Shown: one piece after another, positions 1 to 64,000 of the stretch
Layout: every line of letters starts with the position of its first letter
Position numbering within the stretch: position 1 is the stretch's first letter
Source: Arsukibacterium perlucidum DSM 18276
GTDB taxonomy: Bacteria; Pseudomonadota; Gammaproteobacteria; Enterobacterales; Alteromonadaceae
Direction of reading: 5' to 3'
NCBI RefSeq assembly: GCF_000382165.1
Contig: NZ_KB907711.1
Coordinates: 62,001-126,000, forward strand
DNA length: 64,000 bases
Translations under genes and position numbers: made by a program
The notes under the pieces: model-generated
Database searches by the model: none
Told to the model about the DNA's origin: nothing
Seen by the model: only the letters and a program-made list of their open reading frames with translations

Positions 1-1
1 C

Positions 2-3000
2 TTGGGGGGCTGTTTTGGCGCAGGGTGTAAAGTCGTTGCTGGTTACGACTTTCACAATCAGGATAATGATCCTATGGACGGCGACGGCCATGGCACACAC
101 GTTGCAGGGATCATTGCGGCACAGACAGACAACTATAGCGGTGTCGCTCCAAACGTTAATCTGCATGCTTATAAAGTGTTGTCCGATGATGGTTCAGGAT
201 TCGATACGACAATTATTGCTGCGTTAGAATATGCTTTAGATCCGGATGGCGATCCAAACACAGACGATGCTATTGATGTAATCAACATGAGTCTGGGTGG
301 CACGGGGGACGCCAATGATCCACTAAGCCGAGCGACCAATGCCGCGGTAGCAGCAGGCATTATTGTTGTTGTTGCGGCAGGAAATAACGCCGGCTTTGGC
401 GATATCGCTACCAGCTCACCTGCATCGGCCGCAGATGCCATTACCGTAGCATCTACCACCAAATCTGATGATTTGTCTTACTTCAGTTCGAAAGGTGAAT
501 CTGCTCGCGGCGCGGCCCTAAAGCCAGATATTTCTGCACCAGGCAGCAATATTGTAGCGCCCTATCTTAATCACAACACCTCATCACTGGACGGCACCAG
601 TATGGCCAGCCCCCATGTTGCAGGAGCGGCAGCCTTATTAAAACAGTTGTATCCAACTGCCAGCGTCGCCGACGTCCGCGGTATGCTAATGGCAGGCAGT
701 GTTGATCTGGGGTTATTACCTTATGAACAGGGCGCAGGCCGGCTTGACATTGAAGCTGCGAGCCAGGCAACAATGTATAGTAAGGATGGCATCCTTGCTT
801 TTGGGCAAATTGATACTCAAGCACAACATTGGCAGAGCACACTGCCTTTAACGCTTTACAACATCAGCAGTCAGGATCAGCCGATCAGCCTGGAATTAAG
901 CGATAACTTTGCCGCCACCATGCCGCAAAATGTGACAATAAGCTGGCCAGACAACGATTATATTATCCCGGCCAATGGCTCATTGATTATTAATATCACC
1001 TTGGATGCAACGGATCCACAATCTGTTGTCTACCCTGAGAATGGCGCTTTCGTATTTACTGAGCGATTAATTGTACGGTCAATGCAACACGCCCTGACAG
1101 TACCCGTTACATTAGAAAACGCAATGGAAATGACTCTGCATATGGATGAAGCTGCCGGCGGATACTTATGGCTATATTCAGATGACTTTAGTTTTAATCG
1201 GAATTTTCAGCTAACTGCCAATACCCGACGCACAATAAAAGTACCGCAAAGCATGCTCACTGCGGTGCTAAATTATGATTGGCTTGAGCAGACAAAGTTT
1301 CCAGCTTTTGCCTTGCCGGAAAATACTACCGTATTTGCTTTTGACATCAGAAAAATTGACCCGGCATTCGATACAGATGTAAGTTTTACCCTTAATGCAA
1401 TTGATACGTTTATAGGGTTTGACAAGCTATTGGATGCAAACGGTTTGGAATTAGGTTCTGATGACCTTAATCTGTCAAACAGTACCGATGGCAACGTTTA
1501 TTTCGGGGATATTGGCAGTTATGGCTTTTTCTCATTTGGGTTTCCAAAAGTATACATCGGCTTCTCTAGCCAAAGCGAAATTACCCATGCAGACTACTCA
1601 ACCTATGGTTTCCTGCCAAACCATGCAGAACGCGAAGACCAATTACGGGTGCTGAGTATTCAAAAAAATATAGACAGCTTCTCACCTGGTTTACATAGTA
1701 TTACCGCCAGCTTAGACGCATTACGTAATATAGAAGTATTGCTCCCAGACTATGAAGTGGAGGGTAATCAGTCTGTTTATTATTACAACATTAACAGCGG
1801 TGGCGGCGGAATTATTGATATCAAAGAATCGGAAGCATCCGCCGTAATGGTATCAGTAATCCCCGAGCTTGCCATCCACAACCGCTTCAGTGTTGGGTTA
1901 GCTGAACCAAAAGAAGTATGGCACGATAATCTGATAACATCCCCATTGTTAAGGCCGACCGAGGGTTCGGGCATATCAGCAGATAGCCGCATGCTTAACT
2001 CTCGATTCTCATACTTATCAGACGATATTGACTTAGGTCACAGCGGCACTTTTTTTAGTGGTACTGTTTATTTTCAGAACGGAAGTTTACAGGTAGAAGA
2101 TACTCAATATATGCCAGAGTGGTCTGTGGTACATGACATAAATCTGAACAGCTATGGTCGTGCGCCGACTGCAATGCAGTTTAGCTGGTTATGTGAACTA
2201 GAGATGGTTGAACAATACAATGTTTATCCAGAGCCAGGCGTAGTGATAGCAATACCTGAATTACCTTGCTCGCTGCCAACCTTGTCAATCAGCTTTAATA
2301 ACTGGTTGCAAGGTGCGGTGTACCGCTCATCGTTAAACGCCGAAAAAGTGGATACCAATAACATCTTTATTGATGCCATCAATCGGGTAAGTGTGATTAA
2401 AGCGGGCAATAATGTTGATGATCAAATCGTCAATCGTCTTGACTCTCTTCTGGTTATTGATGCACCAAACCATGCCTACAACCTGCGCGCTCAAATGCAG
2501 CTTGGTACAGATGAATATATTGAGCTAATCAAATCAGAAGATCTAAGTAACGAAATGCAGGCAAGCTTTAGCCTGCCTATGTTTTTTGGTAAACATGTCG
2601 CTTCAGTCCGTATTATTTATGGTTACAATGAAGAATATTCACAAACATTAAATGGCCTGTTTATGCTTGGAGCCGACGCCGGAGATGGTGACGTTGACGG
2701 TGATGGTACCCCGAATATTGATGATGCTGATAATGATAACGATGGCATGCCTGATGGCTGGGAAGCACAGTACGGCCTTAATCCACTTAATGCCAGCGAT
2801 GCCGACACCGACAACGACAATGATGGTTTAACCAACTTGCAGGAGTTTCAGGCTGGCACTCACCCTAATAGTGCTGACACTGATGGCGATGGCATGCCCG
2901 ATGGCTGGGAAGTACATTACGGCCTTAATCCGCTTGACGCCAGCGATGCCGACACCGACAACGACAATGATGGTTTAACCAACTTGCAGGAGTTTCAAGC

Positions 3001-3301
3001 TGGCACTAATCCTAATAATGCAGACACTGATGACGATGGCATGCCTGATGGCTGGGAAGTACATTACGGCCTTAATCCACTTAATGCCAGCGATACCGAC
3101 TCTGATATGGATAATGATGGCTTCACGGCACTGCAGGAATACCAGAAAGGCACTAATCCCAATGTAAGCGATAAGATAACTCCTCCAGCCACTCCGGTAC
3201 CAGCCGATTCTGGTGGCGGCAGTCTGTCGCTGTTGTGGCTGATGTTGTTACTAATAACCATGTACAGACGGCAATTACTCAAAAACATACCTGCATACTG
3301 A
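2..3301 (+). CDS. Subtilisin-like (S8) exoprotease with Ca-binding repeats and GlyGly-CTERM, 5'-truncated by window
   Basis: The reading frame is open from the window edge, so the N-terminus (signal peptide, propeptide and catalytic Asp) is missing and the nominal TTG start is not real. Visible S8 motifs are DGHGTHVAG (catalytic His about residue 30 of the visible part), the oxyanion VVVAAGNN, and DGTSMASPHVAG with nucleophile Ser about residue 200. A beta-rich region (about 265-900), which starts with an Fn3-like module, follows, then three 49-residue Asp/Asn-rich repeats (about 895-1055) like thrombospondin type 3 or EF-hand-like calcium-binding repeats. The tail, SGGG then a hydrophobic stretch and YRRQ, is a GlyGly-CTERM signal, which by family knowledge is processed by rhombosortase after type II secretion. 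Inferred role: secreted or surface-attached protein degradation. A strong terminator follows. Confidence 0.93.
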   Translation: MGGCFGAGCKVVAGYDFHNQDNDPMDGDGHGTHVAGIIAAQTDNYSGVAPNVNLHAYKVLSDDGSGFDTTIIAALEYALDPDGDPNTDDAIDVINMSLGGTGDANDPLSRATNAAVAAGIIVVVAAGNNAGFGDIATSSPASAADAITVASTTKSDDLSYFSSKGESARGAALKPDISAPGSNIVAPYLNHNTSSLDGTSMASPHVAGAAALLKQLYPTASVADVRGMLMAGSVDLGLLPYEQGAGRLDIEAASQATMYSKDGILAFGQIDTQAQHWQSTLPLTLYNISSQDQPISLELSDNFAATMPQNVTISWPDNDYIIPANGSLIINITLDATDPQSVVYPENGAFVFTERLIVRSMQHALTVPVTLENAMEMTLHMDEAAGGYLWLYSDDFSFNRNFQLTANTRRTIKVPQSMLTAVLNYDWLEQTKFPAFALPENTTVFAFDIRKIDPAFDTDVSFTLNAIDTFIGFDKLLDANGLELGSDDLNLSNSTDGNVYFGDIGSYGFFSFGFPKVYIGFSSQSEITHADYSTYGFLPNHAEREDQLRVLSIQKNIDSFSPGLHSITASLDALRNIEVLLPDYEVEGNQSVYYYNINSGGGGIIDIKESEASAVMVSVIPELAIHNRFSVGLAEPKEVWHDNLITSPLLRPTEGSGISADSRMLNSRFSYLSDDIDLGHSGTFFSGTVYFQNGSLQVEDTQYMPEWSVVHDINLNSYGRAPTAMQFSWLCELEMVEQYNVYPEPGVVIAIPELPCSLPTLSISFNNWLQGAVYRSSLNAEKVDTNNIFIDAINRVSVIKAGNNVDDQIVNRLDSLLVIDAPNHAYNLRAQMQLGTDEYIELIKSEDLSNEMQASFSLPMFFGKHVASVRIIYGYNEEYSQTLNGLFMLGADAGDGDVDGDGTPNIDDADNDNDGMPDGWEAQYGLNPLNASDADTDNDNDGLTNLQEFQAGTHPNSADTDGDGMPDGWEVHYGLNPLDASDADTDNDNDGLTNLQEFQAGTNPNNADTDDDGMPDGWEVHYGLNPLNASDTDSDMDNDGFTALQEYQKGTNPNVSDKITPPATPVPADSGGGSLSLLWLMLLLITMYRRQLLKNIPAY
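2741..3170 (+). repeat. Three tandem 147-bp coding repeats in the S8 protease gene
   Basis: Units begin at 2741, 2888 and 3035 (GATGGCATGCCTGATGG or one-base variants), a spacing of exactly 147 bp or 49 codons. Each encodes MPDGWE, YGLNPL, an Asp/Asn-rich loop and LTNLQEF-type segments. The first two units are almost identical at DNA level over long stretches, suggesting recent duplication or gene conversion; copy number could vary between strains without changing frame. Confidence 0.9.
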
Positions 3302-3313
3302 TAAAATATGTTT

Positions 3314-3342
3314 AAAAGCCGCTGCCGCGCAGCGGTTTTTTT
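3314..3342 (+). terminator. Rho-independent terminator after the S8 protease gene
   Basis: Stem CCGCTG/CAGCGG (3319-3324 with 3330-3335) followed by seven T residues, 18 bp after the stop codon. The upstream AAAA run could let it act weakly for the convergent ATPase gene too. Confidence 0.85.
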
Positions 3343-3380
3343 ATGTCTTGTTTCTGGCTAAAACAGCATAACCTATATTG

Positions 3381-6125
3381 CTAACTAAGCTGCTGGCGAC
3401 GAGTTCGCCTTAACTTAAACCATTTCTCCAGCTCAAGCAGAGCAAATATCACTACCCCCACCGCCACACAAATTAAACCATGCTTAAACTGCAACGGCTC
3501 AGTATTGAACAGTTGCTGCAAATGCGGCTGATAGGTAAACAGCAGCTGCAAACCAAATACCAGAGTTACTGCCATTAATACCGGTTTAGTGCCCTTAATG
3601 CCCTGCAGTGACAACGATGGCCCCTGCATATAGCGGACACTGAACAGGTACCATACTTCCATAGCGACCAGCGTATTAACCGCCATGGTGCGGGCATAAT
3701 CGACACTAAGTTGCTGAGCAATAGCCCAGTTAAATACCGCAAAGATACCAGTGGTAAACAGCACCGACACCAGTAACACCCGCCACAGCACAAATCTGGA
3801 TACCAGCGCCTCATCAATTTGTCTGGGCGGGCGCTGCATCAGGTTATGCTCAGGCGGCTCAAACGCCAGTGCCAGCGCCAAACCAATAGAACTGACCATA
3901 TTCACCCATAAAATTTGCAGCGGCATAATAGGCAGGGTTACCGCCAGCAACAGTGCCAGGATTATCGCCAGCGATTCGCCACCGTTTACCGGCAGAATAA
4001 AGGCGATCGCCTTTTTCAGGTTGTCATAAACATTACGCCCGGCTGCTACCGCCCTGGCAATGGTAGCGAAATTATCATCCATTAATACCATCTCACTGGC
4101 CTCGCGCGCCGCTTCTGTACCTCCCTGGCCCATAGCAATGCCAACATTGGCCCGTTTTAGCGCTGGCGCGTCATTCACCCCGTCGCCCGTCATCGCCACC
4201 ACTTCCCCCTGCAGTTGCAGCGCCGTCACCAACCGCAGCTTGTGCTCTGGAGTAGCACGGGCAAATACTGCGGTCTTGGCAATACGATCTGCCAGTTGCT
4301 TATCGTCAAGCTTATCCAGCTCAGCACCGGTTATAACGATATCGCTGTTTGCCAGCCCGAGCTGGGCAGCGATTGCTGCCGCGGTGGCAGCATGATCACC
4401 GGTGATCATTTTCACCCGGATCCCGGCCTGCTGACAGCTGGCAATAGCACTGATCGCTTCCGGCCGCGGCGGGTCGATTAAGCCGACCAGCCCTAACAGC
4501 TGAACACCCGTTTCCAGATCCTGCTGATTTAACACGGTTTGCTGGGTGTCTAAGCATTTTATTGCTAATGCCAGTACCCGCTGGCCATCCCGGGCAATAT
4601 GTTCTACCTGTTGTTGCCAATCAGTAATATCAAGGGCTGCGCCAGCCTCTGTGTCGCTGACATATACGCTGCTGCACAGTGCCAGCACCGCTTCCGGCGC
4701 GCCTTTAAGCAGGATGTAACCGCGGCCCTGATGATCACTGTGCAAAGTCGCCATATATTTGTGCGCCGCATCAAACGGAATTTCATCATGTCTTGGAAAC
4801 TGAGCTACTTGCTGTACCCGCTCCAGCCCGGCTTTTTCTGCCAGCACCAGTAGCGCAGCTTCCATAGGGTCGCCCTGAATATGCCAGCTGTTATCGCGTT
4901 CTGTCAGCCGCGCGTCGTTACATAACAATGCCGCCCGGCACAGCCAGCTTAGTTGCTTGTTACTGCTGTTGATGTCGTCGTCAGTTGCCTCCGGATCTTC
5001 ATCACCAACAGTGCCGGCCGGGCTATAACCACTGCCGCTAACGCTAAGGCGCTGCCCTGGTAACACTATCTGGCTCACCATCATTTCATTTAAAGTTAGG
5101 GTGCCGGTTTTATCAGAACAAATAACCGATACCGCCCCCAGCGTTTCTACGGCAGGTAAACGGCGAATAATGGCATTACGTTTGGCCATCCGGGTTACGC
5201 CAATGGCCAGCGCTACCGTTAGAATAGTCGGCAACCCTTCCGGAATAGCCGCAACCACCAGACTGACCACCGCCATAAACAGGTAATTTAATGAATAGTC
5301 ACGCAGGTAACCCAGCACAAATACCAGTATCGCCATTAGCAACACAATCAGCGTCTGGTAACGGGCGAATTTTGAAATTTGCTTTACCAAAGGGGTGGTC
5401 AGGGGGGCCACACTGCTTAGCATCTGGTTAATCCGGCCCAGTTCGGTCGCAGTGCCCGTGGCCACCACCAGCGCCACCGCCCGGCCCTGGCTTACCAGAG
5501 TGCCGCTGTAAGCCATATTGCGCCGGTCGGCCAGTACCACGCTGCCAGCCATTGCCGCACTGTGTTTTGCCACCGCTACCGACTCGCCGGTCAGCGCCGC
5601 TTCCTGTACCTGCAAGTTAAACACCTGCAACAGCCGCATATCGGCCGGCACCTTGTCGCCTGCTTCTAAAATAACGATATCACCCGGCACCAGCTCGCTG
5701 GCTGGCAGCAGCTCGGTCACCCCGCTTCGCAATACCCGGGCCTTGCTCGACAGCATAGCGCCGATGGCATGCAAGGCTTTCTCGGCCTGGCCTTCCTGCA
5801 CAAAACCGATAGTGGCATTAACCACAACCACCGCCAGAATTACCGCAGCATCCAGATATTCAGCCAGCAACCCGGCCAGCACGGCGGCCACCAGCAATAC
5901 ATAAATCAGTAAATTATTAAATTGGCGCAGCAAACGCCGCCAGGCAGCTAGCGGTTTTTTGGCTGGCAATATATTGGCACCGTACTGCTCGCGCGCCTGT
6001 GCTACCTGCGCTGCAGTCAGCCCTTGTTTTTGCTGCACGGTAAAGCGGCGACACAGGGTATTGGCATCCTGCTGATGCCACAACGGCGGTTCGACATCTG
6101 GCATAATCAGTCTTTGTTCACGCAT
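3381..6125 (-). CDS. P2-type cation-transporting ATPase (Ca2+-ATPase/CtpF-like)
   Basis: A 914-residue inner-membrane P-type ATPase with the full set of motifs: N-terminal cation-ATPase domain, LTGES (about residue 177, actuator), PEGLP in M4, phosphorylated Asp in CSDKTGTLT (about residue 338), GDGVNDAP hinge (about 648) and a C-terminal M5-M10 block. It couples ATP hydrolysis to cation movement. The M4 PEG and M5 NGGES match Ca2+ pumps, but M6 reads NMVSS where SERCA-type pumps have NxxTD, so a carboxylate ligand is missing and the ion is uncertain (Ca2+, Na+/K+ or other). The chosen start follows AAGG; an ATG eight codons downstream is an alternative. It is transcribed towards the protease gene and appears monocistronic. 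Confidence 0.93.
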
Positions 6126-6208
6126 ACCAACATACCTTAGCAGTTAGCGCGCAGCCTTGGGCTGTTTAAGATCAATTATTTACTGACATGCAGCTTAATC
6201 ACGGGTTT

Positions 6209-6760
6209 CTACCAGTCGAGTTGCACTGTAAAGTTCATTTCCAGCGGTTGCTCGGTGCCGGTTGGCTGAGCATTGATAGTGAGTTGGAAATTTCGCTGCG
6301 AGCTGGCATCCAGCGTACCAACATAGGAGATATAGCCATCGGCCTCCACTGCCCGCATATCAACTACCTGGGTTTGGCCAAGCAGGTTTTCATGCTGTAC
6401 GCTCACTGTCGCCTCAACGGTAGCGTCCTGGCGGGCCTCGTTATTATCCTGGATAACCAGATTCAGCAAAGCAAGACCTGGGTTAGCTGCAATACCATAC
6501 TGCCTGGCCATCGTATCGCTTAACACGTCAGCCCGACTGATACTGGCCCGCATAGTGTAGCCGTCAAACTCCATTACCTGTCCCAATGGCTTATCTGGCC
6601 CGGTTTGCTCGCCGGTTGCAGCGCTATCCGCAGCGCTACTGTCGGCGGCAGAGCCAGTGCTTTGTCCTGCCCGGTCGCAACCGGCTAGCAAGACTAATGA
6701 GGCCCCCAACATTAATGGCAGCCATAATTTACCGGTGGTGATGTTACGATAGGTGTGCAT
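6209..6760 (-). CDS. Lipoprotein, DUF4426-like
   Basis: 183 residues from the ATG at 6760, which has a good AAAGGAA site; the frame is open further upstream but that part lacks a ribosome site and would bury the signal peptide. The N-terminus is a clear lipoprotein signal with lipobox LLAGC, then a low-complexity Ser/Ala/Asp linker and a C-terminal beta-rich domain of about 120 residues. Phrases such as GLALLNLVIQ, HENLLGQTQ and ISYVGTL resemble DUF4426 proteins, small envelope proteins of unknown function in gammaproteobacteria. The assignment rests on remembered pattern only. It is predicted to be anchored in the outer membrane or periplasmic face. Confidence 0.75.
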   Translation of the reverse strand: MHTYRNITTGKLWLPLMLGASLVLLAGCDRAGQSTGSAADSSAADSAATGEQTGPDKPLGQVMEFDGYTMRASISRADVLSDTMARQYGIAANPGLALLNLVIQDNNEARQDATVEATVSVQHENLLGQTQVVDMRAVEADGYISYVGTLDASSQRNFQLTINAQPTGTEQPLEMNFTVQLDW

Positions 6761-6850
6761 AGTCAGTTCCTTTGGGTTAGCTGCAACGAAAAAAGTGGTC
6801 ATCCTGCCAGACAAACGCTGAAGGTTTATCTGTACCAACAATTTTCAATC

Positions 6851-6888
6851 AGATACTTTCGAGCAGATACTTTCGAGCAGATACTTTT
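6851..6888. repeat. Short tandem repeat, 14-bp unit, about 2.7 copies
   Basis: AGATACTTTCGAGC occurs at 6851-6864 and 6865-6878, followed by a partial copy. It lies between the lipoprotein gene and the Arc-like gene, just upstream of the lipoprotein start region. No function is evident; its copy number could vary by slippage. Confidence 0.8.
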
Positions 6889-6942
6889 CATCAGTAATTA
6901 AGCATAGCTGATAGTACGGCATGTTGCTGCAGACTATTCTGG

Positions 6943-7140
6943 TTATCCGTCAGCGCCGTTGTCAGCAACATCAGGCTTTTTCGCTGGCAGCCGCCCGGCT
7001 TTGCGCAGGGCATCGTGCAGCAGGTATTCAATCTGACCATTAACGCTGCGAAACTCATCATCTGCCCAGCGCTGCAAGGCGCTGAGCAGTTTGTCGTCTA
7101 AGCGGAGGGCGAAGGCTTTTTTTGCCGCTGCTTTTGTCAC
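6943..7140 (-). CDS. Small Arc/CopG-type ribbon-helix-helix protein
   Basis: 65 residues. The core FALRLDDKLLSALQRWADDEFRSV followed by an Asn-Gly-Gln-Ile-Glu helix is the pattern of Arc-family ribbon-helix-helix DNA-binding proteins, which bind palindromes as dimers; the C-terminal 15 residues are charged and probably disordered. It lies 8 bp downstream of the SPFH gene and surely shares its transcript. Small Arc-like genes next to band-7 genes are a familiar arrangement. A plausible target is the inverted repeat upstream of the SPFH gene. It is not a toxin-antitoxin pair by any sequence evidence here. Confidence 0.8.
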   Translation of the reverse strand: MTKAAAKKAFALRLDDKLLSALQRWADDEFRSVNGQIEYLLHDALRKAGRLPAKKPDVADNGADG

Positions 7141-7148
7141 AAGCGCCC

Positions 7149-8006
7149 CTACTGGTATAAGCTACCGGTATTTAATACCGGCTGCACATGATGATCGCCA
7201 CATAATACCACCAGTAAATTACCTACCATGGCGGCTTTGCGCTCGTCATCCAGCTCTACCACGTTACGGGCAGATAACTGCTCCAGTGCCGATTCCACCA
7301 TACCTACCGCACCTTCTACAATTTGCCGGCGTGCTGCGACTATCGCAGCCGCCTGCTGGCGCTGCAGCATGGCACTGGCAATTTCCGGCGCGTAAGCCAG
7401 GTGGCTGATCCGCGCTTCCAGTACCTGTACCCCGGCTTTATTTAAGCGGGCCTGAATTTCATTTTTCAGAAGCTCAGTTATGTCATCAGTGCTGCTCCGC
7501 AGACTGATATCGTCATCATTACCAGCGTCATAAGCATAACTGGAGGCTAAATGGCGGATTGCCGACTCGCTCTGAATACTGACGAAATTCTCGTAGTTGT
7601 CCACTTCAAATACCGCTTCGGCGCTATCAACCACTTTCCAGACTACCACAGCAGCAATTTCCACCGGGTTACCGGCACTGTCGTTCACCTTCATTTTGCT
7701 GCTTTCAAAGTTACGCACCCTAAGCGACACTTTCTGCTTGCTATATAACGGGTTAGACCAGCGCAAACCGTTATTTAAATCGGTGCCAACATAGCGGCCA
7801 AATAGCTGCAGTACCGCCGACTGATTCGGGTGCACCATATAAAAACCAAACCAGCACACCAACACCACAATCGCAGCCAGCAGAAATATCGCTTTCACAA
7901 CACCGGGTATTACTATTACTGCGGCCACCATCAGCAGTTGCAGCACCAACAATACGGCAATCATGCCAAAGCCATCTTTACTGTTAATCATTCGTTCCTT
8001 TAACAT
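7149..8006 (-). CDS. SPFH/band 7 domain membrane protein
   Basis: 285 residues from ATG 8006, preceded by GGAG at 6 nt; a GTG four codons upstream (8018) is less likely. Two adjacent hydrophobic helices (about 13-60) anchor the protein, then a band-7/SPFH domain begins at [21 protein letters not shown] and runs through [32 protein letters not shown] and a long coiled-coil-prone helix with [14 protein letters not shown]-type sequence. SPFH proteins form large membrane-associated cages or microdomains and scaffold proteases and transporters. It is first in an operon with the Arc-like regulator. Divergent to it is the BlaI/M56 pair, so the shared 160-bp intergenic region may coordinate both units. 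Confidence 0.9.
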
Positions 8007-8023
8007 AGCCAACTCCACTCATT

Positions 8024-8044
8024 GTGATATTATTTTGATATCAC
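8024..8044. promoter_or_regulatory. Perfect inverted repeat upstream of SPFH-Arc operon
   Basis: GTGATAT-N7-ATATCAC, a perfect 7+7 bp palindrome 18 bp upstream of the SPFH ATG. Dimeric ribbon-helix-helix proteins bind sites of this form, so the co-transcribed Arc-like protein may autoregulate here. Binding is inferred, not shown. Confidence 0.55.
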
Positions 8045-8111
8045 TTTAATAGATATTTTCTAAAAGGCAAGAAAAAGCTCAATATTGCAGCGATTACAGC
8101 GCCAGCTGATT

Positions 8112-8162
8112 TTGACTATTGCATTCTCTACAATTGTAGACTAGCATCTCTACACCCGTAGA
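8112..8162 (+). promoter_or_regulatory. Promoter region with two BlaI-type operators
   Basis: Two dyads precede the BlaI gene: TCTACAATTGTAGA (8127-8140, perfect) and TCTACACCCGTAGA (8149-8162, arms perfect). Their centres are 22 bp apart, about two helical turns, as in bla/mec-type operators with core TACA/TGTA. A TTGACT at 8112-8117 can serve as -35, placing the operators over and just downstream of the -10. BlaI is expected to repress its own operon here until its partner peptidase signals. Confidence 0.75.
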
Positions 8163-8170
8163 CTTACTGT

Positions 8171-8554
8171 ATGGTTAATATGTCTCTGTCTGATTTCGAA
8201 CTGGAAGTAATGCAAATATTCTGGCAATTGAAGGAAGCAAGCGCACCTGAAATTCATAAAATTATTGAAAAAAAAAGAGCGGTAAAGTACTCAACAGTAA
8301 AAACAATTATCGATAGATTAGAAAAAAAAGCAGCGGTCGCTCGCAGTCGTTCTGAGGGCAGGATTATTTTTTATCTTCCCGTGATGGAAAAGCAAAATGT
8401 TCGCACTCCACTTATCAAAGAATTTATTAATAGAGTTTTCCTGGGGAAAAGCAGGCCTTTGGTTGCGCACATTATTGAGCAAGAACAACTAAGCATTAAA
8501 GACATAGAGTACCTGGAGTCGGTATTAAGAGAAAAGAAGAAGGAACTCAAGTAG
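8171..8554 (+). CDS. BlaI/MecI/CopY-family transcriptional repressor
   Basis: 127 residues (an ATG at 8180 would give 124 and fits MSLSDFELEVMQIFW better). The N-terminal winged helix has the family signatures LSDFELEVMQIFW and KYSTVKTIIDRLEKK; the C-terminal helices form the dimerisation domain, which the partner peptidase cleaves in the classical bla/mec systems. The stop codon directly abuts the start of the M56 peptidase gene, so the two are co-transcribed and probably co-translated. The twin operators upstream indicate autorepression. No beta-lactamase lies downstream, so the regulon must be this operon itself or genes elsewhere. Confidence 0.92.
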   Translation: MVNMSLSDFELEVMQIFWQLKEASAPEIHKIIEKKRAVKYSTVKTIIDRLEKKAAVARSRSEGRIIFYLPVMEKQNVRTPLIKEFINRVFLGKSRPLVAHIIEQEQLSIKDIEYLESVLREKKKELK

Positions 8555-9862
8555 ATGTGGAGCTACTTTTTAGTCAATATTTTAATATTTATCAGTGCAA
8601 TTTCATTAATGAAATTTGTAAAGCTATCAGCAACAGCCAATTACCTCATGTCGTTATTCGCTATTCTGGTATGGTTTATTCCTTATAGCCTTATTTCGGG
8701 CCTTATCCCTGGTTCAGTATTAGCCGAACCAATTATCGTTTCATTTACAAATAGCGCTTTGGCCGCTACTGCCGCTGACATTTCTTCTAAGCAAGTAAAT
8801 ATAGATTTCATAGTTAAAATGACGTTTAAAATACTGATTTTTCTTGGGTTAATTATTTTCACGTATCGACTACTCAGATTACATAACTGGAAAAGGAAAC
8901 TGTTTTCAAGCAACGCTCTGATGCCTTTGCATAGTCTTACTAAGCAGCATGAGATCCCCGTTTTTTCTACAAAATATCATCTGGGCGGATATTTACTGGG
9001 AGTGCTGAATCCAATCATTGTCATCTCAGATAAAATACAAGAAAAGAGCCTTATTGATCTCATTATTGCTCACGAAAAGCAGCACTTAAAACGAAACGAC
9101 AATCTGCGGCTTTTAATTTTGGAGTTTTGCTCATGCCTTTTCTGGTGGAACCCACTGGTTGGCAAAATGGTAGATTTGAATCGCTTTTATATCGAAGCAC
9201 TCTGCGATGAAGAAGCCAGTAAAAAATATGGCAAAGATAAATATATCAAAGATCTATCATCTTTAACCTTATTTATTGGTTTACACAAAACCAGTCAGTT
9301 AGCTGCAAATATTGTATCTATTGAAACATCAACTACCTCCAGAATTAAGTTCTTAAAGGAAAACCGAAAAATGAACTTCAGCAACAAACTGCTTTTTGCA
9401 CTATCAATCTTTGCAATGACCACCGCTATTTCATGGAACACACTTGCTACAGCAATTCCTGACATAGATAACAAACCAGCGCATGCAAACCCGGAAGAAA
9501 TAGGTTCGTTATTAGCGTTTGACATAGATATTTTATACAACAGAGAAGCCTCAGGAGAATACCGCACCGAAGACAGGCACTCAGCTCAATTAGAGATTTG
9601 GTCAGAATTTGCAGAAAAAGTATCTTTCAAATTTAATGATAGCTTTTCATTCAATTATAAAGCGACAGATCTTGGTGACGTCATTTTGCTGGAGCTGGAA
9701 CTGGTAGAAAATATAAATAACGAATCCGTCACAGTGGCCTCTCCCACTCTTCAGGTTGCTGTAGGTAAGGAGGCTGTTATTGAAATAGATAATCCAGGTA
9801 TAAGCCAGAATGCATATCGGATAAAAGCGATTCCTTATAAACAGGCCAGGCCAACCGAGTAA
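8555..9862 (+). CDS. M56-family (BlaR1/MecR1-like) membrane metallopeptidase with non-penicillin sensor domain
   Basis: 435 residues. Several membrane segments (about 1-20, 30-55, 90-110 and 276-296) flank a zinc peptidase core with HEKQH at 173-177 and CDEEA near 218 as the probable third ligand. In BlaR1 this domain leads to cleavage of BlaI after the external sensor is acylated. Here the external part (about 300-435) is a short beta-rich domain without the SxxK/SxN/KTG motifs of penicillin-binding sensors, so the inducer cannot be a covalently bound beta-lactam in the usual way. Codon use is more AT-rich than the neighbouring chromosomal genes, as is that of the BlaI gene. It starts immediately after the BlaI stop. 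Confidence 0.9.
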   Translation: MWSYFLVNILIFISAISLMKFVKLSATANYLMSLFAILVWFIPYSLISGLIPGSVLAEPIIVSFTNSALAATAADISSKQVNIDFIVKMTFKILIFLGLIIFTYRLLRLHNWKRKLFSSNALMPLHSLTKQHEIPVFSTKYHLGGYLLGVLNPIIVISDKIQEKSLIDLIIAHEKQHLKRNDNLRLLILEFCSCLFWWNPLVGKMVDLNRFYIEALCDEEASKKYGKDKYIKDLSSLTLFIGLHKTSQLAANIVSIETSTTSRIKFLKENRKMNFSNKLLFALSIFAMTTAISWNTLATAIPDIDNKPAHANPEEIGSLLAFDIDILYNREASGEYRTEDRHSAQLEIWSEFAEKVSFKFNDSFSFNYKATDLGDVILLELELVENINNESVTVASPTLQVAVGKEAVIEIDNPGISQNAYRIKAIPYKQARPTE

Positions 9863-9953
9863 TCAAACCGGCACTAAGCAACAAGCTCGCGAGCTGCTAA
9901 ATGCTGTGTTATGCTGATTTTACTCAGTTTAATCTGGCAGGGTTTACAACCTT

Positions 9954-11165
9954 ATGAGCAGCTTTTCCTCCCTTTATCTATTTATAGAACGCACGTTTTT
10001 TGGCACCTTAAGCCGAAAAATCATTGGCAATATCAGCTTTTTAGCTATTTTCTTCCTGCTTGCCTTATATATGGCGTATCCGGCAGGCGGTGCTACCGGC
10101 AGCTGGTGGACATTACTGATTCTGGGGCTAAGTGCCTTTATTTTTACCATTGGCTATATGCATCATTTATTTGTGCGGCCGGTAAAAACTCTGGTAGCCG
10201 CATTGCATGACACTAACCGTAAAGGCACCGATTTAAACCTGCGCCTGCCGGCGTTTACCTTTGACGAATTCCGGACCTTATCGGAAGAGTACAACCAGTT
10301 TGTCGGCCAGCTGGGCGTGTTGTTGGGTGATATTCACCAGCAGGCCCGCGAAACCCATCAGGTAAACGAGCAGGTTTCCTCTGCAGTTAAAAGCACCCGC
10401 CAACATTTGCAGGATACCGAAAAACGTAGTGGCCAAATTCGGCGGGAAAGCGATCAGGTACTGGATAATCTGGCCGAAATTGTCCAGCATGGCGATGAGG
10501 TCAGTGCGGTATCCGGCCATGCCGTCGATAAAGCCAAAGTGGCCAGCGGCCAGATGCAGCAGTTAAGCAGCCAGTTATCCGGCATCGTTAAGTTATTAGA
10601 TACCTTTGGCACGACTATCAACGGCTTGCATAAAAACTCGGAAAACGTGCGGCAAATTCTGGTGATGGTAGAAACCTTTTCCGACCAAACCAACCTGTTG
10701 GCATTAAACGCCGCCATTGAAGCCGCCCGCGCCGGTGATGCCGGCCGCGGTTTTGCGGTGGTTGCTGATGAAGTTCGCACCCTGGCAGCCAAGGTAAATG
10801 ACGCTACTAAACAAATTTCTGGTTTTTTAAATGAAATGGAACAGCTGGTAGGTGAAACCCGCACCGAATCGCAAAGCCTGAACCAGCAGGCGCAGCAGGC
10901 ACAACAGCAAATTGCCGACACCAGCAGCGAGTTTGGTCAATTACAGCAGGAACTGCAACAAGCCAAAAGTGGCATTCAGAATATCAGCCAGACCGTGCTG
11001 CAACTGGAACAGCGCTATCAACAAACTCACCAACATTTAAGCGCGATAGAAAAAGTGACCAGTGATGCTCACACCCAGATGGCATCTATTGATCAGGCAG
11101 CGAAAGACTTACTTAGCGGCACCGCCCGCACTCAGCAGCAACTGGGCCGCTTTGCCCGCAGTTAA
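9954..11165 (+). CDS. Methyl-accepting chemotaxis protein
   Basis: 403 residues with two N-terminal membrane helices (about 22-45 and 50-70) and almost no periplasmic loop, a HAMP linker ([13 protein letters not shown]...), and a cytoplasmic signalling domain containing the highly conserved hairpin [18 protein letters not shown] followed by [15 protein letters not shown]. Such receptors pass signals to CheA/CheW. Lack of an external ligand domain suggests it senses membrane or cytoplasmic state. It stands alone; no other chemotaxis gene is in the window. It converges on mnmH with 2 bp between stop codons. Confidence 0.93.
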
Positions 11166-11167
11166 TG

Positions 11168-12262
11168 CTAACGGGCGGTTACTTGCGATTGCCACCACTG
11201 ACGAAGCTCGCCGGCACTGCCTTGCAATAGTACCGGCAGCTCGCGCTTTTTAAGTTGATACTGATACATCGGGTCGTAGTAATCACTTAACAGCCGTGCT
11301 ATCCAGTGGCGGTGTAAACTGATATCACCGCTGTGTTGTTGTACGTCTAAAGCCTGGCAAAGCATGGCGTTTAGTTCGCTGTAAAGCGCCCCCCCCAGCC
11401 TTTTGCGGATCCGCGCCATCGCCTGTTGCAACATATTACTGAACACAGTAAAACCATTATCGACATCAGCGGCCACAGCCTCTTGCAGTAAATCGACGAT
11501 ATAATCCTGCACGATCACCTCAATCCGTGAGGATAGCGGCTCGTCCAGCAGGATTAACGGGCTGCGTTGCATGGTCTGGAACAGCTTGTGCGGAATACTG
11601 CGCTGACCAATAAGCAGGCTTTCATCTTCCAGCAGTAAATAAGGCGGCTCAGCAGCCTGTACTCGCAACAACGCACTCGCCAGGTCGTTTTCAAAGCAGA
11701 TTTGTGACGGTTGCGCGGCCAGTTTCCGGCCAAAGGCTGAGCCGCGATGATTGGCCAGCGCTTCCAGATCGACGGCGTTAAGTGTACCTAACAGCCGGGT
11801 TTTGCCACTGCCAGTCGGCCCTGCCAGCATAAGCACAGGCAAGGAACTGGCTTGCTCAATCGCTGTAATTGCTGCCTGGCGCAGAGCTTTAAAGCCGCCG
11901 GCCACCCGTGGGTACTCCACACCGCTTTCGGCCAGCCACTGCTGGGCAATCTGGGAACGTAAGCCACCCCGGGCGCAATACAACATGCCATGCGGCTGCG
12001 CCAGAGCAAAATTGTGCCAGGCCAGCACTCTGGCCGTTTTGGTTTCAGCCTGTACCAGCTGATGTCCCAGCTTAATTGCCGCCTGTGAGCCCTGCTGCTT
12101 ATAGCAACGCCCCACTTCAGCGCGCTCTGCATCGTTCATTAGCGGTAGATTGCAGCTGCCAGCGAAAGCACCGCGGCTAAACTCCAGCGGCGCCCGCACA
12201 TCCAGCAGCGGTATTTGCAGACGCAAAATATCTGAGTAATTATCTTGTTGCGGTAAATTCAT
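11168..12262 (-). CDS. mnmH: tRNA 2-selenouridine synthase (SelU/MnmH)
   Basis: 364 residues, the usual size. An N-terminal rhodanese domain starts at PLLDVRAPLEFSRG and carries the catalytic Cys96 in YCARGGLRS; a P-loop domain follows with GPTGSGKT at 148-155. The enzyme geranylates and then selenates 2-thiouridine at the wobble base of Lys, Glu and Gln tRNAs using selenophosphate. The donor gene selD lies just upstream on the same strand (gap about 36 bp), so both are probably one operon. The start has only a weak ribosome site, consistent with translational coupling. Confidence 0.95.
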   Translation of the reverse strand: MNLPQQDNYSDILRLQIPLLDVRAPLEFSRGAFAGSCNLPLMNDAERAEVGRCYKQQGSQAAIKLGHQLVQAETKTARVLAWHNFALAQPHGMLYCARGGLRSQIAQQWLAESGVEYPRVAGGFKALRQAAITAIEQASSLPVLMLAGPTGSGKTRLLGTLNAVDLEALANHRGSAFGRKLAAQPSQICFENDLASALLRVQAAEPPYLLLEDESLLIGQRSIPHKLFQTMQRSPLILLDEPLSSRIEVIVQDYIVDLLQEAVAADVDNGFTVFSNMLQQAMARIRKRLGGALYSELNAMLCQALDVQQHSGDISLHRHWIARLLSDYYDPMYQYQLKKRELPVLLQGSAGELRQWWQSQVTAR

Positions 12263-12298
12263 TAAATATTACAACTTAAAATAGTCTGTGCCATGGCA

Positions 12299-13339
12299 TT
12301 ACTGCACAGCAATGCGGTGGCCAACACCCGGCGCCTGTAGCTCACCAATAGGTTGTAAAATCAGATCGTATTCTAAGGCCAGTTTAATCACGGCAGCCTC
12401 TGCCGCCGGGCTGACCGCCAGCAACAGCCCGCCACTGGTTTGCGGATCGCATAACAACGCCTGCTGTTCAGCAGACAGCGGCGATACTTTAGCGCCGTAG
12501 CTGGCAAAATTACGACCACTGCCGCCCGGCACACAACCCTGAGCGATATAGTCCATTACACTTGGCAGTACTGGTATCTGCGCACTGTGCAAAATGGCAT
12601 TCAGCTTACTGCCCTCACACATTTCCAGCAGATGTCCCAGCAGCCCGAACCCCGTTACATCGGTCATAGCATGAATGCCATCCAGCTTAGCCAGATCTGC
12701 GCCGATGCGATTTAACTGCACCATAACATCAGACGCCAGAGTGGCATGTTCAGGCTGCAGTTTTTTCTGCTTCTGGGCTGTAGTTAAAATACCTACGCCC
12801 AGTGGCTTGGTTAAATACAGGCGATCGCCGGCCTGCGCCTGATCGTTGCGTTTTAAATGGCTGATAGCAACCCTGCCGCTTACCGCCAGGCCGAACATCG
12901 GTTCCGGCGCGTCGATACTGTGCCCACCGGCCAGCATAATTCCGGCTTGCTGACAAATATGACGCGCCCCTTCTAACACTTGTTGCGCCAATTCTGCCGG
13001 TAATTTATTAACGGGCCAGCCTAAAATGGCAATCGCCAGCAGTGGCTTGCCTCCCATCGCATAAATGTCGCTGATGGCGTTGCACGCCGCAATTCGACCA
13101 AAATCAAAGGCATCGTCGACAATAGGCATAAAAAAGTCGGTGGTACTGAGCAGTGCACTGCCATCACCAAGATCATAGGCTGCCGCATCGTCCTTATTGC
13201 TATTACCCACCAGCAGCTTAGGATCTGTGAAATTGATCTTAGTTTTAAGCATGGTATCGAGCACTTGCGGCGAGATTTTGCAGCCACAACCCGCACCGTG
13301 GCTGTATTCAGTTAATTTAATAGCAGAGAAATCAGACAT
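12299..13339 (-). CDS. selD: Selenophosphate synthase
   Basis: 346 residues from ATG 13339 (E. coli SelD is 347); the frame is open 27 codons further but those residues have no counterpart in the family. N-terminal motif [13 protein letters not shown] gives Cys18, the position that is Cys or selenocysteine in SelD proteins, and Lys21; the glycine-rich ATP-binding and AIRS-like domains follow (for example [11 protein letters not shown] and [10 protein letters not shown]). It makes selenophosphate from selenide and ATP. With mnmH downstream and no selA, selB or selC in the window, the visible use of selenium is tRNA modification. Confidence 0.96.
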
Positions 13340-13483
13340 AACAACACTAGGCAAAGACACAATAGCGCCAACATACCCAAAGCCTTTTGCAATAACAAGG
13401 GTTCTTTTAGCCGTTGGCAAGCCGCTAACGCACTATACTTAAGGCTATAAAGTCCAACAGCGCCATACGCTAAGGCCCAGCCA

Positions 13484-13597
13484 GTGGATAAAAAACAGAT
13501 TCTCGACCGCGCTTTGCAACTGGCTGAGCAAATCAGCAGTCTGAAACGGTTAAAGGCAGCACTGGCCACCTTTAATAAACTGGGATTATGCCGCTAA
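13484..13597 (+). CDS. Possible small coiled-coil ORF (37 aa)
   Basis: GTG at 13484 with AAGG about 8 nt upstream opens a 37-residue frame beginning VDKKQILDRALQLAEQ and ending NKLGLCR; the middle is an amphipathic, Leu-rich helix. It sits between the divergent selD and M1 peptidase genes. I do not recognise a family. Coding is uncertain: the only support is the ribosome site and a heptad-like composition. Confidence 0.3.
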   Translation: MDKKQILDRALQLAEQISSLKRLKAALATFNKLGLCR

Positions 13598-13706
13598 GTA
13601 AAACAAAGGTTTCACTGTTCCCCTTTAGGCAGCAGAGCGCACTAAACTTTGCCTGGCCGTGCTTTAGCATTACACTGCTAAGCATCCCCCCTATTTAAGG
13701 AAAACT

Positions 13707-15557
13707 ATGCTTAACCGTCTGCTCCTGATTTACGCCCTGCTGCTGGCCGGCATGGCATCTCCCAGCGCCGCTGCCGGCGGCGATAGTTACACTTACGCTA
13801 ATTATCAGCAGGTAACGGTCAGTCACCTGCACCTTGATTTGGCCATGGATTTTCAGCAAAAAACCTTAAGCGGTTTCGCTGATTTACAGTTGAACTGGCT
13901 GGTGCAAGATGCAACCGAGGTTTACCTGGATACCCGCGATTTAACCATCGAGCGGGTGTATGGCAAACAGCAAGACGGCAGCTGGCAAACAGTGCCATTT
14001 AAGCTGGCGGCACGAGATGCGGTACTGGGCAGCAAACTGACTATCAGCCCGGCGTTTCAGCCACAAATGCTACGTATTCATTACAGCTCAGCGCCTGAAG
14101 CATCAGGCTTGCAGTGGTTGAACCCCGAGCAAACTGCCGGTAAAACCACGCCTTTTATGTTTAGTCAGAATCAGGCCATTCATGGCCGCAGCTGGATCCC
14201 GGTTCAGGACACACCGGCCGTACGGATGAGCTACAGCGCCCGCATTCAGACCACCGACCAGGTGCTGGTAGTAATGAGTGCCCCGAACGACCCGGCCACA
14301 GCGCGTGATGGTGATTATCAGTTTTATATGCCACAACCGATACCGGCTTATTTAATTGCGATTGCCGCCGGCGATCTGCAATTTAAAGCAATGAGTGAGC
14401 AAACCGGTGTCTACGCTGAGCCCTATATTCTTGAGGCATCTGCTAACGAATTTGCCAGCACCCAGGCCATGATCGACGCCACCGAACAGCTTTATGGTGA
14501 ATACCGCTGGGGCCGTTACGATTTACTGATTTTACCACCCAGTTTTCCGTTTGGCGGTATGGAAAACCCGGTGCTGAGTTTTATTACCCCTACTGTGGTA
14601 GCGGGTGATGGCAGCCTGGTTAATCTGATCGCCCACGAGCTGGCCCATTCCTGGTCTGGCAATCTGGTGACTAACGCCACCTGGCGCGATCTATGGTTAA
14701 ACGAGGGCTTTACCTCCTATGTTGAAAACCGGATTATGGAGCAGGTGTTTGGTAGCGATCGTGCGGTAATGGAGCAGGCTTTATCGGTGCAGGCGCTCAA
14801 AGATGAACTGCAAGTACTCAGTGCCAATGACAGTATTTTGCATATTGACCTGCAGGGCCGCGATCCGGACGATGCTTTCAGCGGTGTGCCTTATACCAAA
14901 GGCCAGCTGTTTTTAATGGATCTGGAACAACAATTCGGCCGCGATAAGTTCGACCGGTTCCTGCGGCAGTACTTTGCTGACTATGCGTTTAAAAGCATCG
15001 ACACCGCAACCTTTGTTAACTACTTAGATAAAAACCTGCTGCAACAATACCCGGGGGTGGTGTCGCTTGAGCAAGCCAAAGCCTGGATTTACCAGCCCGG
15101 TTTGCCAGCGGGCACGCCTGAGCCGCAATCAGATGCGTTTACTCAGGTGCAACAGCATGCCAGCAACTGGCTGGCCGGCAACAGTGAACTTAGCAGCCTG
15201 CCCACCGCCAGCTGGACCGTGCACGAGTGGCTGTATTTCATCAACAACCTGCCGCTAAGCATCAGCCCTGAACAAATGGCAGCGCTCGATAACAGCTTTG
15301 GCCTGACGACTTCAACTAACAGCGAAATTGCGCATGCCTGGTATTTACTGGCGCTGAAAACCGGCTATCAGCAGGTGTTACCGCAGCTGGAGCAATACTT
15401 AATCGGCATTGGCCGGCGGAAACTGATTATTCCGCTATATAAACAACTGGCCAGCACGCCAGAAGGCCTGGCGTTTGCCCGGGCAGTTTACCAACAAGCC
15501 CGGCCGGGATATCACCCGCTGGCCCAGGGCAGTGTCGATGAGCTGTTGCGTAACTAA
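13707..15557 (+). CDS. M1-family aminopeptidase, leukotriene-A4-hydrolase type, exported
   Basis: 616 residues, the size of LTA4H-type M1 enzymes rather than the larger PepN. A Sec signal peptide (1-23, cleavage near AAAGG) is followed by the N-terminal beta domain, a GGMEN substrate motif (about 283), the zinc site HELAH at 310-314 with Glu333 in NEGFTSY, and a C-terminal helical repeat domain (from about 475) like the LTA4H C-terminus. It is predicted to remove N-terminal residues from peptides in the periplasm or outside. AAGGA lies 7 nt before the ATG. It stands 60 bp upstream of a three-gene cluster and may be co-transcribed with it. Confidence 0.93.
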   Translation: MLNRLLLIYALLLAGMASPSAAAGGDSYTYANYQQVTVSHLHLDLAMDFQQKTLSGFADLQLNWLVQDATEVYLDTRDLTIERVYGKQQDGSWQTVPFKLAARDAVLGSKLTISPAFQPQMLRIHYSSAPEASGLQWLNPEQTAGKTTPFMFSQNQAIHGRSWIPVQDTPAVRMSYSARIQTTDQVLVVMSAPNDPATARDGDYQFYMPQPIPAYLIAIAAGDLQFKAMSEQTGVYAEPYILEASANEFASTQAMIDATEQLYGEYRWGRYDLLILPPSFPFGGMENPVLSFITPTVVAGDGSLVNLIAHELAHSWSGNLVTNATWRDLWLNEGFTSYVENRIMEQVFGSDRAVMEQALSVQALKDELQVLSANDSILHIDLQGRDPDDAFSGVPYTKGQLFLMDLEQQFGRDKFDRFLRQYFADYAFKSIDTATFVNYLDKNLLQQYPGVVSLEQAKAWIYQPGLPAGTPEPQSDAFTQVQQHASNWLAGNSELSSLPTASWTVHEWLYFINNLPLSISPEQMAALDNSFGLTTSTNSEIAHAWYLLALKTGYQQVLPQLEQYLIGIGRRKLIIPLYKQLASTPEGLAFARAVYQQARPGYHPLAQGSVDELLRN

Positions 15558-15617
15558 CATTGATCTAAAACCCGCCGGCACCGTAACTGGTGCCATGGTG
15601 GCGAACTGAAACGACTG

Positions 15618-15962
15618 ATGAAAAAACTGTTTTATGATGGCAGCTGTAAGCTGTGCCAACGCGAAATCAGCGCCCTGGCGCCAAAACTAAGCCCGCATCT
15701 GCAGCTGGTCGATATCAGTGCAGCTGGCTTTAACGGCTTTGCCGGGGTAAGTAAAGGCGCCATGATGCAGCAAATTCATTTGTGGGATCAGGATCATTTT
15801 ATTATTGGTATCGACGCCAGCCTGCATTACTGGCATCTGGCAGGTTACCGCAAGCTGGTGGCATTTCTGCGCTTCGCTCCCTGTTACTGGCTAGCCGGCA
15901 AAGCTTACCGGCTTTGGGCGCGCAGCCGGGCAAATTGCTCTGATGGTAACTGCGCCTTGTGA
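15618..15962 (+). CDS. DCC-family (DUF393) thiol-disulfide oxidoreductase-like protein
   Basis: 114 residues. The start LFYDGSCKLCQREI is the DCC-family signature YDGxCxxC, giving a thioredoxin-like CxxC pair near residues 10-13; RFAPCYWLAGKAYRLWA near the C-terminus is also typical. Function is unproven for the family; a role in thiol redox chemistry is inferred from the motif. Its stop overlaps the GTG of the next gene (GTGA), so the two are translationally coupled. Confidence 0.85.
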   Translation: MKKLFYDGSCKLCQREISALAPKLSPHLQLVDISAAGFNGFAGVSKGAMMQQIHLWDQDHFIIGIDASLHYWHLAGYRKLVAFLRFAPCYWLAGKAYRLWARSRANCSDGNCAL

Positions 15963-16342
15963 GACCACGCCGGCCAGGGCGTAACCGCCCTGTTAGCAAA
16001 CAGCATGATGCAACCGATAAGCAGATTTTACGACTGCATCAGGCGATGGTAGATAAGCTGCTGGCCAATCCGGCGCTGTTGCCCGCTATTTACCAGCGGC
16101 TGGAGCAACGCTATCAGGCTGGTCAGCTAAGGCACAGCGGCTATATTCACTGGCACAGTATACTTGATTGTATTGAGCAGCCCGAAATGTTCCGGCGCGA
16201 ACTGCTGGACGAGGGCGAGCGGATGCGCAAATTGCGCCGCCGTACCATTCTCACCGGTATTTTAACCGAGCAGGAGCGGCTTGAACTGCTATATGCCGGA
16301 CCGGGCGACTCAAATAATCAAGTCATCGACCACAATAGCTAA
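15959..16342 (+). CDS. Conserved-looking protein of unknown function
   Basis: 127 residues from GTG 15959, overlapping the DCC gene by 4 bp. The first 12 residues are very Arg/Pro rich; an ATG-less alternative start further in cannot be excluded. The body is helical and charged (LHQAMVDKLLANPAL, RYQAGQLRHSGYIHWHSILD, RKLRRRTILTGILTEQERL) and has no signal peptide or membrane span, so it is probably cytoplasmic. I do not recognise a family. Tight packing between the DCC and DUF3429 genes marks it as part of the same operon. Confidence 0.7.
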   Translation: MRPRRPGRNRPVSKQHDATDKQILRLHQAMVDKLLANPALLPAIYQRLEQRYQAGQLRHSGYIHWHSILDCIEQPEMFRRELLDEGERMRKLRRRTILTGILTEQERLELLYAGPGDSNNQVIDHNS

Positions 16343-16351
16343 GGACAGAGC

Positions 16352-16789
16352 ATGAAACTGATTAACACCCTGGGCTACGCCGGCTTACTGCCTTTTGCCT
16401 TACTGCCACTGGCTTATCATCTGCAGTGGCAGGTTGGCAGCACACCGTTACTGCTGCTGTATCAGTTATACAGTGCGCTGATTTTAGGCTTTATGGCGGG
16501 TGTGCTGTGGCCGGTGCTGCATCAACAGCAAAACCCTGCCAAAACCAGCAAACTTGCTGTGCTGGCGGTGAGCTTTCCGGTAATAAGTATTATCGGCCTG
16601 GCACTTACTCCTGGTTATTTCTTACTGCTACAGGCCCTGCTATTTGTGCTGCTGCGCATAACCGAATTCAGCTCGGGCATTAATCAGCATTACATCAAGT
16701 CTTATCAGGGCCTGCGCCATGCCTTAACCCTGGTCGTCACTGTCAGTCACTTAGTGATGTATGTGCTGCTTAGGCTATCTGTAAGCTAA
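16352..16789 (+). CDS. DUF3429 inner-membrane protein
   Basis: 145 residues with about five hydrophobic helices and almost no loops. The start LGYAGLLPFALLPLAY and YQLYSALILGFMAGVLWPVL match the DUF3429 pattern (GYxGLxPF and YxxxILxFxxGVxW). Function unknown. It is the last gene of the DCC cluster, 9 bp after the previous stop, and the last chromosomal-type gene before the cassette array. No clear hairpin terminator follows. Confidence 0.8.
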   Translation: MKLINTLGYAGLLPFALLPLAYHLQWQVGSTPLLLLYQLYSALILGFMAGVLWPVLHQQQNPAKTSKLAVLAVSFPVISIIGLALTPGYFLLLQALLFVLLRITEFSSGINQHYIKSYQGLRHALTLVVTVSHLVMYVLLRLSVS

Positions 16790-17142
16790 ATCGCTCCCAA
16801 CATGTCAGATAGATAACAGCTGGAACCCCGTTTTGGTCACCACAGAGTGTCTGAGTAAGCGTGAGCGAATGACAAATACGTCGGGAACGTATTTGAACAG
16901 CTTTGCTGGCTTGCGAAGGACAGGATGTCCGAATTAATTGCTGTGGCGAGCCAAGGCGGGTGTTGCAGCCGTTATCTCAGCATGCCGGATACAACGCTAT
17001 TTCAGAAGTTCTATCCTCTATTGCTCAAGCTAGATATATCGGCAAGCCCGCACTCAGCGTTAGACCGAAGTTTCCGTATTTGTCTTGATTATTAATATTG
17101 CATGTCCCCATAAATCATTGTAAATAAGCCGGTTACGTTGTA
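16790..17142. other. Non-coding region left of the cassette array
   Basis: About 350 bp without a convincing gene. It holds a perfect hairpin CAAATACGT-cggga-ACGTATTTG (16874-16896) with no T run, and an isolated core-like GTTAGAC at 17060-17066, which fits the GTTRRRY consensus of integron recombination sites. Upstream ATACAACGC (about 16989-16997) could be a poor partner for it. This could be a decayed cassette, an attI-like site or a REP-type element; I cannot decide between them. Confidence 0.4.
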
Positions 17143-17220
17143 ATGTCTGCCACATCATATTTACAAAGACGGAACAATCCGCATTTAATTACGGAATTTT
17201 CCGTCGAATAAGCGTTATGC
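17143..17220 (+). repeat. Possible attC/attI-like site at the left end of the array
   Basis: A hairpin pairs GACGGAACAATCCG (from 17168) with CGGAATTTTCCGTC (to 17204), 12 of 14 positions, and is followed by core GTTATGC at 17214-17220, the recombination point where the first clear cassette begins. No good R'' box (GCATAAC or GTCTAAC) is present; the nearest is GTCTGCC at 17147. The core is secure because the first cassette's own 3' R'' box is complementary to it; calling the whole segment attC is tentative. Confidence 0.45.
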
Positions 17221-17235
17221 CGTTCGGAGATATCA

Positions 17236-18297
17236 ATGAATGATTCGATAAGATCAAAACTTCCGTTTTTATTTCTTGTCTGTATTTCGATAGGGTGGGG
17301 TTTTTATTACCAATCTAACAGCAAGCTAAATGACTATGGCAGCGCGAACTTTGAATGGCTGTTTCTTTTGGATGCATTAATAGTACTACCGATAATCTGT
17401 TTCGTCTGTGCTAAAAATAAAAAAGAAGGCTTGTTAAAAGCTGTTGTTTTAGGCTGCTTAGCTGTTCTGATCGGTAGTTACATTATTCCTGAGCAAAGTA
17501 AACTAATCTGGCATTATCTTGAAAATGGTCGCTATTTTGTCTTGGCTGTTATTCTGTTGTTTGAACTTGTTGCAATTTTAACAGTGTATCTTGCGATTAA
17601 AGCAGCCATCGGTAAGAGTGAAGATCCCGATCTTTCGATAGAAAAGCCAATAAAAAAATACTTGGGTGAAAGTCCTGTTGCGTCTTTATTGACTTTTGAA
17701 ACGAGGATGTGGACATTTGCTTTTTTTGCAAATCGCATCAAACCAAAACATTTCAGAGGTGAGCAACACTTTACCTATCATCAGAAAGATGGCGCAAAAA
17801 GTAACTTGCTAGGTTTCATCTTCCTCATTGCATTTGAAATGCCAATTATGCATCTGGTGTTGCACTTTATCTGGTCACCTCTTGCTGCAAATGTTGTCAC
17901 ATTACTCACGATTTTTAGTTTGGTATTTTTTATTGCAGAGTATCGGGCACTTTCGAGAAGGCCAATTTCTTTAGTTTGTAATAAGTTATTTGTTCGTTAT
18001 GGGCTTTATCATCCGCTGGTAATACCGTTAGAGAACATTGTTAAAATTGAAAGAAATAACGAGTTTGTTCCTCGCTCGAAATTTGTAAAGCGTTACAATT
18101 ACTCAGGTAATCCAAATATCAGAATTGAACTTTCAGAGCCGTTGGGGTCGGTTAATTCAATTTTCATTGGTGTTGATAATGCCGAGTATTTTATCTCAGC
18201 TTTGTTAGATTCAGCATCACGGCATAACAATCAAATATTATCGCCAGCAAAAAGCGCTGGCTGCGACGTCAACCCGCTGCGCGGCTTTCCGCGCTAA
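17236..18297 (+). CDS. Cassette-encoded multi-pass membrane protein, C-terminus encoded by attC
   Basis: 353 residues, GGAG 8 nt before the ATG. Predicted membrane helices lie at about 10-26, 41-59, 68-85, 98-120, 193-215 and 217-235; between the fourth and fifth is a cytoplasmic-looking loop (about 120-190), and the last third (about 240-325) is a PH-like or bPH2-like beta-rich segment (LFVRYGLYHPLVIPLENIVKIER). I do not recognise a named family. The frame passes the R'' box GCATAAC without stopping and ends at TAA 18295-18297 inside attC, so the last 24 or so residues (NNQILSPAKSAGCDVNP...) are recombination-site sequence. The natural protein probably ended near SALLDSASR and gained this tail. 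Confidence 0.8.
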   Translation: MNDSIRSKLPFLFLVCISIGWGFYYQSNSKLNDYGSANFEWLFLLDALIVLPIICFVCAKNKKEGLLKAVVLGCLAVLIGSYIIPEQSKLIWHYLENGRYFVLAVILLFELVAILTVYLAIKAAIGKSEDPDLSIEKPIKKYLGESPVASLLTFETRMWTFAFFANRIKPKHFRGEQHFTYHQKDGAKSNLLGFIFLIAFEMPIMHLVLHFIWSPLAANVVTLLTIFSLVFFIAEYRALSRRPISLVCNKLFVRYGLYHPLVIPLENIVKIERNNEFVPRSKFVKRYNYSGNPNIRIELSEPLGSVNSIFIGVDNAEYFISALLDSASRHNNQILSPAKSAGCDVNPLRGFPR

Positions 18298-18312
18298 ATT
18301 TGGGCGTTATGT
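18222..18312 (+). repeat. attC site 1
   Basis: R'' GCATAAC (18222-18228) to R' GTTATGT (18306-18312), 91 bp. Inner arms CAAAT/ATTTG and hairpins GCCAGC/GCTGGC and GCGG/CCGC are visible. Positions 18236-18309 are identical base for base with attC 2, which is typical of sedentary chromosomal integrons. Confidence 0.92.
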
Positions 18313-18342
18313 TCACCTCAAATCATAATCAAGGAGTTACAT

Positions 18343-18480
18343 ATGAGTAAAAATTTAAGAAAAACAGCTGCATACACTGCTTTGGTTTTAGTACTTGGGT
18401 GTGTTGCATTTTACGCATCAATGGAAGATTACCAGAAAGAAAATTTTTCAAAGTTAGTCAGCCAAACCTTTTCAGGATAG
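18343..18480 (+). CDS. Cassette-encoded small membrane protein (45 aa)
   Basis: ATG 18343 with AAGGAG 6 nt upstream opens a 45-residue frame: a basic N-terminus (MSKNLRKTAAY), one hydrophobic helix (about residues 11-27) and an acidic/polar tail (MEDYQKENFSKLVSQ). It could be a single-pass membrane peptide, or a lipoprotein-like product since LVLGC precedes a Cys at residue 20. It is the only ORF in its 329-bp cassette and is placed exactly as cassette genes usually are, close to the 5' edge. No family recognised. Confidence 0.72.
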   Translation: MSKNLRKTAAYTALVLVLGCVAFYASMEDYQKENFSKLVSQTFSG

Positions 18481-18550
18481 GCTTTTGCTGGATTAACTAA
18501 TTGTATTTTTTTAAAGCTTTTTGCATGGGTGCATTTCAAATAGCAAGTGA

Positions 18551-18641
18551 ACATAACAAAAAAATATTATCGCCAGCAAAAAGCGCTGGCTGCGACGTCA
18601 ACCCGCTGCGCGGCTTTCCGCGCTAAATTTGGGCGTTAGGC
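18551..18641 (+). repeat. attC site 2
   Basis: R'' ACATAAC (18551-18557) to R' GTTAGGC (18635-18641). The extended R'' GTGAACATAAC is complementary over 11 nt to the start of its own cassette (GTTATGTTCAC from 18306). The body is identical to attC 1 over 74 bp. Confidence 0.92.
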
Positions 18642-18658
18642 AAACAAGGAGTAAGTAG

Positions 18659-19072
18659 ATGGATCAAATTAAAAATCGAGTAATCGCAGTCATTTTAGGT
18701 ATTGCGCTGGCTTATGCGTCAATTGCTATTGCAGGTATTGGTGCTGCGGTAGCCATACCAGCTGACATTCTAAAACCTGTTGCACAAGTATCAGGCTTAC
18801 TTGCGTTCACTCTGGTCGACTTGTTCACCATCGCGGTGCCGCTGGCAGCAGCATTTTTAGTGGTAGCTTTTGCCAGTAAGCTGGTAATCAGCAAGCCAGA
18901 TTTCACTTTTTATGCGTTGTTGCTCGCGCCTCTGGTGCTATTGCAACTGTATTTTGTTGCACAATCACAGCCTCAGATGCTCAATAACATCATAACAACG
19001 CTTCCACGTTATCTTTTGTTGGCCGTGTGTTTTTACTTCTTGGTTCGCAGCAGTAAGAGGGCAAATGCCTAA
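18659..19072 (+). CDS. Cassette-encoded four-helix membrane protein
   Basis: 137 residues; AAGGAG is 7 nt before the ATG. Four hydrophobic helices (about 9-30, 42-69, 82-103 and 113-130) with short loops and a basic C-terminus (RSSKRANA) suggest a small integral inner-membrane protein. Composition is rich in Ala, Val, Leu and Ile, without charged residues within the helices. The stop codon TAA lies inside the R'' box GCCTAAC, a common economy in cassettes. Family not recognised. Confidence 0.8.
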   Translation: MDQIKNRVIAVILGIALAYASIAIAGIGAAVAIPADILKPVAQVSGLLAFTLVDLFTIAVPLAAAFLVVAFASKLVISKPDFTFYALLLAPLVLLQLYFVAQSQPQMLNNIITTLPRYLLLAVCFYFLVRSSKRANA

Positions 19073-19156
19073 CAAGGCCAGTCAGCAACGGCCACTGCGT
19101 GGCCTGGACCTCAAACCCGCTGCGCGGCTTTTCGGCCGCTGCTGGCTGCGTTATAT
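19067..19156 (+). repeat. attC site 3 (divergent type)
   Basis: R'' GCCTAAC (19067-19073) to R' GTTATAT (19150-19156). Arms AAGGCCAGTCAGCAACGGCC and GGCCGCTGCTGGCTGC pair well. It shares only the central AACCCGCTGCGCGGCTTT block with attC 1, 2 and 4, so this cassette probably came from a different pool. Confidence 0.88.
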
Positions 19157-19170
19157 TTCAAGGAGGGTTG

Positions 19171-19914
19171 GTGAAGCATTTAGTTTTAGTTTTAGTTTTT
19201 TCTTTTCTGGTTGTTGGCTGCACCAGTTTAAAAGACGTTAGTGAAAGCAGCCATAATTCTGAATCTTTTGTTGGTATAGAAGATGGAAATCTGATTTATC
19301 AAGGTGAAATAACTGAAGCATCAAATGATGTGATTTTTTCATCGTATAGGGCTGCTGAATTCAAGCCAAACCGACTGCTTATTTCGAGCCAAGGCGGTGA
19401 GATTGGTGCGGGAATGAATTTAGGTCAATGGGTCAGAGATAATAATTTGGATGTTGAGGTCATAAGAGTATGCGCTTCTTCTTGTGCTAACTATGTATTA
19501 CCAGCTGCCAATACGAAGTACTTAAGAAAAGACTCGATTCTGATATGGCATGGCAGCGCTTGGCAATCCAATTGGCATGTTGATCATGAGCACCGAGAAA
19601 CGTTCAATACACACATCACTTTAATGCGTCAGAAGGAAACTGATTTTTACGCGGATATCGCAGTCGACAACTTACTAACTACTTACGGCCAGTCTAAATT
19701 TAATTTCTTGGACTTCACTCTGGGCTTGTTTGGCAAAGGAGCTGTTGGTTACGATTACTCTAAAGCTGATATGGAAAAATTTGGACTAGTTAATATCGTA
19801 CTCTTAGATGGCGAATGGGATTGGAGAAAATATCGGCCTGATAGAGCAAGTCTGGTAAAGCGTATCAAGGTTGACGATGATTTTGAGTTTGAGCTCCGTA
19901 GATTTGAAATATAA
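19171..19914 (+). CDS. Cassette-encoded lipoprotein with ClpP/crotonase-like fold (COG3904-like)
   Basis: 247 residues from GTG 19171, with AAGGAGG 4 nt upstream; the ATG-initiated extension upstream (19099) runs through attC and is not genuine. A lipoprotein signal (VKHLVLVLVFSFLVVGC) is followed by a domain with ClpP-type landmarks: LLISSQGGEIGAGMNLGQW (oxyanion strand), VCASSCANYVLPAA (nucleophile Ser within CASSC) and LIWHGSA (candidate His). Such proteins are presumed periplasmic serine peptidases related to SppA/NfeD/ClpP. A disulfide between the two Cys of CASSC is possible. The TAA stop is inside R'' ATATAAC. Substrate unknown. Confidence 0.82.
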   Translation: MKHLVLVLVFSFLVVGCTSLKDVSESSHNSESFVGIEDGNLIYQGEITEASNDVIFSSYRAAEFKPNRLLISSQGGEIGAGMNLGQWVRDNNLDVEVIRVCASSCANYVLPAANTKYLRKDSILIWHGSAWQSNWHVDHEHRETFNTHITLMRQKETDFYADIAVDNLLTTYGQSKFNFLDFTLGLFGKGAVGYDYSKADMEKFGLVNIVLLDGEWDWRKYRPDRASLVKRIKVDDDFEFELRRFEI

Positions 19915-19999
19915 CAAACAAATGTTATCGCCTGCGAACAGTGCTGGCTGCGACGTAAACCCGCCGCGCGGCTTTCCGCGCTAAATTTGGGCGTTAGCT
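19909..19999 (+). repeat. attC site 4
   Basis: R'' ATATAAC (19909-19915; GAAATATAAC pairs with the cassette start over 10 nt) to R' GTTAGCT (19993-19999). Same type as attC 1 and 2 with about seven differences in the 74-bp body. Confidence 0.9.
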
Positions 20000-20052
20000 A
20001 GCAAATGCAGGTGCGGTGTAACTGCGATGGACTCTTAAGATATGGATGTTAA

Positions 20053-21135
20053 ATGACCAAATTTAGTATGTTTGCTTTACTCTGTTTGTTACCTCTTTGT
20101 ACAGCTTGTACTCAGAAGTCTGTGATCGTTAACCATGCTGCACTTGATGCTCAATTGTTAGCAAATGCACAAAAACACGGAATTCCCGGTCAGGCCCTGT
20201 TGGTGATGCACAATAGCGATATCTTGTACCGAAATGCCATCGGTACGACTGCCATCAAAGACGGCGTACCGGTCACGCCGACGACTGCCTTTCCCGTCTA
20301 CTCTGTCACTAAGTTGTTTACTATCACGCTCGCTATGCAGTTACAGGAAGAAGGAAAACTTGATTTTTCTGCTCCTGCTTCACAATACGTCGACAATTTA
20401 CCGCCTTCCTGGCGCAGTATACGTATCGAGCAGTTTCTGAATCATGCTTCAGGCATTCCTGAGTATTTTGACAGTAATGATTTTTCGCGTCCGTTTCCAG
20501 CCAGTCTAGCTGCCGTATTTGCAAAGTTAGACAAAGTCGCACTTATATCAGAGCCGGGTGAGCGGACGAGCTATACCAATACCAACAATCTGGTGATTGC
20601 TGCTGTACTGGAGGCTATCACACGCACACCTTACCGCGAGCTGTTGCACCAGCGAATCATAAAACCGTTGAACCTTCAGGAGACGTGGCTCAACCTTGCT
20701 GATGTACCCAAGGCTCGCCTTGTGAAAAGCTATCGGGTGGGAACAGGCCAGATTATGCCTGATCTGGCCATCTCGTGGCCAGATTACAGCATCGCACATG
20801 TCGGCGCGTACATGACTCTGGATGATTTAGGCAAATTTATGTCCGCATTAGCCCAAGGGCGATTCGTTGCAAAGTCAGAACTACTGCGGCTATGGCAGCC
20901 CTATAAACTTGCAAACGGCGCTACGGGCTTTTTTGCACACGGTTTGGATTACAGTGAGTGGGGACGTTGGCTCGAAGTTGGTCATGATGGGGGGACCAAA
21001 GTTCGGGCGCGGATCTTGTTCGATGACAATCTTGATGATCATTACGTGATCGTCTATTTGACCAATGGCAATATGGATGGAGTCTGGTCGCATACGCTTG
21101 TCCGTTCAATCCAGACGATTGTATTGCCGAATTAG
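20053..21135 (+). CDS. Cassette-encoded serine hydrolase, class C beta-lactamase/esterase fold, lipoprotein
   Basis: 360 residues. The signal MTKFSMFALLCLLPLCTAC ends in a lipobox-like Cys. Catalytic motifs of the beta-lactamase (class C)/DD-peptidase superfamily are all present: SVTK (SxxK, in VYSVTKLF, about residue 85), YTN (in RTSYTNTNN, about 174) and HDGGT (about 313). Members act as esterases, peptidases or true class C enzymes; the sequence does not show which, and the third motif is HxG rather than KTG, which argues against a classical AmpC. No clear Shine-Dalgarno precedes the ATG. It fills its cassette, with 59 bp of leader. Confidence 0.85.
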   Translation: MTKFSMFALLCLLPLCTACTQKSVIVNHAALDAQLLANAQKHGIPGQALLVMHNSDILYRNAIGTTAIKDGVPVTPTTAFPVYSVTKLFTITLAMQLQEEGKLDFSAPASQYVDNLPPSWRSIRIEQFLNHASGIPEYFDSNDFSRPFPASLAAVFAKLDKVALISEPGERTSYTNTNNLVIAAVLEAITRTPYRELLHQRIIKPLNLQETWLNLADVPKARLVKSYRVGTGQIMPDLAISWPDYSIAHVGAYMTLDDLGKFMSALAQGRFVAKSELLRLWQPYKLANGATGFFAHGLDYSEWGRWLEVGHDGGTKVRARILFDDNLDDHYVIVYLTNGNMDGVWSHTLVRSIQTIVLPN

Positions 21136-21136
21136 C

Positions 21137-21231
21137 TCTTGGATAGCAGGAGCATCTTGTCGCAAGCAAACTGCGCGGACTGCGCTTTCAACCCGCAGTC
21201 CGGATTTGCACGCTCATTTGGGGCGTTAGCT
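21137..21231 (+). repeat. attC site 5, degenerate
   Basis: R' GTTAGCT (21225-21231) and a strong central hairpin GGACTGCG/CGCAGTCC are intact, plus outer pairs GCAAA/TTTGC. The expected R'' (AGCTAAC, extended GCTAGCTAAC) is absent; only TTAGCTC is found after the stop codon. The site should recombine poorly or not at all. The left limit is approximate. Confidence 0.65.
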
Positions 21232-21255
21232 TTTTGATTAAACAATGGACATAGC

Positions 21256-22050
21256 ATGAAGTTCTGGAATTTATTTTTTATAGTGAGCCTACTATTACCG
21301 AATTACTGCAACGCAGTTGTAAAGCGACACGATATTCCTCAAGAACAATATTTGGTTAAAAATGTACCGGAGTATTTGATTGATATGCCTCACGAGGGGC
21401 ATGGTGTGCTGATTGCACCTCAATGGATTGTTACAGCAGCACATGTCATTTTTTATGACTACACAGGTAAAAGCATAAAAATTGGTGGTGAAAGTTACAC
21501 AATTGAATCAGTAACCAAACATCCTGATTATATCGAGCCAGACGAATCTTTGTTTAAGGGAGATGCTGCACGATTAATGGCTTTCTTTGCTGCAAGGAGT
21601 GATATCGCGTTAATCAAGCTTTCATTACCAGTCAGTAGTATCACTCCGGTGGAAATTTATCAGGAAGACAATGAAGTGGGGCAAACTGTCACTGTGTTTG
21701 GTCGGGGAGCCACAGGAAACGGTTTAATTGGTGAGGACTTGAGTACTAAACCTCTACGTAAAATGCATTCCTTTCATAACAAAATTGATGGTGCAAAGGG
21801 TAATTGGCTGACGTATAAGTTTGATTCACCGCCTGATTCATTGCCGCTTGAAGGCATTCACGGCTCTGGTGACAGCGGAGGTGCATCCGTTATTTTCCTT
21901 GATGGTGAGCCTTATCTTGCTGGATTATCAAGTTGGCAGTATTGGCAAGGTGACCTTTCTACATTCAAAGGTGGTCTGTATGGCACTACCGCGTACCAAG
22001 TAAGGTTATCTGTCTACAAAGATTGGATTTTAGGTGTGTTGGCTAGCTAA
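21256..22050 (+). CDS. Cassette-encoded trypsin-like (S1) serine protease, exported
   Basis: 264 residues. A Sec signal peptide (MKFWNLFFIVSLLLPNYCNA) precedes a chymotrypsin-fold domain with the full triad: WIVTAAHVIF (His about 62), RSDIALIKL (Asp about 118) and GSGDSGGASV (Ser about 212). There is no pair of trypsin-type disulfides, as usual for bacterial S1 enzymes. It is likely a secreted or periplasmic protease of narrow specificity. The TAA stop falls inside the R'' box AGCTAAC. Only a weak ribosome site precedes the ATG. Confidence 0.9.
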   Translation: MKFWNLFFIVSLLLPNYCNAVVKRHDIPQEQYLVKNVPEYLIDMPHEGHGVLIAPQWIVTAAHVIFYDYTGKSIKIGGESYTIESVTKHPDYIEPDESLFKGDAARLMAFFAARSDIALIKLSLPVSSITPVEIYQEDNEVGQTVTVFGRGATGNGLIGEDLSTKPLRKMHSFHNKIDGAKGNWLTYKFDSPPDSLPLEGIHGSGDSGGASVIFLDGEPYLAGLSSWQYWQGDLSTFKGGLYGTTAYQVRLSVYKDWILGVLAS

Positions 22051-22120
22051 CACATGCCAGCACAACGCGTGTTCAGCGCGACTCGCAACAAGTTGCTAGC
22101 GTGTGTTGCGGGCGTTAGTT
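22045..22120 (+). repeat. attC site 6
   Basis: R'' AGCTAAC (22045-22051) to R' GTTAGTT (22114-22120), 76 bp, arms CAGCACAACGC and GCGTGTGTTGCGGGC pairing. Its extended R'' GCTAGCTAAC pairs over 10 nt with the start of the fifth cassette (GTTAGCTAGC, 19993) but only 7 nt with the start of its own nominal cassette, suggesting that 19994-22114 now moves as one unit. Confidence 0.85.
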
Positions 22121-22135
22121 TTATAGGGTTAGTTG

Positions 22136-22561
22136 ATGCAATCTACAATTAAAAAAACATTGTTTAATATTGGCGGTTATTCTTTTTGGATTTTATTGGT
22201 TTGCTGGGGGGTTTTATTCCTTATTCTCAAGAGTTGTCAAACGCTCTGTCACCATACCGTTGTAAATGCGGTTTCGTCACCAAATGGTGAGCAAGTAGCA
22301 GAAATAAGCATCGGCGATTGCGGTGGGGCTACGACAGACTTTTTTGGTAGTGTTGATGTAAAAAGTAACAATCCGAAACTGCGTGCTGAAAACTTATTTA
22401 CCTTTGCGGGTCGTCCCGAAGAAACAGGGCTTGAGGTATATTGGGTTAATGACAACGAGCTTGTTATCAGTGTCTCTGATCTTTATAAAGCTCGGACTAT
22501 AAATCCTAATGGTAGAAAAAGTGCTGATTTAAAAGTAAGTTATCAGTATCGTAAGTTGTAA
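22136..22561 (+). CDS. Cassette-encoded membrane-anchored protein, DUF5412-like
   Basis: 141 residues from ATG 22136 (AGGG upstream; a TTG one codon earlier is unlikely). One N-terminal membrane helix (about 14-32) anchors a periplasmic beta-rich domain. The phrases VSSPNGEQVAEIS, CGGATTDFFGSVDV and LEVYWVNDNELVISV resemble DUF5412-type domains (SPxGxYxA, GATT, WxxDNxL), a family of unknown function; the match is by eye and moderate. It is the last ORF with an attC relationship before the array is interrupted. Confidence 0.72.
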   Translation: MQSTIKKTLFNIGGYSFWILLVCWGVLFLILKSCQTLCHHTVVNAVSSPNGEQVAEISIGDCGGATTDFFGSVDVKSNNPKLRAENLFTFAGRPEETGLEVYWVNDNELVISVSDLYKARTINPNGRKSADLKVSYQYRKL

Positions 22562-22562
22562 A

Positions 22563-22627
22563 AACCAACAAACAAATATTATCGCCAGCAAAAAACGCTG
22601 GCTGCGACGTCATCCCGCTGCGCGGCT
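22563..22627 (+). repeat. attC site 7, 3'-truncated
   Basis: R'' AACCAAC (22563-22569) and the first two thirds of the attC 1/2 body are present up to CGCGGCT; the sequence then leaves the consensus and the R' core is missing. The last cassette therefore has a broken site and could not be excised alone. The junction near 22627 marks an old deletion or insertion. Confidence 0.85.
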
Positions 22628-22664
22628 CGCCACCCATGTGCTATGCCCTGGTTACCATTGCCTT

Positions 22665-22700
22665 ACCCGTCAAGTGATACTATAGTGCCACTTAAAGTTT
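22665..22700 (+). promoter_or_regulatory. Promoter/operator region of the toxin-antitoxin pair
   Basis: AAGTG (22672-22676) and CACTT (22689-22693) form an inverted repeat around TACTAT (22678-22683), a plausible -10. Antitoxins of the Phd/YefM type usually bind such dyads to repress their own operon. Inferred from position and symmetry only. Confidence 0.4.
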
Positions 22701-22716
22701 AGACTGGGGTGAATCT

Positions 22717-22974
22717 ATGAAAGTTGAGCTTGTTACAAACCTCAAGCGCCAAGCTACAAAAATCCTGGCAGACTTGCATCATACCAAAGAGCCGGTCTTG
22801 ATCACGGAGCATGGTCAGCCATCTGCATACCTTGTAGATGTGCAGGATTACGAATTTATGCAGCGTCGACTTGCGCTGCTTGAAGGGCTCTCCCGGGGAG
22901 AGCTTGCGGTACTGGATGGCAGAACGTATAGCCAAAGTGAGGCCAGAGAGAAAATGAGTAAATGGCTGAAGTAA
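22717..22974 (+). CDS. Phd/YefM-family antitoxin
   Basis: 85 residues. The N-terminal DNA-binding part (VELVTNLKRQATKILADLH, then PVLITEHGQPSAYLVDVQDYEFM) is the standard Phd/YefM fold; the C-terminal tail (about 50-85) should wrap and neutralise the toxin. The gene overlaps the toxin start by 13 bp, the classic antitoxin-first order. It lies directly beside the truncated end of the cassette array. Such pairs are frequent in large chromosomal integrons, where they are thought to stabilise arrays. Confidence 0.92.
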   Translation: MKVELVTNLKRQATKILADLHHTKEPVLITEHGQPSAYLVDVQDYEFMQRRLALLEGLSRGELAVLDGRTYSQSEAREKMSKWLK

Positions 22975-23264
22975 TCTGGACCGAGCCCGCCCTTCAAGAA
23001 CTGGATGCCATCGCTGAGTACATTGCTTTGGACAAGCCTGTTGCCGCAAGTCAGCTGATCCAGGAAGTTTTCGATAAGATCGGGCATTTGGAAAAATTCC
23101 CTAAATCCGGGCGGATCCCTCCAGAGCTCCCTGATTCGGTATACAGGGAGGTAGTGGTTACACCGTGTCGTATTTTTTATCGTGAGGATGGGCAGCGGGT
23201 TCTCGTTCTCTATGTCATGCGAGAGGAGCGGCAGCTTCGCGTGTACATGCTTGAAAACAGCTAA
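22962..23264 (+). CDS. ParE/RelE-superfamily toxin
   Basis: 100 residues. Pattern VIWTEPALQELDAIAEYIALDKP, FDKIGHLEKFPKSGRIPPEL, YREVVVTPCRIFYRED and VLYVMREERQLR is that of ParE-type toxins of the RelE/ParE fold, small proteins that inhibit gyrase or cleave mRNA. Start ATG 22962 lies inside the antitoxin gene. The TAA stop is embedded in AGCTAAC (23259-23265), the form of an R'' box, as in the true cassette genes, so the pair may be a decayed cassette. Length is complete and no frame damage is visible. Confidence 0.92.
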   Translation: MAEVIWTEPALQELDAIAEYIALDKPVAASQLIQEVFDKIGHLEKFPKSGRIPPELPDSVYREVVVTPCRIFYREDGQRVLVLYVMREERQLRVYMLENS

Positions 23265-23381
23265 CAATCCGGCTCATTCGGATGCCTTTGTTTCCGCTTC
23301 GCCCAAACCTGACATTTGCAATTATCAAATCTTACCGAAATATACATGTCAGGTGGTGGGCTTGCCTGCTAAATGGCGCTG
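23259..23381 (+). other. Possible attC remnant after the toxin gene
   Basis: AGCTAACAATCCGG... starts like an attC (R'' AGCTAAC plus a small hairpin ATCCG/CGGAT) but no R' core (GTTRRRY) follows before the HDOD gene. It may be the left arm of a lost attC. Otherwise nothing is seen in this gap. Confidence 0.35.
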
Positions 23382-24194
23382 CTACTGCAACATCGCACTT
23401 ATATCGCTTTCCTCTTCGGTAAAGTCGCGCATGCTGGCGTAAGTGTCATCTAAATTCATATGTGCAGCATGAATTAACTTCACCGGCAACTCGTCAAAAT
23501 TACCTTCGCTGACATGCTCCCGGTAATGAATCATATAGCGGGCCAGATAGAGTAACGTGGCATAAGGCAGCAAGGTGCCACTGCCGGCGGGTTGTTGCTG
23601 CCACAAAATAGCATCGGCGATATCGTCCGGAAACTTCCAGTATTTTGCCAGTTCACTGCCGGCCATGGTGTAATCAAAGCCGAATAATTCGAGCTGGGTT
23701 TTGCGCCGGGCTGCTCCACCCTCTACCTGCTCGTCGATGGTTTTAGCAAGCTCGGGTTCAATGATATGAATAAGATACTCACCAATGCCATGCAGCAAGC
23801 CACAGGTATAGGCGACTTCCGGGTCGGCTTTATTTAATTTAGCCAACCATTTTGCCCGGTTGGCCAGCATAAATGAACGACGCCAAAAGGCGTTTAAATC
23901 GAAGGTAGCAGGTGCTTTAAAACTGGAGACTAAACCAATAGATAACACCAGGGTGCGCAGTGCATCCCGCCCTAATACTACCAGCGCATCTTTAACCGAA
24001 CCTACTTTGCGCTGGCGACCATAGCGCGCCGAATTTGCCAGGCGCAATACCTTGGCGGTAATGGCCTGATCGCTGGTGATAATAGTAGCCAGTTTGTCAG
24101 TCGACACATCGTCGTCGTTCATACTGGCGATCAGCTTTTGCACCACTTCCGGAATACTGGGTAAATTGGTTGCTTGCTCGATCATTTGCTGCAT
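23382..24194 (-). CDS. HDOD-domain signalling protein
   Basis: 270 residues. The N-terminus LPSIPEVVQKLIASMNDDDVSTDKLATIITSDQAITAKVLRLANSA is the hallmark of HDOD domains, followed by LGRDALRTLVLSIGL and a helical core with HGIGEYL and ELFGFDYTMAGSELAKYW. HDOD proteins act in signal transduction and chemotaxis-type control without the metal-binding HD pair; here HGIG and no HD confirm this. No receiver or output domain is attached. It is transcribed towards the array and is the first chromosomal-type gene on its right side. Confidence 0.92.
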   Translation of the reverse strand: MQQMIEQATNLPSIPEVVQKLIASMNDDDVSTDKLATIITSDQAITAKVLRLANSARYGRQRKVGSVKDALVVLGRDALRTLVLSIGLVSSFKAPATFDLNAFWRRSFMLANRAKWLAKLNKADPEVAYTCGLLHGIGEYLIHIIEPELAKTIDEQVEGGAARRKTQLELFGFDYTMAGSELAKYWKFPDDIADAILWQQQPAGSGTLLPYATLLYLARYMIHYREHVSEGNFDELPVKLIHAAHMNLDDTYASMRDFTEEESDISAMLQ

Positions 24195-24310
24195 GGCGTT
24201 CTGATTCCACTACTTATCTGAAGAAACGGTTTAGCTTTTTAATGAGCTTAATGGCTAGGCTACAACTTCACAAGTAATCAAAGCACAGAATTTAGTTATT
24301 TAGTCCGCAC

Positions 24311-25363
24311 TTAAAATGGTAGTGGATGTTGCCGTAAATACTGGTTGAGATCCTCGCTTAGCGCTGCGCTGATCTTCAAACTAAAGGCTGCAATATTCTG
24401 CTGCAGCTGCGGCATAGTGGTGGCGCCGATAATGGTGGAGGTAACACCCTCTACCTGATTTACCCAGGCTAACGCCAGCGCAGCGGGGTTAAGCTGATGG
24501 CTGGCAGCTAACTCAGTAAAGGCCGCTATCGCTTGCGCAGACTGCGGCGTGTCGCGAAACAAACCATTGCGCTGTAGCATACTCCAGCGGCTACCCTCTG
24601 GCCTTGCGCCATGCAGATATTTACCACTTAACGCCCCGCCAGCCAGCGGTGACCAGGGCAGGTAAGCGATATTTTCATGCCAGCATTGTTCAATTAAATA
24701 AGGCCAGTCTTTGGTATGCAGAAGGCTGAATTCGTTCTGGATAGAGACCATGCGCGGTAAGTTATGTTCAGCACTGAGCTTAAGATACTGGCTGATGCCC
24801 CAGGGCGTTTCATTAGATAAGCCACAAAAGCGGATTTTGCCCGCCTTAACACAGCTATCCAACGCCTGCAATAAACCGAGGATTTGCTCTGTTTGTTCGG
24901 CAGAATTAACCTCTGCAAAGCCAACACGGCTCACACTATGCCTGCCAAAGTGTGGCGATACCCGGTTTGGCCAGTGCAACTGGTATAAATCCAGATAATC
25001 TGTTTGCAACCGCGTTAACGACTGATCCACCGCCTGCTTTAAGGTTGCCGGCGTCATTATGCCGCCGCCACGAATATACGATAAGCCACTACCCGCCATT
25101 TTGCTGGCCAGAATAATGTTTGATCTTTGGCCACTGTTGCGGCTAAGCCAGTTACCTATTATTCGTTCTGTCGCACCATAAGATTCGGCCGTTGGCGGCA
25201 CTGAATACATTTCTGCGGTATCGATAAAATTAACACCCTGCGCCAGCGCATACGCCAGCTGGCTGTCAGCGTCTTGCTGAGTATTCTGGGTACCCCAGGT
25301 CATGGTTCCCAGACAAACCCGGGATACCTCAATGTTGCTGCTGCCAAGTACTGAATATTGCAT
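24311..25363 (-). CDS. tas: Tas-type NADP(H)-dependent aldo-keto reductase
   Basis: 350 residues, a (beta/alpha)8 aldo-keto reductase. MQYSVLGSSNIEVSRVCLGTMTWG, NFIDTAEMYSVPP (Asp and Tyr of the tetrad), the SLTRLQTDYLDLYQLHWPNR stretch, GLSNETPWGISQYL and IIGATTMPQLQQN align well with E. coli Tas as remembered, including the same length. The family reduces small carbonyls; the physiological substrate of Tas is unclear. It is a single gene between the HDOD and M16 genes with no sign of an operon. Confidence 0.9.
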   Translation of the reverse strand: MQYSVLGSSNIEVSRVCLGTMTWGTQNTQQDADSQLAYALAQGVNFIDTAEMYSVPPTAESYGATERIIGNWLSRNSGQRSNIILASKMAGSGLSYIRGGGIMTPATLKQAVDQSLTRLQTDYLDLYQLHWPNRVSPHFGRHSVSRVGFAEVNSAEQTEQILGLLQALDSCVKAGKIRFCGLSNETPWGISQYLKLSAEHNLPRMVSIQNEFSLLHTKDWPYLIEQCWHENIAYLPWSPLAGGALSGKYLHGARPEGSRWSMLQRNGLFRDTPQSAQAIAAFTELAASHQLNPAALALAWVNQVEGVTSTIIGATTMPQLQQNIAAFSLKISAALSEDLNQYLRQHPLPF

Positions 25364-25497
25364 AGCTAATCCGTTGTGAAGACAATAGTTAAATCGATTA
25401 CGCTGTTTTAAGCAGACTTTTTTGCCACTTTAGGGGCTTAGCCCGCAAAATACCAGCAATACCCCTGCACCATACCATAATAAAAATGCAGTAATAA

Positions 25498-25522
25498 AAA
25501 CGCCACCCGCAGGTGGCGTTTT
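25498..25522. terminator. Bidirectional rho-independent terminator
   Basis: CGCCACC-cgca-GGTGGCG (25501-25518) flanked by AAAAA on the left and TTTT on the right. It ends the M16 peptidase transcript (- strand) 20 bp after the stop. Confidence 0.85.
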
Positions 25523-25537
25523 GGCAGCTAAATTAGC

Positions 25538-28381
25538 TTACAACGATAAATCTTCCACCGGATAGCCCAGCGCTTCCAACTCAGGGCGCAGCACGGCAGA
25601 ATCGCCCACTACCACTATCACCATATCTTTGGGATCAAAGTGTTGCCTGGCCAGCTGGTTTATCTCCTGCTGGCTAATGTTGGCAATAATAGCATTGCGT
25701 TCATCCACAAAGGTTGGCGCCAGGTCATGCTCCAGGATCTGCGCTAAAAAGCCCAGCTTGGCATTAGGCGTTTCATATTTTAACGCATCACGCTGATTCA
25801 GTGCCCGGCGCATAAACGCCAGCTCCGGCTCAGTTACGCCATCGGCACTAAAGCGGTTAAGCTCATCGATAAATTCTTTTACCGAGGCAGCAGTGGCATC
25901 AGCCCTTACTGCAGCCGAGGCAATAAACACCCCGGTATAACCGTCAGCATTGAAACCAGTACGGGCACCATAGGTGTAGCCCTTATCTTCACGCAAGTTA
26001 AGGTTGATCCGGCTGTTAAAATTACCACCAATGGTAAAGTTAGCCAGGCCGGTTTTAAAGTACTCCCCGGTAATGTCCTCAGCTAAGCTGCGCTTGCCAA
26101 TCCGGATTTCCGACTGGGGCGAGTCATCTTTATGCACCAGATAAATTACCGAGCCACGGCTGGTATCTGCCGGCACCTGTAAATCTACCGCCGGCGCTTT
26201 GCCGGTAAACTGAGTAAGGGGCGTAATAGCCTGCTGCAGCTGCTCTTTCGCTAAGTCAGATACCACAATTAACTGGCCTCCATCGGGTTTAAAGTGGCTT
26301 TGGTAATAGGCTTTCACATCGTCCAGGCTCAGGTTAGTGACACTGGCCAAAGTACCGCCGCCAGGCTGGCCTAAAATACTGTCACCATACATCAGCTTAC
26401 GAAAGGCGTTACTGGCCAGATAGCCGGCATTTTTCTCTGATTGCTGAATGCCCTGCAAACGCTGTTGCTTCAGCCGGTTAAAATCATCCTCGTTAAAGGC
26501 CGGCCGCAACATCTTCTCCATTAGTAAATCAATGGTCTTATCAAGATTCTTGCTCAGGCTTAATACATACAGCTGAATATGTTCGTCACCGGCGCTGATG
26601 CTGATATAGCTGCCCAGTTTCTCCAGTTCCAGCGCAATTTCTTCGCCGGTAAAGTTGCTGGTATCTTCATTCAGCATCGCAGTTAACATACTGCTTAAAC
26701 CGGTTTTATCCGGGCTTTCGAAGTACAGGCCACTATTAAGCTTTAACAGCATGGCAGTGGTAGGCGTTTCATCGCTTGCTGCACCCAATACATTTATGCC
26801 GTTGGCCAGGCTGCTCTGCCAGTAAGCCGGTACCGTAACAGCCGGGTTAACACCGGCTTGCGGCTCGACACTGCGATCGAAGTTATCCGTTGCCCGGCGA
26901 ACCTGCAAATCTTCAGCGCTGGTTTGTGACGGGCCCCCAAAATCCAGCACTGTTGGGCTGAAATTATCAGCTGCAGCAATTAAATCCAGTTTGCCGCGCG
27001 GCACCACTGACATCACGACCGAGCCCTTACCTTTGAGGTAAGTATTATAAACCCGCATTACATCTTCTTTGGTTACCGTGTTAACCCGGTTTAAGTCGTA
27101 TTGCAGGTTGTCCGGGTTACCGGTCAGCGTTTCGTTAATGGCCAACTGGCTTACTTTGCCAGACACACTTTGCAGGCCATAAATTGTATTAGCCTCCATT
27201 TGCGCTTTTACTTTTAACAAGTCGTCGTCATTGACCCCACGCTGCTCAAACTCGGCCAGGCTTTCGCGTAGCAACGCTTCAATATCAGCCAGGTTTTTAC
27301 CTGATGCCGGATGGGGCAGCGCCAGTAAATTAAAGGTACAGGCCAGTTCTGCACAAGGGTGATTCACATTGGCTTGCACCGCTATCTGAGTTTTCACCAG
27401 ATTTTTATAGAAAATAGAGTTTTTACCACCACCAAGAATTTCCGCCAGCACATCAAGCGCCGCTTCATCCTGATGGCGCAGATATACCGTCGGATACGAC
27501 ATGTAAATCAGCGGCAAATGAACGTTATCTTCCATCGAAATATAACGGTTATTATCCAGTGAAACTGGCTGTTTTGGCGCAGCTGTTACTTCAGGACCAC
27601 GGGGAATAGAGCCAAAATACTGTTCAACTAACGGCAGTACTTCATTCGCCGTTACCGCACCACCTATGGTCACGGTGGCGTTATTCGGGCCATACCAGCG
27701 CAAAAAGAAGGCTTTAACGTCATTGACGTTAGCCCGGTTTAAGTCATCCATATAACCAATAACCGGCCATGAATAAGGGTGGCCCACCGGGTATAAAGCT
27801 TGTGACACGCGCTCACCTAACCGGCCATAAGGCCGGTTGTCGACCCGCTGGCCACGTTCGTTCTTCACCGTTTCACGTTGTACTTCAAACTTTTCTTCCG
27901 TTACCGCGTCCAGCAGGAAGCCCATCCGATCTGCTTCTAACCACAGCATTTTTTCCAGCTGGTTAGAGGGTACGGTCTGAAAATAATTGGTTCGGTCAGA
28001 ATTTGTGGTGCCGTTTAAGGTGCCGCCGGCCTCAGTAACAATCCGGAAATGTTCTTCGTCAGCAACGTTTTCAGAACCCTGAAACATCATATGTTCAAAA
28101 AAGTGGGCAAACCCCGATTTACCCAGCTCTTCCCGGGCAGAACCTACGTGGTAAGTTACATCGACATGGACCAGCGGATCAGAATGATCTTCATGGACAA
28201 TAACCGTTAAGCCGTTGGCCAGCTGATATTTTTTATAAGGTATCGACACCCCGTCTTTTTGCTGAACATGTTCAGTAATCAGGGTTACGCCTTTTGGCAA
28301 TTGTGGCGCTGCAGGTTGCTGACTACAGGCGCTGATCCCGGCTACCAGCCCCATCGCCAGCACTATTTTAGATAATTTCAA
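25538..28381 (-). CDS. M16-family zinc peptidase (insulinase/pitrilysin type), lipoprotein
   Basis: 947 residues if started at TTG 28381, which lies 7 nt after GGAG and gives a perfect lipoprotein signal MKLSKIVLAMGLVAGISAC; the frame is open to an ATG at 28414 but that adds 11 residues ahead of the signal. Two M16 units are present: the active N-terminal one with HFFEH (His93, Glu96, His97) and a downstream Glu in KNERGQ, and an inactive C-terminal one. Two-domain M16 proteins of this kind degrade peptides in a closed chamber. Attachment to the envelope is predicted. A terminator follows directly. Confidence 0.92.
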   Translation of the reverse strand: MKLSKIVLAMGLVAGISACSQQPAAPQLPKGVTLITEHVQQKDGVSIPYKKYQLANGLTVIVHEDHSDPLVHVDVTYHVGSAREELGKSGFAHFFEHMMFQGSENVADEEHFRIVTEAGGTLNGTTNSDRTNYFQTVPSNQLEKMLWLEADRMGFLLDAVTEEKFEVQRETVKNERGQRVDNRPYGRLGERVSQALYPVGHPYSWPVIGYMDDLNRANVNDVKAFFLRWYGPNNATVTIGGAVTANEVLPLVEQYFGSIPRGPEVTAAPKQPVSLDNNRYISMEDNVHLPLIYMSYPTVYLRHQDEAALDVLAEILGGGKNSIFYKNLVKTQIAVQANVNHPCAELACTFNLLALPHPASGKNLADIEALLRESLAEFEQRGVNDDDLLKVKAQMEANTIYGLQSVSGKVSQLAINETLTGNPDNLQYDLNRVNTVTKEDVMRVYNTYLKGKGSVVMSVVPRGKLDLIAAADNFSPTVLDFGGPSQTSAEDLQVRRATDNFDRSVEPQAGVNPAVTVPAYWQSSLANGINVLGAASDETPTTAMLLKLNSGLYFESPDKTGLSSMLTAMLNEDTSNFTGEEIALELEKLGSYISISAGDEHIQLYVLSLSKNLDKTIDLLMEKMLRPAFNEDDFNRLKQQRLQGIQQSEKNAGYLASNAFRKLMYGDSILGQPGGGTLASVTNLSLDDVKAYYQSHFKPDGGQLIVVSDLAKEQLQQAITPLTQFTGKAPAVDLQVPADTSRGSVIYLVHKDDSPQSEIRIGKRSLAEDITGEYFKTGLANFTIGGNFNSRINLNLREDKGYTYGARTGFNADGYTGVFIASAAVRADATAASVKEFIDELNRFSADGVTEPELAFMRRALNQRDALKYETPNAKLGFLAQILEHDLAPTFVDERNAIIANISQQEINQLARQHFDPKDMVIVVVGDSAVLRPELEALGYPVEDLSL

Positions 28382-28414
28382 ATCATATTCTCCAGATTTT
28401 ATTCTTGTTGTCAT

Positions 28415-28661
28415 TTTGTTTACAAGGTCATCTTAAGTGTTTAAGCCGGCCGAGTCATCCTGTTGGAAATATTTTGAAACACGTTAGGGCGTGTTGACCT
28501 TAGTTTTATCATTTAACCGGCGCCAGCAGGACAGTAACACTAACTTTCAACATGTTTGCCTGGTTAAAAGTTCAACGCCTGCTAGGCTTAAGCTGCTAAA
28601 TTATATTAATTTAATACACTAAACCATTAGCAGCGCAGCAGGCACAGTCAGGGAGACAATA
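28415..28661. other. Intergenic region between divergent M16 and TolB/TPR genes
   Basis: About 250 bp holding the two divergent promoters. No palindrome, hairpin terminator or RNA gene that I can support is visible. Confidence 0.5.
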
Positions 28662-30194
28662 GTGAAAGTAGTAATGCGGTTTTTATCGGAGTTACGCCGG
28701 CGTAAAGTCATTCAAACTCTTATTCCTTTTTTGGGTGTGATCTGGCTGCTACTGCAAATTATTGCCGTGGTAACCCCCTTACTAAACTTAAGCCCGCTGG
28801 TGGCCACCAGCCTTACTATCTTTTTGTTCGCCTGTTTCCCGGTGGTATTTTACCTTTCATGGTATTTTGATATCACGCCACAAGGCATCAGAGTTACTGA
28901 AGTAGACACCACTGAAACGCCAAAACCACTGGGCCTGAAATGGTGGCTGGGTTTTGCCGTGGTATTTGCCGGCTCCATTATGCTGGGCTATCACTACTTT
29001 AATAGTGCCCGCACCGATTATGTTAAACGCAACGAGGGCCTGATCAGCAGTGTCAAAGCCTCTTCCATTGCGGTATTACCATTTCGGGATCAAAGCCCAG
29101 ATAACGACCAGCATTATCTGGCTACCGGGGTTACCGAAGAGCTGACCAACCTGCTTGGTCAGGTATCCGGCCTGCAGGTTACTCCGGCCAGCGCGGGGTT
29201 TAATCTGGCCGGCCAGAATTTACTGCCGGTTGATATTGCTAAACGGCTGCAGGTAGAAACCTTACTCAGTGGCAGCATTCATAAAAGTGGCAACCAGCTG
29301 CGGCTGCGGGTAGAGCTGATTAACGCCAATGACGGTATGACCCTGTGGACCCAGAGCTTTTCAAGGCAACTAACCGATGTTTTTGCCATTGAAACCGAAA
29401 TTGCCCGGGCTGTTGTTAACCTGCTGCAGGAACGCTATCTGGCAGCTGACGGCCTGAATAATTTAAATAATACCACCAGCAGTGATGCTTACCTGATGTA
29501 CCTGCGCGGCCGCGAGCAATACCGGCTGCATACTACCAAATCTATTAAAGAAGCCCGCCGCTTATTTGAGCAGGCCATAGCACTGGACCCGGAGTATGTG
29601 ATGGCTTATGTTGCGCTGGCCGACACCATTATTTTACTGGCCGAGGGCAGCGCCGGCTTTGGTATTTTAAAAGCCGATATTGCCGCTACCCTGGCCGAAC
29701 AACATTTAGCCAAAGCCCTGGTGCGCGCGCCGGAACTGGCAGAAGCCCATGCGGTGCGTGGCCTGCTGTTATTTTATTTAGAGGGTGAAACAGACGCGGC
29801 CCTGCCGGCGCTAAATAAAGCGCTAAGCCTGAACCCCAGTTTAGCCAGCGCTCACTTGTGGCGTTTTGCGGCACTGGAGCAACTGGGCCGCAGTCAGGAT
29901 GCCTGGCAGGCACTGCAGCAGGCTTATAAACTCGACCCGATAGCCATCACCCACCAATACAATCTGGCCTTTAAACTGGCCGAACGTGGCGAGCTGGCAA
30001 GTGCTGAGCAGCAATACCGGCAGCTAATCGCAGATTTTCCTGCCTCACCAGCAGGTTATGTTGGTCTGGCAGAATTGGGTAGCCAAACTGCGGCAAAACA
30101 GGCTCCTGTATTAACCGTTACCGGGGCAAACGCATTAGTTAACAGCGCTGATCCGCAATTACAGCAGCAAATTAAAGCTCTGGGCTGGCAGTAA
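28662..30194 (+). CDS. Membrane-anchored TolB-like/TPR protein
   Basis: 510 residues. Start FLSELRRRKVIQTLIPFLGVIWLLLQ is typical of this group, with three membrane helices (about 18-38, 44-64 and 90-110). A TolB-N/FlgO-like domain (SIAVLPFRDQSPDNDQHYLATGVTEEL, about 128-245) follows, then several TPR units (about 265-470). The same architecture with an N-terminal winged helix or cyclase domain is common in signalling proteins, but this one has neither output domain. It may be a scaffold. Ribosome site GGGAG precedes the start; an alternative ATG is four codons in. It is divergent from the M16 gene. Confidence 0.85.
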   Translation: MKVVMRFLSELRRRKVIQTLIPFLGVIWLLLQIIAVVTPLLNLSPLVATSLTIFLFACFPVVFYLSWYFDITPQGIRVTEVDTTETPKPLGLKWWLGFAVVFAGSIMLGYHYFNSARTDYVKRNEGLISSVKASSIAVLPFRDQSPDNDQHYLATGVTEELTNLLGQVSGLQVTPASAGFNLAGQNLLPVDIAKRLQVETLLSGSIHKSGNQLRLRVELINANDGMTLWTQSFSRQLTDVFAIETEIARAVVNLLQERYLAADGLNNLNNTTSSDAYLMYLRGREQYRLHTTKSIKEARRLFEQAIALDPEYVMAYVALADTIILLAEGSAGFGILKADIAATLAEQHLAKALVRAPELAEAHAVRGLLLFYLEGETDAALPALNKALSLNPSLASAHLWRFAALEQLGRSQDAWQALQQAYKLDPIAITHQYNLAFKLAERGELASAEQQYRQLIADFPASPAGYVGLAELGSQTAAKQAPVLTVTGANALVNSADPQLQQQIKALGWQ

Positions 30195-30234
30195 ATTGCC
30201 GCTGCAATTGCATGTTTCGTTGCCTGCTTAGTGC

Positions 30235-31566
30235 TCAGCGGCCCAGTTTAAACACACTGGCATCAATACTGCGCTGCATCACCACCTGCAGCAATACCGT
30301 CTGGTGCGGTATAAATACCCAATCGATATTTTCCGGCTCCAGCTTTAAACCAGCAGTAGCGGTGGCGGCAACGCCGGCATAACCGACCGGCTGGCGAGGT
30401 GGCTTATAATGCGGTTCGGCATTAAAGCTAAGATACAACTTGTCCAGTTGATAACGCTGGCGCAGCGCAGTCAGGCTGGCCAGGTCAAAGTACAAAGTAC
30501 GATAAGCACCATTGTCACTGTAAGCATGCACCCCACATAAAAACTGCTGATACAGCTGCTGCTCAAATTTCTCGTCTTTTTTACCGGTGCGGTAAAACTC
30601 AACAAAATAATCCTGCACGCTGTTGGCCAGGTGATCGGTTAGCTGACAAATTACCTGGCTGCGCTGCGGGCTGCGCTCTGCTGCGCCCGGGTCAAGCGAA
30701 ATAATCTGTTGCTGCCAGCCGAAGCTGTCACCAAGGCTTTGATAATCGGTATCTTCTACCTGCAGGGCCTTCGCCAGAATAGTTTCGGTAAGCGGGTTTA
30801 CGGGCCCTTTGTCTTTAAATACCAGAGTGCTGTGGTTTTCTTTATCCAGAATCGCCAGCGCAATATCGCCTTTACTCGTGCTGTAGCGCAAACTGCCCGG
30901 CAAAACGCATTGCTGTTCATCCAGTGCCAGCTCTATCCGGCTGCAATTGAGGTTAGCACCACTGATCCGCACCGTGCCGTCAGATCCTGGCTCGTTGGCA
31001 ATAGCACTTATCCCGGAATAACCGGTATTGCCGGTCATCACTGTGGCCAGAATTTTGCCGGCGCCATACCAGCTTTCCTCGCCGAATAAATCCTGAAAGG
31101 CCAGTTGCTGGCTATAGGGTGAGGCTAGCTCCAGGCCTTTTAAGATTTGGGTGCCGGTCTGAAAGCCAGGCTGGCCCCAGCCTTTAACGGCCCGGCCAAA
31201 AAAGCTGCGGCCCTTATGAGCTAAATGCGAACCAAAATTAGCCGGCGCCATCATCACAAAACGTTTGACCGGGTTGTGGCTGGCACTGTAAAACTGGGTA
31301 AGCCACTGCCTGGCTACCAGTGCGCCGGTGCTGTGCACTACTAAGTCGATACTGCGATCAGCGGTGGGCAAGCCCATCTCATGCCAGGCACGCTGCATTG
31401 CGGTAGCTAAATCGGTATAGGTGACATCGTCGTGCATCGACAGCCAGTCGCCCAGGTGTAGATGCACGGTTTTTTTATTAGGTAATTGTTTGATAAATTT
31501 ACTGATAGCGGTAAAGGAGCGACTGTTGTCGCTCCAGCCATGCAGAATAATAACCGGGTTGCCCAT
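30235..31566 (-). CDS. Alpha/beta hydrolase (lipase/esterase-like)
   Basis: 443 residues. HGW (9-11) after PVIIL forms the oxyanion-hole region, and VVHSTGALVARQWL carries the nucleophile Ser79 in a VHSTG elbow, a variant of GxSxG often seen in PGAP1-like and lecithin:cholesterol-type acyltransferases. The core hydrolase spans about 1-260; the C-terminal 180 residues form an extra domain rich in beta strands. No signal peptide is present, so it is cytoplasmic unless exported by another route. Substrate is not evident. It is monocistronic on the - strand. Confidence 0.82.
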   Translation of the reverse strand: MGNPVIILHGWSDNSRSFTAISKFIKQLPNKKTVHLHLGDWLSMHDDVTYTDLATAMQRAWHEMGLPTADRSIDLVVHSTGALVARQWLTQFYSASHNPVKRFVMMAPANFGSHLAHKGRSFFGRAVKGWGQPGFQTGTQILKGLELASPYSQQLAFQDLFGEESWYGAGKILATVMTGNTGYSGISAIANEPGSDGTVRISGANLNCSRIELALDEQQCVLPGSLRYSTSKGDIALAILDKENHSTLVFKDKGPVNPLTETILAKALQVEDTDYQSLGDSFGWQQQIISLDPGAAERSPQRSQVICQLTDHLANSVQDYFVEFYRTGKKDEKFEQQLYQQFLCGVHAYSDNGAYRTLYFDLASLTALRQRYQLDKLYLSFNAEPHYKPPRQPVGYAGVAATATAGLKLEPENIDWVFIPHQTVLLQVVMQRSIDASVFKLGR

Positions 31567-31734
31567 GCTGTCTTCCTTGTAGAAACCGGAAAACCAGACA
31601 ACACCCGCAATGCATGCAGATCTTGGTTTAATTAACTAAGGTAGCTTAATGCTTTAAACCAAAATATTAAGCCAGAATAAAAAACGCCAAATCAGTATAG
31701 CAAGCTTTATTCACCATGCTCTGATATAGCAATA

Positions 31735-32667
31735 TTAATAGCCGTTCGCTTTTAAATAATCCAGTGCTGCCACTATCGCCGTTACCTGGGCCTCAATACA
31801 TTGCTCCGGGCTGGCATTAGGGCTATCCGGATACACCTCAGTAGTGGTGACATAACGCGCATCGGTAATGCCGCCGCATAAGCCTAAGGCTTTTTTCGGG
31901 TAGTTCACCACCCCCGGCTGGCTGATTGGCTCACCAATCAGGCAGCCGTTGCTGTCTGCCGGCGCTATCTGAGTAACCTGGCTGACAGCCTGATTAATCG
32001 CCTTTTGAAAATCAGCCACCGGTTTGGCGCTGTCGCCGACTAAATAAAAGCCATCGGGAATATCCCAGTTGGTATTAATCTCGCCATCGCGCGCTGCTTT
32101 TGCCGGCCGGAATTCGCTGTTATCCGAGTTTGTGGTCTCATGTAAATCGATATGGGCCAGTATTGGCTGCTGCAGCTGCTGTAAAAAACTGACCACAGCC
32201 ACTGCCTCTGCTGCCGGACTGTCGGCAGTGAAGTTGCGGTTCGGATCCAGCGCTAATGGGTTCCAGCGGTTAATGGTCTCGTAGCCCCAGGGGCTGATAC
32301 AAGGCAGCACCAGCAGATTAAAGTGCGTACTATACTGGCTGGCGGCAGTTTGCAAAAACCGGATAGCGCCCTGCACCCCGCTGGTTTCATAACCGTGTAC
32401 GCCACCGGTAACGATTACGGTCGGTTTATCCGGGTCGTTACCATTACTAAAGGCATAAAGCGGATAACAGCTGGCGCCATACTGGCGGTAGTCAAGCTCA
32501 GCATATTGCTGACGCGAAAAACCGGGGGCGACCTGTTCCAGGCGCTCCAGCACCTGCTGCTGAAAACTACGTTGAATGTGCTGGCTGGCCAGCCACTGGG
32601 CTTTTTCGGTACTGCCCCAGGGCTGCCCTGGCTTGCCAATCGGGTATGAGGTAGTTAATTCTGTCAC
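31735..32667 (-). CDS. M14-family metallocarboxypeptidase
   Basis: 310 residues. Zinc ligands His91 and Glu94 sit in TGGVHGYETSG, with LDPNRNF downstream (the Asn-Arg pair that binds the terminal carboxylate) and AHIDLHETTNSDNSEF supplying the third His. The arrangement is that of M14 carboxypeptidases or the related succinylglutamate desuccinylase/aspartoacylase branch; the opening TGGVHGYE favours carboxypeptidase. No signal peptide, so probably cytoplasmic and acting on small peptides. It lies between two - strand genes with separate promoters. Confidence 0.88.
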   Translation of the reverse strand: MTELTTSYPIGKPGQPWGSTEKAQWLASQHIQRSFQQQVLERLEQVAPGFSRQQYAELDYRQYGASCYPLYAFSNGNDPDKPTVIVTGGVHGYETSGVQGAIRFLQTAASQYSTHFNLLVLPCISPWGYETINRWNPLALDPNRNFTADSPAAEAVAVVSFLQQLQQPILAHIDLHETTNSDNSEFRPAKAARDGEINTNWDIPDGFYLVGDSAKPVADFQKAINQAVSQVTQIAPADSNGCLIGEPISQPGVVNYPKKALGLCGGITDARYVTTTEVYPDSPNASPEQCIEAQVTAIVAALDYLKANGY

Positions 32668-32720
32668 TGTGGCTACTCTTTTATATTTTAGTTTTTGTTC
32701 TGTTCGTGCCGCTTACTATA

Positions 32721-33947
32721 TCAGAACGGGATTTCCAGCTGAACGTTACCGCCGCCAAATTGCAGACTGTGCAGTTTAACACCAAGATTAATAACCATCC
32801 GGGCGCCGGTACTTTCTTTTAGCAGCACGGTCAGGTTAGGGTTGAATTTAGCTAATACGCCACTGTCAATTAACGGCTGATCAGTAAAACGTTGCAATTG
32901 TCCCCTTGCCGAGGCGTAACCCAGATACAAGGTGGGCCGCAAACTTATTCTGCGGCTGTATTGCCAGTGCAAGCCGGCGTAGGTGTAAAGTTCTCGCCGG
33001 TACTCCGCTGGCGCTGCGCCATTGGCAAAGCGGCTGTCCCGCTCATTCAGACTAAGTGCATGCACACCGTACCAGTAATCTAAGCCTGTTGGCTGATAAT
33101 GACGTAACTCAGCATTCAGCTGATAATAGCGACGTTGCATCGTTTGCATCTCAGCATTGCCAGCCAAAGCCTGCTGCTGGCGCTCTGCGTATTGGCCCTG
33201 CCCCTGAACTGTCAACTCAACATCGTTACGCAACTGCCGGTTCCAGCCCAGGCCGACAGCGTATTGCTCGTTGCTGTAAGCCAACTGCCGCTCTGCATCG
33301 TTAAATTCAGTTTTTAAATTCAGATTAGTAAAGCCATACAGCTGTTGCTGGCCTAACTGCCAGCCACCACTGGCATAAAGGGTAACGGGGTTAGTCTGAT
33401 AACTGTTTCCGGTGTAGGTTTTACTGTTATAAACCACGTCGGTAAAAACCACAGCTGATTTCAGCCAACTGCCATCAGCAAAGGGCTGATTTATTTCCAG
33501 CTGTAAATCCAGCTGGTCTTTCGCCCCTTGCACATCGCCCCACAGGCTGTATTCGGTAGCGTGATTCTGGCTGCGATAGCCCATACCAATTAACTGGCGG
33601 TCATAACGTCCGTCTAAATCTTCTGCCCGGCTAAACCTGACACCGGCAAAGGCCGGCATGTCAAAATCGACTGTTTTCTGCAAAACCGAATGGACAAAAA
33701 ATTCGCGGCTGCGGGTACTGCCGCCGGTGCCATACCAACCATCCTGCTGCCATAACGGGGCAAAAGGTTGCATTGGCACCGGGCTGAAACTCAGACGCTG
33801 CAAAAAACTTTCCAGATTGTAATCGAAATCCCGGCCCTGCAATTGCTGCAATCTGAAAGGTTCCGGGCCGTACCAACCCGAATAGGCTTGGACAGTAGTT
33901 GTCAGGGGTAGCATGCCAAGCGCAATTATCCGGGGTATTCTCTGCAT
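32721..33947 (-). CDS. Outer-membrane beta-barrel-like protein of unknown family
   Basis: 408 residues from the ATG at 33947, which opens a normal signal peptide (MQRIPRIIALGMLPLTTTVQA). The frame is open upstream to 34073, but those residues are a tetrapeptide repeat. The mature protein alternates polar and hydrophobic residues, is rich in Tyr, Gln and Trp, and ends in EIPF with a C-terminal Phe, all signs of an outer-membrane beta barrel; the count of strands suggests 14-16. It fits no family I can name. The true start is uncertain because no Shine-Dalgarno precedes any of the nested ATGs. Confidence 0.7.
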   Translation of the reverse strand: MQRIPRIIALGMLPLTTTVQAYSGWYGPEPFRLQQLQGRDFDYNLESFLQRLSFSPVPMQPFAPLWQQDGWYGTGGSTRSREFFVHSVLQKTVDFDMPAFAGVRFSRAEDLDGRYDRQLIGMGYRSQNHATEYSLWGDVQGAKDQLDLQLEINQPFADGSWLKSAVVFTDVVYNSKTYTGNSYQTNPVTLYASGGWQLGQQQLYGFTNLNLKTEFNDAERQLAYSNEQYAVGLGWNRQLRNDVELTVQGQGQYAERQQQALAGNAEMQTMQRRYYQLNAELRHYQPTGLDYWYGVHALSLNERDSRFANGAAPAEYRRELYTYAGLHWQYSRRISLRPTLYLGYASARGQLQRFTDQPLIDSGVLAKFNPNLTVLLKESTGARMVINLGVKLHSLQFGGGNVQLEIPF

Positions 33948-34020
33948 AATTTTTTGCATAGCTTTTTGCATAGCTTTCGGTATAGCTCTGGTTATAGTTT
34001 GCTGCATAGCGGTTTGCATC
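33938..34020 (-). repeat. 12-bp tandem repeat at the 5' end of the barrel gene
   Basis: Seven imperfect 12-bp units (consensus on + strand CTTTTTGCATAG) run from about 33938 to 34020. In the barrel frame they encode MQTA, MQQT, ITRA, IPKA, MQKA, MQKI and MQRI, so most units supply an in-frame ATG. Slippage would change leader length in steps of four codons without a frameshift. Confidence 0.82.
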
Positions 34021-34029
34021 ATCTGGCCT

Positions 34030-34044
34030 GAGTATAAAATACTC
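34030..34044. promoter_or_regulatory. Palindrome/promoter candidate of the barrel gene
   Basis: GAGTATAAAATACTC is a perfect 6+3+6 palindrome. On the - strand it contains TATTTT and TATACT, with TTGTCA 16 bp upstream of the former, a possible sigma-70 promoter; transcription would then start at or within the 12-bp repeats. Confidence 0.4.
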
Positions 34045-34206
34045 CAGCTTAGCGTACTGACAAGCAACTGCAAAGCCGCTGGTAGCAGCGGCTTCCTGCA
34101 TTCTGTTCTAATTTGTCGAACAAACCTGCCACTATTATCAGATAGCCGTTACCGGCACAGTTGGCTACAGTGTGAATAATATTCAATACTTCAACAGGAG
34201 TCTGAC

Positions 34207-35181
34207 ATGGGTTTACTGGTTAAAGGTAACTGGCAGGATAAATGGTACGACACCGACAGTAACGATGGTGAATTTAAACGCGAAAATGCCCAACTACGTA
34301 ACTGGATAACCGCCGATGGTAATGCCGGGCCAACCGGTGAAGCCGGTTTTAAAGCAGAGAAAGGTCGCTATCATTTGTATGTCTCACTGGCCTGCCCCTG
34401 GGCGCACCGCACCCTGATTTTTTTACAACTGAAAGACCTGACAGAGTATATCAGTGTGTCGGTGGTGAGCCCGGATATGCTGGAGCATGGCTGGGAGTTC
34501 GATAAAAATAACCACAGCTCTGGGGACAGTTTGTTTGACGCTGCCTACTTGCATCAGCTTTATACCCGCCATCAGGCTGACTACAGCGGTAGGGTTACCG
34601 TACCACTGTTATGGGATAAGCAGCAAAACCGGATTGTCAGCAATGAATCGGCAGATATTATCCGGATGCTTAACACGGCGTTTAATAAGCTTACCGGCAA
34701 TAACGACGATTTTTACCCGGCAGATTTACAACCACAAATTAATGAGGTTAACGAACTGGTTTACCACAACATCAATAACGGTGTGTACCGTTGTGGTTTC
34801 GCTACCAAACAGCATGCTTACGAGCAAGCCTATCAGCAATTATTTGCGGCACTTGATAAGGTTGAGTCGATTCTAAGTAAAAACCGCTACTTAACCGGAG
34901 AGTTAATTACCGAGGCAGACTGGCGGCTGTTTACTACTTTGATCCGCTTTGACGCCGTGTATCATGGCCACTTTAAGTGCAATAAACAGCGACTGGCAGA
35001 CTATCCAAATCTCTTTGGCTTTACCCGAGAGTTATATCAATGGCCCGGCGTGGCAGATACTGTGAATTTTTATCATATTAAACGCCACTATTACTTCAGT
35101 CACACCATGATCAACCCAAGCCAGGTGGTACCTGTCGGCCCGGAGCTGGATTATCTGGCAGCCCATCGGCGGGCTGATTAA
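34207..35181 (+). CDS. yqjG: Glutathionyl-hydroquinone reductase (YqjG family)
   Basis: 324 residues. A thioredoxin-like GST N-domain with catalytic Cys63 in SLACPWAHRTL, the same residue number as in E. coli YqjG, is followed by the helical GST C-domain (NRYLTGELITEADWRLFTTLIRFDAVY, then GFTRELYQWPGV). The motif HTMINPSQVVPVGP near the C-terminus is diagnostic. The enzyme reduces glutathionyl-hydroquinones to hydroquinones with glutathione. AGGAG is 6 nt before the ATG. Single gene. Confidence 0.95.
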   Translation: MGLLVKGNWQDKWYDTDSNDGEFKRENAQLRNWITADGNAGPTGEAGFKAEKGRYHLYVSLACPWAHRTLIFLQLKDLTEYISVSVVSPDMLEHGWEFDKNNHSSGDSLFDAAYLHQLYTRHQADYSGRVTVPLLWDKQQNRIVSNESADIIRMLNTAFNKLTGNNDDFYPADLQPQINEVNELVYHNINNGVYRCGFATKQHAYEQAYQQLFAALDKVESILSKNRYLTGELITEADWRLFTTLIRFDAVYHGHFKCNKQRLADYPNLFGFTRELYQWPGVADTVNFYHIKRHYYFSHTMINPSQVVPVGPELDYLAAHRRAD

Positions 35182-35316
35182 CAATGATTCGCTGTGTATA
35201 ATATTTGATTAATAAAATCTAAAGAAGGCGCTATACTTTTTATATGATGTCATTCGGTTTTGCCATCAAAACGTACTTTCGTTAATTGGCCAGTCCTTAA
35301 ATTAGAGTGGGGCATT

Positions 35317-36102
35317 ATGCAAACCACCGGAATTGTTACCCGCACAAATAAAGGTGCGAAGTATTTGCTGTTAGCCAGCATGTGGATACTCGGGTTTAGT
35401 GGCGATATTAAAGCACAAACCCTGCGTATCGCCGTGCCCGATTACCCGCCTTATACTTACGTACAGGACAAAAAAATTGCAGGCGAAGGTTTTGAGGCCT
35501 TTGATAGCATTATGGCTGAGCTCGGCGTTGCCTACCGCGCAGAGGCGGTGCAGCACTTTGGTCGCTCGTTAATTGATATGGAAAATAACCTGCTTGATGC
35601 CTTACTACTGGCAACCGAAAGCCCGGAGCGCAGTGCGCTTGCCGAGTATTCTGCTCCATTATTTTTTACCGACTGGGCCTGGGTGTGGCTGACAAATCGG
35701 CAAGATATTAAGCCGGATAGCGAACAGTTTAAACAAACCGCTGTCGTCTCTGCACAAATGAACAGCAATATTTATCGCTGGTTAGCGCTGCAGGCATATC
35801 AGATCACCCCGGGAACCAGTGATATCAGAGGGTTGTTTAACCTGCTGAACCACGGCCGGGTCGATGCCATTATGCTACCTGCTTTAACCGCAACCACGGT
35901 AATCAACAACAACCAGCTGGATAAAACCCGCTACAAAATCCATAAACATATTCAACTGCCCTATGGCATTTACATCAGCAAAGCCTATCTTGTCGAAAAT
36001 CCGGAATTTATGACAAAACTTAACGAGGCTATCGCACAGTACAATGCCAACATATCGGCAGCAGCAAAAAGTAAAGCCAAAACCGCGTCCCCGGAAAATT
36101 GA
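35317..36102 (+). CDS. Periplasmic solute-binding protein-like (SBP family 3)
   Basis: 261 residues from ATG 35317 (GTGGGG upstream); an upstream ATG at 35260 would place 19 residues before the signal peptide. After a Sec signal ending near IKAQ come TLRIAVPDYPPYTYVQDKKIAGEGFEAFDSIMAELGV, the opening of family-3 binding proteins (amino-acid type), two alpha/beta lobes and a closing helix. No transporter permease or ATPase gene is nearby, so it may be an orphan sensor-like binding protein, as is common in Alteromonadales. Ligand unknown. A terminator hairpin follows at 36142. Confidence 0.88.
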   Translation: MQTTGIVTRTNKGAKYLLLASMWILGFSGDIKAQTLRIAVPDYPPYTYVQDKKIAGEGFEAFDSIMAELGVAYRAEAVQHFGRSLIDMENNLLDALLLATESPERSALAEYSAPLFFTDWAWVWLTNRQDIKPDSEQFKQTAVVSAQMNSNIYRWLALQAYQITPGTSDIRGLFNLLNHGRVDAIMLPALTATTVINNNQLDKTRYKIHKHIQLPYGIYISKAYLVENPEFMTKLNEAIAQYNANISAAAKSKAKTASPEN

Positions 36103-36138
36103 CGTTCAACTGAGATAAACCATATACAACATAGTTGC

Positions 36139-36171
36139 AAAAACAGGCTTTGCTGTCGCAAAGCCTGTTAT
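36139..36171. terminator. Terminator between convergent genes
   Basis: AACAGGCTTTG-ctgtcg-CAAAGCCTGTT (36142-36169), an 11-bp perfect stem. The A run on the left gives a T run for the - strand, so it chiefly serves the lipase transcript and probably acts in both directions. Confidence 0.8.
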
Positions 36172-36194
36172 CTCTGGATGCTGCTTGAATGGGG

Positions 36195-36896
36195 TTATTT
36201 AATTAAGTTGTACTGTTGCGCTGCAGTATCCGTTTGCAGACCAAAATGGCCTAAAGCGAAGGTATAAGTGGCGTTTTCACCCCAGATACGGCTGCTGTGC
36301 ACGCCATAGACCAGACAGCTGCCGCTGGAACATACCACTTGATCAATATTGCTTTTAATTGAATAAACCCGCTGACCAAACCGCACCCCGTAAATACTGT
36401 CTAAAAATGGGCTGGAAACAGACAGACCTGCACTGCCGCAGGTAGAATTCCAGACATTAAACGGATATACACCACAGCTTAACAAGCCCCGAAAAGCACC
36501 CGCAACGCCAACAAAAGCATCAACCTGTGAAGCAACACCCAGCTTGTCTATTTGCTGTGCAGCCAGGGTTGCGCCCATTGAGTGGCCAATAACATCAATT
36601 TTACCGGTGCAAGAGTTATTAAGGGCCGAAATGATGGCATTGCGCACCGGTGTTTCCTCACTGCCGTTGTGATCATTGCAGGCGGCACAGGTTTTTGAAC
36701 CCCAGTTTGGCCGGTAAATGTCGGCTGCCTGGTAACCTTTGCTGCGCAAATAATTGTAGGTATTGTTCCAGCTACTCGGGCTGGCTGTATTGCCATGCAC
36801 CAGCACGACGGCATCAACACAGGCTTGCACTTTGGCAGCTAACATCAGCGCCACACCGGCGCTCAGTAACAGTAAGATTTTTTTTATTGTTGTCAT
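36195..36896 (-). CDS. Secreted triacylglycerol lipase, class 2 (EstA-like)
   Basis: 233 residues. A Sec signal peptide (1-25, AAKVQA) precedes VVLVHGNTASPSSW (oxyanion loop) and IDVIGHSMGATLAA with nucleophile Ser106. The paired Cys residues (CAAC around 70-73, and others at 25, 96, 140, 151) suggest disulfides, as in lipase-2 family enzymes from gram-negatives and Bacillus. Predicted extracellular esterase or lipase for short to medium acyl chains. The 5' side has AAGGAG before the ATG. It converges on the binding-protein gene across a shared terminator. Confidence 0.9.
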   Translation of the reverse strand: MTTIKKILLLLSAGVALMLAAKVQACVDAVVLVHGNTASPSSWNNTYNYLRSKGYQAADIYRPNWGSKTCAACNDHNGSEETPVRNAIISALNNSCTGKIDVIGHSMGATLAAQQIDKLGVASQVDAFVGVAGAFRGLLSCGVYPFNVWNSTCGSAGLSVSSPFLDSIYGVRFGQRVYSIKSNIDQVVCSSGSCLVYGVHSSRIWGENATYTFALGHFGLQTDTAAQQYNLIK

Positions 36897-36996
36897 CAGT
36901 AACTCCTTGGTTAGGTCACCGACAACATAGACAGCTGCTTAAATTTCAACCATAACACTTTAGTGCTAACACCAGGCCCGGGCCCATTGCTGCCGG

Positions 36997-37410
36997 CTAA
37001 AAGCCGGAGCCGGGCTGCTTTAAAAATTCAAGTTCTTCGTTGGTTGATGCTCTGCCCAAAATGGCATTACGATGCGGATAGCGGCCAAAACGAACAATAA
37101 TCTGTTTATGCTTTAGCTCAAACTAGTAATTGCTATCCGGCGCATGTTCCCGGTAAAGCTGTTCGGCCAGAGTATGGATAACCTTCGACTCACTATGCAT
37201 ATAAGGTAATAGCAAGAAGCTGCGTTGATCTGCCGTTAGTTGCTTTAGCGCTCCGGCAGCTACAGCTTCCTGCGCTAATGCTAACGCCATAGCATCCTGC
37301 GCAAAGGCCGCTGCAGTATCACGAAAAATATTGCGGGAAAACTGATCGAGCACAATAATTTCGGCTAAGCGGCCGCTGGCATTAGTATCACTGCTTAATA
37401 TGTCGGCAGC
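36997..37410 (-). pseudogene. Decayed DUF924 gene (5' truncated, in-frame amber codon)
   Basis: Reading right to left, RLAEIIVLDQFSRNIFRDTAAAFAQDA... LLPYMHSESKVIH is the DUF924 signature, but the frame hits TAG at 37125-37123 after HAPDSNY. The same frame then continues with FELKHKQIIVRFGRYPHRNAILGRAST and ends at 36999-36997, which is the normal DUF924 C-terminus. On the other side the first about 40 residues of the family (WF motif region) are missing: the sequence before LSSDTNASGRLAE is not family-like and runs into the next gene's leader. So the gene is broken twice. DUF924 function is unknown. Confidence 0.85.
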
Positions 37411-37474
37411 TAGGCTGCTGTAACAGGATAATGGTACACTGTCCGGGCAAATTTACTAACCTGCAGAGAGAGCA

Positions 37475-37894
37475 ATGCGTTTGTTTATCCGTTTATTTTT
37501 TCGTTTAATCCGGCTGATTTTAACCCCTTTTATGCTACTGACAGAATGGCTGACCACTCCCAAAGCTATGATACGAAGCCCGGAGCAACAGGCTGAGGTT
37601 AATGCCGCTTGCCAGCAATTGGCGTTATATCAGTTTTCAGCCTGCCCGTTTTGTATAAAAGTACGTAAAGAAATGGCCCGGCTGGGGCTTGATATAGAAA
37701 AACGCGACGCCCGGCACAACGCATCGCACAGGAACGACCTGCAAAATGGCGGAGGCCGGGTGAAAGTACCCTGCCTGCGGATTACCGCGACCACCTCTGA
37801 AACTGCTCCTGAACGTACCGGGCAATGGCTATATGAATCAGACGATATAATCCGCTATTTGCGCCAGCGGTTCGCTGGTAATACGCCGACATAA
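37475..37894 (+). CDS. Membrane-anchored glutaredoxin
   Basis: 139 residues. A strongly basic, hydrophobic N-terminus (RLFIRLFFRLIRLILTPFMLL) anchors the protein, then a glutaredoxin domain with CPFC (about residue 57-60) in QFSACPFCIKVRKEMARLGL, a VPCLRI cis-proline loop and a C-terminal helix (DDIIRYLRQRF). Such anchored glutaredoxins are found in many Alteromonadales next to unrelated genes. It likely reduces disulfides or glutathione adducts at the membrane face. GAGAG precedes the start. Confidence 0.9.
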   Translation: MRLFIRLFFRLIRLILTPFMLLTEWLTTPKAMIRSPEQQAEVNAACQQLALYQFSACPFCIKVRKEMARLGLDIEKRDARHNASHRNDLQNGGGRVKVPCLRITATTSETAPERTGQWLYESDDIIRYLRQRFAGNTPT

Positions 37895-37900
37895 AAAGCG

Positions 37901-39133
37901 CTATCTGGTTAAGATAACCAGCACGCCACTCCAGTCTAAGCCCCGGCTTTTGCCAGCCTGGGGCGCAATTTCTACCCCGCAATAAAACCCCAGCAACGGA
38001 ATTCTGGCTTCATTTAATAAGCGCTGCACTTCCCTGGCGTCTTCCTGATCAGGCTCATTTGCCGAGGCCGGATCAAAGCGGGCGATGCGGCCAGCGCAAT
38101 CCATATAAAGCGCAAACAACGGTTGCCTGCCTTCCTGTTTTATTTGTTTGAGCAACGCTTCTGTGCTGGTTCTGGCAGACGCTCTGCTCAGGGCCGGACT
38201 GCGGCGCATTAACTGAATTTGCATGCCCTCGTGCAGATCGGGCTCAAATAAAATAATGCCTTCGTCATTAGGTAATACGCCGCTGACCAGGCGATTACTG
38301 AAATCGTGCTCAACCGATATACCTGCTGTATTGTTTGGGATCCCCAGACAAAGCTGGCTTACCGGTGAACGACTTCGCCAGTTGCTATTGCCATAAGCCT
38401 GATCAATAACCTGCACGGCTGGTTTGCCATCAAGCGTATATAAAAACTGACCGAAAATACCGGTTATGGTGTAGCGCTGACTGCTTAATGGCTGACAACC
38501 ATGCATGACCCCAATGTAACAGCGTAAATTGCCACCAAACACCAGTGCGCTGGCACTTTGCTGAGCAATGCTTTTACCACAGAATTGCTGGGTATGACCA
38601 AAGCCATGATCGCCAAGCAAGCCGGCACCGGCAATCGGCACTGCCGCTTTTAAATTCAGCTCTAAGCCCCTTAACAGTGGTGCAGAGGGATTCATTACCG
38701 GCGCCACATTTGCTGAGCCGGAAAACTTAATGGAATCGTAAAGCAATAATAACAAACTGGCGTCAGGCATCACCGGTAGCGCTGCAGCTAATTGCTCACC
38801 GGCATTAAACGGGCTGTTAAATAAGCCAGTGGCTACTGCCATCTGACAATAATTATCCTGGAACTTTAATACCGCAACAGCAGCCGGATTGCCCTGATAG
38901 GACAAATGCCAGTTGGTGATAACACCGATAGCAGAGCCACCAAATATATTGACATCCTGTCCCAGCACTGCACGCAGGCCGCGGTAAAAAGCCTGATGAT
39001 CCAGGGCGCCACTGCAAAACGCCAGTACCAAATCTGCCTCGGCAAAAGCTGCTTGCGCCAAAGCACTTTGCGCGGCTTGTTTACCCGCAGCAAAGGCATC
39101 GTCACAATTACTGTATCCTAATCCAACTTTCAT
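37901..39133 (-). CDS. FIST-domain sensor protein
   Basis: 410 residues with a FIST-N domain (LGYSNCDDAFAAGKQAAQSAL, AFCSGALDHQAFYRGL, GGSAIGVITN) and a FIST-C domain (about 250-390; LGIPN and GIILFEPDLHEGMQIQLMRRS, ending ALYMDCAGRIARFDP, LLGFYCGVEIAPQ). FIST proteins are thought to bind small ligands such as amino acids in signal transduction. Here no kinase, cyclase or receptor domain is fused, so the partner is elsewhere. GAGGGATT precedes the ATG. It is divergent from the PBP4B-like gene, and converges with the glutaredoxin gene 6 bp away. Confidence 0.9.
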   Translation of the reverse strand: MKVGLGYSNCDDAFAAGKQAAQSALAQAAFAEADLVLAFCSGALDHQAFYRGLRAVLGQDVNIFGGSAIGVITNWHLSYQGNPAAVAVLKFQDNYCQMAVATGLFNSPFNAGEQLAAALPVMPDASLLLLLYDSIKFSGSANVAPVMNPSAPLLRGLELNLKAAVPIAGAGLLGDHGFGHTQQFCGKSIAQQSASALVFGGNLRCYIGVMHGCQPLSSQRYTITGIFGQFLYTLDGKPAVQVIDQAYGNSNWRSRSPVSQLCLGIPNNTAGISVEHDFSNRLVSGVLPNDEGIILFEPDLHEGMQIQLMRRSPALSRASARTSTEALLKQIKQEGRQPLFALYMDCAGRIARFDPASANEPDQEDAREVQRLLNEARIPLLGFYCGVEIAPQAGKSRGLDWSGVLVILTR

Positions 39134-39310
39134 AATCCCTCATACTGCTGGCAAATTCGCTTTTCCAGAACGGTTACGAATATTACACAGTATTAACTAT
39201 TGCAGGAATAACTTAAACAACAAGATTTCGGGTTTTTACACTAACTTGGTATAGTGAATCCATTCTGAACAGATAACATGTTTGCGGCCCACCGCCGTCA
39301 AGGTACTCAG

Positions 39311-40945
39311 ATGCGGTTTATTTTCCTCCTGATGTTACTGACACTGACCAGCTGTGCAACTGCGCCTTTCGCAGTGCATTATCCGCCGGCACAACTGTTA
39401 ACTGCTGCCGAGCAACTGGCGATGGCAGAGCAAGCTGGCCAGCACTTTGTGCAGTGGCCAGAGCAGCGTAGTAGCCGGCAAGGTGTCAATAACCGGCGCT
39501 TGTTTAGCAGCTGGCAGGGCCAGGGCATTCTGTTAATTGACCTGCAACAGGCAGAGGCAGCAACGATAGCGATCAACGGCCAGCCGCTCCGTCTGCAGCG
39601 GCCAGCGCATGGCCAACCTTTTAAAATTGACATTTCGCCCTATACCCGCAACGATAGTAACCAGTTACAGTTAGTATCATTACAGCCAGCGACAGCCCGG
39701 CTGACCATTGCAGTACCCTACCCCGAACTTAAGCAACAAGCGCAGCAAACCACCAAACATACCCGGAAGTTCAGTAAAGTTGATCAGCTAATCGCTGAAG
39801 AAGTTGCCGCTGGTTTTCCGGGCGCCGTGTTATTGGTGGTGAAAGATGGCCGGATCATTAAAGAAACCGCTTATGGTTATGCTCTGCGTTATCAGACAAA
39901 CGGCAGCGAGCTGGCTAAACCAGAACCAATGCAAACCAGCACCTTATTTGATATTGCCTCTAATACCAAAATGTATGCAACAACCTATGCGGCGATGCAG
40001 CTGGTCAGCAGCGGCATGCTGGATATAAACCGGCCACTGACCGATTATTTGCCTGAGTATCTGGCTGATGGCCGCGAGCTACGCCTGGTCAGCGATTTGC
40101 TTTATCACACCAGTGGCTATGCACCAGAAGTGCATTTTCATCGCCCTGACAACAGCAATGGCCCGTTGTTTTACTCCCTTAATAAGGCCTATACCGACCA
40201 GTTGTTGCTTAGCCAGGTGCCATTTAGCGGTGACCGCGCGACAACAGCACGCTATAGCGATGTAAACTTTATGCTGCTGGGCCTGCTGATTGAACGCCTG
40301 ACTGCCATGCCATTGGATCAATACCTGGAAAAGCAGTTTTACCGGCCACTTGGCTTAAATAATCTGATGTTTAATCCACTGCAACAAGGTGTAGCACCGG
40401 GCCGGATTGCTGCCACTGAACTTGATGGCAACAGCCGCGGGGGCCGGGTCAGTTTTCCGGCTAACCGGCAGGGTGTGCTGCGCGGCCAGGTCCACGATGA
40501 AAAAGCGTTTCATGCGTTGCAAGGGGTAGCCGGCCATGCCGGCCTGTTCGCCAGTGCCCGCGATCTGGCGGTACTTATGAGTGTGGTTGCCCAGCAAGGC
40601 GGTTATGGCTGGCAGCGCTTTTTCAGCCCGGCAGTGGTGCAACAATTTACCCGGCCATCAGGTTATGATCATCGCTTTGGCATGGGTTGGCGTACCGCCG
40701 CCGGCGGCGATTTAAGCTGGCATTTTGGCGCTTATGCCAGTAATTATGCCTATGGCCATACCGGCTGGACCGGCACGGCCACCCTGATCGATCCGGCGCA
40801 TAATTTAATGGTGGTGCTGCTGACTAACAAAAAGCATAGCCCCATTACCGACAGTGGCACCAGCTATGAATTCGCGGGCGATAGTTTTGAAACAGGCCGC
40901 TATGGCACCATTATGACCCTGATTTACGAAGCTGTGCTGCAGTAG
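39311..40945 (+). CDS. Serine hydrolase of the PBP4B/YfeW type, lipoprotein
   Basis: 544 residues from ATG 39311 (AAGG 8 nt upstream); an ATG at 39278 adds only an unrelated 11-residue leader. Lipoprotein signal MRFIFLLMLLTLTSC, a small beta domain (about 55-140), then a class C beta-lactamase-fold domain with SNTK at 217-220, YSDVN near 315 and GHTGW near 482. YfeW in E. coli has the same layout and weak DD-carboxypeptidase activity. It is probably a periplasmic peptidoglycan or esterase enzyme anchored in a membrane. Unrelated to the cassette-encoded hydrolase beyond the shared fold. Confidence 0.88.
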   Translation: MRFIFLLMLLTLTSCATAPFAVHYPPAQLLTAAEQLAMAEQAGQHFVQWPEQRSSRQGVNNRRLFSSWQGQGILLIDLQQAEAATIAINGQPLRLQRPAHGQPFKIDISPYTRNDSNQLQLVSLQPATARLTIAVPYPELKQQAQQTTKHTRKFSKVDQLIAEEVAAGFPGAVLLVVKDGRIIKETAYGYALRYQTNGSELAKPEPMQTSTLFDIASNTKMYATTYAAMQLVSSGMLDINRPLTDYLPEYLADGRELRLVSDLLYHTSGYAPEVHFHRPDNSNGPLFYSLNKAYTDQLLLSQVPFSGDRATTARYSDVNFMLLGLLIERLTAMPLDQYLEKQFYRPLGLNNLMFNPLQQGVAPGRIAATELDGNSRGGRVSFPANRQGVLRGQVHDEKAFHALQGVAGHAGLFASARDLAVLMSVVAQQGGYGWQRFFSPAVVQQFTRPSGYDHRFGMGWRTAAGGDLSWHFGAYASNYAYGHTGWTGTATLIDPAHNLMVVLLTNKKHSPITDSGTSYEFAGDSFETGRYGTIMTLIYEAVLQ

Positions 40946-40948
40946 CCT

Positions 40949-42718
40949 TTAATCCGCACTATCGGCATTTAAAAACTGTAACTTCGCAAGCTGCTGATAA
41001 AGCGCACAGCTTTGCATCAGCTCGCTATGTGTACCTGACGCAATCAGCTGGCCTTTATCCAGCACCAGTATACGGTCGGCATGCAGCACAGTACTAAGCC
41101 GGTGGGCAATGATCAGGGTGGTTTTGCCCTGCATTAAATGCTCCAGCGCCTGTTTTACATAGTGTTCACTGGCGGCATCCAGCGCACTGGTAGCCTCATC
41201 CAGCAATAACACCGGCCGATCAGCCAGAATCGCCCGTGCTATGGCAATCCGCTGCTTCTGGCCACCGGATAACCGCACCCCACGTTCACCGAGCTGGCTT
41301 TGATAACCTTCTGCCAGCTGCTGAATAAACTCATCAGCTTCGGCAGCTTTACAGGCAGCAATTACCTCTTGTTCACTGGCATCAGGCCGGCCATACCGCA
41401 CGTTTTCCAGTACACTATTGGCAAAAATCACCGCATCCTGCGGTACCAGCGCGAACTGCGACCGCAACGTCGCAGGATCAAAGGTACTGATATCGATGCC
41501 ATCGAGTAAAATTCTGCCCGTCGGTAAATTGTAAAAGCGCTGCAATAACTGAAAGATGGTAGTTTTACCGGCGCCACTTGGCCCCACCAACGCCACCCGC
41601 TCAGCCGCGTTGATATGCAGCCTAAGCTGCTGCAATATTGGTTTGTCAGGTTGTTGCGGATAGTAAAAACTCACATCATCAAATAGCAGGCTACCGGCCA
41701 CCGGCTCAGTTAACTGCGCCGGTGTAACCGGGGCGGTTATCTCTACCGGCATATTGGATAATTCAATAAGGCGCTCGGTTGCGCCAGCCGCCCGCTGAAT
41801 TTCGCCAATAACTTCACTGATGGTAGCAACCGCTCCCGCGACCACCACAGCATAAAATAAAAAGGCCGTCAGCTCGCCGGCACTTATCCGGCCTGCCAGC
41901 ACATCCAGCGCACCCGCCCAACCAACTAGGGTGACAGCGCTGATACTGAGCAGCATTACCAAACCAATTAGCAGCGCCCGATAAAAAATACGTTGCTTTG
42001 CCGCCGCCATAACCTGCTCAATTTTGCCGGCAAATAATTGCTGGTCCAGTGCTTCATGGCCATAAGCCTGCACGGTGTGAATTTCATGCAGGCTTTCATC
42101 CACATGGGCACCAATAACGGCCAGCCGGTCCTGACTGGCCCGGGCCATCAGTCGTACTTTGCGGCCCAATACCAAAATGGGTACCAATACCAGCGGCACA
42201 GCAATCATCACTAACCCGGTCATTTTCAGGCTGGTAAAGGCCATCATCAGTAAGCCGCCGATAGCGGTAACCCCGGATCGCAATGCCATCGAAAAACTGG
42301 AACCGACCACGGTTTGCAGTACCGTAGTATCAGCAGTAAAACGGGAAATCACCTCACCGGTGCGTGTTTCGCTATAAAAGGCCGGCGCTAGCCTCAGCAT
42401 ATGCCGGTAAACATGGTTACGAATATCAGCACTGACCCGCTCGCCCAGCCAGGTCATCAGATAAAAGCGGCAGAATACCGCTGTGGCGCTGACGCAGGTG
42501 ATCAGTAAAATCAGCAGAATAATAGAATTTAAGCGAGCCCTGTTGCCGCTGACAAACCCTTCATCAACCAGTAAACGCACGCCCTGCCCCAGCGCCAGCC
42601 AGGCCAGAGCGCCAATCAGCAAAAACAACATAGCAGCGGCTACCCGCCAGCGATAAGGCGTTAAAAAACCAGCCAGCCACGGCAGTACTGCTGCGGTGCT
42701 TTCAGACGTTTTTAGCAA
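40949..42718 (-). CDS. ABC exporter half-transporter (MsbA/BmrA-like)
   Basis: 589 residues: a six-helix exporter domain (about 20-315) fused to a nucleotide-binding domain with Walker A GPSGAGKTT (about 385), signature LSGGQKQR, Walker B LLLDEATSALD and the H-loop IIAHRLST. It forms a homodimeric exporter of a hydrophobic compound or lipid; no substrate clue exists. The start codon is TTG at 42718 with GAGG 8 nt upstream. It converges with the PBP4B-like gene with only 3 bp between stop codons, so no terminator fits there. Confidence 0.93.
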   Translation of the reverse strand: MLKTSESTAAVLPWLAGFLTPYRWRVAAAMLFLLIGALAWLALGQGVRLLVDEGFVSGNRARLNSIILLILLITCVSATAVFCRFYLMTWLGERVSADIRNHVYRHMLRLAPAFYSETRTGEVISRFTADTTVLQTVVGSSFSMALRSGVTAIGGLLMMAFTSLKMTGLVMIAVPLVLVPILVLGRKVRLMARASQDRLAVIGAHVDESLHEIHTVQAYGHEALDQQLFAGKIEQVMAAAKQRIFYRALLIGLVMLLSISAVTLVGWAGALDVLAGRISAGELTAFLFYAVVVAGAVATISEVIGEIQRAAGATERLIELSNMPVEITAPVTPAQLTEPVAGSLLFDDVSFYYPQQPDKPILQQLRLHINAAERVALVGPSGAGKTTIFQLLQRFYNLPTGRILLDGIDISTFDPATLRSQFALVPQDAVIFANSVLENVRYGRPDASEQEVIAACKAAEADEFIQQLAEGYQSQLGERGVRLSGGQKQRIAIARAILADRPVLLLDEATSALDAASEHYVKQALEHLMQGKTTLIIAHRLSTVLHADRILVLDKGQLIASGTHSELMQSCALYQQLAKLQFLNADSAD

Positions 42719-42901
42719 AATCTTGTCCTCGTTTAGCGTTAGACGTGTTCATTTTCAGAATAATAAGTCGATGCATACTAACCTGAGGCTGCGGCTGCAA
42801 AGTCGCATCATACTTGATTAACAAGGTAAGAAGTAGCTACGCAAACCCGCTGAATTGCTATATGATGCGCCACCAAAATTCCGTGCCACTAATGTGCTGC
42901 T

Positions 42902-43654
42902 ATGATATCGACTAATGCTCTGTACACCGATTTATCAGGCTACTATGATTTAATGTGCTGTGATATCAATTACCTGGCACAAAGCAGCAGTGTACACCGG
43001 CTTAACAAAATGTTGGGCAACGGTAAGCACAGTCATCTTGATTTAGCCTGCGGCACCGGGCCACATATCCGGCATTTTATCGACTTTGGCTACCAAAGCA
43101 GCGGCCTGGATATTCACCAGCCGATGCTTGACCTGGCCCGGGCACGTTGTCCGCAAGCCAGCTTTATTTTGCAAAACATGGCTGACTTTACGCTGCAACA
43201 GCCGGTAGATTTAATTACCTGCTTTTTATACTCCATTCATTACAATGCCAGTATTGCCGCGCTGAAACACTGTTTTGCCAGCGTATACGCTGCGCTTACT
43301 CCAGGTGGGCTATTTGTATTTAATGCGGTGGATAAAGATACCATATGTAACCGTTCGGCAGTGCGCCACAGCACCTGGTTTGATAATAGCCAGTTTGTAT
43401 TTGAATCGGCCTGGCACTACAGCGGCAGGGGTGAGCAACAGGCGTTAAAGTTAAGTATTGCCAAAACTAACGCTGCTGGTACCCAATTCTGGCAGGATCA
43501 GCATACCATGGTTGCTATCAGCTTTGCGGAATTACAAGCACTGCTCTGCCCGTACTTTGAGGTGCATATTCTGGCGCACGATTACGACAGAATAACAGTA
43601 TGGGACAACGCAGCAGGCAATGCGCTGTTTGCTTGTGTAAAACGCGGCGCCTGA
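42902..43654 (+). CDS. Class I SAM-dependent methyltransferase
   Basis: 250 residues. The SAM motif I is LDLACGTGPHIRHF (about 43-56), motif II GLDIHQPMLDLARARCP, and motif post-I MADFTLQQPVDLITCFLYSIHY. The lid region resembles small-molecule methyltransferases of the UbiE/DUF-like group. The substrate is not evident. No Shine-Dalgarno precedes the ATG. It is divergent from the ABC exporter and could be functionally linked, but nothing in the sequence proves this. Confidence 0.88.
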   Translation: MISTNALYTDLSGYYDLMCCDINYLAQSSSVHRLNKMLGNGKHSHLDLACGTGPHIRHFIDFGYQSSGLDIHQPMLDLARARCPQASFILQNMADFTLQQPVDLITCFLYSIHYNASIAALKHCFASVYAALTPGGLFVFNAVDKDTICNRSAVRHSTWFDNSQFVFESAWHYSGRGEQQALKLSIAKTNAAGTQFWQDQHTMVAISFAELQALLCPYFEVHILAHDYDRITVWDNAAGNALFACVKRGA

Positions 43655-43720
43655 ATACGTCGTACCAGGGTATAAACGCACTAAAGCGCCCGTTTTCATT
43701 ACCACTACTTTATTGCCTGC

Positions 43721-44128
43721 TTATTCAATTTTCAGCAGCACTTTTACGCCGGATAGATCGGCAGTACTACTTACATAGCCAAGCAGATTAGGGTTACTGC
43801 TAACCAGTTTAACCATTTCAGCTTCAGTACTGACCTCTTTCGGAGGCGTACCTTTGCCGGTAAAAACCAATTTTGACCAATACGCTTTAATCTGGCTGGA
43901 TGAGCGGCCCAGAGCCTTTTCGTCAAAACTTGTCCGTAATGCATTGGCATCACCAAGATTCAAAGGCAATGCTGATTCACCGTTTGCAAAACTACTACTC
44001 TTGCCGGTATACAACCGTTGCAGTTCTTCAACACTAACACTGTTGGTATTGCTTGAATGGCCGATAATGACAATGTCAGCATGCGCTGAGCCCATTAACA
44101 CCATGCAAAATATAATGACAGCTTTCAT
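43721..44128 (-). CDS. Small PstS-like periplasmic binding protein
   Basis: 135 residues from ATG 44128 with GGAGAAG upstream; an earlier ATG (44170) only adds a basic leader. A signal peptide ends at AHA, then DIVIIGHSSN, VEELQRLYTGKSSSFANG, ALGRSSSQIKAYWSKLVFTG and a NLLGYVSS segment form a half-size PstS-like domain. Such short proteins, often annotated as phosphate ABC transporter substrate-binding protein-like, are regularly coupled to an outer-membrane protein. Here the barrel gene is directly upstream (25 bp between). No phosphate transporter permease is nearby, so the real ligand is unknown. Confidence 0.88.
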   Translation of the reverse strand: MKAVIIFCMVLMGSAHADIVIIGHSSNTNSVSVEELQRLYTGKSSSFANGESALPLNLGDANALRTSFDEKALGRSSSQIKAYWSKLVFTGKGTPPKEVSTEAEMVKLVSSNPNLLGYVSSTADLSGVKVLLKIE

Positions 44129-44153
44129 AATTCTTCTCCGCCTGGTGTTAATG

Positions 44154-45293
44154 TTAAAAAATAAAATCATATGAAATAGCAGCTACAGTGCTGTTACCAA
44201 CGAAATTATACAGTGACTTGTCTTGCAGCCGGTTAATTTGAGCTTTGATTGAACTGTTGTTGTTAATATCGTAGCGCAGCGTGAAAGACGTATCAGTAAA
44301 ACGCTCTGGTTCATATAACTCAAGATTGTTTGACTTATCCCAGAATCTGGACCAACTGACAAAAGGTGTCCATTTGCCGTATCGGTAGCCGGCACCCACC
44401 ATAGATGCCGGTGAGCGGATAGTTAAACCATCAGCTTTGTCTTCACGTTTGTTCAGATTCATTTCTGACAACACAAACCAATCACCAAAATCTGCATTTA
44501 AAGATAACCCCAACACGGTTTGGTCTGTAGGCGGGCTATAGAAAGCGTCGCTGTCTGGTCGCTCCGTAGTACTGTTCTCTGATGTCATATAAATAAGCCG
44601 TGCGGTAAACCAATCACGGTTCAGCTCAATGTCCACGCCACGGATTTTGTCCCATCTACTGTCTTGCGGCACGGAATCGTATAGCGAGTTGTAAGGTGCA
44701 TCATCAACTGTTTCACTACCGGCATAGATGTTGGCAGTCATGCTCCAGTCAGAAAAATTTTCAGTGTAACGCAGGTTAGCACCGTTATAATTACTGGCTT
44801 CCCAGCCATACAGGGTTTGCGGCGGTCGTAACCAGATATAAGCAAAGCCAACATCCTGAAACTCAGAGTAGAAATACAAGGGAATACGCTTACGACCAGC
44901 CTGCAGGGTTAACTTATCCGTCAGATCATAAGATAAATAAGCCCACTCCAGGCTCAACTCACTGTCAACCGCACGTGCCATAACCTGAGTTACCAGCGAC
45001 AACCTGTCGGTAAAATTGACGTTTAGCTGCGCACCTATTCGGCTCTCTTCCTGAATACTCCAGCCATCGTTACTCTGGTATATGCCGCCGTTATTGTAAT
45101 CGGTAATAAAGCACGGACATTTGTAACTGACAAAGTCTGGATCAGCTACGTCACCTGAAAGCACTTTACCAACTGCCACCGTACCAAAACCGTTAAACTG
45201 ATAACTAATTTCAGCTTGCAAAGGTGTAACCACTGCCACGCTAAAAACCGTTACACCAATACGTACTAAACTGATTTTGCTGCTTCGTTTCAT
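44154..45293 (-). CDS. Outer-membrane porin-like protein
   Basis: 379 residues from ATG 45293 (AGAGG upstream); the longer frame to 45392 is not supported. Signal peptide MKRSSKISLVRIGVTVFSVAVVTPLQA precedes a beta-barrel pattern (FNGFGTVAVG, SRIGAQLNVNFTDRLSLVTQVMAR, LSYDLTDKLTLQAGRKRIPLY, YNGANLRYTENFSDW), ending in ISYDFIF with the terminal Phe of outer-membrane proteins. It forms one operon with the PstS-like gene downstream. A consensus CRP site lies 200 bp upstream. Role: probably uptake of a negatively charged or sugar-like solute with its binding protein; inference only. Confidence 0.85.
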   Translation of the reverse strand: MKRSSKISLVRIGVTVFSVAVVTPLQAEISYQFNGFGTVAVGKVLSGDVADPDFVSYKCPCFITDYNNGGIYQSNDGWSIQEESRIGAQLNVNFTDRLSLVTQVMARAVDSELSLEWAYLSYDLTDKLTLQAGRKRIPLYFYSEFQDVGFAYIWLRPPQTLYGWEASNYNGANLRYTENFSDWSMTANIYAGSETVDDAPYNSLYDSVPQDSRWDKIRGVDIELNRDWFTARLIYMTSENSTTERPDSDAFYSPPTDQTVLGLSLNADFGDWFVLSEMNLNKREDKADGLTIRSPASMVGAGYRYGKWTPFVSWSRFWDKSNNLELYEPERFTDTSFTLRYDINNNSSIKAQINRLQDKSLYNFVGNSTVAAISYDFIF

Positions 45294-45491
45294 GTTGACC
45301 TCTGTTAAAGCCGAAGGGGACACATAATTAAAACTAGCCGCAATGCACTCAATTGCAATATGTTTTCCTAATATAGTACTTAGTAAATGCAAAATTCCCT
45401 TTTATTACTTATTGTGTTACTTAAGGTATTAACATTAAGTCTTTTATATTCATTTTTGTCTTCTTATTCTATACAACCAGCAATCCCTCTT

Positions 45492-45507
45492 TGTGATAAT
45501 CATCACA
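45492..45507. promoter_or_regulatory. Consensus CRP-type binding site
   Basis: TGTGATAATCATCACA matches the CRP consensus TGTGA-N6-TCACA exactly and is a perfect palindrome in its outer bases. It lies about 200 bp upstream of the porin/PstS-like operon and 50 bp downstream of the GNAT gene's stop, inside an AT-rich 270-bp intergenic region, so it most probably serves the porin operon. Confidence 0.65.
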
Positions 45508-45560
45508 GTCCTGAACTATCTCAACTAAGCTGATATTATTTTTTAACTTGTTACTCTGCT

Positions 45561-46070
45561 TCAGACTAACTTTAGTTGCATGTAGTGTGCCTGCCCGGGC
45601 TGATAACTGGCCAGGGCGTTAATTGCCTTTACCGGCAGGTCTGACACGACAATAAATCCCTGACGTTGCCAGTAAGGTACCGAATCCTGTACTGCTACCA
45701 GCGCCAGTCTGGGCAATGCCAGGCGCTCGGCATACTCAATGGCTTGTTGCAGAAGTTTCGATGAGAGCTTCAGGCCGCGAGCCTGTGGGCTGACTGCCAT
45801 ATCATGCAAATATAAACAGTCTGGTGCTTTGCAGCAGGAAAATGGCGCGGCCAGTGGTGTTACTGCACCCGATACAGAGGGGTAGCTAAACAAATAAGCC
45901 TGAATGCCAGTGCCGACTGATTCTATAAGCCAGCAACTGGCAGGGGCTTGCTGCAACCGTTGCGACAGCAACTCATGGCTTTCAAATAATGCCTCGCCAT
46001 AACAACTATCCTGCAAACATGCGACTGCGGTTAAGTCTTCAGCCTGCATTAACCGGATGGTGCCTGTCAT
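45561..46070 (-). CDS. GNAT-family N-acetyltransferase
   Basis: 169 residues. The N-terminus RLMQAEDLTAVACLQDSCYGEALFES and the acetyl-CoA loop LHDMAVSPQARGLKLSSKLLQQAIEYAE are standard GNAT motifs; the C-terminal SVPYWQRQGFIVV is motif B. Substrate unknown. It lies 23 bp after the stop of the Xre regulator gene on the same strand and is probably co-transcribed with it. Confidence 0.88.
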   Translation of the reverse strand: MTGTIRLMQAEDLTAVACLQDSCYGEALFESHELLSQRLQQAPASCWLIESVGTGIQAYLFSYPSVSGAVTPLAAPFSCCKAPDCLYLHDMAVSPQARGLKLSSKLLQQAIEYAERLALPRLALVAVQDSVPYWQRQGFIVVSDLPVKAINALASYQPGQAHYMQLKLV

Positions 46071-46092
46071 ACCTTATTTCCTTAGACTGGTG

Positions 46093-46302
46093 TTATTCCT
46101 GCCACTGAAATACCTGCTCCAGCGGCAGCTTAAATTCGGCGGCAATCCGGAACGCTACTTCCAGCGAAGGTGAATATTTACCGGCCTCTATTGCAGCGAT
46201 GGTTTGACGGGTTACGCCCACCCGCTGCCCGAGCTCGGCCTGGGTCATCTCGCTCTGTAAAAAACGCAGCAACCTGATGTTATTGTTTATCGAGCCAGTC
46301 AT
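46093..46302 (-). CDS. Small Xre-family HTH regulator
   Basis: 69 residues, nearly all helix-turn-helix: LRFLQSEMTQAELGQRVGVTRQTIAAIEAGKYSPSLEVAFRIA, ending FQWQE. This is the YozG-like type often paired with a small membrane protein, as here: the membrane-protein gene overlaps by 4 bp upstream on the same strand. Together they may form a regulatory pair in which the membrane protein controls the HTH protein. Target unknown. Confidence 0.93.
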   Translation of the reverse strand: MTGSINNNIRLLRFLQSEMTQAELGQRVGVTRQTIAAIEAGKYSPSLEVAFRIAAEFKLPLEQVFQWQE

Positions 46303-46745
46303 GCTGCTTGCCTGCGATAACCCACTACCACCATCCCAAACTGTACCAGTTCCGCGAGGACTATCATAAACAAGGCGGAATTAACAATTTCCCAGCCACT
46401 GCTGGTAAACGGCATTATAACCCCCACCAGGATCATACCGGTTATCAGCACATAGTAGGCAGCAGACACCGAGCGTTGTTTTATTGCAATGTCACGCTCA
46501 TCAGCTGGTACCTTTGAATCAAGCCGGTTGTTACGCCGTAATACAATATGACCAATAACTAAAATCGTTACCTGCACCGCCGCGGTTATCGCGTAGCCAG
46601 CCAGCTGGCGCAGATCAGGCAGCGGCTTTTCCGGAAAATAGCCACTAGCCACCAGGGTAAAATAAGGGCCAAAGGTAAACAGCATTGCCAGCATTGATAG
46701 CCAGGCGACCTTTTCACGATACGGCATCGTCTCCCGCTCAGACAT
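46299..46745 (-). CDS. Four-helix membrane protein paired with the Xre regulator
   Basis: 148 residues with about four membrane helices (about 13-33, 47-67, 90-110, 117-140) and a polar loop RRNNRLDSKVPADERDIAIKQRS resembling DUF2178-type proteins (the DERD motif). In several bacteria such proteins sit with YozG-like regulators. Function unknown. It ends 4 bp inside the regulator start, so translation is coupled. AAGGAGAGTG precedes the ATG. Confidence 0.8.
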   Translation of the reverse strand: MSERETMPYREKVAWLSMLAMLFTFGPYFTLVASGYFPEKPLPDLRQLAGYAITAAVQVTILVIGHIVLRRNNRLDSKVPADERDIAIKQRSVSAAYYVLITGMILVGVIMPFTSSGWEIVNSALFMIVLAELVQFGMVVVGYRRQAA

Positions 46746-46895
46746 CTCACTCTCCTTGATTAAATATAAACTTAATGACTATCAGAACAAACCAAATGAT
46801 ATGCAAAAATAACTCAATGTCAAACATATTTAACATGCAAAGTAAAAATAGTGCTAAAGCAGAAGAATCGAAGTGCTCAGGTTAAGCTTTAGGCT

Positions 46896-47411
46896 TTATC
46901 GCTTGCTCACAATAAGTTGGCCGCAGACAAAGGGTTGCCGGCGCAGAGTAACGCTACCCTGCTCGCCCAGTTGCACCTGATATAGCATGTTGTATTGCTG
47001 CTCTGTTAACGGCGCCATCTCAATGCCACTTAACAATGTCACCAGTTGCGGCACGGTATTGCTATGGCCAACAATCAATACCGGCTGAGTGTAAGCTGTC
47101 AATTGCTGCTGTAACTTCGCTGGCTTTCCCGGATCGTAACTTATTACCTGCAGTTGTTTGCTATTGGCCACCGCGGCAGCGGTTTGTTGGGTGCGCTGAT
47201 AAGGCGTGGCATACACCGCTTGCAGTGGAATGTCGCTAAAATACTGCGCAAGGGCGGCAGCTCTTGCCTGGCCGCATTTTGATAACGCCGGATCTTTGCT
47301 ACTATCCTGCTTTTCGGCATGGCGCACCAGATAAATGGTATTGGCACTTACCTGCAGCGCAAGCAGGCAGGTTGCTGCGCCAACCCATGGTAAAAATTTA
47401 GCTATTTTCAT
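46896..47411 (-). CDS. Exported histidine phosphatase (SixA/phosphoglycerate-mutase-like)
   Basis: 171 residues from ATG 47411 (AGGAAG upstream), overlapping the 3' end of the preceding gene by 14 bp. A Sec signal peptide (MKIAKFLPWVGAATCLLALQVSA) is followed by YLVRHAEKQ (catalytic His in RHxE), a TPYQRTQQTAAAV motif and LIVGHSNTVPQL (second His). The small size matches SixA-like phosphatases. It is exported, so the substrate is external or periplasmic phosphoester or phosphoprotein. It is co-transcribed with the GNAT gene. Confidence 0.88.
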   Translation of the reverse strand: MKIAKFLPWVGAATCLLALQVSANTIYLVRHAEKQDSSKDPALSKCGQARAAALAQYFSDIPLQAVYATPYQRTQQTAAAVANSKQLQVISYDPGKPAKLQQQLTAYTQPVLIVGHSNTVPQLVTLLSGIEMAPLTEQQYNMLYQVQLGEQGSVTLRRQPFVCGQLIVSKR

Positions 47412-47952
47412 TGATTTTCTTCCTATACAGCACCGCATCCACTTCACCAAGCGCATCCTGATGTAAATAACGCTTGATAAACTGCATACCTAATTTACGC
47501 ATTACCCCAATGGAGCCGGCATTATCCGGCATAGCAATAGCCGATAAATAGTTAACAGCAGGATTATTGGCTGTTACTGCAAGAGCAACAGCTTCGGCCG
47601 CCTCGCTGGCATAGCCCTGGCCCCAGTATCGCCGCATAAAACGCCAGCCCAGTTCGACATCATCCTCACTTGGCGTTGCGGTATTAAACCCCATTGGCCG
47701 GATCAGCACCCACCCCAGATAAGTATTATCTTCAACCCGGCGTATCTGCCAAATCCCAAAGCCTCGTGCAGGGTTGCGATACTGGGCCATCCGGGGCAGA
47801 AATATTTCGGTAATTTGCTGCATAGAGGTACGTTTACCGCCATTCAGATAACGCATAACCTCTTCGTCCTGGTCAACTTCGAATAACAGCTCTGCATCCT
47901 GCTCCGTTAACAAAGTAAAACTCAGCCGTGGGCTGGAAGGTATGGCAAACAT
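47398..47952 (-). CDS. GNAT acetyltransferase, RimJ/RimL-like
   Basis: 184 residues from ATG 47952 (AAGGG 9 nt upstream); the ATG seven codons earlier lacks a ribosome site. PRLSFTLLTEQDAELLFEVDQDEEVMRYLNGGKRTS, then DVELGWRFMRRYWGQGYASEAAEAVALAV and NAGSIGVMRKLGMQ are the RimJ-like pattern. These enzymes acetylate protein N-termini, amines or antibiotics; the target is not evident. It is first of a two-gene unit with the SixA-like phosphatase. Confidence 0.9.
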   Translation of the reverse strand: MFAIPSSPRLSFTLLTEQDAELLFEVDQDEEVMRYLNGGKRTSMQQITEIFLPRMAQYRNPARGFGIWQIRRVEDNTYLGWVLIRPMGFNTATPSEDDVELGWRFMRRYWGQGYASEAAEAVALAVTANNPAVNYLSAIAMPDNAGSIGVMRKLGMQFIKRYLHQDALGEVDAVLYRKKINENS

Positions 47953-48035
47953 ACTGGTAAATCCCTTACACAAAATAGTATTTCAAGGTAACCAAAAAGA
48001 ATTACCATCACAATTTTAAATTTCAGGCTGACTGG

Positions 48036-49406
48036 CTAATGCTCTACCGCAATTCTGCCAGTTGCAACCGCTTGTGACCAAACCCGCGGCTGTGGCGCCA
48101 GCACAAATAAGTCACCGTTGTGACCAGTGAGCTGTTGCGGCACACCCGCGAGGCGGGCGACCTGAGCATTGGCCTGCATATGATCAGCTTCGCCATGCAC
48201 CGGAATAGCGAGAGCGGGCTTGACATAGCGGTAGAGCAAGTCGAGCTCACCCTGGTTCGGGTGGCCCGAAACATGAATGAGCTCTGAGCTATCAGCGCTT
48301 TGCAGTGTGCGCACTTTAAGCACCTTCAACTGCTCAATCAATCTGCCAACCAGCATTTCATTGCCGGGAATAAGGATCGAGCTAAACAACACCAAATCAT
48401 TCTCTTCCAGCAGTAAGTGTGGATGCCGATGCTGTGCCAGCCGGCTGAGGGCTGCTCGCGGCTCGCCCTGACTACCGGTCGCTACCACCAATACTTCGTT
48501 AGCCGGCAAATAGCCAACATGTGAAGGTTCAATCAGCGGAATATCGTCAGGCCAATATCCACAAGCCCTGGCAGCGCCCACCATATTCTCCATGGCCCGG
48601 CCAAATAAAGCTAAATAGCGGCCGGTGCGCCTGGCAATATGGCCCAGGCTAATCAGCCGGCCAATGTTACTGCTAAAGCCCGACACTACCACCCGTTGTT
48701 TCTCATTGCGAATAACCTGATACAAGCCCTGATAACAGGCCGTTTCAGATTCTGAAAAGCCCGGTTTCAAGGCATTGGTTGAATCACAAACCATAGCAGT
48801 AACATTGTGCCCGGCCAGTCGCTTAAATACCTGTGGTTTAAAAGGCTTACCTGTAATTGGTGTCTTGTCTATTTTCCAGTCGGCGGTATGAAATACCTTA
48901 CCGACGGCGGTACTAATCAGCAGCGCCTGTGGCTCAGGGATGGAATGAGTGATATTGAGCCAGTTAATTAAAAAAGGGCCAATGTTGCAGGTACCACCGG
49001 GTAGAATTTCAATAATGGGCATGTCCTGCGATAAGCCACTGTTAGCAATTTTCCGACGTAAAATCTCGGCAGCAAAAGGTGTGCAATATACCGGGCAGCC
49101 AAAACGAGGCCACAAAAATGGCAGGGCACCGATATGGTCTTCATGGGCGTGGCTGATAATAATGCCAGCCAGTAGTTCTTTGCGCTTGGCTATAAATGCC
49201 GGATCGGCCGCCTGCACTTCCGCAGTTATCGGGCTGGCTGTTGGCTGCAGCGGGTTGTAAAAAGTCACACCGCAATCGACCATTAACCAGCGGCCGTCAT
49301 GGCCGTACAGGTTCATATTCATGCCTATTTCGCCACAACCACCCAGCGGTAAAAACCACAAATCTTTCGGGCCGGGTAATAACTCTTCAGGTAAGTGAGC
49401 AGTCAA
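48036..49406 (-). CDS. Ribonuclease J-like metallo-beta-lactamase-fold protein
   Basis: 456 residues from TTG 49406, which has AAAGGA 7 nt upstream; the frame is open to an upstream ATG (49481) but the extra 25 residues are Cys-rich and unlike the family. PLGGCGEIGMNMNLY, the zinc motif ISHAHEDHIGALPF, ITHSIPE, SGFSSNIGR and HVSGHPNQGELDL are characteristic of RNase J/beta-CASP nucleases. RNase J is a 5'-exo/endoribonuclease normally of gram-positives; a shorter version like this, lacking the large C-terminal domain, is known in some gammaproteobacteria with unclear function. Single gene. Confidence 0.85.
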   Translation of the reverse strand: MTAHLPEELLPGPKDLWFLPLGGCGEIGMNMNLYGHDGRWLMVDCGVTFYNPLQPTASPITAEVQAADPAFIAKRKELLAGIIISHAHEDHIGALPFLWPRFGCPVYCTPFAAEILRRKIANSGLSQDMPIIEILPGGTCNIGPFLINWLNITHSIPEPQALLISTAVGKVFHTADWKIDKTPITGKPFKPQVFKRLAGHNVTAMVCDSTNALKPGFSESETACYQGLYQVIRNEKQRVVVSGFSSNIGRLISLGHIARRTGRYLALFGRAMENMVGAARACGYWPDDIPLIEPSHVGYLPANEVLVVATGSQGEPRAALSRLAQHRHPHLLLEENDLVLFSSILIPGNEMLVGRLIEQLKVLKVRTLQSADSSELIHVSGHPNQGELDLLYRYVKPALAIPVHGEADHMQANAQVARLAGVPQQLTGHNGDLFVLAPQPRVWSQAVATGRIAVEH

Positions 49407-49481
49407 AACAGCATCCTTTGGCTGATAAAGGGAGGTATTGTACGCAGCAAAGCAGCAAACAGCACAGTGAAACCACAACAA

Positions 49482-49793
49482 TTAAGCATTTGGCAAGAAA
49501 TAAACCTGTTTAGTTATTAACCAGACTTGACGTTGATAATTTTTAGAGGTAAAACGTTTAAGATGATTCGAACGACGAAATTAACAACAGTAGCGAGTAA
49601 CTGCTGTTAAGCGCTTTCGAAACATAAATACGTTAAAAAACCAACGATATTTAGCAATCAACGCAATTGCTTTTGCCCAATTATAGTAATATTAAAATTA
49701 ACGATGTTCATTCGACCTTTAACTAGACCTACAAGCTTAAACGATTAAGCGACTTAAAATGACATTAATTCGGATTGACGAGGGTAACAACAG
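49482..49793. promoter_or_regulatory. Regulatory region of the TonB receptor gene with two LacI-type operators
   Basis: This 312-bp gap has no gene. It contains GTAAAACGTTTAAG (49549-49562, 12/14 to the palindrome CTTAAACGTTTAAG) and CTTAAACGATTAAG (49736-49749, 13/14), the second 44 bp before the ATG and well placed to block transcription. A different LacI-type element, TTAAGCGCTTTCGAA (from 49608), lies between them. TATAGT at 49682-49687 may be the -10. Confidence 0.7.
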
Positions 49794-52217
49794 ATGAAAA
49801 CACGAAATTTAAATCGTTCCTGCCTGGCACTGGCCGTAAGCCTGGCAATAAGCAGCACCACTGCAATTGCACAGCAAACTGACAATGAGAACGACGTCGC
49901 AGCAGAAGCTTCAGCCAGCACAGGTCTTGGTTTTGAGCGTATTTTAGTAACCGGGGCTGTGTCACGTAATCAGTCGGTTATGCAATCAAGTGTCTCCGTC
50001 AGCACTCTGACATTTGAAGACATAGATGTCTCCAGTCCACGCTCTACCGCTGAGATCTTCCGGATGTTGCCCGGTGTAAGAAGCGAATCTACCGGCGGCG
50101 AAGGTAATGCGAATATTGCTGTACGCGGCCTGCCCGTTGCCGCAGGCGGCGCCAAGTTTTTAACCTTACAGGAAGATGGTTTACCGGTGTTGCAGTTTGG
50201 CGATATTGCCTTCGGTAATGCAGACATTTTTGTCCGGGCAGATTCCACCATGGCCAGATTAGACGTAATTCGTGGCGGCTCAGCCAGCACCGCAGCCAGT
50301 AATTCACCAGGTGGTATCATTAACTTTATCAGCAAAACCGGCGAACACCAGGGTGGCAGCATTGCCATCAGTTCAGGCCTAAATTACGACCAGTTCAGAA
50401 CTGACTTTGAGTTCGGTGGTGATATTAACAATGACATGCGTTTTCATTTTGGTGGCTTTGTCCGTCAGGGTGAAGGCGTTCGCGACCCGGGCTATCAGGG
50501 TGAGCGTGGCTACCAAATCAAAGCCAATGTGACAAAAGAATTCAGCGCTGGCTATGTCAGAGTTTATGCAAAACATCTGAACGACCGCGCAGCCAGTTAT
50601 ATGCCAATGCCAATGTATGCCGATGGCAGCTCAGTCCCAGGCTATGATGCGCAAAAAGACACCTTACAATCGGTTTATTTAACCCAAACCGTACGGTTAA
50701 ATGGTGACAATCAAATCTCCCGCGGTGATGTACGCAACGGTATGAATCCGAAAGTCGACAGTTTTGGAATTGAAGCCCAATTTGATTTAGATGAAAACTG
50801 GACCTTAGACAATCGTTTCAGAATTAGTGATGTCAGTGGCAATTTCATTACCCTGTTCCCTGCTGAAGTGGGCAACGCGCAGGGCATTGCAGACAGTATT
50901 GCCGGAAATAACTCGACGCTTACTTATGCAGTAGGCCCCCAGGCTGGCCAGAACTACACGGCAGCAGACGCTATGCGGATCCATACCTTTGATGTTGAAA
51001 TCAATGACTTTGGCTCCATGGTAAATGATCTTAAATTGGCAAGAAGTTTTGGCGACGTCGATGTCACCTTTGGTTATTACATGGCTGATCAAACTATCAG
51101 TATGTCATGGCTATGGAACTCGTACCTGATGGCCCTGAAAGGCAATAATGCTGAACTATTAAATGTTAACGCCGCGGATGGGACTGCTTTCTCAGAACAA
51201 GGCCAGCTGGCGTATGGCGTTCCTTTCTGGGGCAACTGCTGTCAACGTAACTATGACACCCAATACAGTACAACAGCGCCCTATATTAACGTTGGCTGGG
51301 CGTTTGGTGACTGGTCACTTGATGCCAGTGTAAGACGGGATAACGGCAAAGCCACCGGTACTTATGCCGGTGCTTCGCAAAGCAGCCGCGATATGAACAA
51401 CGATGGCGCTATCAGTCAAATTGAGCAAAGTGTATCCGGTATTGATTTAGCCAACCCGCAACTGGTCAATTACAGCTGGGGTTACAATTCATATTCTGCC
51501 GGTGCTAATTACCAGTTCAATCGCGACTGGGCAATGTTTGGCCGGATTAGTAAAGGCGCCCGCGCTAATGCTGACCGCCTGTTGTTTGGTAAAGTTAATG
51601 CTGATGGCTCAGTAGCACGTGAAGATGCCATTGACGAAGTAAAACAATATGAAATTGGTAGTAAAAGCCGCCATGGCAACCTTAACTTGTTTGCCACCTT
51701 GTTTTTTGCTGAAACCGATGAGCAAAACTTTGAAGCTACAACTCAGCTCTTTTTCGACCGGGTTTATAAAGCTAAAGGTATCGAGTTAGAAAGTAGCTAC
51801 CGTATCGGCGACTTTGATTTCCGTGGTTCAGTAACCTTTACTGACGCTGAAATCAGCAGTGATGCGTTAAACCCAGATGTCGTTGGCAATACGCCAAGGC
51901 GCCAGGCAGATATGATCTATAGCTTACTGGCACGTTACACCATGGATAACGCTCAGGTCGGTATTAGCCTGGTTGGTACCACTGATTCTTATGCTCAGGA
52001 TAATAATGACTTAAAATTCAGCGGTTATACTCAGCTTAACGCTTTTGCAAATTATGAACTGGCAGAAAACCTGACCCTTTCTCTGAACGTTAATAACCTG
52101 TTTGATACCATTGGTATTACTGAAGCGGAGCAAGGCAGTGTTCCAGAAAATGGCATTATCACGGCGCGCACTATTAATGGCCGCACTGCCTCAGTTGGTT
52201 TGCGTTATCAGTTCTAA
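49794..52217 (+). CDS. TonB-dependent outer-membrane receptor, probable sucrose/glucan uptake
   Basis: 807 residues with a signal peptide (1-26, ending TAIA), a plug domain (RILVTGAVSRNQSVMQSSVSV, then AEIFRMLPGVRSESTGGEGNANIAVRGL) and a 22-strand barrel ending in SVGLRYQF. The carbohydrate role is inferred from its neighbours: LacI regulator, MFS transporter, amylosucrase and fructokinase with shared operators. No TonB box could be picked with confidence. There is a weak Shine-Dalgarno, AGGG, about 12 nt before the ATG. A terminator follows. Confidence 0.92.
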   Translation: MKTRNLNRSCLALAVSLAISSTTAIAQQTDNENDVAAEASASTGLGFERILVTGAVSRNQSVMQSSVSVSTLTFEDIDVSSPRSTAEIFRMLPGVRSESTGGEGNANIAVRGLPVAAGGAKFLTLQEDGLPVLQFGDIAFGNADIFVRADSTMARLDVIRGGSASTAASNSPGGIINFISKTGEHQGGSIAISSGLNYDQFRTDFEFGGDINNDMRFHFGGFVRQGEGVRDPGYQGERGYQIKANVTKEFSAGYVRVYAKHLNDRAASYMPMPMYADGSSVPGYDAQKDTLQSVYLTQTVRLNGDNQISRGDVRNGMNPKVDSFGIEAQFDLDENWTLDNRFRISDVSGNFITLFPAEVGNAQGIADSIAGNNSTLTYAVGPQAGQNYTAADAMRIHTFDVEINDFGSMVNDLKLARSFGDVDVTFGYYMADQTISMSWLWNSYLMALKGNNAELLNVNAADGTAFSEQGQLAYGVPFWGNCCQRNYDTQYSTTAPYINVGWAFGDWSLDASVRRDNGKATGTYAGASQSSRDMNNDGAISQIEQSVSGIDLANPQLVNYSWGYNSYSAGANYQFNRDWAMFGRISKGARANADRLLFGKVNADGSVAREDAIDEVKQYEIGSKSRHGNLNLFATLFFAETDEQNFEATTQLFFDRVYKAKGIELESSYRIGDFDFRGSVTFTDAEISSDALNPDVVGNTPRRQADMIYSLLARYTMDNAQVGISLVGTTDSYAQDNNDLKFSGYTQLNAFANYELAENLTLSLNVNNLFDTIGITEAEQGSVPENGIITARTINGRTASVGLRYQF

Positions 52218-52240
52218 ACTACGTTAAGCCATCATCTGAT

Positions 52241-52266
52241 AGCGGTTGCAAAAGCAGCCGCTTTTT
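52241..52266 (+). terminator. Rho-independent terminator after the receptor gene
   Basis: AGCGG/CCGCT stem with an inner TTGC/GCAG extension and AAAA loop, followed by TTTTTCT. It lies 23 bp after the stop. Confidence 0.75.
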
Positions 52267-52305
52267 CTGCTATCAACCCTTATCCCATCGCTCGCAACAA
52301 TAACC

Positions 52306-52318
52306 CTTAACGTTTAAG
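52306..52318. promoter_or_regulatory. LacI-type half-conserved operator upstream of the regulator gene
   Basis: CTTAACGTTTAAG is the 14-bp operator motif with one A missing from the left arm. It lies 67 bp before the ATG of the LacI-family gene and suggests weak autoregulation. Confidence 0.5.
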
Positions 52319-52384
52319 TTCAACTGTATTAAAGTGCTTGTGGAATTATTGATTAGAACTATTCGCATAAGGATTAGTTAATAC

Positions 52385-53410
52385 ATGGCGAACGTTACGC
52401 TTAAGTCATTGGCAAAACACCTTGGTGTGTCAATTGCTACCGTGTCCAATGCATTTAACCGCCCGGATCAACTATCTGCTGATCTGAGACGCCATATTTT
52501 AAAAGAAAGCGAAAAATTGGGCTTTACCGGCCCGAATGCTACCGCACGAAGCTTACGCACAGGTCGCTCAGACATGATAGCTATTTTATTGTCTGACACC
52601 CTGGAGTATTCCATTAGTGATCCGGTAGCAAACCAGCTAATCAAAGGCATTGCTGAAGTACTGCAGCAACAGGGCAAAGATATGCTGCTGTTGTCGGGCA
52701 GCAAAGCGGTTCACAGCACCGCTGAAGCACTACCTGACGGTTTTATTATTTATGGCAGCCCTAAAAATCACGAACAACTGGAGCGCGTTTTCCAAAGCGG
52801 CAAGCCGATGATTAGTGTTGATTGTAACTTAACCGGCATGGGCTCAGTTAACATCGATAACTATCGCTACGCTTATGATATTGCCCACTATGCCCTGCAG
52901 CAGCAAGCTGGCAAGGTTGCAGTACTGGGCCTGCGCTTACTTGATTCAAACCGGGTTTGCCGGATGCAAAGCCACGAGCTGTATGATCAAAATGAAGCCA
53001 TCTCCCGCCGTCGACTTGATGGTTATCTGGCGGCCGCTGCTGATTTAAACCGTGAACTCAGTGCCGAGCAAATCTGGCATATACCGGTTAACAACCATCA
53101 CTATGCAGAAATTGCAGCACGAGAAGCACTGACCCAACACCCGAGGCCAACATTGCTGTTGTGTATGAGCGACCGGATTGCGCTTGGTGCAATGAGTGTA
53201 GCCAGACAACTCGGTTTAAAGATCCCGGAAGATTTAAAGCTGGTTGGTTTCGATGGTATTGAAGAAGCTGAGCGAGCTTATCCTGCCCTGACGACTGTTG
53301 CTCAGCATAGCGATGAAAAAGGCCGCACAGCAGCCCGTATGATACTGGCTGGTGATGTGCAGCAGGACATATTACTCGAGTGTGAATTAAGGCTACGCGC
53401 CAGCTGCTAA
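52385..53410 (+). CDS. LacI-family regulator of the sucrose locus
   Basis: 341 residues. The helix-turn-helix MANVTLKSLAKHLGVSIATVSNAFNRPDQLS and hinge helix (GPNATARSLRTGRS) are followed by a periplasmic-binding-fold effector domain (SDTLEYSISDPVANQLIKGI, LLCMSDRIALGAMSVARQLGLKIPEDLKLVGFDG). LacI regulators of such loci usually release their operators when bound to sugar or sugar phosphate. The recurring palindrome CTTAAACGTTTAAG in the surrounding promoters is its likely site. Gene symbol withheld: scrR is plausible by function but not provable here. Confidence 0.93.
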   Translation: MANVTLKSLAKHLGVSIATVSNAFNRPDQLSADLRRHILKESEKLGFTGPNATARSLRTGRSDMIAILLSDTLEYSISDPVANQLIKGIAEVLQQQGKDMLLLSGSKAVHSTAEALPDGFIIYGSPKNHEQLERVFQSGKPMISVDCNLTGMGSVNIDNYRYAYDIAHYALQQQAGKVAVLGLRLLDSNRVCRMQSHELYDQNEAISRRRLDGYLAAAADLNRELSAEQIWHIPVNNHHYAEIAAREALTQHPRPTLLLCMSDRIALGAMSVARQLGLKIPEDLKLVGFDGIEEAERAYPALTTVAQHSDEKGRTAARMILAGDVQQDILLECELRLRASC

Positions 53411-53468
53411 CAACATAAACTGATTAACCAGCAACTTTTGTGTTCATTTTTCGAACTCCCGCTTGATA

Positions 53469-53482
53469 CTTAAACGTTTAAG
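53469..53482. promoter_or_regulatory. Perfect LacI-type operator upstream of the MFS gene
   Basis: CTTAAACGTTTAAG, a 14-bp perfect palindrome 145 bp before the MFS start codon. Best copy of the locus motif. Confidence 0.75.
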
Positions 53483-53626
53483 GTGTAATTTTAAAGCATG
53501 GTTTTTTGCCAAACCAGCGATAACCAACAACATCAAAACCACCATAAAGTGGTAGCCAGAAAATAATGATTGTACTGGCATTATAAAACTGACGGGCAAC
53601 ATGCCTGCTAAAGACAGGGTAACAAC

Positions 53627-54853
53627 ATGCAACAAACACCAATAACGGCCACAGCTGTGGTAACTGAGCACACCTATACCCAGGTAAAGTGGATGACTTG
53701 CCTGATGTTCTTTGTTTTTGCTATGACCACCGATGCAGTAGGTGTAATTATACCGGAAGTGGTTAAGCAGTTTGATCTCAGCCTGACCCAGGCCGCAGCC
53801 TTTCACTATGTACCAATGGTTTTTATTGGTTTATCTGGCTTATTTCTGGGGCAACTGGCTGATCAGTTAGGTCGCAAAAAAATCATCTTATTTGGCCTGT
53901 TTATTTATACCCTGGCCTGTTTCGCTTTTGCGCTTAACCAGAGCTTTTACTTTTACATGCTGCTGCTGGGCTTATGTGGCTTAAGCATCGGTTTATTTAA
54001 AACCGGTGCCCTGGCCCTGATCGGAGACATTAGCCCCAATACCCTTAGCCATACCCGCCTGATGAACCGGGTAGAAGGTTTTTTTGGCTTGGGCGCTATT
54101 GTCGGCCCTGCACTGGTGGCCATTTTACTGATGCTGGATATGGCCTGGGAGCAGCTCTATCTGGTCGCGGGCTTAATTTGCGCCATTTTGCTGATTATTG
54201 CCTGGCGCATGGACTATCCGGCTTATGTTACCCAGCCCAAAACGTCTATCTGGCACTGTCTGAAACTGGCCAAAAATCCTTATGCATTGGGTTTTTCACT
54301 GGCCATAGCCTGCTATGTCGCAACCGAAGTCGCGGTGTTTGTCTGGCTGCCAACCTTGCTGCAACAATACGACGGTCAATATACGTTGCTGGCAGCACAT
54401 GCCATCACCGTATTTTTTATCCTACGCACCGTTGGTCGTTTTTTAGCCGAATGGTTGTTAAGCCTTTTTAGCTGGACTATTTTGTTGGCCTGGTTCAGCA
54501 CTGCCATTGCGCTGTGTTTTGTATTGAGCATGATTCAGGGTGTAGCCTGGGCATTGTGGCTGATGCCGCTTTCCGGTTTGTTTATGTCAATGATGTACCC
54601 AACACTTAATTCCAAAGGCATCAGTTGTTTCCCCCGGCATCAGCATGGCGCAGCAGCAGGTTTAATTTTAGCTTTCACCGCATTAGCCGCAGCACTTGGC
54701 CCGCTAATGATGGGAATTGTCGGTGATATATTTGGTGATGTGCGCTATGGGTTTTACCTGGCAACGGGCTTTGCGCTAATTATGACAGTCGGTTTGTGGT
54801 GGAATCACTTGGTAAACCCTGCAGAGCAACAACTGCAAAAAATGTCACATTAG
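53627..54853 (+). CDS. MFS transporter, probable sugar (sucrose)/H+ symporter
   Basis: 408 residues with twelve membrane helices and the MFS loop motif GQLADQLGRKKIILFGLFIYT between helices 2 and 3. It belongs to the sugar/metabolite branch; the neighbours (amylosucrase and fructokinase) make sucrose the most likely substrate, but the sequence alone does not show substrate specificity. AGGG precedes the start. A strong terminator at 54928 ends the transcript. Confidence 0.9.
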   Translation: MQQTPITATAVVTEHTYTQVKWMTCLMFFVFAMTTDAVGVIIPEVVKQFDLSLTQAAAFHYVPMVFIGLSGLFLGQLADQLGRKKIILFGLFIYTLACFAFALNQSFYFYMLLLGLCGLSIGLFKTGALALIGDISPNTLSHTRLMNRVEGFFGLGAIVGPALVAILLMLDMAWEQLYLVAGLICAILLIIAWRMDYPAYVTQPKTSIWHCLKLAKNPYALGFSLAIACYVATEVAVFVWLPTLLQQYDGQYTLLAAHAITVFFILRTVGRFLAEWLLSLFSWTILLAWFSTAIALCFVLSMIQGVAWALWLMPLSGLFMSMMYPTLNSKGISCFPRHQHGAAAGLILAFTALAAALGPLMMGIVGDIFGDVRYGFYLATGFALIMTVGLWWNHLVNPAEQQLQKMSH

Positions 54854-54927
54854 GTTGTTGTATAAAATGTTGTTTTATAAAAGGTTGTTGTATAAACTTT
54901 TTTTGTAAACCTGTATCTCTCCTGTTT

Positions 54928-54952
54928 AGCCCCGCCCCGCGGGGCTTTTTTT
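54928..54952 (+). terminator. Terminator of the MFS transcript
   Basis: AGCCCCGC-ccc-GCGGGGCT (54928-54946) followed by seven T residues. Confidence 0.88.
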
Positions 54953-54984
54953 GCTTATGCTAAGGCAATTTTATTAACAACAAA

Positions 54985-55019
54985 AAAGCCGGCAACGCGT
55001 TCTAGCAGATGCCGGCTTT
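54985..55019 (-). terminator. Terminator of the amylosucrase transcript
   Basis: AAAGCCGGCA (54985-54994) pairs with TGCCGGCTTT (55010-55019); read on the - strand the stem ends in a T run. It lies 17 bp after the amylosucrase stop and faces the MFS terminator. Confidence 0.8.
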
Positions 55020-55035
55020 AGCTGCTTGTTTAAAT

Positions 55036-56976
55036 TCAATTTATGGCGCTTAACCACACTACCTGGTAAGGCTTTAAATTAATGCTTTGGCCATCAAACC
55101 GCTGCCCCGTTAATTCGTCACGCCATTTGCCGGCTGCTAAGCCAGCATACAGCTGGTCAGACTCACTAAAATTCACTACACAAAGTAAGCGTTGCATGTC
55201 AGCCTGGCGCTGGTAGACAAACAAATGGGGGTTACCGCTTGCTAAAATTTCTGTGCTGCCCTGGCCTAACACCATCAAGCCAGCTCTAACTTTAACCAGA
55301 TGCTGTAACTGCTGATAAATACGTCCGGACAAACTCGCAGGGTCTTTCGCTGCTAACAGCTGTTGCTCAGACATTTTAACCCGGTTCACCCAGCGGCTAT
55401 CATCCTGTTTAGCCGGGTCTTGCTGGTAGCTGTAATCATTTAACAAGCCTAACTCATCACCCATGTAGAGTAGCGGCAGGCCTCCAATACTTAAAATTAC
55501 GCTATTTAACACAAAAATTCGCGCCAGCGCCTGCTCAAGCTGCAGCTGCTGCTGCACGTCATCTGAATTCTGTAGCGCTTGCTCTACCCCGGTAAGTGAG
55601 GCCAGCATACCGGTAACGCGACAATCCCCGGTAACAGGGTTTTGCTGAAATGGCACACCAGTGGCAAAACTTCCGCTAAACTGGCCGGTATAGAACTGGT
55701 TTAAAAACTGCCGGTGATGCTCAGGGTTAATCCCCAATTGCCAGGCCACATTGTCATCAAAGGTCCAGCCAATATCATCATGACAACGAATATAGTTTAC
55801 CCAACTGCAATGTGGATTTATCGCAAAGCGCCGTTGCAATGATTCAGTCAATAAACGGGTTTTACGGGTGGCCAGACTATTCCACAACAACGCCATCAAC
55901 AAAGGATTATATGACAGCTGACATTCTTCGGGCGAAATGTATTTTACCACCTCATCCGGATGCACTATCGCTTCAGACTTAAACTGTAATGCCGGTGCAG
56001 CGATCCGGGCGACCGCATTGAATGCTTGAATTAACGTATGCGCTTTTGGCAGGTTTTCACAATTAGTACCAGCCTCTTTCCAAACAAAAGCCAGGGCGTC
56101 TAACCTTAGTACCGCTGCCCCCTGATTGGCCAGAAATAACATCTCTTCGGCCATGGCATTAAATACCGCCGGATTGGCGTAATTTAAATCCCACTGAAAG
56201 CTGTTAAAGGTGGTCCAGATCCAGCGCTGTGCGCCAGGTTCAAACGTAAAACAGCCGCGACGGATCTCAGGGAAAATTTCACGCAACCATGGCGCATATT
56301 GCTCACGCTCCTGTTCGCTAAAAAAGAAATAAAACTGCTGGTAATCTTTATCACCCGCTTTGGCTTTTTGCGCCCAGCGATGCTCATCCGAAGTATGATT
56401 AAACACGAAGTCAAGCACCGGCCGGATACCATGCAGATGCAGCTGTTGCATTAACTTAGCCAGCTCTGGCATGCTGCCCAGCGCCGGCATCGTTTTACGG
56501 TAATCAGACACAGCGTAACCACCATCGCTATTGGGCTCTGGTGCTTTAAACAGGGGCATCAGGTGCAGGTAGTTAATTCCGGTTTGCTTTAAATAAGGAA
56601 TACGCTCAGCCAGACCGGCAAAATTATCAGCAAATAAATCGACATAACAGGCAGAGCCTAAAGCATTCTGATGTTTATGCCAGTCTTGTGGCTGCTCATC
56701 CTCAGCCAGCAAATAGTCAGGCCGCTGCAAAACAGCTTTAGCCAATACCTTTAACAGCTGCTCAAGATAATAATAACTGTCAAACCGCTCACCATACAGC
56801 GGCAGATATAACTGCAGCAATGCAGGTAAATGCGCTTTTAAACGAGCTTCAAACAGCGGCCAGTTGTGTTTGGCTACCGCCTTCAGAGAAGAGCTGTAAC
56901 GTTTAAGTAGATCGCTGGAAAAATTAGCCAGCTCGACAGGGTCATGCTGTAATTCTGATAAGCTTCTCTGGGCCAT
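55036..56976 (-). CDS. Amylosucrase (GH13)
   Basis: 646 residues from ATG 56976 with GGAGG 9 nt upstream; the frame is open 20 codons further without support. An N-terminal helical domain (1-90) precedes a GH13 barrel with LRLDALAF (nucleophile Asp), FKSEAIVHP (acid/base Glu) and IRCHDDIGWTF (stabilising Asp), plus SCENLP-like and NPVTGDCRVTG stretches that match Neisseria amylosucrase closely. The enzyme transfers glucose from sucrose to an alpha-1,4-glucan and releases fructose, which the neighbouring fructokinase can phosphorylate. No signal peptide: intracellular. Transcribed divergently from the fructokinase gene. Confidence 0.95.
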   Translation of the reverse strand: MAQRSLSELQHDPVELANFSSDLLKRYSSSLKAVAKHNWPLFEARLKAHLPALLQLYLPLYGERFDSYYYLEQLLKVLAKAVLQRPDYLLAEDEQPQDWHKHQNALGSACYVDLFADNFAGLAERIPYLKQTGINYLHLMPLFKAPEPNSDGGYAVSDYRKTMPALGSMPELAKLMQQLHLHGIRPVLDFVFNHTSDEHRWAQKAKAGDKDYQQFYFFFSEQEREQYAPWLREIFPEIRRGCFTFEPGAQRWIWTTFNSFQWDLNYANPAVFNAMAEEMLFLANQGAAVLRLDALAFVWKEAGTNCENLPKAHTLIQAFNAVARIAAPALQFKSEAIVHPDEVVKYISPEECQLSYNPLLMALLWNSLATRKTRLLTESLQRRFAINPHCSWVNYIRCHDDIGWTFDDNVAWQLGINPEHHRQFLNQFYTGQFSGSFATGVPFQQNPVTGDCRVTGMLASLTGVEQALQNSDDVQQQLQLEQALARIFVLNSVILSIGGLPLLYMGDELGLLNDYSYQQDPAKQDDSRWVNRVKMSEQQLLAAKDPASLSGRIYQQLQHLVKVRAGLMVLGQGSTEILASGNPHLFVYQRQADMQRLLCVVNFSESDQLYAGLAAGKWRDELTGQRFDGQSINLKPYQVVWLSAIN

Positions 56977-57070
56977 CTGTCTGTTCCTCCCACTTGCATT
57001 AACCACTATATTTGCTTTATTTAAGCTGCAATGCAAGTAGATAAGAAAAAAACAGCTGTTTTTTTGGCCG

Positions 57071-57121
57071 GAATATTTACAATATTCACCCTATGGAGTA
57101 GCCTGAACTTAAACATTTCAG
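57071..57121. promoter_or_regulatory. Divergent promoter region with operator between amylosucrase and fructokinase
   Basis: Contains CTTAAACATTTCAG (57108-57121, 12/14 to the locus palindrome) and a separate perfect palindrome GAATATT-tac-AATATTC (57071-57087). One operator here could control both divergent genes. Confidence 0.6.
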
Positions 57122-57210
57122 ATCAATCAACTAAATTTTAGTTATTGGCTATGCTTGTCGTAGATAATATCTGATATTTGAAAACCTTTATTTCATCCCG
57201 GGAGACTTAT

Positions 57211-58158
57211 ATGCCATTACCCGTATATTGCTTTGGAGAAGTTTTGATCGACTTCTTACAAGACCCGAAACAGCCGGGGTTGTTTCGTCGCTTTGCTGGT
57301 GGTGCGCCCGCGAATGTTGCCGTTGCCGTAGCAAAATTGGGCGGTCAAGGGTGCTTTGTGGGCATGCTGGGCGCTGATATGTTTGGTGAGTTTTTGCTGT
57401 CAGAACTTGGCCAATACGGCGTGGACTGCCATGCCTGCGCCACCACCAGTGAGGCAAAAACAGCGCTGGCATTTGTTGCATTAAATGACGAAGGTGACCG
57501 CAGCTTTTCGTTTTACCGGCCGCCGGCAGCAGACCTGCTTTATACTATGGCGCATTTGCCGGACGGTTTCTGGCAGGCCCCTGCCATTCTGCACTTGTGT
57601 TCTAATAGCCTGACAGATAAAGCAATTGCGGATACGAGTTTTGCCATGGTAGCGCAAGCTCATAAACATGGCTGGTTGGTGTCGGTCGATGCTAATTTAC
57701 GCCATAACCTGTGGCCGAATGGCAAAGCGGACATAAATCTGGTATCCCAGTTACTGCAGCAGGCCGATATCATTAAACTCAGTGATGATGAGTTGAATTA
57801 CCTTGCACAGCAACAGGACCCAACAAGCTGGCTTTTGCAACTGCAGGCTAAACGCAATAGTTGGTTAGTCGTTACAGCTGGTAGCAATGCAGTAAACAGC
57901 TATAGCAAGCATATCTTCAGTTTACCTGTCTCTGCCGTTAAGGTGGTCGATACGACAGCAGCCGGTGATGCTTTCGTTGGCGCCTGGCTTTATCAGCTTA
58001 GTCAGCAGTTATCTGAGCAAGCCTGGCCGGCATTATTGCAGGACGAGATCAAACAAAAACTGCTACTGAGCAAAGCGATTAAAGCAGGTTCACTCACCTG
58101 CCAGCACTTTGGTGCTTTTACTTCACTACCTACCCGCTTAGAGTGGGAGTCAAATTAG
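57211..58158 (+). CDS. PfkB-family fructokinase
   Basis: 315 residues from ATG 57211 (GGGAGAC upstream); the ORF's TTG 11 codons earlier is not needed. VYCFGEVLIDFLQD, RFAGGAPANVAVAVAKLGG and VVDTTAAGDAFVGAWL are the two PfkB signatures with the catalytic Asp in DTTAAGDAF. Phosphorylates fructose released by amylosucrase to fructose-6-phosphate. Gene context rather than sequence decides fructose over other sugars. It is the last gene of the sucrose locus. Confidence 0.92.
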   Translation: MPLPVYCFGEVLIDFLQDPKQPGLFRRFAGGAPANVAVAVAKLGGQGCFVGMLGADMFGEFLLSELGQYGVDCHACATTSEAKTALAFVALNDEGDRSFSFYRPPAADLLYTMAHLPDGFWQAPAILHLCSNSLTDKAIADTSFAMVAQAHKHGWLVSVDANLRHNLWPNGKADINLVSQLLQQADIIKLSDDELNYLAQQQDPTSWLLQLQAKRNSWLVVTAGSNAVNSYSKHIFSLPVSAVKVVDTTAAGDAFVGAWLYQLSQQLSEQAWPALLQDEIKQKLLLSKAIKAGSLTCQHFGAFTSLPTRLEWESN

Positions 58159-58316
58159 TTTACACAGATGGTTTCGGCTATTCCAGCCATCTTCCAATCG
58201 AGTATATTGATTAAGACAATCGTTTTATTTCACATAAAACTATCACAGACTTACTATACTATTTTCATTGTTACCTGCGTAACAAAAACCAACGGTAAAT
58301 TAAAAGGACGGGAATA

Positions 58317-60578
58317 ATGAAAAAAAATCTTAATAAAACACTCCTGGCTGGCATGATGAGCATGCTGCTGGCATCAGGCGCCGCTTTTGCCAACGAGCCA
58401 CAAAAACCTGAAATGGCCAAACCGCAAGGGGCTGTTGCTACAGGCGCAGCCAAAGGCACGGCTGCAAGAAATAATCAGTTTTGGTGGCCAAATCAACTTG
58501 ATTTAACACCACTGCGTGATCACGATGCACGATCTAACCCCTATGGCGCCAACTTCAGTTACGCTGATGCCTTTAGCAAACTGGACCTGGCCAAAGTGAA
58601 ACAAGATATCAATGCGCTGCTTACCGAATCACAAGATTGGTGGCCAGCCGACTTTGGCAATTATGGCCCGTTTTTTATCCGTATGACCTGGCACAGTGCC
58701 GGAACCTACCGCACGCTGGATGGCCGTGGCGGCGCTGGTGGTGGCCAGCAACGTTTTGAGCCTCTGAACAGCTGGCCGGACAACGCAAGCCTGGATAAAG
58801 CGCGGCGTTTACTCTGGCCGGTAAAACAGAAATATGGTGAAGCACTGTCATGGTCAGATTTAATGGTGCTGGCCGGTAATGTGGCGCTGGAGAACATGGG
58901 TTTTCAAACTTACGGTTTTGCCGGTGGCCGGGCGGATGACTGGGAACCCGATATGGTGTACTGGGGACCAGAAGTGGAAATGCTGGCCAGTGACCGGCAA
59001 GATGCCGATGGTAAGTTACAACGCCCACTGGGCGCCACTCACATGGGCCTGATCTACGTTAACCCGGAAGGGCCAAGAGGTGTACCAGACCCACTGGGCT
59101 CAGCTAAAAACATCCGGGTAGCCTTCGAGCGCATGGCGATGAACGATGAAGAAACCCTGGCATTAATTGCCGGCGGCCATACTTTCGGCAAAATGCATGG
59201 CGCGCACAAACCAGCAGATTGCGTGGGTGCCGAACCCGCTGCAGCAGGTATTGAAGAGCAAGGTTTCGGCTGGAAAAATAAATGCGGTAAAGGCCATTCC
59301 GAAGATACCGTCACCAGCGGCCTGGAAGGCGCCTGGACCCAGGCTCCAACCCGTTGGACCTCGCTGTATTTAAGCAATCTGCTTAACTTTGAATGGAAGC
59401 AAACCCGCAGCCCGGCCGGTGCTATCCAGTGGATACCAACTGATGAGTCGCTGCATAAAGTCGTACCTGATGCGCATATTGAAGGCAAGTTTAACCCGCC
59501 GGTGATGACCACAGCCGACCTGGCGCTGAAGTTTGACCCGGAATATCGCAAAATTGCCGAGCGCTTCTTAGCTGATCCGGAAGAGTACCGCTTAGCCTTT
59601 GCTAAAGCCTGGTACAAATTAACCCACCGTGACATGGGCCCGCCGCGTAACTTCTTAGGTAGCGAAGTACCAAAAGACGTGCTGCTATGGCAAGACCCGA
59701 TAGATCAAAAAACCGAGTCTACTATTAATGAGCGGGATGTTAAAAACCTTAAAGCCAAAATTTTAGACACCGGTTTAACTGTGCCGGAACTGGTGCGCGT
59801 CGCCTGGGCATCAGCTGCCAGCTACCGCAACAGCGATATGCGTGGCGGTGCCAATGGTGCCCGGCTTGCGTTAATGCCGCAAAAAGATTGGGCGGTAAAT
59901 AACCCGGCTGAAACCGCTAAGGTACTTGAAGCCCTGAAAGGTATTCAGACTGACTTTAACAAAAACAGAAGAAAAGTATCACTGGCTGATTTAATTGTAC
60001 TCGGTGGTGCGGCTGCCATTGAAAAAGCAGCTGAAGATGCTGGTTACAACATTACCGTGCCATTTAAACCTGGTCGGGGTGATGCCACGCAGGAAATGAC
60101 TGATGTTAATGCTTTCAGCTTGCTGGAATTGACGGCGGACGGTTTCAGAAACTACTTTGATGCTGCTGCCAGCTATAAGTCACCAACAGAAATGCTGGTT
60201 GATAAAGCAGACCAGCTGGACCTGAGTGTGCCGGAAATGACGGTATTGATTGGTGGCTTGCGGGCACTGGATGCCAATTATCAGGGCACCAGGCATGGCG
60301 TTTTTACCGATAAACCCGGCACCTTAAACAACGACTTCTTTGTTAACTTGCTGGATATGTCCACAGTGTGGAAAAAATCGGCTACTGACGGAGTCTATGA
60401 AGGCTTTGATCGCAAGTCAGGTAACAAAAAATGGTCAGCAACCCCGGTCGATTTAGTGTTTGGTTCAAACTCGGAGTTGCGCGCAGTTGCCGAAGTGTAT
60501 GCTTTTGACACGTCGAAACAAAAGTTTGCTGACGATTTTGTTAAAGCCTGGACTAAGGTCATGAACCTGGACCGCTAA
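58317..60578 (+). CDS. katG: Catalase-peroxidase with signal peptide (periplasmic KatG)
   Basis: 753 residues. A Sec signal peptide ([25 protein letters not shown]) implies export, unlike cytoplasmic KatG. Distal active site Arg122, Trp125, His126 in [11 protein letters not shown], proximal His288 in [10 protein letters not shown]. The Met-Tyr-Trp crosslink needed for catalase activity is complete: Trp125, Tyr247 (GLIYVNPEG) and Met273 (ERMAM), spaced 26 residues as in known KatGs. C-terminal duplicated domain from about 445. It decomposes hydrogen peroxide in the periplasm. Possible -10 TATACT at 58253; no convincing OxyR site seen. A terminator follows. Confidence 0.96.
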
Positions 60579-60598
60579 GCTGTAATGTTGACAAACCC

Positions 60599-60621
60599 AA
60601 AGGGCCTGCGGGCCCTTTTTT
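60599..60621 (+). terminator. Terminator after katG
   Basis: AAAGGGCC-tgcg-GGCCCTTT (60599-60618) and a T run, 20 bp after the stop. Confidence 0.85.
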
Positions 60622-60685
60622 GTTGCCCCGCCATGCTATGTTTCTTTAATTTATATGAAGCCGGGAAGCATGGCTCAGCACAAGT

Positions 60686-61126
60686 TTAGCTATTTTTTAA
60701 ATTACGGCTATTCCAGTCCCGCTGCATTTCAAAAAACAAAAATGATGCCGTCCAGGTAATTAGCACCAGCCCGGTCAGCGACTCAATACCGGTTAAATAT
60801 CTCAGCTCACCTAACGGCGCAATATCACCAAAACCTACTGTGCTATACACCGTAAAGGAAAAATAAACGCAATCCATTACGCTGCCATCAAAATTGCCAC
60901 TAAGCTCGCCCCAGCCATCAGCGTTGTGCATAAAGTAATAGGCCAGGGCAAACACCCAAATCTCCAGCGTATGCGCAACCAGCGCACCAAAAACCCCCAC
61001 CACAATCCGGTAGCGGTGTTTAATGTTCAGTTTTGGAATATTAACCGTCAGCCGGTACAAAAACTCGTAATGAATGGTAACCACAATCGCGACAATCACA
61101 CTGTTTAACAGCCACACTGAGATCAT
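60686..61126 (-). CDS. Two-helix K+ channel-like protein
   Basis: 146 residues from ATG 61126 (GGAGG 8 nt upstream). Four hydrophobic stretches: two early helices (about 5-25 and 40-65), then the pore region with filter TVGFGD in MDCVYFSFTVYSTVGFGDIAP and a final helix. The order fits an Ion_trans_2 (voltage-insensitive K+ channel) pore preceded by an extra helix pair. No regulatory RCK domain is attached. Probably a small homotetrameric potassium channel. Confidence 0.85.
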   Translation of the reverse strand: MISVWLLNSVIVAIVVTIHYEFLYRLTVNIPKLNIKHRYRIVVGVFGALVAHTLEIWVFALAYYFMHNADGWGELSGNFDGSVMDCVYFSFTVYSTVGFGDIAPLGELRYLTGIESLTGLVLITWTASFLFFEMQRDWNSRNLKNS

Positions 61127-61230
61127 TCTATTGTCCTCCAACTAATCGGCTGATTTCTTAATGACCCATCTAAGCAGCGGCTTTTGCAGCACTACAAGCA
61201 GCATAAAAAATAATAATGCTACCCCAAACA

Positions 61231-62520
61231 TTATTTCTTGGTGTCGCGCGGCTTAGCTGCAGACTTAGGCTTAGCTTTCGGTTTAGGCTTACTGCTTTTT
61301 TCCAGGTTAATTGCGGTTTCACTGGCTTTATTAGAGCGGCCAGATAATACCTTGCGCGAAATACTTTTTAGCAGCGACTCCCGGTTACTCACTTCAAAGC
61401 CTGGCTTAATGATACGTTTAATATCGCTGCCTATCAGCTTTTGAATGCGCTCTAAGGTTTGCTCTTCTTCGCGGCTGACAAAGGAAATAGCAGTGCCTGA
61501 GGCCCCTGCCCGCCCGGTACGGCCAATCCGGTGTACATAATCTTCCGGTAAATAAGGCAGGTTAAAGTTCACCACATAATCCAGCCCCTGAATATCCAGG
61601 CCACGGGCTGCCACCTCAGTGGCAATTAACACCTGCAACTTGGCCGATTTAAAATCAGCAATAGCACGGCGGCGGGTGCCCTGGCTTTTATCGCCATGGC
61701 AAACCGCAGCATTAACTTTACTCTTTTGCAGATCGGCTAACAGGCGGTCGGCCTGCTCTTTGGTGCTGGTAAATACCAACACCTGAAACCAGTTATGTTC
61801 GGCTAATAACTGCTCAAACAACTCGATTTTGCGGCTTTCTTCCACCGGGTAAATCACATGGTTTACCGTATCGGCAGTACTATTGGCTTTCGCCACCCGG
61901 ATTTGCTGATGATTATTCAGAATTTTATGCGACAACTCGTTTACCGCAGGTGACGTGGTGGCGGAAAACAGCATAGTCTGGCGCTTAGCGGCAGTTTGCT
62001 GCATTAAGTTCAGTACATCAGTGCTAAAACCCATATCTAACATACGGTCGGCCTCATCCAGCACCACAAATTCAACATCGCTTAATATAACGTTGCCCAG
62101 TGCCATATGCTCTAATAACCGGCCTGGGGTGCTAATGACAATATCTACGCCTGCCGTTAATTTATTTGCCTGACCACCCATTTTTACGCCACCGTATAAT
62201 GCGGTGACACTAACGGCTAAAAATCTGGCATAGTCACTGACAGAAGCAGCTATTTGCTCAGCCAGTTCGCGGGTTGGCGTCAGAATTAACGCCCGTGGAC
62301 GGCGCTCGACTGTTGCTTTGGGTTTATCCAGCATCTGTTGTAACACCGGAATAGCAAAAGCAGCGGTTTTACCCGTGCCGGTTTGCGCCGTTACCTGTAA
62401 ATCCTTGCCGCGACGCGCAGGCACAATAGCCTGGCTTTGCACCGGTGTCATTTCACTATAGCCACATTCAAGCAGCGCACGTTGTAAATCAGGAGCTAAA
62501 TCTAACGATGAAAATTGCAT
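61231..62520 (-). CDS. DEAD-box RNA helicase, RhlE-like
   Basis: 429 residues. Q motif FSSLDLAPDLQRALLECGYSEMTPVQ, AQTGTGKTAAF, DEAD, SAT and HRIGRTGRAG are all present; the C-terminal tail is short and Lys/Ser/Pro rich (SKPKPKAKPKSAAKP). The length and tail fit RhlE rather than SrmB, DbpA or CsdA. It unwinds RNA during ribosome assembly or mRNA decay. AGAGGAAA precedes the ATG. A cold-shock-type gene with a CSD domain lies 590 bp away but they are separate units. Confidence 0.92.
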   Translation of the reverse strand: MQFSSLDLAPDLQRALLECGYSEMTPVQSQAIVPARRGKDLQVTAQTGTGKTAAFAIPVLQQMLDKPKATVERRPRALILTPTRELAEQIAASVSDYARFLAVSVTALYGGVKMGGQANKLTAGVDIVISTPGRLLEHMALGNVILSDVEFVVLDEADRMLDMGFSTDVLNLMQQTAAKRQTMLFSATTSPAVNELSHKILNNHQQIRVAKANSTADTVNHVIYPVEESRKIELFEQLLAEHNWFQVLVFTSTKEQADRLLADLQKSKVNAAVCHGDKSQGTRRRAIADFKSAKLQVLIATEVAARGLDIQGLDYVVNFNLPYLPEDYVHRIGRTGRAGASGTAISFVSREEEQTLERIQKLIGSDIKRIIKPGFEVSNRESLLKSISRKVLSGRSNKASETAINLEKSSKPKPKAKPKSAAKPRDTKK

Positions 62521-62572
62521 CAGGTTTCCTCTGTAGCAGCGCTACAGTTTTAAATTAGGGGGTACATCAAAA

Positions 62573-62878
62573 TTAGTCTGCGGTTACATCACTGACCCGA
62601 GGCTTATGCTGGCAAGCCTTGGCCAAAATTTCTATATAGAACGCCGGCAACTCCTGCGCTACGGCAGCATCAATATGTTTATTGATTTCAGAAGTGAAAA
62701 TTTTCTCAGCGGTCTCTTCTATTGCACCAAAGCGGCAGTCAAACGTCCAGTAGTCCATGTCATCTGGCAGAGTCTTACGTCTCTCTCTGGCCAGGTACTT
62801 TTTAATTTCATGCTTAATAGCATCGGCCAAACGGGCCGTGTTCAGCTTAGCGTGAGTTAACGCGAATGTTTTTTTCAT
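62573..62878 (-). CDS. DUF6172 family protein
   Basis: 101 residues. MKKTFALTHAKLNTARLADAIKHEIKKYLARERRKTLP, MDYWTFDCRFGA and the closing AFYIEILAKACQHKP match DUF6172 proteins as I know them, an uncharacterised family of about 100 residues in marine gammaproteobacteria. Soluble, basic first half, possibly nucleic-acid binding. AGGA lies upstream. It precedes the helicase gene on the same strand with a 50-bp gap, so co-transcription is possible. Confidence 0.8.
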   Translation of the reverse strand: MKKTFALTHAKLNTARLADAIKHEIKKYLARERRKTLPDDMDYWTFDCRFGAIEETAEKIFTSEINKHIDAAVAQELPAFYIEILAKACQHKPRVSDVTAD

Positions 62879-63112
62879 TAAAATTCCTACAGGTTTGCAC
62901 TCAAAAGCTGAACGCGCTAAATAATGCGCGCATTCTACATGGATAAGCAGCAGATAACTGCCATTATCTGCTAATTACCCGTACATTTAAGCCGTCAACC
63001 TCACGCTTCAAACATTAAGCAGTAAAGGACAACACGCAGTAAGTAGCTTAAAATCACCAGTAAGCGTAGTGCATGCGGGACTATTGTAAAAGAAAATGGT
63101 TGGCTGAACTTA
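62879..63112. other. Intergenic region without features
   Basis: About 230 bp between the DUF6172 and CSD-DUF1294 genes. It holds an imperfect dyad around GCGCTAAATAATGCGCGC (about 62916-62933) but no gene, and I see no terminator with a T run. Confidence 0.4.
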
Positions 63113-63697
63113 CTACCCGAACACCCGGGCCAAATACAGCAGCAACCCCAAATTCAGGAATACGCTGCACCAAAACACCCGTAAAAATGGTTTTTTCTTA
63201 GATTTATGCCGCAGCCAGCTTTGCGCCAGTAAAGCACCAGGCCAGCCCCCCAATAACGACAGCAACTGTAAGGTATTCTCAGGCGTGCGTTGCTGACCGG
63301 CCTTTTGTGACCTTTGCTTATCCAGAGCATACACCACAAACGTGAATAAACTCAGGCAGGCATAGCAGACTAAAACATAATAATGCAGTTTGCCAAACCA
63401 GCAGGCTGCTGCTAGCAGACAAAAGAACAGCAGCACCACTTTTAGCGCCCAACTCCCCCCTGCTTTAGCCGATTTAACCACCTGCTTTTCACCGGCATAC
63501 GTAACGCCTTGTGCCTGGCTACGGCCTTGCTGGTCTTTTGCAACCGAATAGGTAACCACCTCACCCACCTGTGGCCGACGGCCGCGGTTCTGCAGCGCCT
63601 TAGCATGCAAAAACACACGCTCACCTTTAAGCACCGGCTGAATAAAACCAAAGCCTTTATCATCATCCCACTGGGTTATTTTTCCTTTAGTGCGCAC
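63113..63697 (-). CDS. Cold-shock domain fused to DUF1294 membrane protein
   Basis: 194 residues from GTG 63697. The first 65 residues are a cold-shock OB fold (GKITQWDDDKGFGFIQPVLKGERVFLHAKAL, RNP-like GFGFI and VFLH), the rest a DUF1294 region with three or four membrane helices (VVLLFFCLLAAACWFG, YYVLVCYACLSLFTFVVYALDKQRS, LLSLLGGWPGALLAQ). The fusion of an RNA/DNA-binding domain to a small membrane protein is a common but unexplained architecture. The GTG overlaps the TAG of the methyltransferase by one base (TAGTG), so it is probably translated after it. Confidence 0.92.
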   Translation of the reverse strand: MRTKGKITQWDDDKGFGFIQPVLKGERVFLHAKALQNRGRRPQVGEVVTYSVAKDQQGRSQAQGVTYAGEKQVVKSAKAGGSWALKVVLLFFCLLAAACWFGKLHYYVLVCYACLSLFTFVVYALDKQRSQKAGQQRTPENTLQLLSLLGGWPGALLAQSWLRHKSKKKPFLRVFWCSVFLNLGLLLYLARVFG

Positions 63698-64000
63698 TAC
63701 TTTTTCTTCGCCGTCAGTAAAAAAACTGGGTACTGGCCATGTGGTTTGTGCACAACACTGGCATCTACGACCTCAACGTCCTGAAACCCCGCTTGTTCAG
63801 CGGCTACGGCAATGGCTTGGCGATCAAAGCCCATGTGATAAACACCAGTATCTTCTGTATGAAAACTACCGTCTTCAGTATCAAGATCCGATATAGCAAT
63901 AACACCACCACTGTTAAGCAGCGTATAAAACGTAACAAACATTGCAGCGATGTCCTGCACGTGGTGCATGGTCATTGACGATATAATGCCATCAAATTTG
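63697..64000 (-). CDS. Class I methyltransferase, N-terminus beyond the window
   Basis: 101 visible C-terminal residues; the frame is open to the window edge (KFDGIISS then MTMHHVQDIAAMFVTFYTLLNSGG). The order motif II (FDGIISSMTMHHV), VIAISDLDTEDGSFH, GFDRQAIAVAAEQAGFQDVEV and a closing strand fits small SAM methyltransferases of the UbiE/Methyltransf_11 group. The SAM-binding motif I is outside. It is upstream of and coupled to the CSD-DUF1294 gene. Confidence 0.85.
   Translation of the reverse strand, partial: KFDGIISSMTMHHVQDIAAMFVTFYTLLNSGGVIAISDLDTEDGSFHTEDTGVYHMGFDRQAIAVAAEQAGFQDVEVVDASVVHKPHGQYPVFLLTAKKK

Follow-up and report, generated by a model that had tools for sequence, protein, structure and literature searches.

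The region examined, positions 17059–22653 of the analysed window (the whole stretch of 64,000 nt, to which all coordinates refer), is as a whole best explained, with good probability, as an integron-type cassette array that has its own attI-like head site and is devoid of an integrase gene. It is flanked by chromosomal genes: on the left by a gene for a 145 aa membrane protein (16352–16789, forward strand), assigned from the position of its orthologues in genomes G126 and G199, and on the right by a gene for a 270 aa protein (23382–24194, reverse strand), assigned by orthologue comparison, which we take to be an HDOD protein. All other features named here lie on the forward strand. The array starts with an attI-like element lacking an adjoining integrase gene (a "solo attI", 17059–17220), which ends at the GTTATGC of the first cassette and includes a promoter-like block, TTGTAA-N17-TAATGT (17118–17146), conserved among the aligned copies of the element. 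Cassette 1 (17236–18297) encodes a 353-aa multi-TM protein of no family (ORF list, Pfam, hydropathy rules), a copy of which at 99% identity occurs in another genus (genome G081); its final residues are encoded inside attC 1 (18222–18312; covariance model E 5.4e-21). Cassette 2 (18343–18480) encodes a 45-aa peptide with one TM or signal segment (Pfam search, hydropathy/signal rules) and is followed by attC 2 (18551–18641; E 1.1e-19), and cassette 3 (18659–19072) encodes a 137-aa protein with four TM segments by hydropathy rules and a weak, under-cut-off match to PF14256, followed by attC 3 (19067–19156; E 1.0e-16).

Three hydrolase-like genes come next. Cassette 4 (19171–19914, GTG start) encodes a 247-aa lipoprotein of predicted ClpP fold (family alignment, AlphaFold/Foldseek) and is bounded by attC 4 (19909–19999; E 1.4e-19); cassette 5 (20053–21135) encodes a PF00144 serine beta-lactamase/DD-peptidase/esterase-like protein with a signal peptide (Pfam, motifs) and precedes attC 5, a weak site with a degenerate R'' box (21141–21231; E 5.8e-4); and cassette 6 (21256–22050) encodes a secreted S1 trypsin-like protease (Pfam, family alignment), with attC 6 at 22045–22120 (E 2.0e-7). 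Cassette 7 (22136–22561) encodes a 141-aa one-TM, DUF5412-like protein (24.3 bits against a cut-off of 25), of which genome G097 has a 97% copy. The last site, attC 7 (22563–22653; E 1.9e-6), lacks the GTTRRRY that should close it on the right. A Phd/ParE-type toxin-antitoxin pair past it (22717–23264; PF02604, 9.8e-15; PF05016, 4.1e-18) does not clearly belong to the array. An Rfam scan of positions 12000–28000 returned nothing but one sub-threshold match.

The seven attC sites delimiting the seven cassettes were located by a covariance-model search of the own genome. The model was built from 12 attC sites, including attC 1–4 and attC 6 of the window, which match by construction, and the independent matches are those of attC 5 and attC 7. 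In the inner helix, compensatory changes were observed at all seven pairs across the 12 sites. Having seven sites and this covariation, the region belongs with the integron cassette arrays or CALINs (attC clusters that have no integron integrase; PMC9024848, PMC8618304), which are recognized by two or more attC sites in which the R and L pairing is conserved. The covariation test took over from a test of single-strand DNA folding, in which the z-scores of the sites ranged from -0.4 to -3.5 and fell below -2 in two of the seven. In a separate attC detector, the first scoring missed known sites and the weights were reset on those sites, so that its threshold of 12.5 (12.0 in later scripts) is a tuned one; at 12.5 it gave 25 matches in shuffled against 176 in real sequence, and it also overlooks sites recovered by the covariance model.

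All seven cassette ORFs of a preliminary description of this DNA were found again at their positions, and its statement that every product is membrane-bound or exported was upheld by our hydropathy and signal rules. These are crude custom rules, by which 36–47% of non-cassette ORFs also scored positive. They assign multiple TM segments to the 353- and 137-aa proteins, a signal or TM segment to the 45-aa peptide, one TM segment to the 141-aa protein, a lipoprotein signal to the product of 19171 and signal peptides to those of 20053 and 21256; absent signal peptides, which would have spoken against the description, were thus not encountered. Of the two lipoproteins that it had named, the product of 19171 is a clear case, with a lipobox kept in relatives, whereas that of 20053 is doubtful: a Cys occupies position -3 of its lipobox, and the cysteine is absent from two relatives (71 and 74% identity). 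By the same rules, 41–55% of 332 cassette ORFs from intI-linked stretches in the same family are membrane or exported (3 of the 332 are listed twice, and 10 of the 40 intI-side stretches yielded no cassette). Against this baseline, seven of seven has a post hoc p of 0.002–0.016, and none of the 164 seven-cassette stretches in the baseline set is entirely exported. The envelope/export theme of the array is real and exceeds its local baseline.

The three consecutive serine-hydrolase folds of the preliminary description also stood up to Pfam, family search and AlphaFold/Foldseek, with active-site residues intact (A8 omits L301, whose matched range is interrupted by an in-frame stop, together with L303, L327 and L350). 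The product of cassette 4 falls short of Pfam membership in PF00574 (E 0.25; 11.6 bits, cut-off 20.2), and 7 of 14 members of its family reach E≤0.1 (best 1.3e-4). Its AlphaFold model (pLDDT 89.1) retrieves ClpP structures in Foldseek, with a top E of 8.9e-7 and target TM up to 0.61 among the best 50 of 1217 matches. Conserved residues are C101-x-S103-S104-C105 and H127, S103 and H127 being invariant in the family. Judged from the model and the placement of Ser and His, cassette 4 would encode a ClpP-fold serine protease; it shares with ClpP/SppA the predicted fold and the right order of Ser and His, but differs in being a lipoprotein with a C-x-S-S-C motif that scores below the Pfam cut-off. 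Cassette 5 is a PF00144 member (E 5.8e-56; 190.5 bits against a cut-off of 27) with S84xxK87, Y174 and an HxG motif at 311–313. It shares the family and the S-x-x-K, Y and H-x-G motifs with R61-type DD-peptidase, alkaline D-peptidase and class C beta-lactamases, but scores too low for membership in any of the 25 NCBIfam families listed (of 47 matched), including the class C beta-lactamase equivalog (62.9 bits, cut-off 415). We infer that its substrates are peptides with D-amino acids, cell wall or esters and that it is not a true class C beta-lactamase. Cassette 6 is a PF00089 member (E 3.3e-12; 47.1 bits against a cut-off of 20.6), and its triad H63, D116 and S207 is invariant in 14 of 14 sequences. 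The ClpP-fold lipoprotein and the S1 protease may cut peptides in or outside the periplasm.

The preliminary description went further and suggested a defence or competition module that might act outside the cell on peptides, toxins or cell-wall material; its interpretation overall is partly supported, and this proposal did not survive the co-occurrence survey that it had itself called for. The adjacency of the three genes, the export common to all three and a weak similarity of the protease to LmuA (1e-6), the best of the weak partial matches returned by PADLOC, speak for such a module. Among 196 family genomes, trypsin-like homologues were found in 71, ClpP-like homologues in 34 and PF00144 homologues at E≤1e-50 in 15, on separate contigs or far apart. 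No second genome with two of the trio within 20 kb was found by eye in the family tables, where contig breaks could hide a pair because many of these genomes are drafts. Flanks of up to 6 kb around 80 ClpP-like loci held no trypsin-type match and a PF00144-type match in three. In a survey of 80 fetched regions of 3–12 kb, three contained two of the trio, in each case with a PF00144 match of just 22–27% identity. The ClpP-like cassette occurs alone or beside other neighbours in Shewanella, G126, G097 and G212. In G126, two arrays hold the PF00144 cassette (81%) among other neighbours, and a third array holds the ClpP-like cassette (85%). With weak PADLOC matches and no co-occurrence, the trio does not qualify as a known anti-phage defence system, and we consider a co-selected module of jointly acting enzymes very improbable and reject it. 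Most homologues of the cassette proteins have no attC flanks by the attC detector, so these protein families also occur as ordinary genes.

At least one run of three hydrolases in a single array has a permutation P of 0.24 (hand-counted arrays), which is unsurprising because the arrays of this genome hold many hydrolases. A second such run, of two PF00144 cassettes and one trypsin-like cassette, is nevertheless found consecutively in the array on contig C10 of the same genome; this is a point for the module, and two arrays of this kind (P 0.009) leave room for some non-random grouping. The permutation used 35 own cassettes counted by hand and 10/253 elsewhere, the 10 including one ClpP-like cassette that is absent from the ORF list.

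Selection that favours the class of exported serine hydrolases in the own cassette pool, for instance for breakdown of antimicrobial or D-amino-acid peptides, with interchangeable enzymes and no fixed module, is a tentative reading that is compatible with our best explanation. The attC arrays of the genome contain nine hydrolase cassettes (four PF00144, three PF00089, one PF00756 and one ClpP-like), although two of the trypsins are near-duplicates and the custom rules assign no signal peptide to one of the nine (C10, 339 aa). Exported serine hydrolases account for 8 of 27 own-genome cassette ORFs, compared with 9 of 253 from 11 further genomes of the genus (p 3.6e-5), and for 5 of 23 versus 9 of 253 after removal of the window array (p 0.003); the class was defined and its enrichment spotted post hoc, with hydrolase profiles derived from the own genome's proteins and their homologues, and seven of the 11 other genomes with ORFs have none. 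These automatic counts re-tested a hand-count version; the automatic ORF list covers four of the seven window cassettes, and a twelfth genome of the genus (G204) gave no ORF. In the wider family, the Pfam matches listed for 320 cassette ORFs comprise two PF00144, one PF00089, two S41 and one PF00905 (320 of 323 ORFs of at least 60 aa were scanned, 3 duplicate L240 entries being dropped).

The head of the array, 17059–17220, aligns with the attI region adjacent to intI on contig C10, which carries the one intI match above cut-off in the own genome. Sharing this sequence and ending at a cassette boundary, it is a putative attI site. No intI was found in the window, nor any remnant at E≤1e-4, and the array is accordingly a CALIN (no adjoining intI) and not a complete integron, in which intI lies beside attI. 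The element family yielded 68 matches, spread over 29 of the 31 genomes of the genus at 1–6 per genome, a few of them two pieces of one place. Among 30 fetched loci, intI is present within 1.5 kb in 4 and absent in 26 (the survey spans ±1.5 kb, except in G097 and the own genome). In G097, assembled as one contig, the solo elements at 1373512 and 1982989 each lie over 1 Mb away from any of its three intI genes. Downstream attC matches were found at 21 of the 30 loci and 18 of the 26 without intI (the covariance model found none at the other eight), with 39 of 39 matches on the expected side and strand. Of 32 aligned copies, 30 have the TTGTAA-N17-TAATGT block at identical spacing; a sigma-70 consensus scan did not call it. 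By eye count, 21 of the 32 begin with TTAGAC or TTAGGC, and the element ends with GCGTTA, ends that in sequence resemble those of cassettes. The element had no match in either the plasmid or the phage collection. A profile search of 435 sequences (profile without L433, L417 and L414) found it, beyond our own-genus set, in a record named Alishewanella longhuensis (L299), which may be of the same genus, and gave a weak, partial match in G155.

An ordinary CALIN, in which attI and cassettes are the decaying remnant of an old local integron after loss of its integrase gene, would follow a published route (PMC8618304), and the degenerate attC 5 and attC 7 fit such decay. One locus, L425, does look like intI loss: it has no intI within 1.5 kb, and its element groups with five intI-linked ones. 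The 25 other elements without intI are split from that group (support 0.878, short alignment; L433 left out), unlike what repeated independent loss would give, and no intI remnant at E≤1e-4 marks the window. The exact junctions and the exchange of cassettes at orthologous solo sites tell against decay as well, and we regard this origin as unlikely.

Among 15 testable solo sites, 12 have a first attC whose R'' box, reverse-complemented, matches the attI junction perfectly. Over the 15 sites, 54 of 60 positions pair, or 39 of 45 at variable positions, since one position of the four is invariably A; 20,000 shuffles gave a mean of 30.6 and a maximum of 45 of 60. Of the 21 loci with attC, L410, L414 and L425 lacked a usable junction or R'' box and three intI-linked ones were uncounted; at L409 the nearest attC found by the model is probably second in line (the detector scored a nearer one), and the mismatch stayed in the count. 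A common upstream flank combined with downstream similarity of only attC size was observed in five genomes (L412, L413, L415, L416, L419), between the own genome and G201 (L405/L406) and between L429 and L432, and three orthologous solo sites thus carry cassettes that differ between genomes. Cassette traffic is indicated by the lipoprotein cassette of C6, which shares 92.3% identity over 533 bp with a cassette of the G201 array at the site orthologous to that of the window. The orthologues of the flank genes lie 0.56–0.66 kb apart without an array in G126 (L379) and G199 (L377). Since orthologous sites exchange cassettes and junctions are exact, the solo sites stayed in use.

We consider it likely, from sequence comparisons, that the array belongs to a multi-site integron with lone attI sites, into which an integrase encoded elsewhere places independently acquired cassettes. 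The C10 integrase would act in trans, inserting cassettes at the solo attI, and the first cassettes may be expressed from the leader, attI-proximal cassettes being those expected to be expressed (PMC9024848). Each cassette would be one independently acquired gene whose product works singly in the membrane or envelope, and the hydrolase trio would be chance neighbours from an own-genome pool rich in exported serine hydrolases. For the genus as a whole, we lean slightly towards a solo attI leader family that evolves apart from intI-linked attI, carries a promoter-like block and is dispersed over the chromosome with up to several copies per genome, that is loaded, unloaded and swapped by one integrase in trans, and whose leader spread in a cassette-like manner.

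The array resembles known CALINs in having several attC sites and cassettes with no intI nearby; it differs in being headed by a full attI-like element of a dispersed family and in the cassette turnover at orthologous sites. Off-target insertion, loss of intI and rearrangement are the origins named in the published passage on CALINs, where attI dispersal is absent (PMC9024848, PMC8618304). A CALIN with its own attI was reported once previously (PMC9892861), likewise in a genome with an intI-bearing integron, but as a single prophage case, whereas here 29 of 31 genomes are involved and some sites are conserved and chromosomal. In the Delta-attI-type cassettes described for class 1/2 integrons (PMC12901181), attI also travels within a mobile unit, but mostly as short fragments that replace attC behind a resistance gene, whereas an attI leader of ~160 bp heads whole arrays here.

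The strong bias of the own-genome cassette pool to exported serine hydrolases offers a case for what environmental integrons are selected for. Solo attI sites could be widely overlooked, because the standard program does not detect attI outside class 1 (PMC9024848). Integrase-less arrays have been proposed to be degraded integrons (PMC9024848); if several solo attI sites in a genome are live for one integrase, as places of both insertion and expression, a bacterium could maintain several first-position cassettes simultaneously, and many CALINs would be working parts.

The array lies on C11, one of the 82 contigs of a draft genome totalling 4.0 Mb, and the ORFs of window 17236-22561 were confirmed at the positions assigned to them in the preliminary description. 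The attC family was recovered by repeat search. In an alignment of 12 attC sites drawn from three arrays of this genome, 89.1% of the cells were paired, compared with 65.4% in shuffles, and compensatory changes were observed at all seven inner-helix pairs. These 12 sites, which include five of the seven array sites, were used to build a covariance model; it detected seven attC sites in the array, with E-values from 5.4e-21 to 5.8e-4, and gave 37 matches genome-wide, namely arrays on contigs C6, C10, C34, C59, C1, and C11, as well as single sites on C25 and C7 and two on C33. A Phd/ParE-type toxin-antitoxin pair is located at 22717-23264, just past the last, degenerate attC; since it is followed by an attC-start-like stretch at 23262, the pair is perhaps a former cassette.

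Pfam assigned no family to cassettes 1 and 2, a sub-threshold match to PF14256 for cassette 3, and a match to DUF5412 just below the cut-off for cassette 7. Cassette 5 belongs to PF00144 (E 5.8e-56), with S84, K87, and Y174 invariant in 12/12 aligned sequences and H311 and G313 retained in at least 90%. Its best-scoring solved relatives are IS11, an alkaline D-peptidase, a PBP-related protein, and an R61-type DD-carboxypeptidase. As a class C beta-lactamase it falls below the cut-off of that family, and therefore beta-lactam resistance should not be assumed. The trypsin-like cassette 6 (21256-22050; PF00089, E 3.3e-12) has an active site, H63, D116, and S207, that is invariant in 14/14 aligned sequences; its weak similarity to PADLOC's LmuA defence profile (E 1e-6) is probably due only to the protease domain. 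In the ClpP-like lipoprotein of cassette 4, residues C101, S103, C105, and H127 are invariant in both alignments made, and the structure predicted from 34 sequences (pLDDT 89.1, pTM 0.83) resembles structures of ClpP and SppA (best Foldseek E 8.9e-7), with 12-18% identity among the matches listed.

All seven products look like membrane or exported proteins. For comparison, 40 stretches next to the integrase gene intI, each at most 20 kb long and many of them shortened by contig ends, were collected from 39 other genomes, and 30 of these yielded 332 cassette ORFs; 330 other ORFs served as the control. The membrane or exported share was 41-55% for cassettes versus 36-47% for other ORFs, depending on the threshold, and because of this cassette baseline the seven-of-seven outcome has a p-value of 0.002-0.016. 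None of the 164 seven-cassette stretches in the comparison sample was entirely exported. In the literature, signal peptides or transmembrane domains are reported for approximately one-third of cassettes and signal peptides for 11-14% (PMC10963911); further published figures are 13.2% for archaeal cassettes versus 6.9% for their genomes (PMC9668308) and 11.6% for Xanthomonas (PMC12444791).

The three consecutive serine-hydrolase folds had been regarded as suggestive of a defence or competition module, a reading that the distribution of homologues does not bear out. Among 196 genomes of the family, homologues were found in 71 for the trypsin-like protease, 34 for the ClpP-like lipoprotein, 15 for the PF00144 protein (E<=1e-50), 29 for the DUF5412-like protein, and 36 for the 353-aa membrane protein. 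By-eye reading of these tables revealed no other genome with two members of the trio within 20 kb, and none of the best 80 of 136 ClpP-like loci had a trypsin-type neighbour. Pairs outside the trio were observed in three genomes, linking the ClpP-like and DUF5412-like proteins (G183), the membrane and trypsin-like proteins (G155), and a weak membrane-protein match with a trypsin-like one (G106). Most probably, these three hydrolase cassettes came together by chance. Three Shewanella records contain the ClpP-like cassette at 89% identity, in each case immediately followed by an attC, and the 353-aa protein has a 99% identical copy in another genus; such near-identical cassettes have jumped far. 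Our own detector, which gives lower bounds because it misses sites found by the covariance model, identified attC-flanked homologues in at least 8/28 cases for the trypsin-like, 4/20 for the ClpP-like, 2/11 for the PF00144, 2/3 for the DUF5412-like, and 5/15 for the membrane protein, so that most family-level homologues lacked a detected attC flank, and these families clearly exist outside arrays too. In G126, the PF00144 cassette is present in two arrays with differing neighbours (loci L178 and L179). In G212, the first cassette after an attI-like element without adjacent intI (solo attI) encodes the ClpP-like lipoprotein, and an attI-like element lies about 1.5 kb ahead of a ClpP-like gene at L299:4411-4527, in a record named Alishewanella longhuensis.

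As a class, hydrolases recur in the cassette pool of this genome. On C10, the intI-linked attI is immediately followed by two PF00144 cassettes and one trypsin-like cassette; the C6 array carries one trypsin-like cassette, C59 a PF00756 esterase cassette, and C34 a PF00144 cassette with an attC directly before it and the next detected one far behind. In ORFs as listed by one automatic pipeline, hydrolases constitute 8/27 cassette ORFs of this genome versus 9/253 in 11 congeneric genomes (p 3.6e-5; 1.1e-4 with near-duplicates counted once; 5/23 and p 0.003 without the window array). The enrichment in hydrolases is real within the genus comparison, though noticed after the fact. Among 320 cassette ORFs of a wider sample, Pfam tables covering the best 25 of 42, 46, and 56 families contain at least two PF00144, one PF00089, two S41, and one PF00905 match. 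Two ORFs of an intI-linked array in G097 (contig C1; L218:8278-9546 and 18000-19010) resemble the two S41-peptidase matches, as assigned by length and sequence.

The 162-bp stretch between the left flank gene and cassette 1 (17059-17220) aligns with the intI-side attI region of C10, and both end at the same GTTA. No intI was found at the window array, the single gene over the intI cut-off in this genome being that on C10. Present in 29 of the 31 genus genomes searched, the element gave 68 matches, a few of which are two pieces of one place. An integrase lies within 1.5 kb in 4/30 fetched loci. Each of the 39 attC matches that the covariance model gave for these loci has the expected position and strand; at least one is present in 21/30 loci and in 18/26 of those without intI. 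Alignment of 32 copies (30 loci, C10, and C6) shows strong conservation of the core ATTTACAAA...CCGTGTTTAAATACGGAT...CCGYCGAATAAGCGTTA, and TTGNNN-N17-TAATGT or a close variant occupies the same place in 30/32; promoter function of this block is only a suggestion, because it goes undetected in a standard promoter scan. In a tree of 31 copies, the five intI-linked elements and L425, a probable case of intI loss, group apart from the 25 others (support 0.878, for short sequences). In some of the L429-L432 elements, the attI-core palindromes change together, GGAAAAGTCC types being replaced by GGTCGACC types, which may point to a site that is folded or bound by a dimer. Two attI-like elements of G212 (C1:843467 and 851253) lie about 7.8 kb from each other and point the same way, resembling a tandem pair of arrays. 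The region upstream of the window element (16800-17058) is also present in G201, and part of it (50-52 bp, 85-96%) recurs in the flank of L410, another of these elements.

Three sequence comparisons, of junctions, turnover, and traffic, argue that the solo sites are in use. When IntI captures a cassette, the R' half goes to the attI junction and the pairing R'' stays in the cassette's own attC. At 15 testable solo sites, the first attC R'' matches the junction at 54/60 positions, or 39/45 informative ones, since one position is A at every site; 12 sites are perfect, and the maximum in 20,000 shuffles was 45/60. The window junction is GTTATGC, and attC 1 has GCATAAC. At one solo site, five genomes have a common upstream flank (82-93% over 620-1300 bp) and no DNA similarity downstream beyond attC-sized stretches. 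Cassettes likewise differ at the common site of L429 and L432, and at the window site between this genome and G201. In G126 and G199 the flank genes are adjacent, with no array between them, which suggests gain of the window site along the branch to this genome and G201. A lipoprotein cassette of the C6 array, itself headed by an attI-like element, has a counterpart with 92.3% identity over 533 bp in the array that G201 carries at the window site. In G097, assembled as one 3.3-Mb contig, two elements are separated by over 1 Mb from each of the three intI genes (all over the cut-off); a 97% copy of cassette 7 follows one of these elements at a distance of about 8 kb, on the same strand, and the fetched part contains attC sites on that element's strand.

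Clusters of attC sites lacking an integron integrase (CALINs) are already well established. One earlier description, from Shewanella prophage M16-3 (PMC9892861), concerns a complete integron with a neighbouring CALIN that has an attI of its own. Among titles and abstracts of the open literature, no other report of dispersed attI was found; the phrase 'own attI site' occurs in PMC2727003. At most, the dispersed solo attI elements that head cassette arrays represent a variation on the known CALINs, for which we infer recombination acting in trans.
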